Shown here: positions 1 to 43,669 of the stretch, piece after piece
Position numbering within the stretch: the stretch's first letter is position 1
How the letters are laid out: the number at the start of each line of letters is the position of its first letter
Assembly: GCA_015060735.1 (NCBI GenBank)
Contig: SUXX01000013.1
Coordinates: forward strand, 1 to 43,669
DNA from: Bacteroides sp.
GTDB taxonomy: Bacteria; Bacteroidota; Bacteroidia; Bacteroidales; Bacteroidaceae
Reading direction: 5' to 3'
Length of the DNA: 43,669 bases
Notes under the pieces: model-generated
The model's database searches: none
What the model was told of the DNA's origin: nothing
Seen by the model: only the letters and a program-made list of their open reading frames with translations
Position numbers and translations under genes: made by a program

Positions 1-24
1 TTCCGAAGATTCCTAACAAACCAT

Positions 25-73
25 GAAGAAAAAACAAAGGCGAAGCCTTGCTATTCTCACGAACGGCAAGGCT
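25..73 (-). terminator. Terminator of the fimbrial operon
   Basis: On the minus strand the arms AGCCTTGC (66-73) and GCAAGGCT (44-51) form an 8-bp stem with a 14-base loop. A T-rich run follows (minus strand, about 40 down to 25). It lies about 50 bases past the stop codon of the last fimbrillin-like gene, so the operon probably ends here. A smaller stem, TCTATCA/TGATAGA (101-119), lies between the gene and the terminator. Nothing else is seen in bases 1-125. Confidence 0.6.
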
Positions 74-125
74 CCATTACTAATGTTTTATATAAATAAT
101 CTATCAAGGGATGATAGACTATGCG

Positions 126-2471
126 TTAATTCTGAATGTCAATTTTATCAGTCGGATCACCAGCATCAATCAAAGAAGCCAAATCGGCAGCTGTGATGGC
201 TTGACCCTTATAAGTACACTTCTTCAGAATGATGGTTGGCTGATAAGTCTTTTCATTGGTCTTACCTTCGTTCACAATGAACTTGGCATCAATCACAAAA
301 CCATCGTTGAATTCACATTCCTCGAAAGTAGTATTAATGTAAGGTCTGGCCATGCCATTCCAGTGGTCAGCAATTTCCTCGGCCTTGCTAAAGTATGTAC
401 CTACACCGAAAGTACACTTAGTAAAGCTTGCCGAAGCAAAACCACCGTCCCAGCTGGACCATCCTTTGAATGTACTGTTTGATACAGTAAGTTTCAATCC
501 TGTTGTGCTTGTCTTTGTTCCTGTATTCAGCGGATAAGCTACCCCACTGACACTTACATTATCAATCACAACATCCGATGTAGGCTTCACGATGTAGATA
601 CCACGGATAACCTTGGCATCAGAGTTTCTCGTATTATAGCCTTCGATAGACAGATTCTTGATGGTACCACCGGCCGGTTGGAGAGCAAACTGTGCATTGC
701 TCTTCTTCATTTCCAGCGAATAGTTACCACCATCCAAATTCTGACCTGCTGCAAGCACTACGGTCTTATCTGTAGCAACATCCGAGTACAAGGTCAAGGC
801 TCCAGTGCCTGCAAAGACTTCGCTACTCGGTACAACCTTATAATAAGTACCTTCACCAGCCTTCTCTTCCTTCGTTACAGCATAGCCTTCTGCCACAAAG
901 CTCACTTTCGGATCTTCTGACAGATTGTCGGCCGGGTTGAACTCGAAGAAGCGACCACCGTACACCTTGATTTCTGAACCGCCGGCACCATTGCCATAAA
1001 GGTTCAATGCAGAATGTTTTTCTTGGGTTCCAGGAACACCGGCCTTCTTTTCACAAGCAATGAAAGTACCGTTGTAGATGTTAATCTTGGCACCATTCTT
1101 GGCATAAATCAAGTCGCTGCCTTCACCTGCATTCTCATAAATACCATCATAGATGTTCACCTTGGCATCTGCTCCGATGGCAAATACACCCATACTGTAT
1201 TTACATGCTTGCGATTTCACCCAACCATGACCCTTGATGTTGAGTGTACCGGCCTTCACATAGAACGGATAACTGTCTGTAGTGCCTGCAGAGATTGTTC
1301 CATTGGATTCTGCAAATTTCGGTGCTGTAATGGTATGACCGTTCAGGTTAATGCTCACGAGCTTGTCCTTATCATCCAAAATCATAGGCTCGGTCAGTAC
1401 GACATCCCTATCCAACGTAACTTCACCGCCATTGGCAAATGCGTATGCCAATTCCTTTTCAGTGTAATAGTTATAGTCATCTTTGAAGTTCGGATCAATA
1501 ATGATATTGAATACAGTCTGTTCGGTCAAGATATTACCGATGATGTTGGTACGGTAATTACGTTGCACCGGCACATGAGGCACGGTAATTTCCACCGGAA
1601 CCGATCCTGCTGTCGACGATTCAAAACGAGCTACCACTTCGATGTTCTGGCTACTTTCTGTTGATGCCAGGAAATAGTTCATCGACAGATAACCTTCGTA
1701 GTTCTTGCCGGTAGCATCATTCTTTTCTTTCACATTCTTCAAAACTTCACCGATAGTTGAATTGCCCGGCACATTAGCCAAATCGAAATCAATATCAGTT
1801 GTACTGGTAGTAATCGGTTTCTCTTCGTAAGCATTAAATACGTTATACACGCCTTTGATGCTCACCTTCGACATCAATTTGTTGCAACCGAAACCGGCAG
1901 CTTCGGCAATTGCATGGTCCTCGTCAGTAGAAGCGATGTTCAGTTGGGCGAATGGACGTGTCAAGACAATGTTTTCAGACATGCCACCTTTCTTCACCAC
2001 CAAGCCCTTTCTTACGGCCGTAAAGGCATCGCGGCTCTCGTCGTTGGCATATTTTTTATCTTCGTCATAGTTCACCTTGATGGCCTTCAAGTCTTTGGTA
2101 TCATAAAAACCGGTACCCTTCTTTTCAGCCCAGAACACGAAATCATAGGTCTGTCCTTCAATCAGGCGGAAAGTCACGTTACAAGTCAAATCATCATTGA
2201 TGGTGTTGGTCGACTTACGAAGAGTTGCAATCTCCGTACCTGCCGAATAGACGGCAGCGATGACATTATCCACTACCTGTCCTCTACCATAAGTATCATC
2301 AGTAGCATTGTTACCAATGGTGCGCGATGGCACTACACCATCCATAGCCAACTTGAAGCTCACTTCCACGCCATTGTTACCCGAAGGAATCAGCTCGTCC
2401 TCGTTGGAACACGAAGTGGTTGCCACCAACAAGGCGGCCATCATCCATAAGGCGTAAAAATATTTCTTCAT
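126..2471 (-). CDS. Fimbrillin-like (DUF6562-type) lipoprotein with beta-helix-like C-terminal half
   Basis: A surface lipoprotein of 781 aa. The signal peptide ends in a lipobox with Cys21, followed by acidic residues (CSNEDE), which resembles the Bacteroidetes lipoprotein surface-export signal. Residues about 35-330 form the fimbrillin-like module. It contains the family motifs RPFAQLN (about 170) and RNYRTN (about 305), then a closing strand (FNIIIDPNF) as in the other paralogues of this operon. From about 340 the protein is rich in Asn/Gly beta-strand repeats (for example INIYNGTF and IKVYGGRFF), which suggests a parallel beta-helix that could bind a ligand. It is the last gene of the operon, 20 bases after the preceding one. 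I infer a pilus tip or accessory adhesin; its ligand cannot be read from the sequence. Confidence 0.85.
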   Translation of the reverse strand: MKKYFYALWMMAALLVATTSCSNEDELIPSGNNGVEVSFKLAMDGVVPSRTIGNNATDDTYGRGQVVDNVIAAVYSAGTEIATLRKSTNTINDDLTCNVTFRLIEGQTYDFVFWAEKKGTGFYDTKDLKAIKVNYDEDKKYANDESRDAFTAVRKGLVVKKGGMSENIVLTRPFAQLNIASTDEDHAIAEAAGFGCNKLMSKVSIKGVYNVFNAYEEKPITTSTTDIDFDLANVPGNSTIGEVLKNVKEKNDATGKNYEGYLSMNYFLASTESSQNIEVVARFESSTAGSVPVEITVPHVPVQRNYRTNIIGNILTEQTVFNIIIDPNFKDDYNYYTEKELAYAFANGGEVTLDRDVVLTEPMILDDKDKLVSINLNGHTITAPKFAESNGTISAGTTDSYPFYVKAGTLNIKGHGWVKSQACKYSMGVFAIGADAKVNIYDGIYENAGEGSDLIYAKNGAKINIYNGTFIACEKKAGVPGTQEKHSALNLYGNGAGGSEIKVYGGRFFEFNPADNLSEDPKVSFVAEGYAVTKEEKAGEGTYYKVVPSSEVFAGTGALTLYSDVATDKTVVLAAGQNLDGGNYSLEMKKSNAQFALQPAGGTIKNLSIEGYNTRNSDAKVIRGIYIVKPTSDVVIDNVSVSGVAYPLNTGTKTSTTGLKLTVSNSTFKGWSSWDGGFASASFTKCTFGVGTYFSKAEEIADHWNGMARPYINTTFEECEFNDGFVIDAKFIVNEGKTNEKTYQPTIILKKCTYKGQAITAADLASLIDAGDPTDKIDIQN

Positions 2472-2491
2472 CTCTTTCTTTTTTATTATAA

Positions 2492-3487
2492 TTAATTAAA
2501 AGGAGGTCCCACATAGTCCTCTTCAAAATCCGGATCTATAATGATTGTGAATGTCACATTGCCAAACACGATGGTAGGATCATCAGGGTCATCCGGGTCG
2601 GGATCATCCGGGTCGTCCGGCTCTTTACCGCAGGCAAAAAGGATGTTCGTACGGTAGTTCCGCTGAAGCGGGACATTGGGCAGCGAAACATCTACCATCT
2701 TGACGGTAGGATTGCCATACAGTCCGAGCCACGAGTCGAAAATCAGCTTGTCGGCATGAGCCAACAGGTAATTCATCGAGAAGTAGCGATAGGCCTGAGG
2801 AATGCTGTCCACCATCACCCACAGTGTGTCGCCCGTCAGCTTGTCGGGAGTTAGGGTCACTTCAAACTCAATGTCCTTTGGTTCCGTAGCCTCTCCGGTG
2901 AACGGATGGAACACCGTCGGTACCTTCTTCAGATGCACCGTAGAATAGTCGATGTGCAGGTTGTCTCCCAGCACGGCATTCTCATATACGCAATCCTGCG
3001 CTCCCACGTTGAGCTGTGCGAACGGACGTTTCAGCACCACATGCCCAAACGATTCCCCTCCCACCATAGAACCGGTGGCATAGAAAGCGTCCCGGTGCTC
3101 ATCGTTGGCAGGAGCGTCCTCGTAATTCATGCGAATGGCAGACAAGTCGTCCGTTCCGTATGGAGCGTCCGGGCTTTGCGCCCAGAACACATACTCATAC
3201 TTCAACCCAGCGATGACTTCTAAGGTCAACTGATAGGTCAATCCATCGGCAAACGCATCGGCTATGGTTTCCTTCCTTACTATCTGGTTGCCCCGGCGCA
3301 GTTCGTAGAACAGTGCCTTGGCGGTGGTACCATCGCCAATGGCACGTGTGTCCACGCCGTCGTTCAGGCTGAGGGTGAAAGTCACCCTCGCCACCTGAGC
3401 GTCGTCCGAAGCCTGCTCACTCTCCGAACATGCTGTTGCAAAGAGCAAGGCTGCTACGGCAATTAGTGAGTATAGATAGTTTTTCAT
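2492..3487 (-). CDS. Short fimbrillin-like (DUF6562-type) lipoprotein
   Basis: A 331-aa lipoprotein (lipobox Cys20, then SESEQ) made almost entirely of the fimbrillin-like module. It has KRPFAQLN near residue 150 and PLQRNYRTN near 275. Unlike its long paralogues it has no beta-helix extension. An Asp/Pro-rich tract (DDPDDPDPDDPDDP) is inserted between the RNYRTN strand and the final FTIIIDPDF strand. Its DNA has higher GC than the flanking long genes. It could be a polymerising stalk subunit or a minor subunit. It sits between a 3' stem-loop belonging to the upstream gene and the next gene 20 bases downstream. Confidence 0.82.
   Translation of the reverse strand: MKNYLYSLIAVAALLFATACSESEQASDDAQVARVTFTLSLNDGVDTRAIGDGTTAKALFYELRRGNQIVRKETIADAFADGLTYQLTLEVIAGLKYEYVFWAQSPDAPYGTDDLSAIRMNYEDAPANDEHRDAFYATGSMVGGESFGHVVLKRPFAQLNVGAQDCVYENAVLGDNLHIDYSTVHLKKVPTVFHPFTGEATEPKDIEFEVTLTPDKLTGDTLWVMVDSIPQAYRYFSMNYLLAHADKLIFDSWLGLYGNPTVKMVDVSLPNVPLQRNYRTNILFACGKEPDDPDDPDPDDPDDPTIVFGNVTFTIIIDPDFEEDYVGPPFN
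2568..2626 (-). repeat. Degenerate Asp/Pro-coding repeat tract
   Basis: Repeated blocks of ATCATCCGGGTC, GGGTCATCC and related sequence on the plus strand encode alternating Asp-Asp-Pro in the fimbrillin-like protein. The repeats are in frame, so unit gain or loss would change the linker length without a frameshift. Confidence 0.6.
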
Positions 3488-3504
3488 TCTTTTCTTTATT
3501 AAAG

Positions 3505-3540
3505 TTTCCTAGCATACTCCCGTAGAAGTATGCCAGGAAA
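3505..3540 (-). terminator. Intercistronic stem-loop after the 1374-aa gene
   Basis: TTTCCT-a-GCATACT (3505-3518) pairs with AGTATGC-c-AGGAAA (3527-3540): 13 pairs with one mismatch and an 8-base loop. It lies 18 bases past the stop codon at 3559 and before the next start at 3487. There is no strong T run, so it may stabilise or partly terminate the transcript rather than end it. Confidence 0.55.
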
Positions 3541-3558
3541 ACAATATGATTATATCAA

Positions 3559-6500
3559 TTAGAGCAAACGACCAATTACCGATTCATTGATATTTGCACC
3601 AGTACCTGTACCATTGTTAGTAACAGTTACATTGGAAGCCGAACAACCTGTAACATTGGCTGTTTTAGCAGCACCAACAACCTGTCCAGCATCACGACCT
3701 GCAGAAACAGAACTATTCTTAGCTGTACAATTTGATAATTTAGGTTCTGAATTTCCATTACCAATAAGAGCTCCAGCCTTATCGCCATTAGCTTCACTAT
3801 TTGCAACAGTACAACTTACTTCTGCATTTTCAACATGACAATTATCAACTTTTACATTACCTTCCATATATCCTACCAATGCACCACAGTTGTGATGACC
3901 AACAATCTTAGCAACATTAATAGTCACGTTCATTACCTTAATTGTTTTATCATCACCACTTCCATTGCCTTCAAGCCAACCAAACAAAGCAGAAGAATAA
4001 TGATTACCTGTTTCAGCTTCTGAATCTACAGAAAGGTTAGAGATAATCTTATTTTGTCCATCAAAAATCCCTTTAAATTCTGTTGCACCAGTTTGGCCAA
4101 TCGGTTGCCAATCACGATTTTGCAAATCAATATTTGCAACGAGCTTCACAGTCTCGCCACTGAAATCTTTATTATTTACATTTACTTCATTAGCAAACCA
4201 GAACATACCATTGGCATTAGAGATGCTGTATACCTTACCTGACAAAGATACACCATCAGCGATTTGACCTTCAATCTTCTTCTTGCCACCAACAACTCTT
4301 ACCAAATCAGCATATGCAGCTGCATCTTCGTCTACCCATACAGCATATTCGGTATCAGCTGCAACGCTTTCAATGTTCACATTATTCAAAGTGATATCAG
4401 CACCAGCCTTTGACATAACAAGAATAGCTGCTTTACTTCCCGTTGTTTCAAATCTAGTATCAGTAACAGAAAGCTTACCTAATGTTGGATTAGAATCATA
4501 TTGTTGATCTATCTTTATACCTCTATTACCTTTAACTACACAATTACTCAATGTTGCGTTAGTTCCAGGAGTCATCCAAATTGAGTAGAATGTATTAGAT
4601 GTATCAGCAGAAGAATCTATAGTAGTATTCTTAATCTCCGCATTCGTACAGATTGTAATAGGATGTTCAATTACGCAGTCCTCAATATTCACATCAGTAT
4701 AGAATTCCATGTTATAAGTATTCCATGTAGTAGCAGTCCAGTTTGATTTTTCCAATGTCAAGTTCTTGAAGTTCATTACCGCATTTGGATTAATCGTACG
4801 ATAAGTCACATAAGAACCATTGTAAGAAGCGCTAGCACAAGTGATATTCAACTTGGCTTTTGTATCTCCTTCAATACCAGAGATGCTTATTGTTTCTGTT
4901 GATGCACCTCCAAGACCTGTTGTCAAATTCCAATCAATATAATCTGTAACCACAGCACTAATAGTCTTTGCATCCATCGTCATTGCTGTATTAAGAACTT
5001 CCGGTATATCAGCATAAGCATAAACCTTACCATCTTCGTTGATGATACTTCTATCTGCTTTCTTGTCGTTCCAAAGAGAATTGCCACTTACACTACCCTT
5101 ACCAAAGCCTGTCACAGTTGCATTATTTATTGTAATGACATGCATATCAGTGTTCTTCAACAAAGTACCATCAATTTCAATCGCGGCCTTTCCTTCTACA
5201 GGTTGGCTGGCCTTGAAAGTACAGTCAATGAAAGTTGCATTAGTTCCACATGCTCCTTCATTATATACAAGAACACTCTTACCGGCACTATTGAATGTAC
5301 AGTTTTCAAAAATAACTTCATTAGAACAATATGTCCAAACGTTATATAATTCAGCATCAGTCTGATTGAATGTACAATTTACAAAATGCGCCTTTCCATA
5401 TAAGAATATCTGATTATCAATAGTACAATCAGTATAATATTCTTCAGCGATATGCTGGAGACCTTGATAATTTGCAGATGTTCCCTTAATTGTAATATTC
5501 TTAAATTTCAGAGTGCTACCACCCATATTAGGGGTTCCGCTTCTATCAACAACTGCATCTTCACCAACACCAACGATAGTCAGTTCCTTACCAGAAACAC
5601 CTGTCAACGCAACTTCACCAGCTACGGCAATTTCTGTTGCACCATTTTTGATAGCTTCTTGGAATTCAGCTTGACTAGTAACCACTGCAGATTCTGAATC
5701 TGTATTACCAACAACTGTAGTTTCAGTAGATGTATTACCATTTGTGGTCAAATCAGCTTCTGAACTATTACCCAAATAAGAACCTACAATGGCACCAGCA
5801 TTAGTCGGCTTAGAAGAATTATAATCCTTTTCACTGTCTGTTCTATCCACTGTGACTACAACACCTGTAACAGTATTACCCTTAACAGCCTTTGCATCGG
5901 CAGCACCGGCAATACCACCCAAGTCGCGATAACCAGTGATAGTTACATTAATAGCAGTATTATCTGAAAGTTCATTTCCATTATCTACAAAGAAATTACC
6001 TGCAATACCACCAACCTTATCACCATTATCATACTCACCAGTCAAGTTATCCGGAGTAGCGGTCAGCTTCACATTTTCTACCTTACAATTTTTGATGCTA
6101 CCATATACAAAACCAGCAATACCAGCAACACATCTGTTACCTTCTACAACCGCATTCTTCACTGTTACGTTTTCAATTGTACCAGTATTGAAGATGATAC
6201 CAGCCACAACAGCAATACCACCACCATTTTCAGCTACGACATGTTTCACGTTTGCACCATCAACTGTAAAATCCTTGATAGTGCCACCATTCAATTTACC
6301 GAAAAGACCTGCAGGCAATTGATCGCCTTCCGTCAAAGATCTTGACGCAGTTTGTGCTACAATATTCAATTCATAAATAGTAAAGTCCTTACCCTCAAAT
6401 GTACCCTGGAATGCCTTACCATCATCTGTTCCAGCATTCACATTTCCGCCATCACCAAGACCTATCGGAGTCCAAGGCTGATTATTCAAATAGATATGGT

Positions 6501-7683
6501 CAGTCAAACGAACGATAGCACCCTTGAATGTATTGGCACCACTATTTACTTGTTCTGCTACCCATGCCAATTGCTTAGCATTAGCAATTTGGTATACATC
6601 TACACCGTTTTCCTGAATCGGAGTAACAGCTTCTGTAGATTCACCATCCCACAATTCGCGGATGATTTCTTCCTTTTCAAAGTTCTGATCAATGATGATA
6701 GTGAATTCACCGTTAGTAGTCAATACATTACCAATGATGTTTGTTCTATAGTTACGATATACCGGAAGTTGTGCAACGTTGATAGTATTGATAGAACCTT
6801 TTGCGTTAGCAAATTCCACATCTACTTCGTACAATTCTGACTCACCTCTTTCTGCAGCCAACAAATAGTTCATAGACAAGTGTGCAAATTCTTCATCAAT
6901 AGAATAACTCTTGTCACCATTCACGTCAGCACGCAAAATGTCATAGTCATTTTGGGTAGATGCATCTGCCTTCGGCAAGAAAGCCATCTTAAATTCTGCA
7001 TCAGCAGTATGGTCATCTTCACCAACCTTACCAGTCAAAAGATTCAAAGAAGTAGGAATCTTCTTTACAACCAAACGACTTTGTGTGATAGGCTGCTCAC
7101 CCAACAGGATTTTAGCTGCGGCGAAATCAGCCTTGGTTGTACCCACATTCAACTGAGCAAACGGACGCTTCAAGACAATGGTCTTTGTAAAATGTGATTC
7201 TACCTTATAACCCAATTCCTTCGCAAAGAAAGCATCACGTGTTTCATCATTGGCATCACCGTTATAGTTTACAGTGATATTTTGCAAGTCATCCATGTTG
7301 ATGTTGTAATGCTTATTACCCTTTACTTGTGCCCAAAATACAAAATCGTATGTTTGGCCCTTAACCAAACGCATCTTTACAGTAGCTGTTCTATTTTCAA
7401 CATCCGCTTCACCTACATTCACAACATAGAAATTCCCTGAAGCATCGTCCACATTCTTAATAATAGGAACTACATTTCCATTTTGATAAATACCATAGTA
7501 CAATTGGTCCACTAAATCGGCTTCACCCAATCCACGTGACTGCACTGCGCCACTCAATTCCACTGTGAAACTTGCGTCCACATAATCATTGCTGTTATTC
7601 GCAATCGGTTCTTCTTCCTGCGAACAGCCTGTTGCCAGCAACATGGTCGCCATGGCAAACATTGATAATAGATTCTTTTTCAT
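3559..7683 (-). CDS. Giant fimbrillin-like lipoprotein with GLUG-type and beta-helix repeats
   Basis: About 1374 aa. I chose the ATG at 7683 (MKKNLLSM, matching the paralogues) over a GTG three codons upstream. Lipobox Cys20 is followed by SQEEE. Residues about 30-345 are the fimbrillin-like module, with KRPFAQLN near 175 and VYRNYRTN near 320, closing with FTIIIDQNF. The rest is an extended repeat region. Two copies of a unit beginning with an ANA.../W..EQVN-like segment and W.PIG followed by F.G.F.G are seen, near 375-440 and 1170-1240. GLUG-like segments (GLFG, GGIAG, GALVGY) follow each copy, and Asn/Thr-rich beta-helix rungs lie between. I infer a surface adhesin or tip subunit with a long fibrous domain. 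It is preceded by a 475-base non-coding gap, so it may have its own promoter. Confidence 0.85.
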   Translation of the reverse strand: MKKNLLSMFAMATMLLATGCSQEEEPIANNSNDYVDASFTVELSGAVQSRGLGEADLVDQLYYGIYQNGNVVPIIKNVDDASGNFYVVNVGEADVENRTATVKMRLVKGQTYDFVFWAQVKGNKHYNINMDDLQNITVNYNGDANDETRDAFFAKELGYKVESHFTKTIVLKRPFAQLNVGTTKADFAAAKILLGEQPITQSRLVVKKIPTSLNLLTGKVGEDDHTADAEFKMAFLPKADASTQNDYDILRADVNGDKSYSIDEEFAHLSMNYLLAAERGESELYEVDVEFANAKGSINTINVAQLPVYRNYRTNIIGNVLTTNGEFTIIIDQNFEKEEIIRELWDGESTEAVTPIQENGVDVYQIANAKQLAWVAEQVNSGANTFKGAIVRLTDHIYLNNQPWTPIGLGDGGNVNAGTDDGKAFQGTFEGKDFTIYELNIVAQTASRSLTEGDQLPAGLFGKLNGGTIKDFTVDGANVKHVVAENGGGIAVVAGIIFNTGTIENVTVKNAVVEGNRCVAGIAGFVYGSIKNCKVENVKLTATPDNLTGEYDNGDKVGGIAGNFFVDNGNELSDNTAINVTITGYRDLGGIAGAADAKAVKGNTVTGVVVTVDRTDSEKDYNSSKPTNAGAIVGSYLGNSSEADLTTNGNTSTETTVVGNTDSESAVVTSQAEFQEAIKNGATEIAVAGEVALTGVSGKELTIVGVGEDAVVDRSGTPNMGGSTLKFKNITIKGTSANYQGLQHIAEEYYTDCTIDNQIFLYGKAHFVNCTFNQTDAELYNVWTYCSNEVIFENCTFNSAGKSVLVYNEGACGTNATFIDCTFKASQPVEGKAAIEIDGTLLKNTDMHVITINNATVTGFGKGSVSGNSLWNDKKADRSIINEDGKVYAYADIPEVLNTAMTMDAKTISAVVTDYIDWNLTTGLGGASTETISISGIEGDTKAKLNITCASASYNGSYVTYRTINPNAVMNFKNLTLEKSNWTATTWNTYNMEFYTDVNIEDCVIEHPITICTNAEIKNTTIDSSADTSNTFYSIWMTPGTNATLSNCVVKGNRGIKIDQQYDSNPTLGKLSVTDTRFETTGSKAAILVMSKAGADITLNNVNIESVAADTEYAVWVDEDAAAYADLVRVVGGKKKIEGQIADGVSLSGKVYSISNANGMFWFANEVNVNNKDFSGETVKLVANIDLQNRDWQPIGQTGATEFKGIFDGQNKIISNLSVDSEAETGNHYSSALFGWLEGNGSGDDKTIKVMNVTINVAKIVGHHNCGALVGYMEGNVKVDNCHVENAEVSCTVANSEANGDKAGALIGNGNSEPKLSNCTAKNSSVSAGRDAGQVVGAAKTANVTGCSASNVTVTNNGTGTGANINESVIGRLL

Positions 7684-7731
7684 ATAAGACACTAATTAAA
7701 ATTTTATTCTTTCATCTTTTTCAAAAACGCT

Positions 7732-7863
7732 TAGGCGTTTGGAGTAAAACGTCTAGGCGTTTTGGTTGAAATGTCTAGGCGTTTTTCGTGACTAGTCTCA
7801 TCCACTTGCGAAAGTAGTCTCGTAGGTTCACGAGAGTAGTCTCGTTGCCTCGTGAAAGTAGTC
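7732..7863. repeat. 22-bp-period degenerate tandem array (six units)
   Basis: Units start at 7732, 7754, 7776, 7798, 7820 and 7842, an exact 22-base period. The first three begin TAGGCGTTT; the last three end AGTAGTC; all six end in GTC. The junctions form dyads with the same spacing (AAACGTCTAGGCGTTT; ACGAGAGTAGTCTCGT; CGTGAAAGTAGTCACG). The array is upstream of the giant fimbrillin-like gene, on the promoter side. Twenty-two bases is about two helical turns, which would place bound proteins on one face of the DNA. Confidence 0.8.
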
Positions 7864-7899
7864 ACGTTTTTTTGCGCCTCTACAAATACTTTGCATTTT

Positions 7900-8100
7900 T
7901 TGCCTTCACGCTTTCACAAGCTTCATACTCATTGATATTCAGTGCGTTGCGGTGAAGGATATGTATTTTTCTGCTTTCACCTAGTTTCACCATTTAGTGA
8001 TGTTTCTCTCCGTTTGGTGAAAAGAGTGTGAAAGGAGGTTTCACCTGCCTTCACCGTAACGCTCTGTGTATCAGAGAGTGTGAAGGGTGAAGGCAGAATT
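7900..8100. repeat. TTCACC/GGTGAA-rich repeat region with strong stem-loop
   Basis: The motif TTCAC(C) or its complement GGTGAA occurs many times in both orientations. The clearest structure is CTGCCTTCACC (8045-8055) pairing perfectly with GGTGAAGGCAG (8086-8096), with an inner CTCTG/CAGAG stem. No convincing reading frame spans it. It may be a palindromic intergenic repeat or a structured leader of the downstream minus-strand gene. The remaining bases of the 7684-8167 gap show no gene. Confidence 0.6.
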
Positions 8101-8119
8101 GCATTATTTTATTTTTTGT

Positions 8120-8150
8120 AGCTAGAGAGGCAGTTATGCCTTCCCTAGCT
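8120..8150 (-). terminator. Intercistronic stem-loop, family A
   Basis: AGCTAG (8120-8125) pairs with CTAGCT (8145-8150), with an inner GGCA/TGCC stem. It lies directly after the stop codon of the 1254-aa gene. The same outer arms and the following TTAGAAT recur after the 1318-aa gene at 11970-12002, so the 3' hairpin was duplicated together with the gene. Confidence 0.6.
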
Positions 8151-8167
8151 TAGAATGTTAGACATCA

Positions 8168-11100
8168 TTATTTGACTGTTGCATTAGCAGTATTGCTTGT
8201 AACAAGTGTTGCAATATTTTCCGCTGTAATGGCAACACCATCCAACTTACAATTTTCAAAAGTACATGCAGCTACACAATCCATTTTGAAACCAGACTCA
8301 AAATTACAACCTATAAATTCAGTTGGAGCATAAGGACGGCAGAATGAATATCCATTGCCTTCACCGAAGTTACATCCAGTGAATTTTGCAGTACCAATAG
8401 TAGCAGCATAACTTGTCCAACCATTGAATGTTGAGTTGTATGCCTCGAAGTTTTGATTCAGACCTTGGTCGCAAGAAATAGTGTATGTAGTACCATCGAT
8501 TATTACATTTTTAAGAACAACCGTTTTACTATAAGTACTATTATGGTTAATAAAGATACCACGGAAAGAACCTGTAACTTTAATATTCTCAATAAGACCA
8601 CCGGTAGTATTAATACCAGAATCCCATGTACCTCCTGCGCCCTTGATGTCAAGAGTATAACCACCACCATCAATTGATTGACCATTCTTCACATTGATAC
8701 CAGTTGTACCGTATGCATTGCTCATGTTAGCAGGATCAATCTTAATGTCTGTTGTAAGCAATACACTATGACCTGCTTCCAACGCTGCTACTAGGGCTTC
8801 TGAATTTGACACTAAACAATTGTCGTTATTATCGAAATCCTTCAACAAAAGATTACCGTTAGCATCATAATTAACTACATCATCGAAACCATACTCAATG
8901 ATACGATTAGGATCATTGGCAATAAACGTATTCTTGCAGTCCGGATTATAAATGTTAATATCCAAAGTCTTACCTTTAATACCCTTTCCACCATTATCCT
9001 TGTCTGAATAGATGTGTACCCAGAATGCACGGCTTGTACCTTCGAGTGTAGAATTAGTGATGTCTACATCGTTCATACCTGCTCCATTGTTGAACACACG
9101 TACAGGGATGTAAGAAGACTTGATAGTAGAATTATTGACATTGAGAGTAATACCCTTACCCTTACCATCAGCATTCACAAGGTCGATAGCATAAGCCATA
9201 TCCGAACCACCCAAGTTTTCGATAGTAGCATTATCTACATTCAAAGTTCCATTGAAGCCAACATAGAATACCTCAGTACATGCATTCCATCCGTAATTAT
9301 CTCCATTGTGTCTGAGTGTAATTGTTCCATCCTTTACTGTCAAATCACCACGAACATCTATCAATACCACATTGTCAGCAGATGTAAGTTTGCCATCTTC
9401 ATTCTTATCAGAAATTGTATTGATTGCTTTGATAGTCTTACCGTTCAAATTCAAAGTACCTTGCCCCTTGAACAAATATGATTCATCTTCGATTTCAATA
9501 TTCTTGTTCAAAGTGATAACTTCTTCTTCGCTATTCATATAGACCATTGGAGCGATTGAAGAGAATTGACCGCCAGTGATTGTGATAGTTTCAGCTGCAA
9601 GTTCATCGTCACCATAGCTGTAAACATCTCCCCAAAGACCATTGAATGTACCACCGGTAATATTTACAGTTTCGATGGTATTCTTGTTTTTACCACCAGT
9701 CAAAGCAACATCACCATTGAATGTACCACCGCTGATATTGATTTTTACATTTTTCATGTCATTACCATAACCATAAGAATAGATGGCAAGTTTATTGCCA
9801 CTATCAGCTGTACCATCGATAGCTGTACCAGTGAGTGTACCACCTGTAACAGTCAAGTTCATTTCAGGAGCATCATTTGCATTGCTTCCAGGAGCTTGCA
9901 TCCAGATCGCACGGAGACCTTCTATTTCACCATCATTTACAGTTACGCTAGATGCGCCAAACTGACGGAGAGCAATGTTATGGTCGTTCTTAATAATACC
10001 ATCTTTGATGATTACAGAACCACGATTGGCAGTCTGAATAACATAAAGAGCATGCGGGAATTTACCTACATGGTCCTTTGCATCAATTTCAATTGTACCA
10101 CCCTCAATTGTCAATTCGCCTGAATTAACGATGGTATAGTTACCTTTTCCATAGTTAGAATCTGCTTCACCTGCATAAGTGAATATCATCTTACCTTTCT
10201 TTTCTTCAGAAGAGTCCTTGATTACCAATTCATGATTGTTGGTAATCATGGCTTCTCCTTGTTCATCAGATGTATAAGAAAGAGTATAGCCATTCAAATC
10301 AATTGTATAATCTCCAGGAACGACAAATGGTTTTTCAATTTCAGTATCCTTTGTCAGCTTCCATTCATTTGCTTTCGCATCCGCTGATGGAGTCTCGATG
10401 ATACCTTCACCAATAGTTCCAAGAGTACCACCAGGTTCTACTGCTACAACGGTTGTTTCATTATTTCCTTCCTCTTTTATAATATTATTAACTTCACCTC
10501 CGTTCATGATAGTTACATTACCCGTTCTCACAATCACAGTACCAATGGATGAGCCCTCAGCCACTTCAAGAGTAGTTGAACTTGAACTAATAGTGAGAGT
10601 AGTGATGTTACCTATTACTTTAACGTGAGAGTTAGGAATAATAATTTCTGCTTCATCAATATTAGTATTCAAATCAGTTGCAACAACTACTGTATCAGCA
10701 AATTCTGTACCGGTTACTTTAAAGCCTTTGTTGAGATCCAACAAGTTCAAAGTTATGCCAGTAGCGTTAACAGGGAATTCTGTTGTATTTTCAGGTATTA
10801 CAATGTTAATTCCGCCTGTTTTTGTATAATCTTTAAGTCCTTTGACATTCAAAATCACCTCTTTTTCAACCTTAAGCAATTCCTTCAAGGCATTATTCAA
10901 TTGAGCAACTTCTGTTATATCAAGGTCTTTTACCAATGCAATATCATCGGATTCTACATTATGATCTTCTACACCAAAGTCAGTATCAAGTGTAATCGAG
11001 AAGTTTTCATCCTGAGTCAAGATACTACCGGTTACATTGGTACGATAGTTGCGTTGCAATGGCAAGTTAGGAATAGTACGCACACTTACAGCATTACCTG

Positions 11101-11932
11101 CTACCTCTGCATTACTTTCGTGTGCACGGTAGAAAGTAAGTTCAGAATTGAACAAGTCTGATTCTGTATTTACCAATGCGTATGCCATGGCCAAATAGTA
11201 GTAGTTATCAGTACCAACTGTAAGCAACTCATTCTTAGGTTCGGTAATAGCATCATATTTTTTCAAGATAGGAGCTACGTCATATACAACTTCTGCCGGG
11301 TCGCTAGCTATACCTGTTCTGGCATCGAACTTAGTATAAACACCAGTCAATTTGATTTTTGAATGAGTAGCATTAGCACCCAATTTTCTTGCGTTTGCTA
11401 TATCATCACTTTCGCCAGCCACATTCAATTGGGCAAGAATACGCTTCAGCTCCACTTTGTTAGTAGTTTGTGCATTGGCTCTATGAGTGATAACAGTCGA
11501 GAAAGCATCGTATGTTTCCTGATTGGCCAAAAGAGAAGTCTTGAATTCAAGGTTTCTCAAGTCACCAGTGGTAGGAACTTCGAATGCAGAAGCATCCTTG
11601 TCATGAGCGAAGAATGCAATTTCAAAATCCAATTGATTCACCAATGGAATAGTTACAGAGAATGTACCATCAGTTTTTCTTTCTGCAGAACCTTCCATCA
11701 AAAGGTCCGACTTGTTTACCTCATAAACGGCATAATGCAATTCGTCTACATAATAGCCCTTACCGATAGTCACTCCTTCAGCTATTGCACGTGAGCCTGT
11801 ACCGGCATCTTCCAGTGCAACAGTGAAAGTCACATTTTGCTTGTTGCTTTCCATGATGTTTTCTTCATCGGAGCAACCGGTTGCAAACAGCATTGTAGCC
11901 ATTGCAAGCATGGATAAAAAGTGTTTCTTCAT
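8168..11932 (-). CDS. Giant fimbrillin-like lipoprotein, beta-helix adhesin
   Basis: 1254 aa. Signal peptide with lipobox Cys20 followed by SDEEN. The fimbrillin-like module is at about residues 33-320. It includes ELKRILAQLNVAG near 160 (the usual RPFAQLN is altered to RILAQLN), PLQRNYRTN near 298 and FSITLDTDF. The N-terminal third is closely similar in protein and DNA to the next upstream paralogue (12019-15975), which indicates tandem duplication, while the C-terminal regions have diverged. From about 500 there are many GG.F/GGTF/GGTI-type rungs of a right-handed beta-helix, and the end resembles that of the 781-aa paralogue (NSTF.GW...A.IG.AKFTGC). It is probably a surface-exposed adhesin or tip protein. 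Confidence 0.85.
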   Translation of the reverse strand: MKKHFLSMLAMATMLFATGCSDEENIMESNKQNVTFTVALEDAGTGSRAIAEGVTIGKGYYVDELHYAVYEVNKSDLLMEGSAERKTDGTFSVTIPLVNQLDFEIAFFAHDKDASAFEVPTTGDLRNLEFKTSLLANQETYDAFSTVITHRANAQTTNKVELKRILAQLNVAGESDDIANARKLGANATHSKIKLTGVYTKFDARTGIASDPAEVVYDVAPILKKYDAITEPKNELLTVGTDNYYYLAMAYALVNTESDLFNSELTFYRAHESNAEVAGNAVSVRTIPNLPLQRNYRTNVTGSILTQDENFSITLDTDFGVEDHNVESDDIALVKDLDITEVAQLNNALKELLKVEKEVILNVKGLKDYTKTGGINIVIPENTTEFPVNATGITLNLLDLNKGFKVTGTEFADTVVVATDLNTNIDEAEIIIPNSHVKVIGNITTLTISSSSTTLEVAEGSSIGTVIVRTGNVTIMNGGEVNNIIKEEGNNETTVVAVEPGGTLGTIGEGIIETPSADAKANEWKLTKDTEIEKPFVVPGDYTIDLNGYTLSYTSDEQGEAMITNNHELVIKDSSEEKKGKMIFTYAGEADSNYGKGNYTIVNSGELTIEGGTIEIDAKDHVGKFPHALYVIQTANRGSVIIKDGIIKNDHNIALRQFGASSVTVNDGEIEGLRAIWMQAPGSNANDAPEMNLTVTGGTLTGTAIDGTADSGNKLAIYSYGYGNDMKNVKINISGGTFNGDVALTGGKNKNTIETVNITGGTFNGLWGDVYSYGDDELAAETITITGGQFSSIAPMVYMNSEEEVITLNKNIEIEDESYLFKGQGTLNLNGKTIKAINTISDKNEDGKLTSADNVVLIDVRGDLTVKDGTITLRHNGDNYGWNACTEVFYVGFNGTLNVDNATIENLGGSDMAYAIDLVNADGKGKGITLNVNNSTIKSSYIPVRVFNNGAGMNDVDITNSTLEGTSRAFWVHIYSDKDNGGKGIKGKTLDINIYNPDCKNTFIANDPNRIIEYGFDDVVNYDANGNLLLKDFDNNDNCLVSNSEALVAALEAGHSVLLTTDIKIDPANMSNAYGTTGINVKNGQSIDGGGYTLDIKGAGGTWDSGINTTGGLIENIKVTGSFRGIFINHNSTYSKTVVLKNVIIDGTTYTISCDQGLNQNFEAYNSTFNGWTSYAATIGTAKFTGCNFGEGNGYSFCRPYAPTEFIGCNFESGFKMDCVAACTFENCKLDGVAITAENIATLVTSNTANATVK

Positions 11933-11969
11933 ATTGTTTTAGTTTTAAATTAATTGTTCTTTTTGGTTT

Positions 11970-12002
11970 AGCTAGGGAGACAATGGTTTGTCTGCCCTAG
12001 CT
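11970..12002 (-). terminator. Intercistronic stem-loop, family A
   Basis: AGCTAGGG (11970-11977) pairs with CCCTAGCT (11995-12002), with an inner GACA/TGTC stem. It follows the stop codon at 12019 by about 16 bases. The outer arms and flank match the hairpin at 8120-8150. Confidence 0.6.
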
Positions 12003-12018
12003 TAGAATACCCTATTTA

Positions 12019-15000
12019 TTACTTTATTGGGGTTTCTGTCAGATAATCATTGATGATGACTTTATGAACAGTATATTCTACAAAGTAATCATCATTTTCC
12101 ACAGGAGCACCTCCTCCCCAATAGTTGCCTGAAAGGTCGATATCTGTATAGTATACACTTGCGCAAACATCGTTACCCAAAGTGCGTCCTTCAGCTGTAA
12201 TTGTATTATCAACAAAGGCATTACCTGTAATCTTTGCTTCATAACCAATCATCAAACCTCCGGTGGCTCGTTGGGTAGTTGCGTGAATTGTTGTCACTTC
12301 ATTTTCTTCAAATAAATTATTGGTAATAACATGATTCTTGGTAAATCCCATATATACAGTGGCTGCATTTCCTGTTGATTTCACAGTGTTGTAAATAAAT
12401 TTATTATTATCGATAGTAGCACCTGCACCACATACATAATACAATACAGCTGTATTATTACAATTATTTCTCTCAAATACACAATTATCTACCACTTGAG
12501 GTTGGTCACTTTCATCTGCATCGTAATTAAGTGTAACTACCATATTACATGTGTTGTTCTTGAAAGTACAGTTTGTGATAGTACTCTTACCTAAAAGACG
12601 GAATAAACCTTGTGCTTGAGTATGTACACCATTCTTTGCAGTAACATTGTCTGCTTCAAACTCTGCATTAACAGTACGGATAACTGCTCCGTCCTTTATG
12701 CCATCAAACACTACGTTTTTGATAGAAGCCTTGCCACCGGTAATGTCAAACAAAGCATAGGTGTTTGTGCATTCATCTGCCATACTGATGGTGTAACCAT
12801 TGCCGTCGAGAGTAAAATCAACATTAGATATGGCGATAGTATTGTCCATAACGACATCACTAAACAATTTAATGTTTTTATTACTTCCTTCAATAGCTTC
12901 ATTTATTGTCTTATACCATGTATCATCATCTTTTACTTGATAAGAATCATCCGTAAATGCAGTATCGAAAATATTATTGTCGAGAATTGCAATAATTTGA
13001 TCAGCTGTTACAGTTAAGTTCAATTGCCACAAGAATGCGCCATCACCTACAACAGTATTATTGCTGATATCCATTACTGTTTCGGAATAATCACCAGAAG
13101 CACTGAACTGTATTGCACCACGTCTGCCAACTTCACTGAAGGTATTTCCTTCAACTTTCAAATTGGAAGGAGCGGCATTGAACCAGAAGCCACCATTGCA
13201 ATTATCGAAGCTATTTTCATTAATTGAAACTTCACTTGCATTGATATCTTTAATAGCATATGCCATCAAGTTCTTGAATGTACATCCTTCCACAACAAGC
13301 GTAGAAGCATTGATAGGACTTACAGCTACCATATCGAATGTACAATTTGTCAATGTTACAGAACCAGTGTTCATGAACTGCAATTCACCATTGATGTTTT
13401 CTGCAGTTGTGGTAGCACCACTTGTATTCCATGCATCAGTTACAGTTACAGCTGCCGGAACGAATTCGAAGTTTACATTACTGATGGATACGTCCGTCAA
13501 TTCGCTGAAGCGTTGGTATTGTGCATAATATACCTCTGGATTAGCATAATCCTGCAAACGATCTGGAACTTTACAACCATTAGAATTATCAGTTTGGCCA
13601 GAAACAGGTACGATTTTCACCAAAGCACCTTGACCATCATAAATACCATTTGCCCCAATTACCGCATTTACAAATTCACCAAATAAAAGATAATCACCTT
13701 TCACCACATTGTAAGTACCATCTTCATTTTCTTCGAAGCTATACTTTTCAGCCAAGAGTGCTTCATTAGTAGCATTCTTTGCAGCTTCTGTAAATGTACC
13801 ACCAGTGATAAGATTTCCAGTCAGTTTTGAGACATCATTGCAACCAATCTTAGTTGTGAATGTACCTCCTGTTACGTTGAAATCCACAGAGTGATGAACT
13901 CCTTCCGTAACATTACCAATAAATACAGAAGAGCCATCAGCTCCCTTTGGCGCAAAAGTACCACCATTAATAGTAAGATTTGCTGTATCATCTACAGACT
14001 GTATCCATACTTGACCTTCGAAGACACCGTCATTAATAGTCATTGCACCCTTCCAAAGACGAACAGAACGATAAGTCGGAGTACTGATGGTACCACCATT
14101 AATTGTTGTTTCACCTGAATATTGGAATATCGCACAATACATGTGAACAACATTATCTGAAGTATTCTGTTCTCCAAGATGTTCAATAGTACCATTTTCT
14201 ACTACAAGTGTATCATTATTTGTAATAGTATAAGAACCCCAACCAAATGATGAATCACCAGCACTTGTGTCCTTAAACGAAATCTTACCAGTACCCTTTG
14301 TATCCTTGATAATAAGAGTACCATTGTTTTCAATCATTGAATAAGATTTAGTACATGATTTCTCTTGACTGATGGTATGACCATTCAAGTCAATAGTCAT
14401 AGTTTTATCGGTTGCAATAGAAATAGGACCCATTAATTCTACATTTTCGGTAAGTATCCATTCTTCACCGATATTTTCAAGAGTCGTTTCTACCTTAATG
14501 TTATCCAATGTTGGAACATTAGTAAGTGTACCGCCCGGTTCTACAGAAACTGTAATATCCAAGGTGCCATCTGTAGTAATACTACCAACAGTACCATCAT
14601 TCTTGATTTCTACATTACCCTTCTTCACTGTCAAGTTAGTAATAACTGTACCAGCAGCAACCTCAAGAGTACCTGGGCCTGTAGAAGAAATTACCTGAGT
14701 GTGAGTACCCTTCTTCAATGTAACGTGAGCATTAGGTACATCAATATCAGTAGTTACCACAGTCGTAGTTTCAGGGATAGAAACAAGCACCGGCTTATCA
14801 TAAACTGAACCAGACACTTCAAGGTTAGAAACCGAGATATTAAGATCCAACAAATTGAGAGTAATGCTTGAAACTGTTGCATCATTAGGGATATTGATAG
14901 CTACATCTGTGAATGTAGAAAGACCCTTCACATTCAGAATCAATTCCTTGGTGTTTGGTTTAGCCAAATTCGCCAAAGCGGTATTCAATTCAGGCAGATT

Positions 15001-15975
15001 CTTTACAGTAATATCACTTGCTTCTACATGATGAATATTATCAAAGTCTGTATCAAGTGTAATCGAGAAGTTTTCATTTTGAGTCAAGATATTACCAGTG
15101 ACATTGGTACGATAGTTGCGTTGCAATGGCAAGTTAGGAATAACTCGCTTGCTTACCATATCACCCGCTGTAGTCGGTTCATCTTCATCCGCACGATAAA
15201 ACTCAAATTCAGAATCGAACAGGCCAGATTCATCATTGACCAAGACATACGCCATAGCCAAATAGTTGAATTGTTCTGTTCCAACAATAAGTTGCTCGTT
15301 TGTGCCGTCCGCTTGCTTCAAAATCGCTTCCGTCTCGAACGTAACATTTTCACTACCACTAGCAATACCAGAACGGGCATCGAATGAAGTGGGAACACCC
15401 TTCAATACAACCTTTGAATGTGTTACTGTAGCATTCAGATTGGCAGCATTCTGCAAATCTATGTCGGTTGTAGCCACATTCAGCTGTGCCAACGGACGCT
15501 TCAGCGTAACCGGTGTAGTTGTATTCGAAGTGGTTTGAAATTCCTTTCTCGCATGAAAGAATGCATCGTATGCTTCTTGGTTCGCTTTCAGTGAACCCTT
15601 CATTTGGATATTCCGCAAATCTCCATCTGACGGAACGTCAAAAGCAGAACCGTTTGTGCAATGAGCGAAGAATACGATATCAAACTTCAAGCCATTGACC
15701 AATGGAATGATAACGGATGCAGCTCCATTACTTACTGTCTCATCGCCATATGTCAATAGCTGGTCTTTACCGCTTTCGTAAACGGCATAATACACCACGT
15801 CTACATTCGAGCCATCAGCCAAAGCACGGGAACCTGTTCCTGCGTCTTCCATCTCCACCTGAAAGGTGACATTCTGCTTATCGCCACCTTCGTAGGTCAG
15901 TTCCTCTTCGGAACAGCTTGTTGAAACAAATAGGCACATGGCCATTGCCAACAATGAATAAAAACTTTTTCTCAT
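12019..15975 (-). CDS. Giant fimbrillin-like lipoprotein, beta-helix adhesin
   Basis: 1318 aa. Lipobox Cys21 followed by SEEEL. The fimbrillin-like module spans about 35-315, with LKRPLAQLNVATTD near 155, PLQRNYRTN near 290 and FSITLDTDF. A conserved linker region (LNTALANLAKPNTKELILNV and nearby) is shared with the adjacent paralogue. The C-terminal two thirds carry beta-helix rungs (NCTF, GCTF, NN.F, ITGNAF) and end near a GNYWGGG motif, which is frequent in NosD/pectate-lyase-like right-handed helices. I infer an adhesin or glycan-binding fibre. It lies 48 bases after the 314-aa gene and 86 bases before its duplicate. Confidence 0.85.
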   Translation of the reverse strand: MRKSFYSLLAMAMCLFVSTSCSEEELTYEGGDKQNVTFQVEMEDAGTGSRALADGSNVDVVYYAVYESGKDQLLTYGDETVSNGAASVIIPLVNGLKFDIVFFAHCTNGSAFDVPSDGDLRNIQMKGSLKANQEAYDAFFHARKEFQTTSNTTTPVTLKRPLAQLNVATTDIDLQNAANLNATVTHSKVVLKGVPTSFDARSGIASGSENVTFETEAILKQADGTNEQLIVGTEQFNYLAMAYVLVNDESGLFDSEFEFYRADEDEPTTAGDMVSKRVIPNLPLQRNYRTNVTGNILTQNENFSITLDTDFDNIHHVEASDITVKNLPELNTALANLAKPNTKELILNVKGLSTFTDVAINIPNDATVSSITLNLLDLNISVSNLEVSGSVYDKPVLVSIPETTTVVTTDIDVPNAHVTLKKGTHTQVISSTGPGTLEVAAGTVITNLTVKKGNVEIKNDGTVGSITTDGTLDITVSVEPGGTLTNVPTLDNIKVETTLENIGEEWILTENVELMGPISIATDKTMTIDLNGHTISQEKSCTKSYSMIENNGTLIIKDTKGTGKISFKDTSAGDSSFGWGSYTITNNDTLVVENGTIEHLGEQNTSDNVVHMYCAIFQYSGETTINGGTISTPTYRSVRLWKGAMTINDGVFEGQVWIQSVDDTANLTINGGTFAPKGADGSSVFIGNVTEGVHHSVDFNVTGGTFTTKIGCNDVSKLTGNLITGGTFTEAAKNATNEALLAEKYSFEENEDGTYNVVKGDYLLFGEFVNAVIGANGIYDGQGALVKIVPVSGQTDNSNGCKVPDRLQDYANPEVYYAQYQRFSELTDVSISNVNFEFVPAAVTVTDAWNTSGATTTAENINGELQFMNTGSVTLTNCTFDMVAVSPINASTLVVEGCTFKNLMAYAIKDINASEVSINENSFDNCNGGFWFNAAPSNLKVEGNTFSEVGRRGAIQFSASGDYSETVMDISNNTVVGDGAFLWQLNLTVTADQIIAILDNNIFDTAFTDDSYQVKDDDTWYKTINEAIEGSNKNIKLFSDVVMDNTIAISNVDFTLDGNGYTISMADECTNTYALFDITGGKASIKNVVFDGIKDGAVIRTVNAEFEADNVTAKNGVHTQAQGLFRLLGKSTITNCTFKNNTCNMVVTLNYDADESDQPQVVDNCVFERNNCNNTAVLYYVCGAGATIDNNKFIYNTVKSTGNAATVYMGFTKNHVITNNLFEENEVTTIHATTQRATGGLMIGYEAKITGNAFVDNTITAEGRTLGNDVCASVYYTDIDLSGNYWGGGAPVENDDYFVEYTVHKVIINDYLTETPIK

Positions 15976-16023
15976 AATATGTAATTTAAATTATTATTCT
16001 GTATCAGTATCGCCAGTAGTTGT

Positions 16024-16968
16024 TCAGGGCTGTGGGTCTTCAACCGTTACATCATATTCACTGGCACCCATCAACAATTCACCATAAATGTTGGTAATAT
16101 AGTTGACTGTCAGTGGAACATTCTTTACTTCCACCGTATTGATGGATGTTTCCCCTGATTTTATATGAATGGTACATTTGGCTTTCTTATCTTCCACCGG
16201 CCAAACGTAACAAAAAGTCAAGCGATTATATGACTCATTATTCAGGGTTTCTTGCATATCTAAAATAGACGCATCACCAAATTGATAGGTTCCTTCGCCT
16301 TCCGTAGATGTTATTTCACCCGTCCATGCATTATATTCCGTTGCGATGGATTCCATCGATACGGTTACATTTGCCTCTATGGATGAATCATCCTGTATGC
16401 TATATTTTGTTTTAGCTTCCGCCAAATCCGTACTCTTGGTGGAGAAATTCAACAAGGCAAAAGGACGTTTCAAAGCTACATGCTTGATACTCAAAGACGC
16501 ACCGACCGTCACATCGTCACTCTGTCCTGTGAATGCATCCAGTTCTATTTGATTGCATTTGAATGTAGTAGGAATAATGATTTTAGTCAAGTCGTCAGAA
16601 GCCTGATATGCCGGAACTCCATCTGTATTGTTCATTGCCCAAAAGACCACTTTATAAGTCTTGTCCTTAACCAACATGGGAGTATAAAAGAACTCACCGT
16701 TCCCTATCTTGTCCGCAGTTCCGTTCATCATATATTCATAGCGGTATCCTCCATTTTCATCTTTAATTCTTTCATAAACCGCACATAAAAGTGTGTTTAC
16801 AGAATCTCCGGATTCGAAAAGGTCGACTGTAGCCCTTGATTCTATGTCTTGAAGGGAAGTCATGAATGTCACAGGCATCTCCGTTTCGGGAGTGTCATTT
16901 TCAGCACAAGATGCAAAAGTGAAAAGCATCATTATACTTATTAAGTATGGATGTATAAATAGCCTCAT
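16024..16968 (-). CDS. Short fimbrillin-like (DUF6562-type) lipoprotein
   Basis: 314 aa with lipobox Cys21 (ASCAENDT). It contains only the fimbrillin-like module: KRPFALLNF near 175 (AQLN replaced by ALLN) and VPLTVNYITNIYGELL near 290, a degenerate form of the RNYRTN motif. It ends soon after the final strand, so it has no adhesin extension. It sits between the anchor-type gene (20 bases upstream) and the giant paralogues. It is a candidate major shaft subunit or an adaptor joining the anchor and the long subunits; the sequence cannot decide which. Confidence 0.78.
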   Translation of the reverse strand: MRLFIHPYLISIMMLFTFASCAENDTPETEMPVTFMTSLQDIESRATVDLFESGDSVNTLLCAVYERIKDENGGYRYEYMMNGTADKIGNGEFFYTPMLVKDKTYKVVFWAMNNTDGVPAYQASDDLTKIIIPTTFKCNQIELDAFTGQSDDVTVGASLSIKHVALKRPFALLNFSTKSTDLAEAKTKYSIQDDSSIEANVTVSMESIATEYNAWTGEITSTEGEGTYQFGDASILDMQETLNNESYNRLTFCYVWPVEDKKAKCTIHIKSGETSINTVEVKNVPLTVNYITNIYGELLMGASEYDVTVEDPQP

Positions 16969-16988
16969 CTATCTATTCCTCATATTAT

Positions 16989-18017
16989 TTAAGGTATCAC
17001 AATATTATGCTCTCCATCAAAGTCCGGATTGATGCTCACCCCACCATCGGAGTCCGCCATCAGGAACTTGCCTCGAAGAACGGTATGCTGGTCACGCTTC
17101 AGAGGGACATTCACATTGGTCACCTTGGCCAACTGCTTGCCCTGCTTGTTGAATACGCCCAAGTTCACAATTACACTGGATTCGTCACTGTTCACAAATA
17201 CATAGTCGAATCCCATGGAGGCTTCCGTCTCGCTGAAAGGTGACAATTTGGAACTGAACTGTACCCCGGTGGACGAGTCGATGGCTTTGTCGGTCAGGGC
17301 ATTGAAGGTGTTCGGCATGAAACCGCCATAGGAAATCACAATCCGATAGTCTTCCAAGTGGATGTCGGATGCATCGAAGTCCTGATTACCATCGGCACTG
17401 TTCTGCTTCAACTCGCGCACTTCCTTATCGATAAAGTCCTGCAAGTCGGTACACACAAATTCGAACTTACCCATCGGGCGCTGCATGTCCAGCACAATGG
17501 TGTCAGGTATCAGTTCCATGACACCTGTTTCCAACAGAATATCTTCCGCCCCACGGAAAGCATCCCGACAATCGGTATTACCGGTGTGCTGACCTTGCAG
17601 CATGATTTCATGGAAACCGGAGGTATCGTAGAAAGTATCGGAGACACCGCTTTTCACATAGTCCGTCCAGGCAGTCAAACGATAGATACCTGCCGGAAGT
17701 TCCAGGAAGAAACGGTTGTCCAGTTCTTGTCCCCATTCACGGGTAAAAACAAATTCACGGGTAGCGGTACGAGCATAATTACCTAGTTCGTCCACCGGAT
17801 AAGCTCGGATGGAATAACGGATATGATAACCAGACTCATCGGCTGCGGCACGGGAAAAAGCCACATTCAGGGTATCCCACTCGGTTTCATGTTCCAAAAC
17901 GACATATAGAGGAACAAGCGGAGCATCTTCCGGCCACTCATGTACATTGCAAGACGGAAGTAAAGCCAGCATCCATCCGCACACGGCAATCCATATAAGA
18001 GACAATTTTCTTATCAT
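16989..18017 (-). CDS. FimB/Mfa2-family fimbrial anchor-type lipoprotein
   Basis: 342 aa. The signal peptide is followed by a lipobox with Cys23 and NVHEWPE, typical of the second gene of Bacteroidales fimbrial operons. The fold signature includes LDMQRPMGKFEFV (about 165-180) and a final NVPLKRDQHTVLRGKFL segment. In Porphyromonas the corresponding proteins (FimB, Mfa2) anchor the fimbria to the outer membrane and limit its length. Its start codon overlaps the stop of the DUF3575 gene (ATGA, 18014-18017), so the two are translationally coupled. DUF5119 is an alternative label for this kind of lipoprotein. Confidence 0.75.
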   Translation of the reverse strand: MIRKLSLIWIAVCGWMLALLPSCNVHEWPEDAPLVPLYVVLEHETEWDTLNVAFSRAAADESGYHIRYSIRAYPVDELGNYARTATREFVFTREWGQELDNRFFLELPAGIYRLTAWTDYVKSGVSDTFYDTSGFHEIMLQGQHTGNTDCRDAFRGAEDILLETGVMELIPDTIVLDMQRPMGKFEFVCTDLQDFIDKEVRELKQNSADGNQDFDASDIHLEDYRIVISYGGFMPNTFNALTDKAIDSSTGVQFSSKLSPFSETEASMGFDYVFVNSDESSVIVNLGVFNKQGKQLAKVTNVNVPLKRDQHTVLRGKFLMADSDGGVSINPDFDGEHNIVIP

Positions 18018-19264
18018 CGCTTGCCTCCTTTCTTATTGAGGTCAAACCGGTAAGCGATAGTCACGGCTACATTGTCCAAACCAAAGAATGTTTTCTTGTA
18101 ATCGCCTTCCAAACGTCCGTTTGGTTCATTGTAAAAGCGGTCGTAGTGCGAAGCATACACACCAGCACCGAGGGTAAATTCCAGCTTCCAGCGTCGGTTC
18201 TTGCTGAGAGGCATCCGGTAGCCACCGCTGATACCCCCACCCCAGGACGGGGTTTCGCGGCCATGGTCCTGATAGCGCCAGTCGCCGCCCAAGGCATAAT
18301 TGTAGAAGGCTGCACCGAAGTGGGCGCCCGCAAACCAACCTTCGTTATTTTCGTCCATCCAATAGCGAACCTCCGGTTGCACATTGAATGTACGGAACTT
18401 CAAGGTGGACTTGAAATAGTCCCATGCAGAGTAATAAATCGGCAAGGTGAACGACCAGTGCTTGGCCAGATCCACTTCCACGGCGACATTGGCTATTGCC
18501 ATCGCCAGACCGATTGCATTCGTCTTCACATGTAGCTCGCGGGCCCATTCTTCGGCCTTAGGAACTTCAACGGGCTCCGGGTCCGGTTCAGGAACCACTA
18601 CTACAGGAGTCGGCTCAGGTTCCGGCTCGGGTTCGGGTTCCGGTTCCGGGATGATTTCCGGAGATTTTTCTTGCTTATAGGTTACGACTATCACACACGC
18701 ATTACGCATCTGGCTGAAGAACCGGCGGTTGATGGCGGTCCAAACACGGCCACCGTCTATTTCTTTCAATCGGGGAATGCGGTGGTCGATTTGCGCACCG
18801 GTGTGATAACCCACCAATTTTTCTTCGTCATCCAAAATATCCAACACCTCCTGTTTGTGCTCCAGGTCCGACTGGGCAATCTGGCCTCTCAGATAGTGCC
18901 AGGGGATGTAATCGTCGTTGCGGGAAATGAGGGTATCCGGAATCTCTACTTCCCGACGGACCACCTTTTCCAGAGCTTCCAGACGGGCACGGGAAAGGCG
19001 ATGGTTGATTTGATAACTGCCATCCGGCGAGGCGGCACCACTAAAGGATACTTCGGTAATTCGGACGGTGCTGTCCTGACGGAGGCTTCTCAGGAAGGAA
19101 ATCATTTCCTCCATACGGGCACCGTTGTCGCTGAAGGAAGTATCAATCGTTTTGCTATTTACGCGGAAATCAACGCAAATTTCAGTGAAATTCTCCTGAG
19201 CGAAACCGGTGGTGACGCATAACAGCAAGAGAACCAATGATATAACATTTCTTTTCATTCTCAT
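18014..19264 (-). CDS. OmpA-like / DUF3575 outer-membrane protein, first gene of the fimbrial operon
   Basis: 416 aa with a cleavable signal peptide (about 1-22). Residues about 30-190 resemble an OmpA-like peptidoglycan-associated module (SGAASPDGS..., N..LS.AR). A Pro/Glu repeat linker follows (about 205-235). Residues about 245-416 form a DUF3575 beta-barrel of alternating aromatic strands ending in AVTIAYRFDL. Homologues occur at the head of type V pilus operons in Bacteroides and are thought to help assembly or anchoring at the outer membrane. A second in-frame ATG lies two codons downstream. It is the first gene after the proposed invertible promoter. Confidence 0.85.
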   Translation of the reverse strand: MRMKRNVISLVLLLLCVTTGFAQENFTEICVDFRVNSKTIDTSFSDNGARMEEMISFLRSLRQDSTVRITEVSFSGAASPDGSYQINHRLSRARLEALEKVVRREVEIPDTLISRNDDYIPWHYLRGQIAQSDLEHKQEVLDILDDEEKLVGYHTGAQIDHRIPRLKEIDGGRVWTAINRRFFSQMRNACVIVVTYKQEKSPEIIPEPEPEPEPEPEPTPVVVVPEPDPEPVEVPKAEEWARELHVKTNAIGLAMAIANVAVEVDLAKHWSFTLPIYYSAWDYFKSTLKFRTFNVQPEVRYWMDENNEGWFAGAHFGAAFYNYALGGDWRYQDHGRETPSWGGGISGGYRMPLSKNRRWKLEFTLGAGVYASHYDRFYNEPNGRLEGDYKKTFFGLDNVAVTIAYRFDLNKKGGKR

Positions 19265-19284
19265 AATCTTGGAATATTTTTACA

Positions 19285-19300
19285 TTCTCTAAAGAAGAGA
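19285..19300. repeat. Left inverted repeat of candidate invertible promoter
   Basis: TTCTCTAAAGAAGAGA is the exact reverse complement of 19483-19498. The site lies within an imperfect dyad (TTACATTCTCT ... AGAGAGTGTAA). It starts 20 bases upstream of the first fimbrial gene. Confidence 0.7.
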
Positions 19301-19482
19301 GTGTAACTCCAGGATTAACGCTGAATATGAAAGAATTACAATTTCAGAATGTTTAGATTTGCTCCCTATTTGCTAAACAAATGACAGAAAATCCCCCAAT
19401 TCCTCAAAACATTAAAATGAAATTTAACGAATAAAAGTTTGCTTATTTTAGAAATAAAAACGAAATTTGCAAAGAATAAACT
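19301..19482. other. Candidate invertible promoter segment, shown in OFF orientation
   Basis: 182 bases bounded by perfect 16-bp inverted repeats. The only good promoter inside points right, away from the fimbrial operon. Inversion would move its -7 box to about 19314-19321 on the minus strand, with transcription starting near 19307. That gives a leader of about 43 bases before the ATG at 19264. No convincing minus-strand promoter was found in the present orientation. Confidence 0.65.
19438..19469 (+). promoter_or_regulatory. Promoter inside the invertible segment, facing away from the operon
   Basis: TTTG (19438-19441), 20-base spacer, GAAATTTG (19462-19469; consensus TAnnTTTG with one mismatch). 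In this orientation it would read into the palindrome and the terminator at 19565-19600. Confidence 0.5.
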
Positions 19483-19514
19483 TCTCTTCTTTAGAGAAGT
19501 TTATTCTTTGCAAA
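19466..19514. repeat. 49-base perfect palindrome containing the right inverted repeat
   Basis: Perfect 22-bp arms (19466-19487 and 19493-19514) around a 5-base loop. The centre holds the right copy of the 16-bp inverted repeat (TCTCTTCTTTAGAGAA, 19483-19498). It overlaps the end of the -7 box. It may be a recombinase or accessory-protein site, or a transcript-blocking hairpin. Confidence 0.75.
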
Positions 19515-19564
19515 ACAAAATCAAAAAACTTCAACCAAGATGTCAACCATGCAATAACAAACAC

Positions 19565-19600
19565 AAAAAAAGGAGCTACATTGCTGTAACTCCTTTTTTT
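19565..19600. terminator. Bidirectional terminator
   Basis: A7-GGAG-C-TAC (19565-19579) pairs with GTAACTCC-T7 (19586-19600), so there is a run of T downstream on both strands. It ends the stable-RNA operon on the minus strand and would stop rightward transcripts from the invertible segment. Confidence 0.75.
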
Positions 19601-19606
19601 CATCTG

Positions 19607-19681
19607 TCGGGATACCAGGATTCGAACCTGGGACCCCCTGCTCCCAAAGCAGGTGCGCTAACCGGACTGCGCTACATCCCG
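19607..19681 (-). tRNA. tRNA-Pro(TGG)
   Basis: The minus strand folds as a tRNA: acceptor CGGGATG/TATCCCG with discriminator A, TTCGAAT T-loop, and anticodon loop TTTGGGA with anticodon TGG. It lies 20 bases after tRNA-Thr and before the shared terminator. No CCA is encoded. Confidence 0.93.
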
Positions 19682-19701
19682 AAGAATTTATTTATCATTT
19701 G

Positions 19702-19775
19702 AGCCTCTTGTCGGATTCGAACCAACGACCCCGAGATTACAAATCACGTGCTCTGGCCAACTGAGCTAAAGAGGC
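19702..19775 (-). tRNA. tRNA-Thr(TGT)
   Basis: The minus strand folds as a tRNA: acceptor GCCTCTT/AAGAGGC, D-arm AGCTCAGTTGGCCAGAGC, anticodon loop TTTGTAA with anticodon TGT, and T-arm GGTTCGAATCC. Only three bases separate it from the SRP RNA terminal helix, so the two must be separated by RNA processing. Confidence 0.93.
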
Positions 19776-19778
19776 GGG

Positions 19779-19874
19779 TGGGAAGCTTACTATATCGCGC
19801 CGCTACGACCTGCTACCTTTGCTGCGGTCAAGCCCTGGAGGATTCACAAGGAGCTGGCCGTATAGGACTTCCCA
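19779..19874 (-). ncRNA. ffs: Small bacterial signal recognition particle RNA (4.5S-type)
   Basis: 96 bases closed by a terminal helix TGGGAAG/CTTCCCA. The apical region has the SRP core, with CCAGGGCTTGACC opposite AGCAAAGGTAGCAGGTC (the Ffh-binding internal loop). It works with Ffh and FtsY in co-translational targeting to the inner membrane. It is the first gene of a minus-strand operon with two tRNAs and has a perfect-spacing promoter just upstream. Confidence 0.85.
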
Positions 19875-19891
19875 TTTCGTTTTTGCGAGTG

Positions 19892-19921
19892 CAAAGGTAG
19901 ATATATTTTTTGAATCTGCAA
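19892..19921 (-). promoter_or_regulatory. Promoter of the SRP RNA-tRNA operon
   Basis: Minus strand: TTG (19921-19919), 19-base spacer, TACCTTTG (19899-19892), an exact match to the Bacteroidetes -33/-7 consensus. The start would fall a few bases before the SRP RNA 5' helix. Confidence 0.75.
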
Positions 19922-20029
19922 TACCCTAAGGTACATTTTTTCGTTTTTAGCATAAAAAATACATTTTTTCACCCTCTTTTATACCTACGATTGCCATAAA
20001 AGACGTACATTTGCATCCGCAAACAATAT

Positions 20030-20566
20030 ATGATGACCGAAAAGAAAAGAAACTTCCAAGAAGACGCCATGCGATACGGCACCATCATGGGAATATTCTG
20101 GACATTGAAATTCGTCCTATTCCCTATGGGAATGACCATGCCACTACTGCTGATGGCCTTTTTCCTGTTGACCTTAATTGTACCGGTAGCAGGATTTTTC
20201 CTTGTGCGCCAATATCGGGACAAAGAATGTCAGGGAATACTCAGTTTTTCACGTGCATTCCTTTTTACTTCTTTCATGTACCTGTTTGCAGCCTTGTTTG
20301 CAACCATTGTCCATTATATCTACTTCCGATTCATGGACAATGGACTGATAGTAAACACTTATCAAGACATGCTCAATCAAATGAGTACAGTGGCCACCGA
20401 TGATCTCAAGCCGTCTCTTGAACAGTTCCAACAAGCGTTGGACATCATTGCGACGCTTTCTCCACTCGAAATCTCGATACAGTTAATCACTCAAAATATA
20501 TTTTATTGCACCCTCATAGCCCTTCCAACGGCTATATTGGTCATGCGTAACCCTAAAAAACATTAA
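20030..20566 (+). CDS. DUF4199 family membrane protein
   Basis: 178 aa with four hydrophobic segments (about 18-33, 35-58, 78-103 and 150-168) and a polar loop at about 104-145. This matches the size and topology of DUF4199 proteins, which are common next to glycosyltransferases in Bacteroidetes. No enzymatic role is known. It is followed three bases later by the GT2 gene, so the two probably form a unit. A TACATTTG -7-like box lies at 20006-20013. ATG at 20033 is an equally possible start. Confidence 0.82.
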   Translation: MMTEKKRNFQEDAMRYGTIMGIFWTLKFVLFPMGMTMPLLLMAFFLLTLIVPVAGFFLVRQYRDKECQGILSFSRAFLFTSFMYLFAALFATIVHYIYFRFMDNGLIVNTYQDMLNQMSTVATDDLKPSLEQFQQALDIIATLSPLEISIQLITQNIFYCTLIALPTAILVMRNPKKH

Positions 20567-20569
20567 GCT

Positions 20570-21520
20570 ATGGATATTTCTGTTGTTATACCTTTATATA
20601 ATGAGGAAGAATCTTTACCGGAATTGTATGCATGGATTCAACGAGTAATGAACGCCAACCACTTCAGCTACGAAGTGATTTTCGTGAACGATGGAAGCAC
20701 CGATCGGTCTTGGCAAGTCATCGAAGAGCTAGCAGCCCAATCGGATAACGTGAAAGGCATCAAGTTCCGTAGAAACCACGGCAAGTCACCGGCTTTGTTC
20801 TGCGGTTTCGAAAAAGCACAGGGGGATGTAGTCATCACCATGGATGCCGACTTACAGGACAGCCCCGATGAAATACCGGAACTCTACCGCATGATTACAG
20901 TTGACGGTTACGACTTGGTTTCGGGTTACAAGAAAAAACGCTACGACCCGCTTTCAAAGACGATTCCTACCAAGCTGTTCAATGCAACCGCACGTGCCGT
21001 ATCGGGTATCAAGAACCTACATGACTTCAACTGCGGCTTGAAAGCTTATCGTAAAGAAGTCATCAAGAACATTGAAGTATATGGTGAAATGCACCGCTAC
21101 ATACCCTATCTAGCCAAGAATGCAGGATTCTGCAAAATTGGTGAGAAAGTGGTTCAACACCAGGCGCGCAAATACGGGGTAACAAAATTCGGTCTGAACA
21201 GATTCGTCAATGGATATCTGGACTTGATTTCATTGTGGTTCCTTTCCAAGTTCGGCATACAACCCATGCATATCTTCGGACTTTTGGGCTCGCTGATGTT
21301 CATTCTGGGATTCATTGCCGTAATAACAGTGGGTGCCCTCAAACTTTATGCCATCTATACCGGAGCACCCTACATCCTCATCACCGATTCTCCTTATTTC
21401 TATCTGGCACTGACAACCATGATATTGGGTACACAGTTGTTTCTAGCCGGATTTCTGGGTGAAATGATTGCCCGCAATGCTCCGGAACGAAATAAATATC
21501 AGATTGAGAAAGAGTTATAA
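20570..21520 (+). CDS. Family 2 glycosyltransferase, membrane-anchored (GtrB/DPM1-like)
   Basis: 316 aa. A GT-A domain covers about 1-225: VVIPLYNEEESLP at the start, FVNDGSTD (about 38-45) for nucleotide-sugar binding, and DADLQD (about 93-98) as the metal-binding DxD. Two C-terminal membrane helices (about 232-258 and 270-300) are typical of polyprenyl-phosphate glycosyltransferases that load a sugar onto undecaprenyl phosphate. Transfer of glucose, mannose or an aminosugar is possible; the substrate cannot be fixed. It lies between DUF4199 and DUF6452 genes in one direction. Confidence 0.88.
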   Translation: MDISVVIPLYNEEESLPELYAWIQRVMNANHFSYEVIFVNDGSTDRSWQVIEELAAQSDNVKGIKFRRNHGKSPALFCGFEKAQGDVVITMDADLQDSPDEIPELYRMITVDGYDLVSGYKKKRYDPLSKTIPTKLFNATARAVSGIKNLHDFNCGLKAYRKEVIKNIEVYGEMHRYIPYLAKNAGFCKIGEKVVQHQARKYGVTKFGLNRFVNGYLDLISLWFLSKFGIQPMHIFGLLGSLMFILGFIAVITVGALKLYAIYTGAPYILITDSPYFYLALTTMILGTQLFLAGFLGEMIARNAPERNKYQIEKEL

Positions 21521-21532
21521 GACCCAAACAAT

Positions 21533-22030
21533 ATGAAAAAAACCAGAAACATATTCATCTTGCTCACTACCCTCTTCACCCTATTGACAACCGGATGTGG
21601 AGGGGAACCGGAATGTCCGCTCAACACCATCTCGGTAGCGCGGTTCAACTTTCTGGACAGCAAGACACATGCCTCTGTAACACTGACCAATAGTCCTATG
21701 GTGACCGGCATAGCCATCATCGACGGAGAAACAGACATCGATACCGTGTTCAATCAAGCACAAAGCTACATGAGTGTACCTTTGAGTTACACCAACCAGA
21801 CGACATATGTCATACACTACACGGATATCATGCGCGATACCATCGAGGTGACACATAAGAATATTCCATACGTGAATGACGTGGAATGTAGTCCCATGAT
21901 GTTCTTCGAAGTAGAAGATGTGAAATATACCACCTATGCCCTGGATTCCATCAAACTTGTAAACCCACAAATAACCAATGAAGAAAGAATCAATTTCAAC
22001 ATATATTATCGCGCTTCTGACGCTGAGTAG
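21533..22030 (+). CDS. DUF6452 family lipoprotein
   Basis: 165 aa. The signal peptide ends in a lipobox (TTGC, Cys about 22) followed by GGEPECP. It is predicted to be mostly beta strands. Families of this type are found next to DUF6048 proteins across Bacteroidales. Function unknown; the location suggests an envelope role with the next gene, whose start lies 53 bases inside this one. Confidence 0.75.
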   Translation: MKKTRNIFILLTTLFTLLTTGCGGEPECPLNTISVARFNFLDSKTHASVTLTNSPMVTGIAIIDGETDIDTVFNQAQSYMSVPLSYTNQTTYVIHYTDIMRDTIEVTHKNIPYVNDVECSPMMFFEVEDVKYTTYALDSIKLVNPQITNEERINFNIYYRASDAE

Positions 22031-22682
22031 CCTTTGGTTCCCCATGCAAGCAAACGCACAGGAAGACAAAGAGCAAGCAGAAGAAAAAACGACCGAAACA
22101 CCTTTTTATCAAGGAACAATGGTCGGCGTAGATGTATTCGGATTCATCAACAAGGTTCTAAGCAGTGATATTACCACTACCGAAGCCAGCATCGAGGTGA
22201 ACCTGAAAAACAGATTTTTCCCGGTTGTCGAAATAGGGTATGGAAGCATAGACACCATGGACGAAGAAACAAGTATCCACTTCAAGACATCAGCTCCCTT
22301 TTTCCGAGCGGGGCTGAACTACAATGTGTTCTACCAAAAGCCACATTTACCCGGATACCTGACAGTGGGATTACGCTACGGATTCTCGTCTTTCTCGTAC
22401 GACATACAAGCTCCCGATTTGGTGGACCCCAATTGGGGACATATTTCCGTGCCTTTTTCTTATGAAGGCCTGAAAACCAAAGCCGGATGGCTGGAACTGG
22501 TATTGGGACTAAAAACCAACGTTTACAAAGATTTCTATATGGGATTCACGATAAGATACCGTTCACGCCTCAGCATGACCAAACATGAAAACTCCGAACC
22601 TTATTACATTCCGGGATATGGAAAAGGAAAGCCAAACAATTTTGGCATCACATACAATCTGATATACAAACTTCCTTTCTAA
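21978..22682 (+). CDS. DUF6048 family outer-membrane protein
   Basis: 234 aa. N-terminal signal peptide (about 1-27, ending NAQAQ-like ANAQE), then an acidic stretch and alternating amphipathic strands with aromatic ends, ending NFGITYNLIYKLPF. This looks like a small outer-membrane barrel. It starts 53 bases inside the DUF6452 gene in another frame, so the pair is co-translated and probably acts together. Function unknown. Confidence 0.75.
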   Translation: MKKESISTYIIALLTLSSLWFPMQANAQEDKEQAEEKTTETPFYQGTMVGVDVFGFINKVLSSDITTTEASIEVNLKNRFFPVVEIGYGSIDTMDEETSIHFKTSAPFFRAGLNYNVFYQKPHLPGYLTVGLRYGFSSFSYDIQAPDLVDPNWGHISVPFSYEGLKTKAGWLELVLGLKTNVYKDFYMGFTIRYRSRLSMTKHENSEPYYIPGYGKGKPNNFGITYNLIYKLPF

Positions 22683-22691
22683 TCTTCCGAA

Positions 22692-23255
22692 ATGAGCACA
22701 CTTGAAATCTGGCTATTGGCCATCAGTCTGGCAATGGATTGTTTTTCGGTATCCATCACCAGTGGAATGATTCTCCGACGCATCTGTTGGCGCACTTTCC
22801 TGACCATGGCCTTCTTCTTCGGCCTCTTTCAGGCATTGATGCCACTCATCGGATGGTTCAGTGCCAGCCGTTTCTATCACTTGATTGAAAGTTACGATCA
22901 TTGGATTGCGTTCGGGTTGCTCTTCATCCTGGGAGTCAGGATGATGAAAGAAAGTTTCAAAGACGAGGAACACCCACACTTCGACCCTACCCGCATGAAG
23001 AACATCCTAACACTAGCGGTTGCCACCAGCATCGACGCATTGGCGGTGGGCATCTCCTTCGCCTGCATAGGCTTTGATACTTTCACCATCTTCTGGCCTA
23101 TCCTCATTATCGGTATCGTGTCATTCGCATTCTCTATAGGCGGTTGCCTCATCGGAGTATACTTCGGCAAGCGAGTAAACCTGAGAGCCGAGCTTTGGGC
23201 AGGTATTATATTAATAGGTATAGGCGTGAAAATATTGTTTGAACATTTATCATAA
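22692..23255 (+). CDS. mntP: Manganese efflux pump MntP
   Basis: 187 aa with six membrane segments and two related halves. Each half has a conserved Asp in a helix (SLAMDCFSVSI, about 12-22, and ATSIDALAVGISFA, about 111-124), the hallmark of MntP/YebN. It exports Mn2+ to avoid toxicity. No manganese riboswitch precedes it; the gene starts nine bases after the DUF6048 stop, inside the operon. Confidence 0.93.
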   Translation: MSTLEIWLLAISLAMDCFSVSITSGMILRRICWRTFLTMAFFFGLFQALMPLIGWFSASRFYHLIESYDHWIAFGLLFILGVRMMKESFKDEEHPHFDPTRMKNILTLAVATSIDALAVGISFACIGFDTFTIFWPILIIGIVSFAFSIGGCLIGVYFGKRVNLRAELWAGIILIGIGVKILFEHLS

Positions 23256-23262
23256 GAAAAGC

Positions 23263-24276
23263 ATGAACAAGAAAAAACTGATTTGGCAAATCCCTTTCCT
23301 ATTTCTACTGATTGTAGGAACTATTGTCATTTTGAAGAAACAACCTCCTTTCCGCACCAACGAAGGAATGATATTCGGTACCATCTACAAGATTACCTAC
23401 CAACACAACGATGATTTACATTCCGACATCAAGGAAGCAATGATGCGAGTAGACCAATCGCTTTCGCCATACAATCCCAACTCCATCATCACCCGCATCA
23501 ACCACAACGTGGATACCTTGTTGAACGAGGACTTCATGCATGTGTTCAACCTTGCCCAACAGATTTCTGCCGAAACGGAAGGTGCATTCGACATCACCGT
23601 GGCTCCTCTGGTCAATGCATGGGGATTCGGCTTTAAGCACTCCATCGACATCGAGCCGAACGTGATTGATAGCATCAGCCAGTTCGTAGGTTACCGGAAA
23701 ATCAAAATAGAAAACGGAAAGGTAGTCAAGGAAGACGAACGCATCATGCTGGATTGTAGTGCCATCGCCAAAGGATATGGAGTGGACATGGTAGCCCGCC
23801 TACTCGACCAGAAAGGTGTCAAGAACTACATGGTAGACATCGGTGGCGAAGTGGTGGTGAAAGGCAAGAACTCGCGAATGAAGACTTGGCGCATCGGCAT
23901 CAACAAACCGATCGAGGATTCCTTGTCGGTGAATCAGGAACTACAAACCATTCTGGAAGTGAGCGAAGTGGGAATGGCTACCTCGGGTAACTACCGCAAG
24001 TTCTATTACAAAGATGGTAAACGATATGCCCACACCATCGATCCTCGTCTAGGAATGCCTGTTCAGCATAGCATCCTTTCAGCCACTGTCATCGCCCAGG
24101 ATTGCACCACCGCCGATGCCTATGCCACCGCTTTCATGGTGATGGGATTGGACAAGGCCAAAGCTTTCTGCGAAAAGCATCCGGAACTGAACGCCTACTT
24201 CATTTGTGACGGAGAAGGTGACAATTACGAGATTTTCTACACTCCAGACATGGAGAAATTCATGGTGAAGAGATAA
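23263..24276 (+). CDS. apbE: FAD:protein FMN transferase, ApbE family
   Basis: 337 aa. I chose the ATG at 23263 (MNKKKL, preceded by AAGAAAAG); an in-frame ATG at 23239 would overlap mntP. An N-terminal membrane anchor (about 6-24) is followed by an ApbE domain: YNPNS.I.R.N, DCSAIAKGYGVD, VDIGGEVVVKG, and the C-terminal HTIDPRLGMPV...DCTTADAYATAFMVMG. ApbE covalently attaches FMN to Thr in proteins such as Na+-NQR and RNF subunits at the outer face of the inner membrane. It converges on marC across a shared terminator. Confidence 0.92.
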   Translation: MNKKKLIWQIPFLFLLIVGTIVILKKQPPFRTNEGMIFGTIYKITYQHNDDLHSDIKEAMMRVDQSLSPYNPNSIITRINHNVDTLLNEDFMHVFNLAQQISAETEGAFDITVAPLVNAWGFGFKHSIDIEPNVIDSISQFVGYRKIKIENGKVVKEDERIMLDCSAIAKGYGVDMVARLLDQKGVKNYMVDIGGEVVVKGKNSRMKTWRIGINKPIEDSLSVNQELQTILEVSEVGMATSGNYRKFYYKDGKRYAHTIDPRLGMPVQHSILSATVIAQDCTTADAYATAFMVMGLDKAKAFCEKHPELNAYFICDGEGDNYEIFYTPDMEKFMVKR

Positions 24277-24288
24277 ATAAAAGGTGGT

Positions 24289-24335
24289 GTGTCAAAATGA
24301 AAAGCCACTATGACAGGCAAATTTCATTTTGACAC
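24289..24335. terminator. Bidirectional terminator between apbE and marC
   Basis: GTGTCAAAATGAAA (24289-24302) pairs perfectly with TTTCATTTTGACAC (24322-24335). It sits between convergent genes and can serve both. Confidence 0.75.
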
Positions 24336-24349
24336 AACCTCTTTGTTTT

Positions 24350-24952
24350 CTAACAAACTCCTTGGAATTGGTCAATCAAATTGGTGATATTGGCCGTAAA
24401 CAGACGGGCCGCAATGGCCAACAAAATAATCCCGAAAAACTTACGGATAAGATAGATACCCCCTTTTCCCAACAAATGCTCCACCTTGTCTGTAGTCTTC
24501 AGCACGATATATACCCATACCATATTCAGAATCAAGGCAATGATGATGTTTAGGGCGGCATATTCCGCACGCAACGAAAGTAAAGTGGTAAACGAACCTG
24601 CACCTGCCAACAACGGAAAAACCAATGGTACCAATGTAGCTTCTTTTATGGGACCTTGATTCTTGAAAATCTCAATATCCAGAATCATTTCCAATGCCAA
24701 GAGAAAAAGCACGATGGAGCCAGCTACCGCAAACGAAGCAATATCCACCTGAAACAGTTTTAAGACCATTTCTCCAGCATAGAAAAAACCAATCAACAAA
24801 GCGAACGAAATGAGGGTAGCCTGCATGGCATTTACGTCGCGTCCACTCTGCTTCAAATTCAAGATAATGGGAATAGAACCAATAATATCTATCACAGCAA
24901 ACAATACGATAAACGCACTTGTTAATTCCTGAAAATTAAATGTATCCAACAT
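24350..24952 (-). CDS. MarC family membrane protein
   Basis: 200 aa with six hydrophobic segments. The N-terminal FIVLFAVIDIIGSIPIIL and central LVPLVFPLLAGAGS match MarC/UPF0056. The family is conserved but its transport role is unproven; the old link to multiple antibiotic resistance was withdrawn. It is a single-gene unit with its own promoter and converges on apbE. Confidence 0.88.
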   Translation of the reverse strand: MLDTFNFQELTSAFIVLFAVIDIIGSIPIILNLKQSGRDVNAMQATLISFALLIGFFYAGEMVLKLFQVDIASFAVAGSIVLFLLALEMILDIEIFKNQGPIKEATLVPLVFPLLAGAGSFTTLLSLRAEYAALNIIIALILNMVWVYIVLKTTDKVEHLLGKGGIYLIRKFFGIILLAIAARLFTANITNLIDQFQGVC

Positions 24953-24979
24953 AATCTTTTCTTTAATTTACTTCGAATG

Positions 24980-25010
24980 CAAATATATCACTTTTATATA
25001 CAATTTCCAA
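24980..25010 (-). promoter_or_regulatory. Promoter of the marC-type gene
   Basis: Minus strand: TTG (25010-25008), 20-base spacer, TATATTTG (24987-24980), upstream of the start at 24952. Confidence 0.6.
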
Positions 25011-25086
25011 ACGCTTCCGGAAATGAATTTTGCATAAAAAATAATAAATCAACTTCACTCCATACCTAAATATTCACAGATTTCAT

Positions 25087-25094
25087 TACCTTTG
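25087..25094 (+). promoter_or_regulatory. -7 box of the Crp/Fnr gene
   Basis: TACCTTTG matches TAnnTTTG and lies 36 bases before the ATG. No TTG is found at the expected -33 position, so activation or a weak promoter is likely. Confidence 0.4.
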
Positions 25095-25130
25095 TCTGTT
25101 AAATGCTAACTTAATGAATATTAAACAGCA

Positions 25131-25817
25131 ATGAAAACAACAATGTATGACAATCTTTTGCTTCTACCTCTTTTTCAGGGGCTAAGCAAGAACGATCTGA
25201 CAACCATCATAGAAAGAGTAAAATTCCATTTCCTTCAATACAAAGAAGGAGAAACCTTTGTACGGCAAGGAGAAACCTGCCGCCAGCTTTGCTTTCTACT
25301 GAATGGCCAAATAACCGTACAAACCAAAGATACGGAACATGCCTATTCATTGTCTGAAGTGATTGATGCTCCCTACATCATCGAGCCACAATCCCTTTTC
25401 GGTATGCAAACAAACTATACCGCAACCTATAGCGCCCGAACCCCTATCCATATCCTAACCATTGACAAGTCTTTCATCTTCAGCGTTCTGAACAACTATG
25501 AGATATTCCGCCTAAACTTCATGAATATTCTCAGCAATCGGAACCAGCTAGCCTACCAAAGACTTTGGAACACGCATATCGGTTCATTGAACGAGAAATT
25601 CATCAACTTCATCTTGCTGAGAAGCCAAAGACTGGAAGGTGAAAAGACACTACAAATCACCATGGAGGACTTGGCCAACCTGATTAACGAAACACGTATC
25701 AATCTCTCCCGTCTTCTTAACGACTTGCAGAGCAGAGAATTGGTACAACTCAAAAGGAAAGCAATATACATTCCTCAATTCGAGAAACTGACAGAATATT
25801 TGACTGAATCCCTTTAA
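25131..25817 (+). CDS. Crp/Fnr family transcriptional regulator
   Basis: 228 aa. A cyclic-nucleotide-binding-like beta roll covers about 15-125 (EGETFVRQGETCRQLCFLL). A long dimerisation helix follows, then a winged helix (about 165-225) whose recognition helix is NETRINLSRLLNDLQ. There are no FNR-type cysteine clusters, so it is not an Fe-S oxygen sensor; the effector is unknown. It starts a plus-strand run with the M3 peptidase gene 13 bases downstream. Confidence 0.88.
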   Translation: MKTTMYDNLLLLPLFQGLSKNDLTTIIERVKFHFLQYKEGETFVRQGETCRQLCFLLNGQITVQTKDTEHAYSLSEVIDAPYIIEPQSLFGMQTNYTATYSARTPIHILTIDKSFIFSVLNNYEIFRLNFMNILSNRNQLAYQRLWNTHIGSLNEKFINFILLRSQRLEGEKTLQITMEDLANLINETRINLSRLLNDLQSRELVQLKRKAIYIPQFEKLTEYLTESL

Positions 25818-25830
25818 AAAGAATCACATA

Positions 25831-27873
25831 ATGGCTATATATTCTAATCCATTCCTGACAGACAACCCCATTATGCACGGAGCAATCCCGTTTCATCAAA
25901 TACAAACGGAACACTTCGAGCCTGCCATTCTGAAAGGTATGGAAATACAAAATAAAGAAATCGATGCAATTGTCAACCATCCGTCTGTACCCGACTTTAC
26001 CAATACCATCGTTGCTTTGGAAAAATCGGGCGCCATACTCCATCAAGTAAGTACCGTATTTGGAAATCTGCTAAGTGCTGAAACCAGCGATGAGATGCAA
26101 GCTGTCGCCGAAAGAGTAATGCCCTTACTATCCGAACATAGTAACAACATCACTTTGAACGAGAAACTTTTTGCTCGTATCAAGACCGTTTATGAACAAA
26201 CCGACCCTAATACACTCAACCAGGAAGAACGGATGTTACTCCAAACCACCTACGATGGATTTATCCGTAGCGGTGCCAACCTGAACCCCGAACAAAAAGA
26301 ACGCTTCCGACAGATCTCGTCAGAACTGAGTGTACTGACTCTACGCTTTTCGCAGAATAATCTCAAAGAGACTAACCATTACGAACTGGAGCTTCAGGAA
26401 GACCAATTGGAAGGACTACCCGAAAGTTCCGTACAGACATACGCACAGATAGCTCAGGAAAAAGGGAAGAAAGGATATATAGTAACCTTACAAGCACCCT
26501 GCTTCGTGCCATTCATGAAATATAGCAAACAACGCGAACTCCGCCGGCAATTGTACATGGCCTATAATACCCAATGCACTCACGATAATGAATACAACAA
26601 CCTGAAAATTGTCAAGCAATTGGTCAATCTCCGTTTGGAACGAGCCAAGCTATTGGGATTCAACACTGTAGCCGACTATGTACTGACCCGACGCATGGCC
26701 GAAAACAGTAAGAATGTCTACCAACTATTAAACCAACTTTTGGATGCCTACACTCCGACCGCACTCAAAGAAGTGGAAGAAGTAGAAGCCTTGGCCAAAG
26801 AACTAGAAGGAAAAGATTTCCAACTCATGCCATGGGATTGGGCCTATTATTCCGAAAAGCTGAAAGAAAAGAAATTTAACTTGAACGAAGAAGCACTCCG
26901 ACCTTATTTTGAGTTGAATAAGGTTATCGCAGGAGTATTTGGACTCGCTACCCGCCTATATGGTATCACATTCCAAGAGAACAAAGATATCCCAGTTTAT
27001 CATCCGGACGTAAATGTTTACGAGGTGTTTGATAAAGACGGTAGTTTTCTGGCGTTACTTTACACGGATTTCCATCCTCGGGCTAGCAAACGTTCCGGTG
27101 CCTGGATGACCAGCTATAAAGAACAATGGAAAGATGAGAAGGGAAACAGTAGACCGCACGTATCGATTACAATGAACTTCACCAAGCCTTCAACCGACCG
27201 CCCCGCTCTACTGACATTCTCGGAAGTCAATACATTCCTGCATGAGTTTGGTCATGCCCTACATGGTATGTTTGCCAACACCACTTACCAAAGTCTGAGC
27301 GGTACAAATGTTTTTTGGGATTTTGTGGAACTCCCATCACAAATTATGGAAAATTTCGCTATCGAAAAAGAGTTCTTGAACACCTTTGCCCAACACTACG
27401 AAACAGGCGAGAACATTCCGGAAGAAATGATTCAACGTCTGGTAGATGCCTCCAACTTCAACATAGCTTACGCCTGCCTACGCCAACTGAGCTTTGGTTT
27501 GCTGGACATGGCATGGTATACCCGAACAGAACCTTTTGAAGGAGACGTGAGAAGCTACGAAAAGCAGGCATGGGCCAAAACACAAATACTACCAGTCTGT
27601 GAGGAAACTTGCATGACAGTGCAATTTTCACACATCATGGCAGGTGGATATGCAGCAGGATACTACAGTTACAAATGGGCAGAAGCATTAGATGCAGATG
27701 CATTTTCGCTTTTCAAGGAAAAAGGTATCTTTAACCCAGAAACCGCAAACTCTTTCCGAGAAAATGTGTTGTCTAAAGGAGGCACAGAGCATCCGATGAT
27801 CCTGTACAAGCGATTCCGGGGAAAGGAACCCAATATCGATGCTTTGCTGAGAAGAAATGGAATTATGAACTAA
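25831..27873 (+). CDS. M3 family zinc metallopeptidase (peptidyl-dipeptidase Dcp type)
   Basis: 680 aa, the normal length for M3A oligopeptidases. Zinc site: HEFGH at 471-475, third ligand Glu500 in FVELPSQ. A C-terminal substrate-binding region includes GGYAAGYYSYKWAEALDAD. There is no signal peptide at MAIYSNPF, so it is probably cytoplasmic and degrades short peptides. I infer Dcp rather than oligopeptidase A from the NPF and HEFGHALHGMF context; either is possible. Confidence 0.92.
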   Translation: MAIYSNPFLTDNPIMHGAIPFHQIQTEHFEPAILKGMEIQNKEIDAIVNHPSVPDFTNTIVALEKSGAILHQVSTVFGNLLSAETSDEMQAVAERVMPLLSEHSNNITLNEKLFARIKTVYEQTDPNTLNQEERMLLQTTYDGFIRSGANLNPEQKERFRQISSELSVLTLRFSQNNLKETNHYELELQEDQLEGLPESSVQTYAQIAQEKGKKGYIVTLQAPCFVPFMKYSKQRELRRQLYMAYNTQCTHDNEYNNLKIVKQLVNLRLERAKLLGFNTVADYVLTRRMAENSKNVYQLLNQLLDAYTPTALKEVEEVEALAKELEGKDFQLMPWDWAYYSEKLKEKKFNLNEEALRPYFELNKVIAGVFGLATRLYGITFQENKDIPVYHPDVNVYEVFDKDGSFLALLYTDFHPRASKRSGAWMTSYKEQWKDEKGNSRPHVSITMNFTKPSTDRPALLTFSEVNTFLHEFGHALHGMFANTTYQSLSGTNVFWDFVELPSQIMENFAIEKEFLNTFAQHYETGENIPEEMIQRLVDASNFNIAYACLRQLSFGLLDMAWYTRTEPFEGDVRSYEKQAWAKTQILPVCEETCMTVQFSHIMAGGYAAGYYSYKWAEALDADAFSLFKEKGIFNPETANSFRENVLSKGGTEHPMILYKRFRGKEPNIDALLRRNGIMN

Positions 27874-27885
27874 CAATAAACGGTT

Positions 27886-28350
27886 ATGAAACTGAAACAT
27901 GTATTTTACTTACTCTTGATATTTCCACTCTTATGTAATTGCAATAATGAGGACGACATTGATGAGATTTTTGTCAGTGGAACGTGGAATGTCGTGAATT
28001 ATTTTGGTAAAGCCAATTGGGAAAAGCAAAACGGAGAACCGGTTTACAAGCTGAATGTCCAAGAAGACGAACAAGCTCTCAAAGTGATATCGACTTTCTC
28101 GCTGACTTTCAGTGAAAACGGAACTTTTACCGGCACCATGCAAAATTCCAGTTTCAATGGAAAATGGCAAGCCAACGGAAAGGACAGGACAATCCGCCTG
28201 AGCTTCAACGGAACGCCCAACACTTCCACTAAATTCAACAAAGAATTTATTGGTTACCTGAAAGATGCAGCCTTCTACCAAGGAGACAGTAATGTACTCA
28301 TGCTAGCTCCCCAAGAAAAGAAAACTTATATTCAACTTAGACACAAATAA
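27886..28350 (+). CDS. Small lipoprotein, DUF4847-like
   Basis: 154 aa. Signal peptide and lipobox (LLCNC, Cys19) followed by NNEDD. The body reads like a lipocalin-type beta sheet: GTWNVVNYFG, FSENGTFTGTM, GKWQANGKDRTIRLSF, common in Bacteroidales lipocalin-like lipoproteins. Ligand unknown. It starts 12 bases after the peptidase stop and precedes the deaminase by six bases. Confidence 0.72.
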   Translation: MKLKHVFYLLLIFPLLCNCNNEDDIDEIFVSGTWNVVNYFGKANWEKQNGEPVYKLNVQEDEQALKVISTFSLTFSENGTFTGTMQNSSFNGKWQANGKDRTIRLSFNGTPNTSTKFNKEFIGYLKDAAFYQGDSNVLMLAPQEKKTYIQLRHK

Positions 28351-28356
28351 AAGAAT

Positions 28357-28791
28357 ATGGATACTATCAATGAAAAACAACTGACACTTGACAAACGCTA
28401 TATCCGTATGGCAGGCATTTGGGCAGAAAATTCCTATTGTACCCGCCGTAAAGTAGGTGCCTTAATTGTAAAGAACCAAATGATTATATCTGATGGATAC
28501 AATGGCACACCATCCGGTTTTGAAAATATCTGTGAAGACACTCACGGAGTAACCAAACCTTATGTACTTCATGCGGAAGCCAATGCCATAACCAAGATTG
28601 CCCGATCCAACAACAGCAGCGATGGAGCTACCTTATATGTCACAGCTTCACCTTGCATCGAATGTGCTAAACTGATTATTCAGGCTGGCATCAAACGAGT
28701 TGTGTATTCTGAAAAATACCGTTTGGAAGACGGTTTGGAGTTGCTTCAAAAAGCAAATATCGAAGTTGTATACATTAATTCCAAGGAATAA
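28357..28791 (+). CDS. dCMP deaminase family protein
   Basis: 144 aa cytidine/deoxycytidylate deaminase fold. Zinc site: His72 with Glu74 (HAE) and Cys100/Cys103 (PCIEC). TRRKVGALIVK and the long loop with NGTPSGF...C are typical of the dCMP deaminase/ComEB group, which makes dUMP for dTTP synthesis. It overlaps nothing and lies tightly between the lipoprotein and the protease genes. Confidence 0.9.
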   Translation: MDTINEKQLTLDKRYIRMAGIWAENSYCTRRKVGALIVKNQMIISDGYNGTPSGFENICEDTHGVTKPYVLHAEANAITKIARSNNSSDGATLYVTASPCIECAKLIIQAGIKRVVYSEKYRLEDGLELLQKANIEVVYINSKE

Positions 28792-28804
28792 TATCTGAAA
28801 CATC

Positions 28805-30553
28805 ATGAATCCGAATAACAAATCACGCTATATCCCTATCCTGATTGCTATTAGTATAATTGCCGGTATCTTTATCGGAACATTCTACGCTAGTCAATTC
28901 TCGAACAATAAAAAAGAATTTGGAGGTAACCAATTATCATCCAATAAACTGAACGGTTTATTACAGATCATTGACGATCAATATGTAGACACCGTAAAAA
29001 TCAGCGAAGTAATAGAAGATGCCATGCCCAAGATTCTTAGCGAACTGGATCCCCACTCCTCTTATATCCCAGCCAAGGACCTACAAACTGTAAATGATGA
29101 CTTGAAAGGAAGTTTCAGTGGAATCGGTATCCAATTCACTATCCAACAAGATACCATTCACATCAGTAATGTCATTCCCGGTGGTCCTTCAGAAAAAGTA
29201 GGTATCATGGCAGGAGACCGTATCGTGAAAATCGATGATTCTTTGTTTGTAGGAAAGATTGTAACCAACAACGAATCGATGAAACGTTTGAAAGGGCCCA
29301 AAGGTAGTGAAGTGAAACTGGGAATTTCCCGACAAGGGGAAAAAGAGTTGTTGTATTTCACCATCATCCGAGGAGACATTCCCAACAAATCCATTAAGGC
29401 AGCCTACATGATCAATGAAAAATATGGTTACATCAACATCGAAAAGTTTGGTGAAACAACCTATCCTGAAATGTTGATAGCCCTTGCACAGCTACACCAA
29501 CAAAATTGTGAAGGAGTTATCATTGACTTGCGTGGCAATACCGGTGGCTATATGGGAGCCGCCATCCAAATGGTAAATGAATTTCTTCCTAAAGGCAAAC
29601 TGATAGTATATACCGAAGGGCGTAAATACCTCCGCGAAAATTATCCTTCCAATGGAACCGGAAGTAGCCAACAACTCCCACTCATCGTCCTACTGGATGA
29701 AGGTTCGGCCTCGGCTAGTGAGATTTTTGCCGGAGCCATTCAGGACAATGACCGAGGAACCATCATAGGTAGACGCTCATTCGGCAAAGGATTGGTACAA
29801 CAACCGATTGAGTTCAATGATGGTTCAGCCATCCGCCTGACCATTGCCCGTTATTATACCCCATCGGGACGTTGTATCCAGAAACCTTATAAAAAAGGGA
29901 ATGATGAACAATACGAAATGGATATCTTGACCCGTTATGAACATGGCGAATTTTTCTCACAAGACAGCATCAAACAAGATGAAAGTCATATTTTCTACAC
30001 TTCATTGGGACGTCCTGTATATGGAGGAGGCGGAATTATGCCCGACATTTTCGTACCACAAGACACGACAGGCATAACTTCCTATTTCAGTATGGCTATC
30101 AATCGAAGATTGACCATTCAGTTTGCATTTCAGTATACAGACCAAAATCGTCAAAAGCTACTGCAATACAACAATGCTGACGACTTGCTGAAATATCTGA
30201 AAACACAAAATATCCTGGAAAAATTTGCCCGATTTGCAGAAAGTAAGGGATTGAAACGACGCAATATCCTGATGTACAAGTCAAAGGAACTTTTCGACCG
30301 GAATTTGTACGGGAACATCATTTATAACATGCTGAACATGGAAGAATACCTGAAGTTCCTGAACCAATCGGACAAAACAGTACAAAAAGCATTAGAAGTA
30401 TTGGAAAAGAAGGAGTCGTTCCCCAAAGCTCCGGAACAAAAATTGGAAACATCCCATGAAAGAACAGAAGAAACTATTGCGAAAGCAAATCAGAGAGGAA
30501 AAGAAACATCAGACAACCAACGAACTGATGATACGTTCTTCTGCTTTGCTTGA
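28805..30553 (+). CDS. S41 family C-terminal processing peptidase
   Basis: 582 aa. An N-terminal membrane anchor (about 10-30) is followed by a tail-specific protease region, a PDZ domain (about 90-190: GIGIQFTI...GGPSEKVGIMAGDRIVKID), and the catalytic core with GSASASE (300-306; Ser303 by analogy with CtpA/Prc) and RRSFGKG, which holds the catalytic Lys. The periplasmic protease acts on C-termini of envelope proteins. Its last 98 bases overlap the cyclo-ligase gene in another frame, so its low-complexity, charged C-terminus is constrained by that overlap. Confidence 0.92.
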   Translation: MNPNNKSRYIPILIAISIIAGIFIGTFYASQFSNNKKEFGGNQLSSNKLNGLLQIIDDQYVDTVKISEVIEDAMPKILSELDPHSSYIPAKDLQTVNDDLKGSFSGIGIQFTIQQDTIHISNVIPGGPSEKVGIMAGDRIVKIDDSLFVGKIVTNNESMKRLKGPKGSEVKLGISRQGEKELLYFTIIRGDIPNKSIKAAYMINEKYGYINIEKFGETTYPEMLIALAQLHQQNCEGVIIDLRGNTGGYMGAAIQMVNEFLPKGKLIVYTEGRKYLRENYPSNGTGSSQQLPLIVLLDEGSASASEIFAGAIQDNDRGTIIGRRSFGKGLVQQPIEFNDGSAIRLTIARYYTPSGRCIQKPYKKGNDEQYEMDILTRYEHGEFFSQDSIKQDESHIFYTSLGRPVYGGGGIMPDIFVPQDTTGITSYFSMAINRRLTIQFAFQYTDQNRQKLLQYNNADDLLKYLKTQNILEKFARFAESKGLKRRNILMYKSKELFDRNLYGNIIYNMLNMEEYLKFLNQSDKTVQKALEVLEKKESFPKAPEQKLETSHERTEETIAKANQRGKETSDNQRTDDTFFCFA

Positions 30554-31004
30554 AAAGATAGAAAAGCATCCGCACTTCATCGCCTCGCGAACCATCCTGT
30601 GTTATCACTCGCTAAGCGATGAAGTACAGACGCATGCCTTTTTGGAGAAATGGCATACGAACAAGAAAATCCTGTTACCCGTCGTAGTAGAAGACATTTT
30701 AGAGCTTCGCCATTACACGGGAAAGGATTGTCTGAAAGTGGGAGCTTTCGGCATCGAAGAGCCAACTGGCAGGAATTTCACAGATTTCGATGAAATAGAA
30801 TTAGGGATTATTCCCGGTATGTCCTTCGATCGACAGGGGAACCGTTTAGGAAGAGGCAAGGGATATTACGACAAGTTACTCCCCTTGCTCCATACATATA
30901 ATATAGGTATATGTTACCACTTCCAAGCCCGGGAGGAAATCCCGTGCGAACCGTTCGACCAACGCATGGATGAGGTATGGACGGAAGAAGGCCGATGGTA
31001 TTAA
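30456..31004 (+). CDS. 5-formyltetrahydrofolate cyclo-ligase
   Basis: 182 aa. It has the N-terminal basic helix KEQKKLLRKQIREEK, substrate segments in the middle, and IPGMSFDRQGNRLGRGKGYYD, the ATP-binding motif of the family. It converts 5-formyl-THF to 5,10-methenyl-THF using ATP. The start lies 98 bases inside the S41 protease gene; the upstream part of the frame matches the family's N-terminus, so the overlap is real. Confidence 0.92.
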   Translation: MKEQKKLLRKQIREEKKHQTTNELMIRSSALLEKIEKHPHFIASRTILCYHSLSDEVQTHAFLEKWHTNKKILLPVVVEDILELRHYTGKDCLKVGAFGIEEPTGRNFTDFDEIELGIIPGMSFDRQGNRLGRGKGYYDKLLPLLHTYNIGICYHFQAREEIPCEPFDQRMDEVWTEEGRWY

Positions 31005-31009
31005 GATAG

Positions 31010-31300
31010 TCATCTAAAAATGATATTCACAATCACCTGCGCTCCTACCTGCTGATTGAGATTACGGATTAACAAATCTCGCCCCATCATTAATTCCTGA
31101 CGGAGAACAGACGAAGTGAGATGTACATACAGCACCTGATTCTTGATATACAGATTGCTAGTATAGCGGGTGATGGCAGGACCTACTACATCTTTCCAAG
31201 CCTGCACCAACCGATATTCATTCAAGGGGGATTCTAACCCGTTCTGACGGAAGAATTTCCTAATCATATCCCCTATTTGCTCTGCATCATTCCTCCTCAT
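31010..31300 (-). CDS. DUF721 domain protein (DciA-like)
   Basis: 96 aa. It has the DUF721 pattern WKDVVGPAI..YTSNLYIKNQVLYVHLTSSVLRQELMM. Longer DUF721 proteins (DciA) load the replicative helicase; the short Bacteroidetes form is not well studied. ATG overlaps the recF stop (31297-31300), so it is coupled to recF. It converges on the cyclo-ligase gene with only five bases between and no obvious terminator. Confidence 0.85.
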   Translation of the reverse strand: MRRNDAEQIGDMIRKFFRQNGLESPLNEYRLVQAWKDVVGPAITRYTSNLYIKNQVLYVHLTSSVLRQELMMGRDLLIRNLNQQVGAQVIVNIIFR

Positions 31301-32412
31301 GTGTCCTGTTCTTTCCGTTCGTAAATAGTTCCGTTCTCTACACTGAACACTTTGTATTCCCCTTCTATCTTTTTCATGATTTTGTCCAGATGATCGCGAT
31401 TTGTATCGGTCATAAAAATTTGTCCGAACTTATCGCCCGACACCAACTTCACAATCTGTTCCACTCTCGATGCATCCAGCTTATCGAAAATATCATCCAG
31501 CAATAATAAAGGTGTCGTATTGCTACCAGTCCGACGCAGGAAATCGAACTGCGCCAATTTCAAGGCTATCAAATACGTTTTGTTCTGCCCTTGCGAGCCC
31601 TCACGCTTGACAGGATAATCTTCCAATTGCATCACCAAATCATCCTTATGTATCCCTCTCAAGGAATACCCCATGATGAAATCTTTCGGACGACTCTCTC
31701 TCAGTAATTGTAATAGGCTGCCCCGACTACAATGCGATTCATAACTTAGATTTACCATCTCCTTACCTTGCGAGATATGCGCATAGAAGGACTGGAAAAT
31801 CGGAATGAACTCTTCGATGAAGGCACACCGCTTCCGATAGACTGCCTCACCAGAAACTGCCATCATTTCTTCCCAAATGTCGAGAAGTTCATTATCGGGA
31901 GAAGTTTCATTTTTCAATAAGGTATTACGTTGTTGCAATGCCTTATTATAATGAATCAATGCTTCCAAGTATTCCTTGTCATATTGTGAAATGACCACGT
32001 CCATAAAACGTCGGCGTTCCTCGCTCCCTCCCAAAATAAGTTCGGCATCCGAAGGAGAAATCATGACTAGCGGAATAAAACCTATATGATCCGAAAGACG
32101 AGAATATTCCTTTTTGTTTCGCTTGAACTGTTTCTTCTGACGTCGCTTCATGCCGCAATACACCTCTTCCGTATCTCCTTGCTCCGTTTCATAAAATCCC
32201 TGAATCACAAAAAAATCCTGCTGGTGCATCATGTTTTGAGAGTCAACAGGATTAGTTGCGCTTTTACAGAACGACAGATAGTACACCGCATCTAAAAGAT
32301 TCGTCTTCCCCATCCCGTTCTGTCCGATAAAGCAATTCATCTTAGGAGAGAAGTCTAGTTCCACTTGCTCCAGATTCTTATAATTCAATATCAAGATCCG
32401 CTTTAAAATCAT
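31297..32412 (-). CDS. recF: DNA repair and replication protein RecF
   Basis: 371 aa from MILKRI, the usual RecF start. Walker A GQNGMGKT lies at about 30-37, the ABC-type signature in EGSQGQNKTYLIALKLAQ (about 275-290), and Walker B LLLLDDIFDKLD (about 305-316). RecF with RecO and RecR loads RecA onto gaps at single/double-strand junctions. The frame is open 29 codons further upstream, but that stretch is AT-rich, hydrophobic and unlike the family. It is followed by the coupled DUF721 gene. Confidence 0.95.
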   Translation of the reverse strand: MILKRILILNYKNLEQVELDFSPKMNCFIGQNGMGKTNLLDAVYYLSFCKSATNPVDSQNMMHQQDFFVIQGFYETEQGDTEEVYCGMKRRQKKQFKRNKKEYSRLSDHIGFIPLVMISPSDAELILGGSEERRRFMDVVISQYDKEYLEALIHYNKALQQRNTLLKNETSPDNELLDIWEEMMAVSGEAVYRKRCAFIEEFIPIFQSFYAHISQGKEMVNLSYESHCSRGSLLQLLRESRPKDFIMGYSLRGIHKDDLVMQLEDYPVKREGSQGQNKTYLIALKLAQFDFLRRTGSNTTPLLLLDDIFDKLDASRVEQIVKLVSGDKFGQIFMTDTNRDHLDKIMKKIEGEYKVFSVENGTIYERKEQDT

Positions 32413-32507
32413 AGTCATTTCTTTTTTTAGGAACACAAAAATAGGGATAAAAAAGGGAATAAATAAAAAAATATGCCCGTAAATTTCATAAATACACATA
32501 AATAGAC

Positions 32508-32515
32508 TATTTTTG
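32508..32515 (+). promoter_or_regulatory. -7 box of the TPR gene
   Basis: TATTTTTG matches TAnnTTTG 48 bases before the ATG. The -33 region is TTTC rather than TTTG at the expected distance. Confidence 0.4.
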
Positions 32516-32563
32516 CTGCCCGAAAACTATCTCGATAAAAAATAATAAAAAGTTAAGATAAAA

Positions 32564-33241
32564 ATGGCAGAAAAAAAACAAACTCAAGATCCATTGGACT
32601 TGGAAGAAGCTATGAGCTCTTCTGAAGCGTTCATCATCAAGTACAAAAACAAGTTTTTGGCAGGTATCGCTGCTATCGTTATCGTAGTAGGCGGTGTATT
32701 GGGTTATCAACACTTCATTTCAGAACCGAATGAAAAGAAGGCTAGCGAAGCATTGTTCAGAGGCGAACAATATTTCATGGCAGACAACTATGAATTGGCA
32801 TTGAACGGCGACAGCTTAGGCTATGCAGGCTTCTTGAATGTAGCCAATGAATTCGGTGGTACAGATGCTGGAAAATTGGCCAATGCATACGCAGGCATCT
32901 GCTATGCTCAGTTGGGACAATACGAGAACGCTGTAAAGTATCTCGACAAGTTCAGTGCAAATGACCAATTGGTTAGCCCTGCATTGATGGCAACTATGGG
33001 TAACTGCTACGCTCAGATGGGCCAGCTTGAAAAAGCAGCTGCTACTTTGGTAAAAGCAGCCGACAAGGCCAGTAGCCACGCATTGAGCCCAATCTATTTG
33101 ATTCAAGCAGGTCAGATTTATGAAAAGTTGGGTAAGAACAGTGAAGCAGTAAATGCTTACCAGACCATCAAAGAAAAGTACTTCAATTCTTATCAGTCTA
33201 TGGATATCGACAAGTACATTGAACGTGCTTCTGTTAAGTAA
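32564..33241 (+). CDS. Membrane-anchored tetratricopeptide repeat protein
   Basis: 225 aa. A cytoplasmic N-terminus (about 1-30) is followed by one membrane helix (about 32-52) and then TPR-like repeats (NAYAGICYAQLGQYENAVKYLD; ATMGNCYAQMGQLEKAA; IYEKLGKNSEAVNAYQTIKEKY). The layout resembles YfgM-type proteins that work with the periplasmic chaperone network or the Sec translocon. The codon use is strongly biased, which suggests high expression. It is divergent from recF. Confidence 0.8.
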   Translation: MAEKKQTQDPLDLEEAMSSSEAFIIKYKNKFLAGIAAIVIVVGGVLGYQHFISEPNEKKASEALFRGEQYFMADNYELALNGDSLGYAGFLNVANEFGGTDAGKLANAYAGICYAQLGQYENAVKYLDKFSANDQLVSPALMATMGNCYAQMGQLEKAAATLVKAADKASSHALSPIYLIQAGQIYEKLGKNSEAVNAYQTIKEKYFNSYQSMDIDKYIERASVK

Positions 33242-33268
33242 GAAAGAAATAATTTTTGAACTATTTTA

Positions 33269-33357
33269 AAGTGTCATCCTGAGCATCGCGAAGGATCTGT
33301 TTACACCTACATGATGCATACAGATTCTTCACTCCGTTCAGAATGACACTTTTTTTA
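33269..33357. repeat. Long imperfect palindromic repeat, also terminator-like
   Basis: AAGTGTCATCCTGAGC and GAAGGATCTGT in the left half pair, with few mismatches, with ACAGATTCTTC and GTTCAGAATGACACTT in the right half. A run of seven T follows. The TCATCCTGAG...GAAGGATCTG sequence resembles dispersed palindromic elements of Bacteroidetes and other bacteria. It separates the TPR gene from ribH. Confidence 0.7.
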
Positions 33358-33371
33358 ATACCTTAAATATT

Positions 33372-33866
33372 ATGGCAACAGCTTTTCACAATCTCAGCGA
33401 TTACGATTTCAATTCCGTCCCCAATGCAGACAACATGCGTTTTGGCATCGTAGTGTCTGAATGGAATTACAACATTACCGGTGCCCTATTGGCCGGTGCC
33501 GTAAAAACACTTAAGACACATGGCGCCAAAGACGAAAACATTTTGATTCAGCATGTACCGGGTAGCTTCGAACTCACTTTCGGTTCAGCACAGATGATTC
33601 AGAGCGGAAAGGTAGATGGCGTGATTGCCATCGGTTGCGTAGTTCGTGGTGACACTCCACACTTCGACTATGTATGTGCCGGTACTACCCAAGGCATTGC
33701 TCATCTGAATGCCACCACAGACATTCCTGTCATTTATGGTTTGATTACCACCAACAACATGCAGCAGGCCGAAGATCGTGCCGGTGGATGTTTGGGAAAC
33801 AAGGGTGACGAATGTGCCGTGACTGCCATCAAGATGATTGATTTCAAGCGTCAGTTGAAGAAATAA
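33372..33866 (+). CDS. ribH: 6,7-dimethyl-8-ribityllumazine synthase
   Basis: 164 aa. It has the family's substrate loops: [12 protein letters not shown] (about 28-39), [13 protein letters not shown] (about 61-73) and [14 protein letters not shown] with the catalytic His at about 97. It condenses 5-amino-6-ribitylaminouracil with 3,4-dihydroxy-2-butanone-4-phosphate in the step before riboflavin synthase. Only the palindromic repeat, not an FMN riboswitch, lies upstream. Confidence 0.96.
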
Positions 33867-33918
33867 ACGAACATTTCAACAAAGGAACGAAGCTTTTTGA
33901 AAAAAAATCCCCAAAACA

Positions 33919-33949
33919 TTTGCGGATTCAAAAAAAAGCAGTACCTTTG
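33919..33949 (+). promoter_or_regulatory. Promoter of the tRNA-Tyr/tRNA-Gly cluster
   Basis: TTTG (33919-33922), 19-base spacer, TACCTTTG (33942-33949). An exact consensus promoter about 50 bases before tRNA-Tyr. Confidence 0.75.
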
Positions 33950-33999
33950 CATCGCAATTGAGAAACAAACCTACAAAGGCAAGTGAATCAAAAGCGAAT

Positions 34000-34082
34000 G
34001 GGCAAATACCAGAGTGGCCAAATGGGGCAGACTGTAAATCTGCTGGCTTACGCCTTCGGTGGTTCGAATCCATCTTTGCCCA
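34000..34082 (+). tRNA. tRNA-Tyr(GTA), copy 1
   Basis: 83 bases. Acceptor GGGCAAA/TTTGCCC with discriminator A, long variable arm typical of class II tRNA, and anticodon loop CTGTAAA with anticodon GTA. Identical to copy 2 at 34218-34300. Confidence 0.95.
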
Positions 34083-34090
34083 CTAAAATT

Positions 34091-34163
34091 GCGGAAGTAG
34101 CTCAGTTGATAGAGCATTAGCCTTCCAAGCTGAGGGTCGCGGGTTTGAGCCCCGTCTTCCGCT
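34091..34163 (+). tRNA. tRNA-Gly(TCC)
   Basis: 73 bases. Acceptor GCGGAAG/CTTCCGC with discriminator T, anticodon loop CTTCCAA with anticodon TCC. It lies eight bases after tRNA-Tyr copy 1. Confidence 0.95.
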
Positions 34164-34167
34164 CTTA

Positions 34168-34202
34168 GAAATCAGATAGTTCTTTTGAGCTATCTGATTT
34201 TT
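34168..34202 (+). terminator. Terminator after tRNA-Gly
   Basis: AAATCAGATAG pairs with CTATCTGATTT around a short loop, followed by a T run. It separates tRNA-Gly from the second tRNA-Tyr. Confidence 0.75.
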
Positions 34203-34217
34203 TAAAACAAACATGTT

Positions 34218-34300
34218 GGGCAAATACCAGAGTGGCCAAATGGGGCAGACTGTAAATCTGCTGGCTTACGCCTTCGGTGGTTCGAATCCATCTTTGCCCA
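34218..34300 (+). tRNA. tRNA-Tyr(GTA), copy 2, likely attachment site
   Basis: Identical over all 83 bases to copy 1. It lies beyond a terminator and directly before the integrase gene and the accessory region. Its 3' half is therefore the likely chromosomal attachment site or left junction of the integrated element; this is an inference from position. Confidence 0.93.
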
Positions 34301-34305
34301 CAGAT

Positions 34306-34343
34306 AATCAGATAGTTATCGAAAGAAGCTGTCTGATTTTTTG
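34306..34343 (+). terminator. Terminator after the second tRNA-Tyr
   Basis: AATCAGATAG pairs with CTGTCTGATT (one G-T pair), followed by TTTTTTG. The stem is nearly the same as that of the terminator after tRNA-Gly. Confidence 0.7.
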
Positions 34344-34486
34344 TTTTTATATAGGTTTGTTTAATGATCAGTTCAATAGTTCTATCCGGTGATTTAGACT
34401 GCTTGAACTAAAGGCCACCTATCATGATTGCTACCACTCCCTTGCTTTAAAATATACGGTTGGATTTGACCATGACATCAACTAAA

Positions 34487-34522
34487 AGTCAACCGTGGAG
34501 TCAACCAAGAAGTCAACCGTAG
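34487..34522 (+). repeat. Three 12-bp direct repeats before the integrase
   Basis: AGTCAACC recurs at 34487, 34499 and 34511, an exact 12-base period (flanks GTGG, AAGA, GTAG). It ends five bases before the ATG. Such repeats next to an integrase are candidate arm-type recombinase sites or an autoregulatory operator. The rest of the 34301-34526 gap holds the tRNA terminator, an AGTTCAA/TTGAACT stem (about 34371-34417) and a TAGGTTTG -7-like box (34352-34359). Confidence 0.7.
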
Positions 34523-34526
34523 TATT

Positions 34527-35741
34527 ATGAAAGCATCAATTAACGTAGTTTGCTACAAGTGGAAAGTTTTAGCCAATGGTGAATGTCCTCTAATGCTTAG
34601 AGTAGCTAAAGACAAAAAGCGCACCATGAAAAGTTTAGGAATATCCGTTAATCCTAAACATTGGGATTTCGTGAAGAACAAACCAAAATCATCATGTCCT
34701 AACAAAGAATACATCCAAAAGATTATTCTTGCCAAAGAAGCAGAAATACAAGATAGGATGATGGAGTTTACTTCTGAACAAAAGGCATATACCACCACTA
34801 CATTAGCTAATGCCAACAGCAATAAATTTGAGTTGAAAACCGTTGCTACATTCTACAAAGAACTTATTGAGGAATTTGCAACAGACAACAAATGTGGAAA
34901 TCGCCTCATCTACAAAAGCTCCTACAACTCCCTCATGAAATTCACCAAAGGTAAGTTGGATATTCCATTTTGTGCCATCGATGTTGATTGGTTGAAGAAG
35001 TACGAAAAGTGGATGCGCTCCAAGAACAACCGTGAAACTACCATAAGTTTGCAATTCCGTACTCTCCGCAGTGCATACAACAAAGCAATTCAAGCCAAGT
35101 GCGCCCGTAAGTCAGATTATCCTTTCGATGATTACAAGATTAACAAGTTTGATACAAGCACTCAGAAACGTGCCATTGCCAAAACAGAAGTCTTGAAATT
35201 CACACAGGAAGTTCCCGATTTAGGTAAGCGGCAGTACGTTCAACTAAGTAAAGACATATTCGTGTTCAGCTATCTTTGTGGTGGCATAAACTTCACGGAC
35301 ATAGCTAATCTAACTAATGCTAATATAATAGATGGTAGATTACAATACATTCGACAGAAGACACATAAGAAAATAAAGATTGGCATACCAGATGAAGCCA
35401 TGAAGATTATAGAGAAATACGCACCAGAAAGCAAAGGCTACCTCTTCCCTATTCTTGATAAGAAGATACACAAAACACCCTTACAGAAACAGAACCGCAT
35501 ACACAAAATTTTGGCAAAGGTGAATAAAAATTTGAAATTATTGGCTGCTCAACTTGGTGTTGAAGCTAATATAACCACCTATGTAGCTCGCCACTCGTTC
35601 GCAAGTGTTCTTAAAAAGTCTGGAGTTAGCATAGCTCTTATTTGTGAAGCATTAGGACACTCCGATTTGGCTACTACTCAAATATACCTTGATAATTTCG
35701 ATAATGAACAAATGGATGAAGCGATGAAGAATTTGCTTTAA
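34527..35741 (+). CDS. Tyrosine recombinase / integrase of the integrated element
   Basis: 404 aa with the three-part Bacteroidales integrase layout: an arm-binding domain (about 1-95), a SAM-like core-binding domain (about 110-215), and a catalytic domain (about 225-404). Catalytic features are KTHKK (beta-strand Lys), YVARHSFAS (second Arg), LGHSDLATTQIYL (His and the Tyr nucleophile). The first catalytic Arg position is CGGINFTDIANL, with Gly where many relatives have Arg. It lies 226 bases after the tRNA-Tyr gene and would integrate and excise this element. A stem-loop terminator follows. Confidence 0.92.
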   Translation: MKASINVVCYKWKVLANGECPLMLRVAKDKKRTMKSLGISVNPKHWDFVKNKPKSSCPNKEYIQKIILAKEAEIQDRMMEFTSEQKAYTTTTLANANSNKFELKTVATFYKELIEEFATDNKCGNRLIYKSSYNSLMKFTKGKLDIPFCAIDVDWLKKYEKWMRSKNNRETTISLQFRTLRSAYNKAIQAKCARKSDYPFDDYKINKFDTSTQKRAIAKTEVLKFTQEVPDLGKRQYVQLSKDIFVFSYLCGGINFTDIANLTNANIIDGRLQYIRQKTHKKIKIGIPDEAMKIIEKYAPESKGYLFPILDKKIHKTPLQKQNRIHKILAKVNKNLKLLAAQLGVEANITTYVARHSFASVLKKSGVSIALICEALGHSDLATTQIYLDNFDNEQMDEAMKNLL

Positions 35742-35749
35742 CCTCAAAT

Positions 35750-35788
35750 AATCTCACTTGTAGCTAATGCACGTGAGATTTTCTTTTT
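35750..35788 (+). terminator. Terminator of the integrase gene
   Basis: AATCTCAC (35750-35757) pairs with GTGAGATT (35773-35780), then a T-rich tail. Confidence 0.7.
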
Positions 35789-35818
35789 AATTTTGTACCA
35801 ACCAAATAACATGATGCT

Positions 35819-36811
35819 ATGGAAATAAGAGAACTACCCGATTTTAAAGACATATGGATGATAGAATTCAAAAAGAACAACATTGATTTGTTTGAATATG
35901 TGATTGAAGTAGCAAATCGATTTGTTCCTTTTTTCGATGGGTTTGAATTTTCAGAATCACAAGCCCCGAACACCTTTTATCATAGATATATAGAAAGTAG
36001 CTTGGATTTGAGAGAAAGGTATGAACGTAAATGTTCAATGGGATATAATTATAGTTGGGAGGAATATGAGAAGAACAACAAAGACATAGAACATTTTGAC
36101 AAATCATTCCTAGACAAATATCTCGACAAGCAACTTCAAAACACAATAGCTGCATATGGCTTGGATATAAGTAAACTTTGGTATTTGATAGTATTTGTTA
36201 ATGATTACGTAAGGGCATCGCGGGTGGATTTTAAAGATAACAGACAGCTTTTGTTTCAAGAATTGAACGAATTGGGTTCCTGTTTGACAGACGCAACAAA
36301 AATCACATTGGAAAAAGAAGGTACAAAGTGTTTTTCATGTGACAATACCGAAGTTCTAAAAATACTCGACTTGGCATATGAGCATTTTATTGTTGATTAT
36401 AACAGAATCATAAATAATGGCGAAGCCAATTATCGGGAGCAATTAAAAGAGTTAGGTTTAGAGGACGAAATAGGTAGACGTAGTCTTAAAATTGAAGAGG
36501 TGAAAATAGAGATATCCTATCAGCAATACAAGTTTGCCGAAATGTTGCTTTATTTTTTAAAAGACAAAAAGGGAATAACTCCACCACACATAAAAGAAAA
36601 GGTATTCAAGGAAAGACACTTTTTCGTTTCCATGCTACTATATGTCGTAGGTCTCTATAAAGAGAACGAAGATGAAGCAAAGGCAAAATGGTATGAACCG
36701 ACCCTTATATATAACAATGAGATTAAAGACAATCGCAATCTTTCAAATCTTGTTCGACAATATAAGAATCGTAAACTTCCACCTCTATCTACCAAGATTT
36801 ATATGACGTAA
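35819..36811 (+). CDS. Uncharacterised protein, element cargo
   Basis: 330 aa that I do not recognise. It is acidic/charged and predicted mostly helical, with many aromatic residues, no signal peptide and no membrane segments. A Cys pair (CFSC, about 171-174) could bind metal but stands alone. The C-terminal part (about 235-320) has alternating hydrophobic helices (FAEMLLYFLKDK; FFVSMLLYVVGLY) and ends NLVRQYKNRKLPPLS. It is a single-gene unit between two terminators, right after the integrase, a position often used by cargo genes such as defence or regulatory functions. No function is claimed. Confidence 0.75.
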   Translation: MEIRELPDFKDIWMIEFKKNNIDLFEYVIEVANRFVPFFDGFEFSESQAPNTFYHRYIESSLDLRERYERKCSMGYNYSWEEYEKNNKDIEHFDKSFLDKYLDKQLQNTIAAYGLDISKLWYLIVFVNDYVRASRVDFKDNRQLLFQELNELGSCLTDATKITLEKEGTKCFSCDNTEVLKILDLAYEHFIVDYNRIINNGEANYREQLKELGLEDEIGRRSLKIEEVKIEISYQQYKFAEMLLYFLKDKKGITPPHIKEKVFKERHFFVSMLLYVVGLYKENEDEAKAKWYEPTLIYNNEIKDNRNLSNLVRQYKNRKLPPLSTKIYMT

Positions 36812-36831
36812 AAAGCAATAAATAAAATACT

Positions 36832-36908
36832 AAATGCGTACTGGAAAGGTCAAGCTTTCTGGTACGCATTTTTTTTGCGTACTGAGTTGAACACACCTCC
36901 AGTACGCA
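36832..36908 (+). terminator. Terminator and second hairpin with competing arms
   Basis: AAATGCGTAC (36832-36841) pairs with GTACGCATTT (36862-36871), followed by a T run: a terminator for the 330-aa gene. A second stem, TGCGTACT (36876-36883) with AGTACGCA (36901-36908), shares the same arm sequence, so alternative pairings exist. Confidence 0.7.
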
Positions 36909-36939
36909 TATAACTATTTGATAATTAATTGATTATATA

Positions 36940-36969
36940 TTGCAAAGTCAAAAAAAGCATATACCTTTG
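36940..36969 (+). promoter_or_regulatory. Promoter of the 195-aa gene
   Basis: TTG (36940-36942), 19-base spacer, TACCTTTG (36962-36969): an exact consensus. Transcription would start near 36976, leaving a leader of about 90 bases. Confidence 0.75.
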
Positions 36970-37067
36970 CAGAGTCAAAAGGAAACAAAGAAGCAAGTTG
37001 CGCATAGCTTTAGTAGTTACCGAATGACAAAATTAAAGAATTATCAAACAATTAAAATTTAACGAAT

Positions 37068-37655
37068 ATGTCAACAAAGCAGAACAACCCAGAAGAAAGA
37101 AACGAATTAACTAACAACAATTTTGAAGGTATGAATAAGATTGATTTTTCTAAGGTTTATGGTGAAGAAACAGTAGCCAAGACCGCAGCAGTTAACCAAC
37201 AAGAAGTAACTCGTTTGTTCAAAGCATTTATTACAATACCATCATCGGTAGAAGTCAAGTTCCAACACATTAAAGGTTATCTTTACATGACCACACAAAT
37301 GACCTTTGATAACAACTACAAATACACCTATAAATATGAGACTTACGCAGACTTTAAGTTGGTGGAAAAGATGCTTTGTTCAATGGCTAATCCGAAAATG
37401 GTTGGTTGTCTAAATGGATATAAGGTAGAAGAACACCCACTTGAAGCATCAGAATCAGACCCACGAATTGAACTGTTCCGTCAGTTTATGCTGTCCAAGT
37501 TCAAATGCCGTTTTGACAGGGACTTTACACCAAGCCCAGATGAAAGCTATGTGTGTGCAACATTCCAAGTTGGCTTCCGTAAGGAGTTTAAGTTCTGTTT
37601 GAAGCGAACAGAAGAAATCGAAGCTATCATCAATGAAGCAATGAAAGCAGCCTAA
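37068..37655 (+). CDS. Uncharacterised protein, probable element maintenance gene
   Basis: 195 aa, not recognised. A polar N-terminus rich in Asn/Glu (about 1-30) is followed by a compact domain with aromatic strands (KGYLYMTTQMTFDNNYKYTYKYETY) and four scattered Cys. No signal peptide or membrane segment. It has a perfect-consensus promoter and a 3' stem-loop, and codon use is smoother than in the flanking cargo gene, which suggests solid expression. It is the first gene before the coupled 144-aa/helicase pair. Confidence 0.75.
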   Translation: MSTKQNNPEERNELTNNNFEGMNKIDFSKVYGEETVAKTAAVNQQEVTRLFKAFITIPSSVEVKFQHIKGYLYMTTQMTFDNNYKYTYKYETYADFKLVEKMLCSMANPKMVGCLNGYKVEEHPLEASESDPRIELFRQFMLSKFKCRFDRDFTPSPDESYVCATFQVGFRKEFKFCLKRTEEIEAIINEAMKAA

Positions 37656-37666
37656 TCACGAACCAA

Positions 37667-37688
37667 AGAGGGAGAGCAATCTCCCTCT
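37667..37688 (+). terminator. Stem-loop between the 195-aa and 144-aa genes
   Basis: AGAGGGAGA (37667-37675) pairs perfectly with TCTCCCTCT (37680-37688) around GCAA, followed by ATTTAAT. The T run is short, so termination may be partial. Confidence 0.6.
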
Positions 37689-37705
37689 ATTTAATCTCAA
37701 CCAAT

Positions 37706-38140
37706 ATGCAAGCAATAACATTTCCACCAGCCTACGATAACGAAGCCGCACATCGACAAGTCAAATTGCTAATGAAGCAGGGCAAGCAACTGAATATCCG
37801 TGTCGAAGATGAAGCATGGATAAGCAGTCAAGGAATAACAGGAATTAGATACCAACTCAACGAAAGTAGTTGGCAATGGATTCTGAACTACCTGCAAACA
37901 GGCGACTATGAAGACTTCGGTGTGTTTCCGTCTAACATTCCAAGATTCAGCTTTGAGGATGAACAGGAAAGCAAGGTCAAGGAATTGGTGGAGCAGAAAT
38001 GTAACATTGCTTGCATACCTTTTCTTAGAGAAACACAGGCTTTCGTAAAGCTAAGAGGATTATTCAAATTCGGCAAGCTGTTTTTCAGCATTAGAAGAAG
38101 CGATGATTTTATGGATTACTTAAACGAAAAAGGATTATGA
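37706..38140 (+). CDS. Uncharacterised protein coupled to the helicase-like gene
   Basis: 144 aa, not recognised. Mixed alpha/beta, with NESSWQWILNYLQTGDYEDFG in the middle and a basic C-terminal segment (KLRGLFKFGKLFFSIRRSDD). Its stop overlaps the start of the helicase-like gene (ATGA, 38137-38140), so the two products are made together and may form a complex. Function not known. Confidence 0.75.
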   Translation: MQAITFPPAYDNEAAHRQVKLLMKQGKQLNIRVEDEAWISSQGITGIRYQLNESSWQWILNYLQTGDYEDFGVFPSNIPRFSFEDEQESKVKELVEQKCNIACIPFLRETQAFVKLRGLFKFGKLFFSIRRSDDFMDYLNEKGL

Positions 38141-39870
38141 TTACATTAAAAGAAGGACAATACTTATCAGACGTAATGGACAAGATACCATCCAACTGCA
38201 TCTTATCAAAGAGAATACCAGGCTGTGGTGCTACTACATTGGAGCTTGACACAAACAGAAGCTCCATTCTCGTAGTACCTAACGTTCCTGTAATCGTAAG
38301 CAAGTGCAACAAGTACGATAACTTGTTAGGTGTTTATGAGGGTGTGAATCAAAGTCAGATTATCGAATACCTAAGAGAAAATCGCATCCGTAAGATTATG
38401 ACTACTCCAGAAAGCTTTAGTAAAGTGAAATCAGCTTGTGAGAAATGCAATATCAACATCTATTCCGATTTCTTCTTGCTTGAAGACGAGTGTCACCAGC
38501 TTATTAAAGACGTTGACTACAGAACAAACATCGTAATGCCAATGAATGACTTTTTTCGATTTAATTGCAAGGCTCTGGTGTCCGCTACTCCAATCGGATT
38601 CAGTGACCCACGATTTGAAGAGAACCATTTTGAGATTATAGAAGTTACTGCCGATTACGATTATCGACAGGATATAACCGTTACCCATACCTATAATATT
38701 GCTAAAGCAGTTGGTGAATATCTGGAAAGCCACAATGAAACCGTCTGTTTTTTCCTTAATTCAATAATTGAAATCTACTCTCTAATCAAGCATTTCAATT
38801 TGGATGCAGCCGTTTATTGTGCCCCAAAAAGTCGCAATAAGCTGAAATCAGAATATGGTTTTACTAATGCCTATACAGAATGGAGTGCAGAAACCATGAA
38901 GAAATACAACTTCTTCACAGGTCGTTTCTACACGGCATTTGACTTGGAGCTACCATATAAACCAGATTTAGTAATGATTACTGACCCATTCAATGCCGAA
39001 TACACCATGCTTGACATTGATACAGACTGCATACAGATATGTGGTCGTTTCCGTAATGGCATAAATTCGGCTACTCATATTTATAGAGTGAATCCCGAAA
39101 TTATAGCTAAGAGCAGGGAACAAGTAGAATGGGAAATCTCTGCCCATGAGTTCGCATACACCACAATCCAAACCTTATATAATAGTGCAGATAACAAAGA
39201 AAGTCGCTTCGCTTTTGGTGCAGTTCTGGAAACTTTACCATTCCGCAAGTTCCAATATCCCGATTTTACTAAGAATTGGTTTGCGATAGATAATGAGATT
39301 AACGAAGTGTTGGTACAGAGCCAATACCAATCAGACATACTAATAACTGAATGGTACAACGAATGCCACTTTTTCAATCCTACATTCACTAAATGCAGCT
39401 ATAATGAGAATGATGAGAAACTAAAGATTATTAAGAAATGCCGTTCAGTTAAGGATAAACGCAGGAAAATGGTGCAGATTCTTTCGGAAATTGAAGAACC
39501 ATTCTCGGAATATGCTTTAGACTATATAAATGATATGCGTAAGATTGACCCTTTTATTGTTGATGCTTACGAAGTCTTAGGTAAAGATAGAATAGAGGAA
39601 CTGAAATACAACCAGAAGAAAATGAACGAGGAAATGATACTTTGCCAACGCAAGGGAAACAAGGTCGTGTTGCTAATTAAGAATACATTCAAGATTGGCA
39701 ATAAATATACCAATGAGAAAATCACGGAAGAACTGACCAGAATCTTTGACTTGATGCACATACACCCAGAAAAGACCATAAAAGGAAGCATGATTAAAGA
39801 TTATTTCCAAGTGGTCGAATGGAGAGATAAAAACAACAGAGGCTATATGTTGATTTCGGAACTTATATAG
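38137..39870 (+). CDS. SF2 helicase-like protein with degenerate Walker A
   Basis: 577 aa. The order of superfamily 2 motifs is recognisable: motif I IPGCGATT (27-34), where the usual GKT Lys is Ala32; Ia-like TTPES (89-93); motif II DECH (117-120); motif III SAT (149-151); a motif V-like TGRFYTAFD (261-269); and motif VI QICGRFRNG (300-308) with both arginines. The last 200 residues are a charged, helical region of unknown role. With motif VI intact but Lys missing, it could be an ATPase that binds the phosphates differently, or an inactive helicase. It is coupled to the 144-aa gene. A role in element replication, transfer or defence is possible. Confidence 0.8.
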   Translation: MITLKEGQYLSDVMDKIPSNCILSKRIPGCGATTLELDTNRSSILVVPNVPVIVSKCNKYDNLLGVYEGVNQSQIIEYLRENRIRKIMTTPESFSKVKSACEKCNINIYSDFFLLEDECHQLIKDVDYRTNIVMPMNDFFRFNCKALVSATPIGFSDPRFEENHFEIIEVTADYDYRQDITVTHTYNIAKAVGEYLESHNETVCFFLNSIIEIYSLIKHFNLDAAVYCAPKSRNKLKSEYGFTNAYTEWSAETMKKYNFFTGRFYTAFDLELPYKPDLVMITDPFNAEYTMLDIDTDCIQICGRFRNGINSATHIYRVNPEIIAKSREQVEWEISAHEFAYTTIQTLYNSADNKESRFAFGAVLETLPFRKFQYPDFTKNWFAIDNEINEVLVQSQYQSDILITEWYNECHFFNPTFTKCSYNENDEKLKIIKKCRSVKDKRRKMVQILSEIEEPFSEYALDYINDMRKIDPFIVDAYEVLGKDRIEELKYNQKKMNEEMILCQRKGNKVVLLIKNTFKIGNKYTNEKITEELTRIFDLMHIHPEKTIKGSMIKDYFQVVEWRDKNNRGYMLISELI

Positions 39871-40099
39871 TTAATGGTGACAAAATCCGAAAAAATTGTC
39901 TTTACTATACCCATTACAGAAATTTCGTAAAATGTCACCCAAACATTAACTAAACGATAAAATCGCTTCATAATCTTCATAACTAATGATTCTATTTTTT
40001 TAACTTGGAACTTTTTCGAAATATGAATACAATAGTCCATAAGAGAAAAGACCTCTCCGAAAAATATTAAGAAAATCAATTTCTAATGTCCGAAAAAGT
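39871..40099. other. AT-rich intergenic DNA upstream of iteron-like repeats
   Basis: About 230 bases after the helicase-like stop, with no convincing gene on either strand. An imperfect dyad (GGTGACAAAATC... with ...GTAAAATGTCACC, about 39875-39930) lies just after the gene and may act as a terminator or site. The high AT content and the repeats that follow fit an origin-like region. Confidence 0.4.
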
Positions 40100-40174
40100 G
40101 GTGTTCAAATAAGCAGGTGCGAGGTGTTCATTTTAGCAGGTCTACTTACTAATACCTATATACTAATACCTATT
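40098..40174. repeat. Iteron-like direct repeats (candidate origin or operator)
   Basis: GGTGTTCA-n4-AGCAGGT occurs at 40100-40118 and again at 40123-40141, a 23-base period (about two helical turns). Directly after come two 14-base tandem copies of TACTAATACCTAT(A/T) at 40147-40160 and 40161-40174. They lie about 77 bases before a 53-codon gene and 213 bases before the two-winged-helix gene. Confidence 0.7.
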
Positions 40175-40250
40175 ACTTCAATCTTTTTCGGGAAGATACT
40201 CAAACAGACTTTCAGATTATTACTAATTAATAACTCAACTATTTAATCCG

Positions 40251-40412
40251 ATGATTATACACCTACCAACGGGAAAGACATTTATTACTCAAAAGGATGC
40301 CAAACTCTACTTTGGTAATCACTATTATAGAAGATTAGTCAAGAAAGGAGATATTTATTTCACTAACTATAATTCCAAGGTTGCTAATGACCAAGTACAT
40401 CAAAATAACTGA
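40251..40412 (+). CDS. Small uncharacterised protein (53 aa)
   Basis: Frame MIIHLPTGKTFITQKDAKLYF... ends ...VHQNN. Its start is at the edge of the iteron region and it overlaps the next gene by 26 bases. The composition (basic, aromatic, YYRRLVKKGDIYF) looks like a real small DNA-binding or accessory protein rather than chance, but no family is recognised. Confidence 0.55.
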   Translation: MIIHLPTGKTFITQKDAKLYFGNHYYRRLVKKGDIYFTNYNSKVANDQVHQNN

Positions 40413-41001
40413 AAATATGGTTGGCAAGTTAAAGCCGAAAGAAGCATACCTATTCTATTGTCTGGCTCTGAAAGCCAATTTAAAGACATACGAATCATAC
40501 ATCAAACAGAAAACACTAGCTAAAGAATACGGAATTAAAGATGTTGACCAAATCAGAGAATGGCTATACAATTTCCAATCTAAAGGATTAGTTAGAATTG
40601 TCAAAACTAACATCAAAGGACAATTCGGAAAATTCCAAAGATGCAGATACTTTCTTAATACGGAACATTATGTTCTGATTTCCGAACTTCTGAAAGATGA
40701 GCCGATAAGTAGACAACTGAAAGGATTCTTGATATTACTGAAATGTCTATGTCTGAACGGAACCAATACTACAAAATACAGCCAGAACAAATTAGCAGAA
40801 GAATTGGGCATAGGTAAAAGCACTATATCTAATTACATGAAACAAGCAGAAGAAAAAGGATATATTACTAAAGATGAGAAAGGAATCCATTTAATCAGAG
40901 AGGATATTTTCTATTTAGTTAATGCACCAAAACCAGATTTCCGAAAAAAGAAAATCAAGTCCGAGAAGCCCAAAGAGATACTAACTATTATATTAGACTG
41001 A
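40387..41001 (+). CDS. Two-winged-helix protein, replication-initiator-like or regulator
   Basis: 204 aa from the ATG at 40387 (a TTG two codons upstream is less likely). Two winged-helix units are visible. The first (about 10-80) has KPKEAYLFYCLALKA and QKTLAKEYGIKDVDQIREWLYNFQSKGLV. The second (about 105-165) has SQNKLAEELGIGKSTISNYMKQAEEKGYI, a clear helix-turn-helix. This two-WH layout resembles Rep_3-type initiators of iteron plasmids, and iteron-like repeats lie just upstream. A transcriptional regulator of the element is the alternative. The C-terminus is basic (RKKKIKSEKPKE). Confidence 0.72.
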   Translation: MTKYIKITENMVGKLKPKEAYLFYCLALKANLKTYESYIKQKTLAKEYGIKDVDQIREWLYNFQSKGLVRIVKTNIKGQFGKFQRCRYFLNTEHYVLISELLKDEPISRQLKGFLILLKCLCLNGTNTTKYSQNKLAEELGIGKSTISNYMKQAEEKGYITKDEKGIHLIREDIFYLVNAPKPDFRKKKIKSEKPKEILTIILD

Positions 41002-41005
41002 TATA

Positions 41006-41037
41006 GAGCCGTAGGTAAACTTTTACTTGCGGCTCTT
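41006..41037 (+). terminator. Terminator after the two-winged-helix gene
   Basis: AGAGCCG pairs with CGGCTCT with an inner GTAAA/TTTAC stem. It lies four bases past the stop codon. Confidence 0.6.
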
Positions 41038-41436
41038 ACTATTTAGTAGGTTCACAAATCCTAGACCTTAAAAAGTCCAATCCAAAAAACTGAAAAAATC
41101 GGAGTAGATTTGAGATATTATATAATATACTCTACAATATACTCAATATAGCTAATACCATTAAAAAGACTAACTAATGAAAGAAAATGCCATATTCAAG
41201 TTTAGCTAAAATTCAAGAAAACGAGAAATAGGATTCCTCTATTTAATCCCCCCTCCCTATTTGAGTTTCCGAGGTCAAAATTTATAAGAGTTAGTCACAT
41301 GAGAGTTCACCTAGCAGAAATCCCCTCCCTGCTAGGCTTTTGGAAAAAGCATGCTTTTTAAAAGAAGTAGTCAAATGTAAATTACCTGTATTATTACAAG
41401 TAATAAAAGAGTAATAACCATTAAATAATTTACATT
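41038..41436. other. Gene-free leader region before the DUF3871 gene
   Basis: About 400 AT-rich bases with no convincing reading frame. It holds a stem CCTAGCAG/CTGCTAGG (about 41310-41336, then CTTTT), a palindrome AAAAAGCATGCTTTTT (about 41344-41359), TTATTAC/GTAATAA (about 41392-41405) and ATGTAAATTA/TAATTTACAT (about 41375-41384 and 41426-41435) directly before the ATG. These are possible terminators and regulator sites. No consensus promoter was found. Confidence 0.5.
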
Positions 41437-42453
41437 ATGAACGAAATTATTACAATGCCAACAGGTTTGGCAAAAAGATTCAATTTATCAGAGTATGCAG
41501 AAGAAGCAACAATCGTTGAGGACATCGTAAGAACTCCGAGCCATCTTCACTTTATCGAGGCAAACACCCAAGAAGTAACCATCAATCATTTAATGAACGA
41601 CTGCATTACTCCTGTGTTTTCAAAGGACAACGAACTGACCATCAATCATGCCCAATTCATTGGTACAATCCAAGACGCAGCCAATGACTTTTTCAGAGGT
41701 GAAACGGTAGATGATGCAGCTATCCGAGTTAGTCATGTTGTGAAAGGTAGAATTCCGGAAGCAGTTCACAAGCCTGCCAATCAGTTGTTGGAATCAGACA
41801 AGACTATCTACTATGAAAGAGCAGCCTTTTCTATAGATGTTCCGAGCATTTGGCAAGACGTGAACGGAAACCGTTTGAATCTTTCTATCGTGGGTGTTCG
41901 TGCTTATAACTTGCAAAACTTATATAGCAAGAAAGTTCCGGAGTTGTTCAAACTCGCTATTGGTTTCAAGAACCAAGTTTGCTGTAACATGTGCATCTTC
42001 ACAGACGGTTACAGAGAGGATTTGAGAGTAAGCAGTACCATTGAACTTTACAAGGCAGCTTTGGAATTGTTCAACAACTTCAATACTGCCAAGCAGCTTC
42101 ACTTGATGCAGCAACTTGGAAACACAAGCATGACGGAACACCAATTCTGCCAAATTTTGGGTAAGATGCGACTTTATCAATGCTTACCAACAGGAGTACA
42201 GAAGCATTTACCAAGAATGTTGCTTACTGATACACAGATAAATTCTGTGGCTAAAGCATACATCAATGATTCAAACTTTGGTGGTGAGAGTGGAGAATTG
42301 AATATGTGGAGATTCTACAATTTGCTTACAGGAGCAAACAAGAGTAGCTACATAGATAGCTTCTTGGATAGAAGTTTGAACGCATCTGAAATTGCAATGG
42401 GCATAAATTCTGCCTTGCATGGTGCTGAACAATATAAATGGTTCATTGAATAA
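41437..42453 (+). CDS. DUF3871 family protein
   Basis: 338 aa. It matches the DUF3871 family by the N-terminal HFIEANT and the central SIVGVRAYNLQNLYSKK and FKIAIGFKNQVCCNMC-like segment (here LFKLAIGFKNQVCCNMCIFTDG), with a C-terminal FNLLTGANKSSYIDSFLDR. It is a phage- or element-associated family similar in arrangement to DUF932, but its function is unknown. It precedes a RadC-type gene, a frequent neighbour in Bacteroidales islands. A hairpin follows. Confidence 0.85.
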   Translation: MNEIITMPTGLAKRFNLSEYAEEATIVEDIVRTPSHLHFIEANTQEVTINHLMNDCITPVFSKDNELTINHAQFIGTIQDAANDFFRGETVDDAAIRVSHVVKGRIPEAVHKPANQLLESDKTIYYERAAFSIDVPSIWQDVNGNRLNLSIVGVRAYNLQNLYSKKVPELFKLAIGFKNQVCCNMCIFTDGYREDLRVSSTIELYKAALELFNNFNTAKQLHLMQQLGNTSMTEHQFCQILGKMRLYQCLPTGVQKHLPRMLLTDTQINSVAKAYINDSNFGGESGELNMWRFYNLLTGANKSSYIDSFLDRSLNASEIAMGINSALHGAEQYKWFIE

Positions 42454-42477
42454 ATGGGCTAATATTGATTGGAGGGA

Positions 42478-42510
42478 AAAAGGGCATCCGTTGTGGGTGT
42501 CCTTTCTTTG
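42478..42510 (+). terminator. Terminator after DUF3871 gene
   Basis: GGGCATCC pairs with GGGTGTCC (two G-T pairs) flanked by AAA and TTTCTTTGTTT. Confidence 0.65.
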
Positions 42511-42537
42511 TTTATTAACTAATTAACTATAAAACAG

Positions 42538-42990
42538 ATGAATACTGATTATAAAGTAGCAGAAGTTGGACTAACATATAGAAACAGAGTTCCAAAGAAA
42601 GATAGAAAACAGATTCTTGATTCATACACAGCCTACAAAGTCCTAAAAGATAACTATTCAGACGAAACGATAGATTATAGAGAAACATTCAAGGTTCTCT
42701 ATATGAATCAAGGTTGTCAAGTTCTTGGATGCTCTACTATTTCAGAGGGTGGAATAACTAATACATTGGCAGATGTGAGAATGATTCTTCAAGGTGCTTT
42801 ATTAACTAATGCAACAGCAATGGTTTTGGCACACAATCATCCAAGTGGCAGCACAAGACCAAGCAGACAAGATGATGAATTAACCCGTAAAATAACGGAA
42901 GCTGCAAGACTTCTTGATATAAAAGTCGCAGACCATATCATTTTGACAAGTGAGGATTTTTACAGCTATAATGACGAAGGTAGAATCTAA
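42538..42990 (+). CDS. RadC-type JAB domain protein
   Basis: 150 aa, the JAB/MPN+ half of RadC without the N-terminal helix-hairpin-helix domain. The metal motif is HNHPSG followed 11 residues later by the conserved Asp (SRQDDEL), with an upstream Glu in the STISEGG segment. Genes of this type recur in Bacteroidales mobile elements. The metal site predicts peptidase or nuclease-like activity, but none has been shown; the old DNA repair role of RadC is disputed. It starts a short operon with the 66-aa gene 12 bases downstream. Confidence 0.88.
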   Translation: MNTDYKVAEVGLTYRNRVPKKDRKQILDSYTAYKVLKDNYSDETIDYRETFKVLYMNQGCQVLGCSTISEGGITNTLADVRMILQGALLTNATAMVLAHNHPSGSTRPSRQDDELTRKITEAARLLDIKVADHIILTSEDFYSYNDEGRI

Positions 42991-43002
42991 TACATTATTT
43001 AT

Positions 43003-43203
43003 ATGGATATTAACTACATTGTTTTACTTGATTGCTCCGTAGGCGAAATAATCAAGATTAGATTGAGTGAAGAAGAGAAGATAGAATCTGAAAAATACGA
43101 GGATTTCAGCGAGTTCATAGAAACATTGGAAGATAAGTACGGATTCAATCTGGGCTATTGTTCTTGGATGAGTTGTGAGGTTTTGAGTGAACGCAGTTAC
43201 TAA
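43003..43203 (+). CDS. Small acidic uncharacterised protein
   Basis: 66 aa, strongly acidic (EEEKIESEKYEDF) with hydrophobic strands (YIVLLDCSVGEIIKI) and a C-terminal SWMSCEVLSERSY. No family is recognised. It begins 12 bases after the RadC-type stop and is followed by a stem-loop, so it is probably co-expressed with it. Confidence 0.65.
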   Translation: MDINYIVLLDCSVGEIIKIRLSEEEKIESEKYEDFSEFIETLEDKYGFNLGYCSWMSCEVLSERSY

Positions 43204-43208
43204 TCAAT

Positions 43209-43230
43209 AGAGGACATTTCGGTGTCCTCT
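43209..43230 (+). terminator. Stem-loop after the 66-aa gene
   Basis: AGAGGACA (43209-43216) pairs perfectly with TGTCCTCT (43223-43230) around TTTCGG. No long T run follows. Confidence 0.65.
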
Positions 43231-43252
43231 CATTAAATAACTCTACATAAAC

Positions 43253-43283
43253 TTTGAGGTCTCAAAATTTAGACCTATATTTG
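43253..43283 (+). promoter_or_regulatory. Promoter and candidate operator of DUF4160-DUF2442
   Basis: TTTG (43253-43256), 19-base spacer, TATATTTG (43276-43283). The spacer holds an inverted repeat, AGGTCT (43257-43262) and AGACCT (43271-43276), between the two promoter elements, a position where a bound repressor would block RNA polymerase. Confidence 0.65.
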
Positions 43284-43304
43284 TAATCAATAAAAGAAAC
43301 AACT

Positions 43305-43541
43305 ATGCCTACGATATTAGTAATATTCGGATTGCGTTTCTATTTCTATGCCGATGAACATTTACCAATTCATGTACATTTGGAAAATGGCGATGGTTTA
43401 GCTAAGATAGAATTAGAGCCAGAAATTAAATTGGTAGAAAACAAAGGCATAAAGCCCAAAGACATCAAAAGGGCAATGTCGATTGTTGAACAATATAAGG
43501 AAGAATTTATAGAAAAGTGGAAAGAATTTCACGGTGAATAA
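43305..43541 (+). CDS. DUF4160 domain protein
   Basis: 78 aa. The family signature is near the start: FYFYADEHLPIHVHLENGDG (His residues in the HxPxHxH-like pattern) and a C-terminal helix (IVEQYKEEFIEKWKEF). DUF4160 genes occur next to DUF2442 genes in many bacteria, in a toxin-antitoxin-like order, but activity has not been shown here. The next gene starts 16 bases downstream. Confidence 0.85.
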   Translation: MPTILVIFGLRFYFYADEHLPIHVHLENGDGLAKIELEPEIKLVENKGIKPKDIKRAMSIVEQYKEEFIEKWKEFHGE

Positions 43542-43557
43542 CTTAAAACAAAAGATT

Positions 43558-43669
43558 ATGGCTAAGATTGAAAAACTTTGGTTTGATTCAGAAAGAATCT
43601 GGATTACAACAGACGAAGGACAGACACTTAGTCGTCCTTTGGAAGCCTTTCCTACCTTGAAAGATGCAA
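43558..43669 (+). CDS. DUF2442 domain protein, partial
   Basis: The first 37 codons are visible and the frame is open to the window edge. It begins MAKIEKLWFDSERIW and continues with GQTLSRPLEAFPTL, typical of DUF2442. The family is the usual partner of DUF4160. The C-terminal part is beyond the window. Confidence 0.7.
   Translation, partial: MAKIEKLWFDSERIWITTDEGQTLSRPLEAFPTLKDA

Follow-up and report, generated by a model that had tools for sequence, protein, structure and literature searches.

A candidate phase-variable invertible promoter ahead of a putative fimbrillin-type operon in Bacteroides sp.

Promoter inversion driven by a tyrosine recombinase is described for the BF2766/tsr19 system of Bacteroides fragilis, in which, according to the sections of the account that we draw on, the recombinase also acts in trans on a distant site (PMC4747536). 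The same species has phase-variable outer surface proteins that include a fimbrial-type protein (Weinacht et al. 2004, as summarized in an excerpt of PMC12632263), and read mapping in a defined gut community has identified invertons associated with fimbrillin genes, namely groups 137, 112 and 122 (PMC11892184, in part). An excerpt of PMC10939037, by comparison, makes no mention of fimbriae. Going by these partial sources, the literature already covers phase-variable fimbriae (PMC12632263), the inversion of Bacteroides promoters by recombinases (PMC4747536) and invertons close to fimbrillin genes (PMC11892184). The sequence comparisons presented here make a well-supported case that the element upstream of the operon studied is a further example of this familiar device, a Bacteroidales inverton in front of what appears to be a fimbrillin-type operon; the device itself is not new.

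The likeness to BF2766/tsr19, as far as the excerpted account of that system goes, consists in a tyrosine recombinase, inverted repeats around a promoter and a surface product, and it is a likeness of layout; the downstream operon is a different one, and inversion is proven there whereas it is deduced for our element (PMC4747536). Similarly, IVp-II, the distant site worked in trans in that system, adjoins a housekeeping operon (groES/EL), much as our element adjoins tRNA and SRP genes. With the outer surface proteins of B. fragilis our locus shares, by the description in part of PMC12632263, tyrosine-recombinase inversion at a locus encoding a fimbrial-type protein, and with the gut-community invertons, again by a partial description, fimbrillin-family genes positioned for regulation, a Bacteroides promoter motif and integrase genes near the groups (PMC11892184).

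The window, as we call the whole stretch of DNA analysed, is 43,669 nucleotides long and constitutes one whole contig (C24) of a 2.45-Mb assembly that is 81% complete, and the contig has open ends. An inverted repeat lies upstream of the operon, between the first start codon (19264) and a terminator-like hairpin (19565-19600); its arms, 19285-19300 (TTCTCTAAAGAAGAGA) and 19483-19498, are complementary at 16 of 16 positions and enclose 182 nt, just as a first-pass annotation of this DNA had stated. That annotation had also held such a match to be improbable by chance, though biased toward purines or pyrimidines; the bias is present, and among Markov simulations of the local intergenic stretch (2000, first-order) and of the whole window (40, second-order) none produced a 16-bp repeat. 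At a gap of 60-600 bp, no other inverted repeat in the 43.7-kb window is perfect over 13 bp or more, and the 16-mer, even with up to one mismatch, is confined to the two arm positions in the assembly. Being the sole repeat of its kind in the window, never equalled in the simulations and unique in the assembly, it is real rather than fortuitous. Short repeats, perfect or nearly so and spaced by about 100-300 bp, characterize the Tsr-type invertons of Bacteroidales, and this repeat is of that kind. The operon-proximal arm contains the core TCTCT-AAAGA-AGAGA (19286-19300) and the operon-distal arm TCTCT-TCTTT-AGAGA (19483-19497), that is, the same spacer in opposite orientation. The arms bound the 182-bp segment (19301-19482) that we believe to invert, and an element of 174 bp occupies the same place in another genome of the genus, G011. 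Exact TCTCTN5AGAGA sites number four in the genome under study against none for the reversed control pattern; two of the four belong to the window element, the only one among them with the spacer AAAGA.

Inside the repeats, a promoter match of 9 of 10 consensus letters, TTTG-20-GAAATTTG on the plus strand (19438-19469), faces away from the operon, with TTTG at 19438-19441 and the -7 box at 19462-19469 ending 13 nt from the distal arm. The box is without the TA of TAnnTTTG, the -7 consensus being given as TANNTTTGY in the excerpt of PMC12632263. In silico inversion of the segment leaves the end of this box 49 nt upstream of the first start codon of the operon, in agreement with the roughly 50 bases estimated earlier. 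The earlier description of this promoter as the only good one, facing away, holds for its direction but needs qualifying as to number: a weaker match on the minus strand, TTTG-19-GTCATTTG (19378-19408; 8 of 10 letters, the best inward match inside the repeats), faces the operon and possibly provides a basal promoter in the present orientation. The outward promoter faces tRNA genes, and the next plus-strand gene starts at 20030, 560 bp off and past three minus-strand RNA genes, with a TACATTTG box of its own at 20006-20013. In Markov segments of window composition, a promoter of at least 9 of 10 letters occurs somewhere in 21% and is hence not rare, while one whose -7 box lies within 20 nt of an arm occurs in 2.35%.

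The operon comprises eight minus-strand genes on the contig. Its first gene (18014-19264) encodes a 416-aa protein with DUF3575 in the C-terminal part, which presumably has a role in fimbrial operons. Then come a 342-aa DUF6562 protein (16989-18017), a 314-aa DUF6562-type protein that is a putative pilin (16024-16968), a 1318-aa protein with DUF6562 and beta-helix matches that is a putative tip or adhesin subunit (12019-15975), a 1254-aa protein whose DUF6562 and pectate-lyase-like adhesive matches fall below the cut-off (8168-11932), a 1377-aa DUF6562 protein (3559-7692), a 331-aa protein with DUF6562 and Mfa2 (fimbrial anchor) matches just below the cut-off (2492-3487) and, near the contig end, a 781-aa DUF6562 protein (126-2471). 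DUF6562 thus exceeds the Pfam cut-off in five of the eight proteins and falls below it in two more. None of the four operon proteins compared with NCBIfam had a fimbrial match there, and a PDB sequence search gave weak 'surface protein' matches for one operon protein and none for another. In view of these NCBIfam and PDB results, a fimbrillin-type (type V) pilus operon is a reading that we infer from the below-cut-off Mfa2 match and from the fimbrial associations of the DUF6562 and DUF3575 families.

A homologous operon in G011 (contig C65, locus L085), of the same genus and with a first gene 59% identical to ours, carries a 174-bp segment flanked by the perfect 36-bp arms of an inverted repeat, and each arm holds two TCTCTTTGGAAGAGA-type 15-mer units separated by 7 bp. 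The G011 promoter, TTGG-21-TAATTTTG, likewise faces away from the operon, and the two elements are alike in arm core, promoter direction and promoter-arm distance (15 vs 13 nt). They differ in that the G011 element has the longer repeat with a doubled core and an adjacent Tsr, a 402-aa tyrosine recombinase encoded upstream together with a 517-aa protein of repeated helix-turn-helix (HTH) units; the gene for the latter has its own repeat pair (14 bp, gap 173), which lies between it and the recombinase gene. The inner segments of the two elements align poorly in either orientation. Inversion control is not fixed in the first-gene family, since four of the six closest full-length first-gene homologues (C62 of the same genome, G031 C38, G031 C172 and G036 C80) have no such upstream repeat and a 12-bp repeat at 60-600 bp was found anywhere in only 6 of the 31 loci fetched with the first-gene protein. 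Upstream of the C62 paralogue there is no repeat pair, just a lone TCTCTTCAAGAG. That locus (L065, 1940-2046) also shows about four tandem GATTCACTNNAGTGAATC-type palindromes in steps of some 25-28 bp, located approximately 270-365 bp ahead of the DUF3575 paralogue.

With the G011 C65 recombinase as query and a threshold of 1e-60 or better, Tsr matches were found in 42 of 61 same-genus genomes. Thirty-three Tsr loci were examined, as a rule the one best locus per genome and not every match, and a perfect repeat of at least 12 bp stands beside the Tsr gene in 27 of them, with gaps of 142-260 bp; the six loci without a repeat include two cut by contig ends (L140, L145), while L116 and L117, in which no repeat was found, count as misses in this figure and were omitted from the promoter-state calls. 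Together with the window's element and the fimbrial one of G011 these make 29 elements, whose scores against TCTCT-N5-AGAGA are 10 for thirteen, 9 for four, 8 for ten and 7 for two, the window arm scoring 10 of 10. Among 5800 shuffled arms, 52 score at least 8, four score 9 and none scores 10, a lenient control since these elements were already in view when the core was chosen. Spacers vary from element to element, but the two arms of a pair carry the same one in opposite orientations. Sites of tyrosine recombinases must match in the stretch that is exchanged, and the identical spacer within a pair fits this. A promoter of at least 8 of 10 letters whose -7 box is no more than 20 nt from an arm is present in 18 of the 27 Tsr-linked elements, and one of at least 9 of 10 in 11, five of these being near-identical orthologues. 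By consensus score, 20 of the 27 read as OFF, four as ON and three as unclear, a rough call whose reference was the direction leading off the Tsr gene rather than an annotated target, and one in which near-identical orthologues mean that not all cases are independent. All eight fimbrial (DUF3575) loci picked by hand for a Tsr-like match near a DUF3575 match on the same contig have a repeat, with a different core in G017 and G027. In G011, TCTCTN5AGAGA occurs at 26 sites, against 5 for the reversed control pattern.

Two pairs of relatives differ in the orientation of the segment between the repeats. L137 (G021) and L139 (G042) match at 129/139 positions when one segment is inverted and at 82/162 directly, with outside flanks identical at 291/300 and 292/300, and L151 (G008) and L154 (G060) match at 154/162 inverted and 32/280 directly, with flanks at 288/301 and 295/300. 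With flank identities of 96-98% in both pairs, we take these alignments to mean that the segment between the repeats has inverted naturally from one sister species to another. L141 and L142 also align better inverted (133/167 vs 101/195), with a weak downstream flank (135/441), and L132 and L133 compared with L136, all of one repeat type, show no inverted/direct contrast. For the window element itself, seen in one orientation in the single genome of its species that was compared, a DNA search of the 61 same-genus genomes for the other orientation gave, among the matches listed outside its own contig, only matches within query 442-601, which corresponds to tRNA-Pro and its surroundings; viral contigs scanned with the outer flank for the other orientation gave no match, and a contig search for it returned one distant homologue.

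The shared arm core, the similar arm spacing and the similar promoter-arm distance in elements beside tyrosine recombinases of sister species, some of these elements being inverted from species to species, together with the homologous G011 fimbrial operon of the same layout plus a recombinase, lead us to posit that the window element is very probably a phase-variable invertible promoter (inverton) flipped by a Tsr-type recombinase acting in trans, with the operon OFF or low as assembled. This bears out the first-pass proposal of an invertible promoter captured OFF. We infer the inversion of the window element, the acting enzyme and the effect on expression from these comparisons. In the mechanism we propose, a Tsr-type tyrosine recombinase of Bacteroidales would pair the two TCTCT-AAAGA-AGAGA sites, and strand exchange within the spacer (at points that we can only place approximately) would flip the 182-bp segment. 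In the assembled orientation, with the promoter directed toward the tRNA genes, the fimbrial operon would be OFF or low; after a flip, transcripts from the promoter would carry a leader of about 40 nt ahead of the first gene, and the operon would be ON in part of the cells. We propose that the recombinase works in trans because no Tsr lies next to the window element, and the intact Tsr on C3 would be the best candidate in this incomplete genome. If the element does flip, the fimbrillin-type operon would join the surface structures switched on in part of the gut Bacteroidales population, as an example of an element without an adjacent recombinase, so probably worked in trans. It would also point to a simple rule for the sites, TCTCT-N5-AGAGA plus a spacer specific to each element or set of elements, that could predict which recombinase pairs with which switch.

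Within the window no Tsr is found near the element; the contig ends just past the last listed operon gene, and a recombinase may lie beyond that end. The window integrase at 34527-35741 is unlikely to be the invertase, and we judge it to be of the mobile-element type because it is 28% identical to Tsr and sits beside two tRNA-Tyr genes. Its surroundings (34000-36811, 41437-42453), in which tRNA-Tyr, tRNA-Gly and tRNA-Tyr are followed by the integrase with an arm-binding domain and later by a DUF3871 gene, look like an inserted mobile element. Elsewhere, the genome has one intact close Tsr relative (52%), on contig C3, followed by a repeat ATCTCCTAGCAGGAGAT (17 bp, gap 169) and then an UpxY antiterminator gene (L118, 3038-5117), a locus that we read as a capsule-type switch in the same genome; the sites of this Tsr have the spacer TAGCA, differing from that of the window element. 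On C16, a truncated Tsr remnant (L119, 3003-3305) retains a 100-aa, C-terminal-only frame between unrelated genes. The genome also holds other tyrosine recombinases and two serine recombinases that could act on the element; ten loci of other recombinases were checked, of which three have a perfect repeat of 12-13 bp (gaps 72, 71 and 341) and seven none. As regards a capsule promoter of the serine-invertase (Mpi) type, the loci of the two resolvase-family genes (C17, C44) have no 12-bp repeat at 60-600 bp.

These observations bear on the possibility that the element is a relic inverton, locked after loss of its cognate recombinase, its operon being either silent or transcribed from the weak inward promoter. 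The missing neighbouring Tsr, the remnant on C16 and a spacer that recurs at no other exact site of the genome would all suit such a history, yet all 16 bp of the two arms still match, C3 carries an intact Tsr, the assembly is incomplete with open contig ends, and the action of one Tsr in trans on a distant promoter is documented, in the portion of the BF2766/tsr19 account drawn on here (PMC4747536). We therefore consider a relic unlikely; it overlaps in origin with the inverton reading, and the likelihoods that we attach to the explanations are not meant to sum to one. Alternatively, the arms could be paired palindromic operators, a regulator binding TCTCTTCTTTAGAGA at both ends and looping the promoter region without any inversion. 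Each arm is indeed itself palindromic (TCTCT/AGAGA), and the doubled 15-mers of the G011 arm would be in keeping with such binding, but the 5-bp centre is non-palindromic, differs between elements and is the same but inverted within a pair, the strong promoter points away from the operon, and inversion from species to species is seen among relatives whose core is similar, all of which makes this explanation very unlikely.

A perfect 22-5-22 palindrome (19466-19514), centred on the distal arm, was absent from the first-pass annotation; having one half inside the segment and the other half outside, it exists in the present (OFF) junction only. Its RNA hairpin has a folding energy of -30.1 kcal/mol (z -9.3), and the value is -18.1 kcal/mol (z -7.1) for the 5' end of the RNA made from the outward promoter; in the flipped (ON) form the perfect stem on the promoter side is only 6 bp. 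Its 22-bp stem is the longest among the 29 elements, the next being 14 and 12. Long OFF-junction hairpins are not a general feature, as 26 of the 28 other elements have promoter-side/distal stems of at most 9 bp, by a measure that depends on core centring and reads 0-1 in six elements with poorer core fit. Conceivably the palindrome alone matters, as an insulator or terminator that separates the fimbrial operon from the tRNA-SRP genes, and the match of the left arm is fortuitous; its length and stability would be apt for this, but a terminator-like hairpin (19565-19600, minus strand, -20.3 kcal/mol) already stands 3' of tRNA-Pro, between the element and the minus-strand genes for tRNA-Pro(TGG) (19606-19681), tRNA-Thr(TGT) (19701-19775) and the Bacteroidales small SRP RNA (19775-19881; RF04183, 111 bits), a second perfect 16-bp copy 182 bp off is not expected by chance, and the arms fit the recombinase-linked core, so that we hold it to be highly improbable. 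That the whole repeat is a chance product of purine/pyrimidine-biased DNA, as the composition of its arms might suggest, has a negligible likelihood given the local Markov simulations and the corresponding element in G011.

Returning to the invertible promoter, we speculate that each flip also toggles the hairpin, which would then be a recombination-coupled insulator that leaves the OFF state doubly silent, an idea based on one genome to which we give a modest chance. The OFF stem could stop transcripts of the outward promoter from running into the tRNA genes and tRNA-side transcripts from running into the operon and, if so, would represent a new variant of inverton control.

Two further features of G011 deserve mention. 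The genome contains eight site pairs (L163 and L164 among their loci) that share the spacer TAGTA and lie 175-188 bp apart, start to start, possibly a set served by one recombinase; two of the eight were read as loci. The 517-aa HTH gene, situated between the Tsr gene and the fimbrial operon (L085, 2048-3601 and 1750-1950), is preceded by a repeat pair whose promoter points away, and its product, which is possibly a phase-variable regulator, has matches in 16 of the 61 same-genus genomes, G011 included. In G047 an HTH-repeat gene again adjoins a Tsr, with a 17-bp repeat between them.
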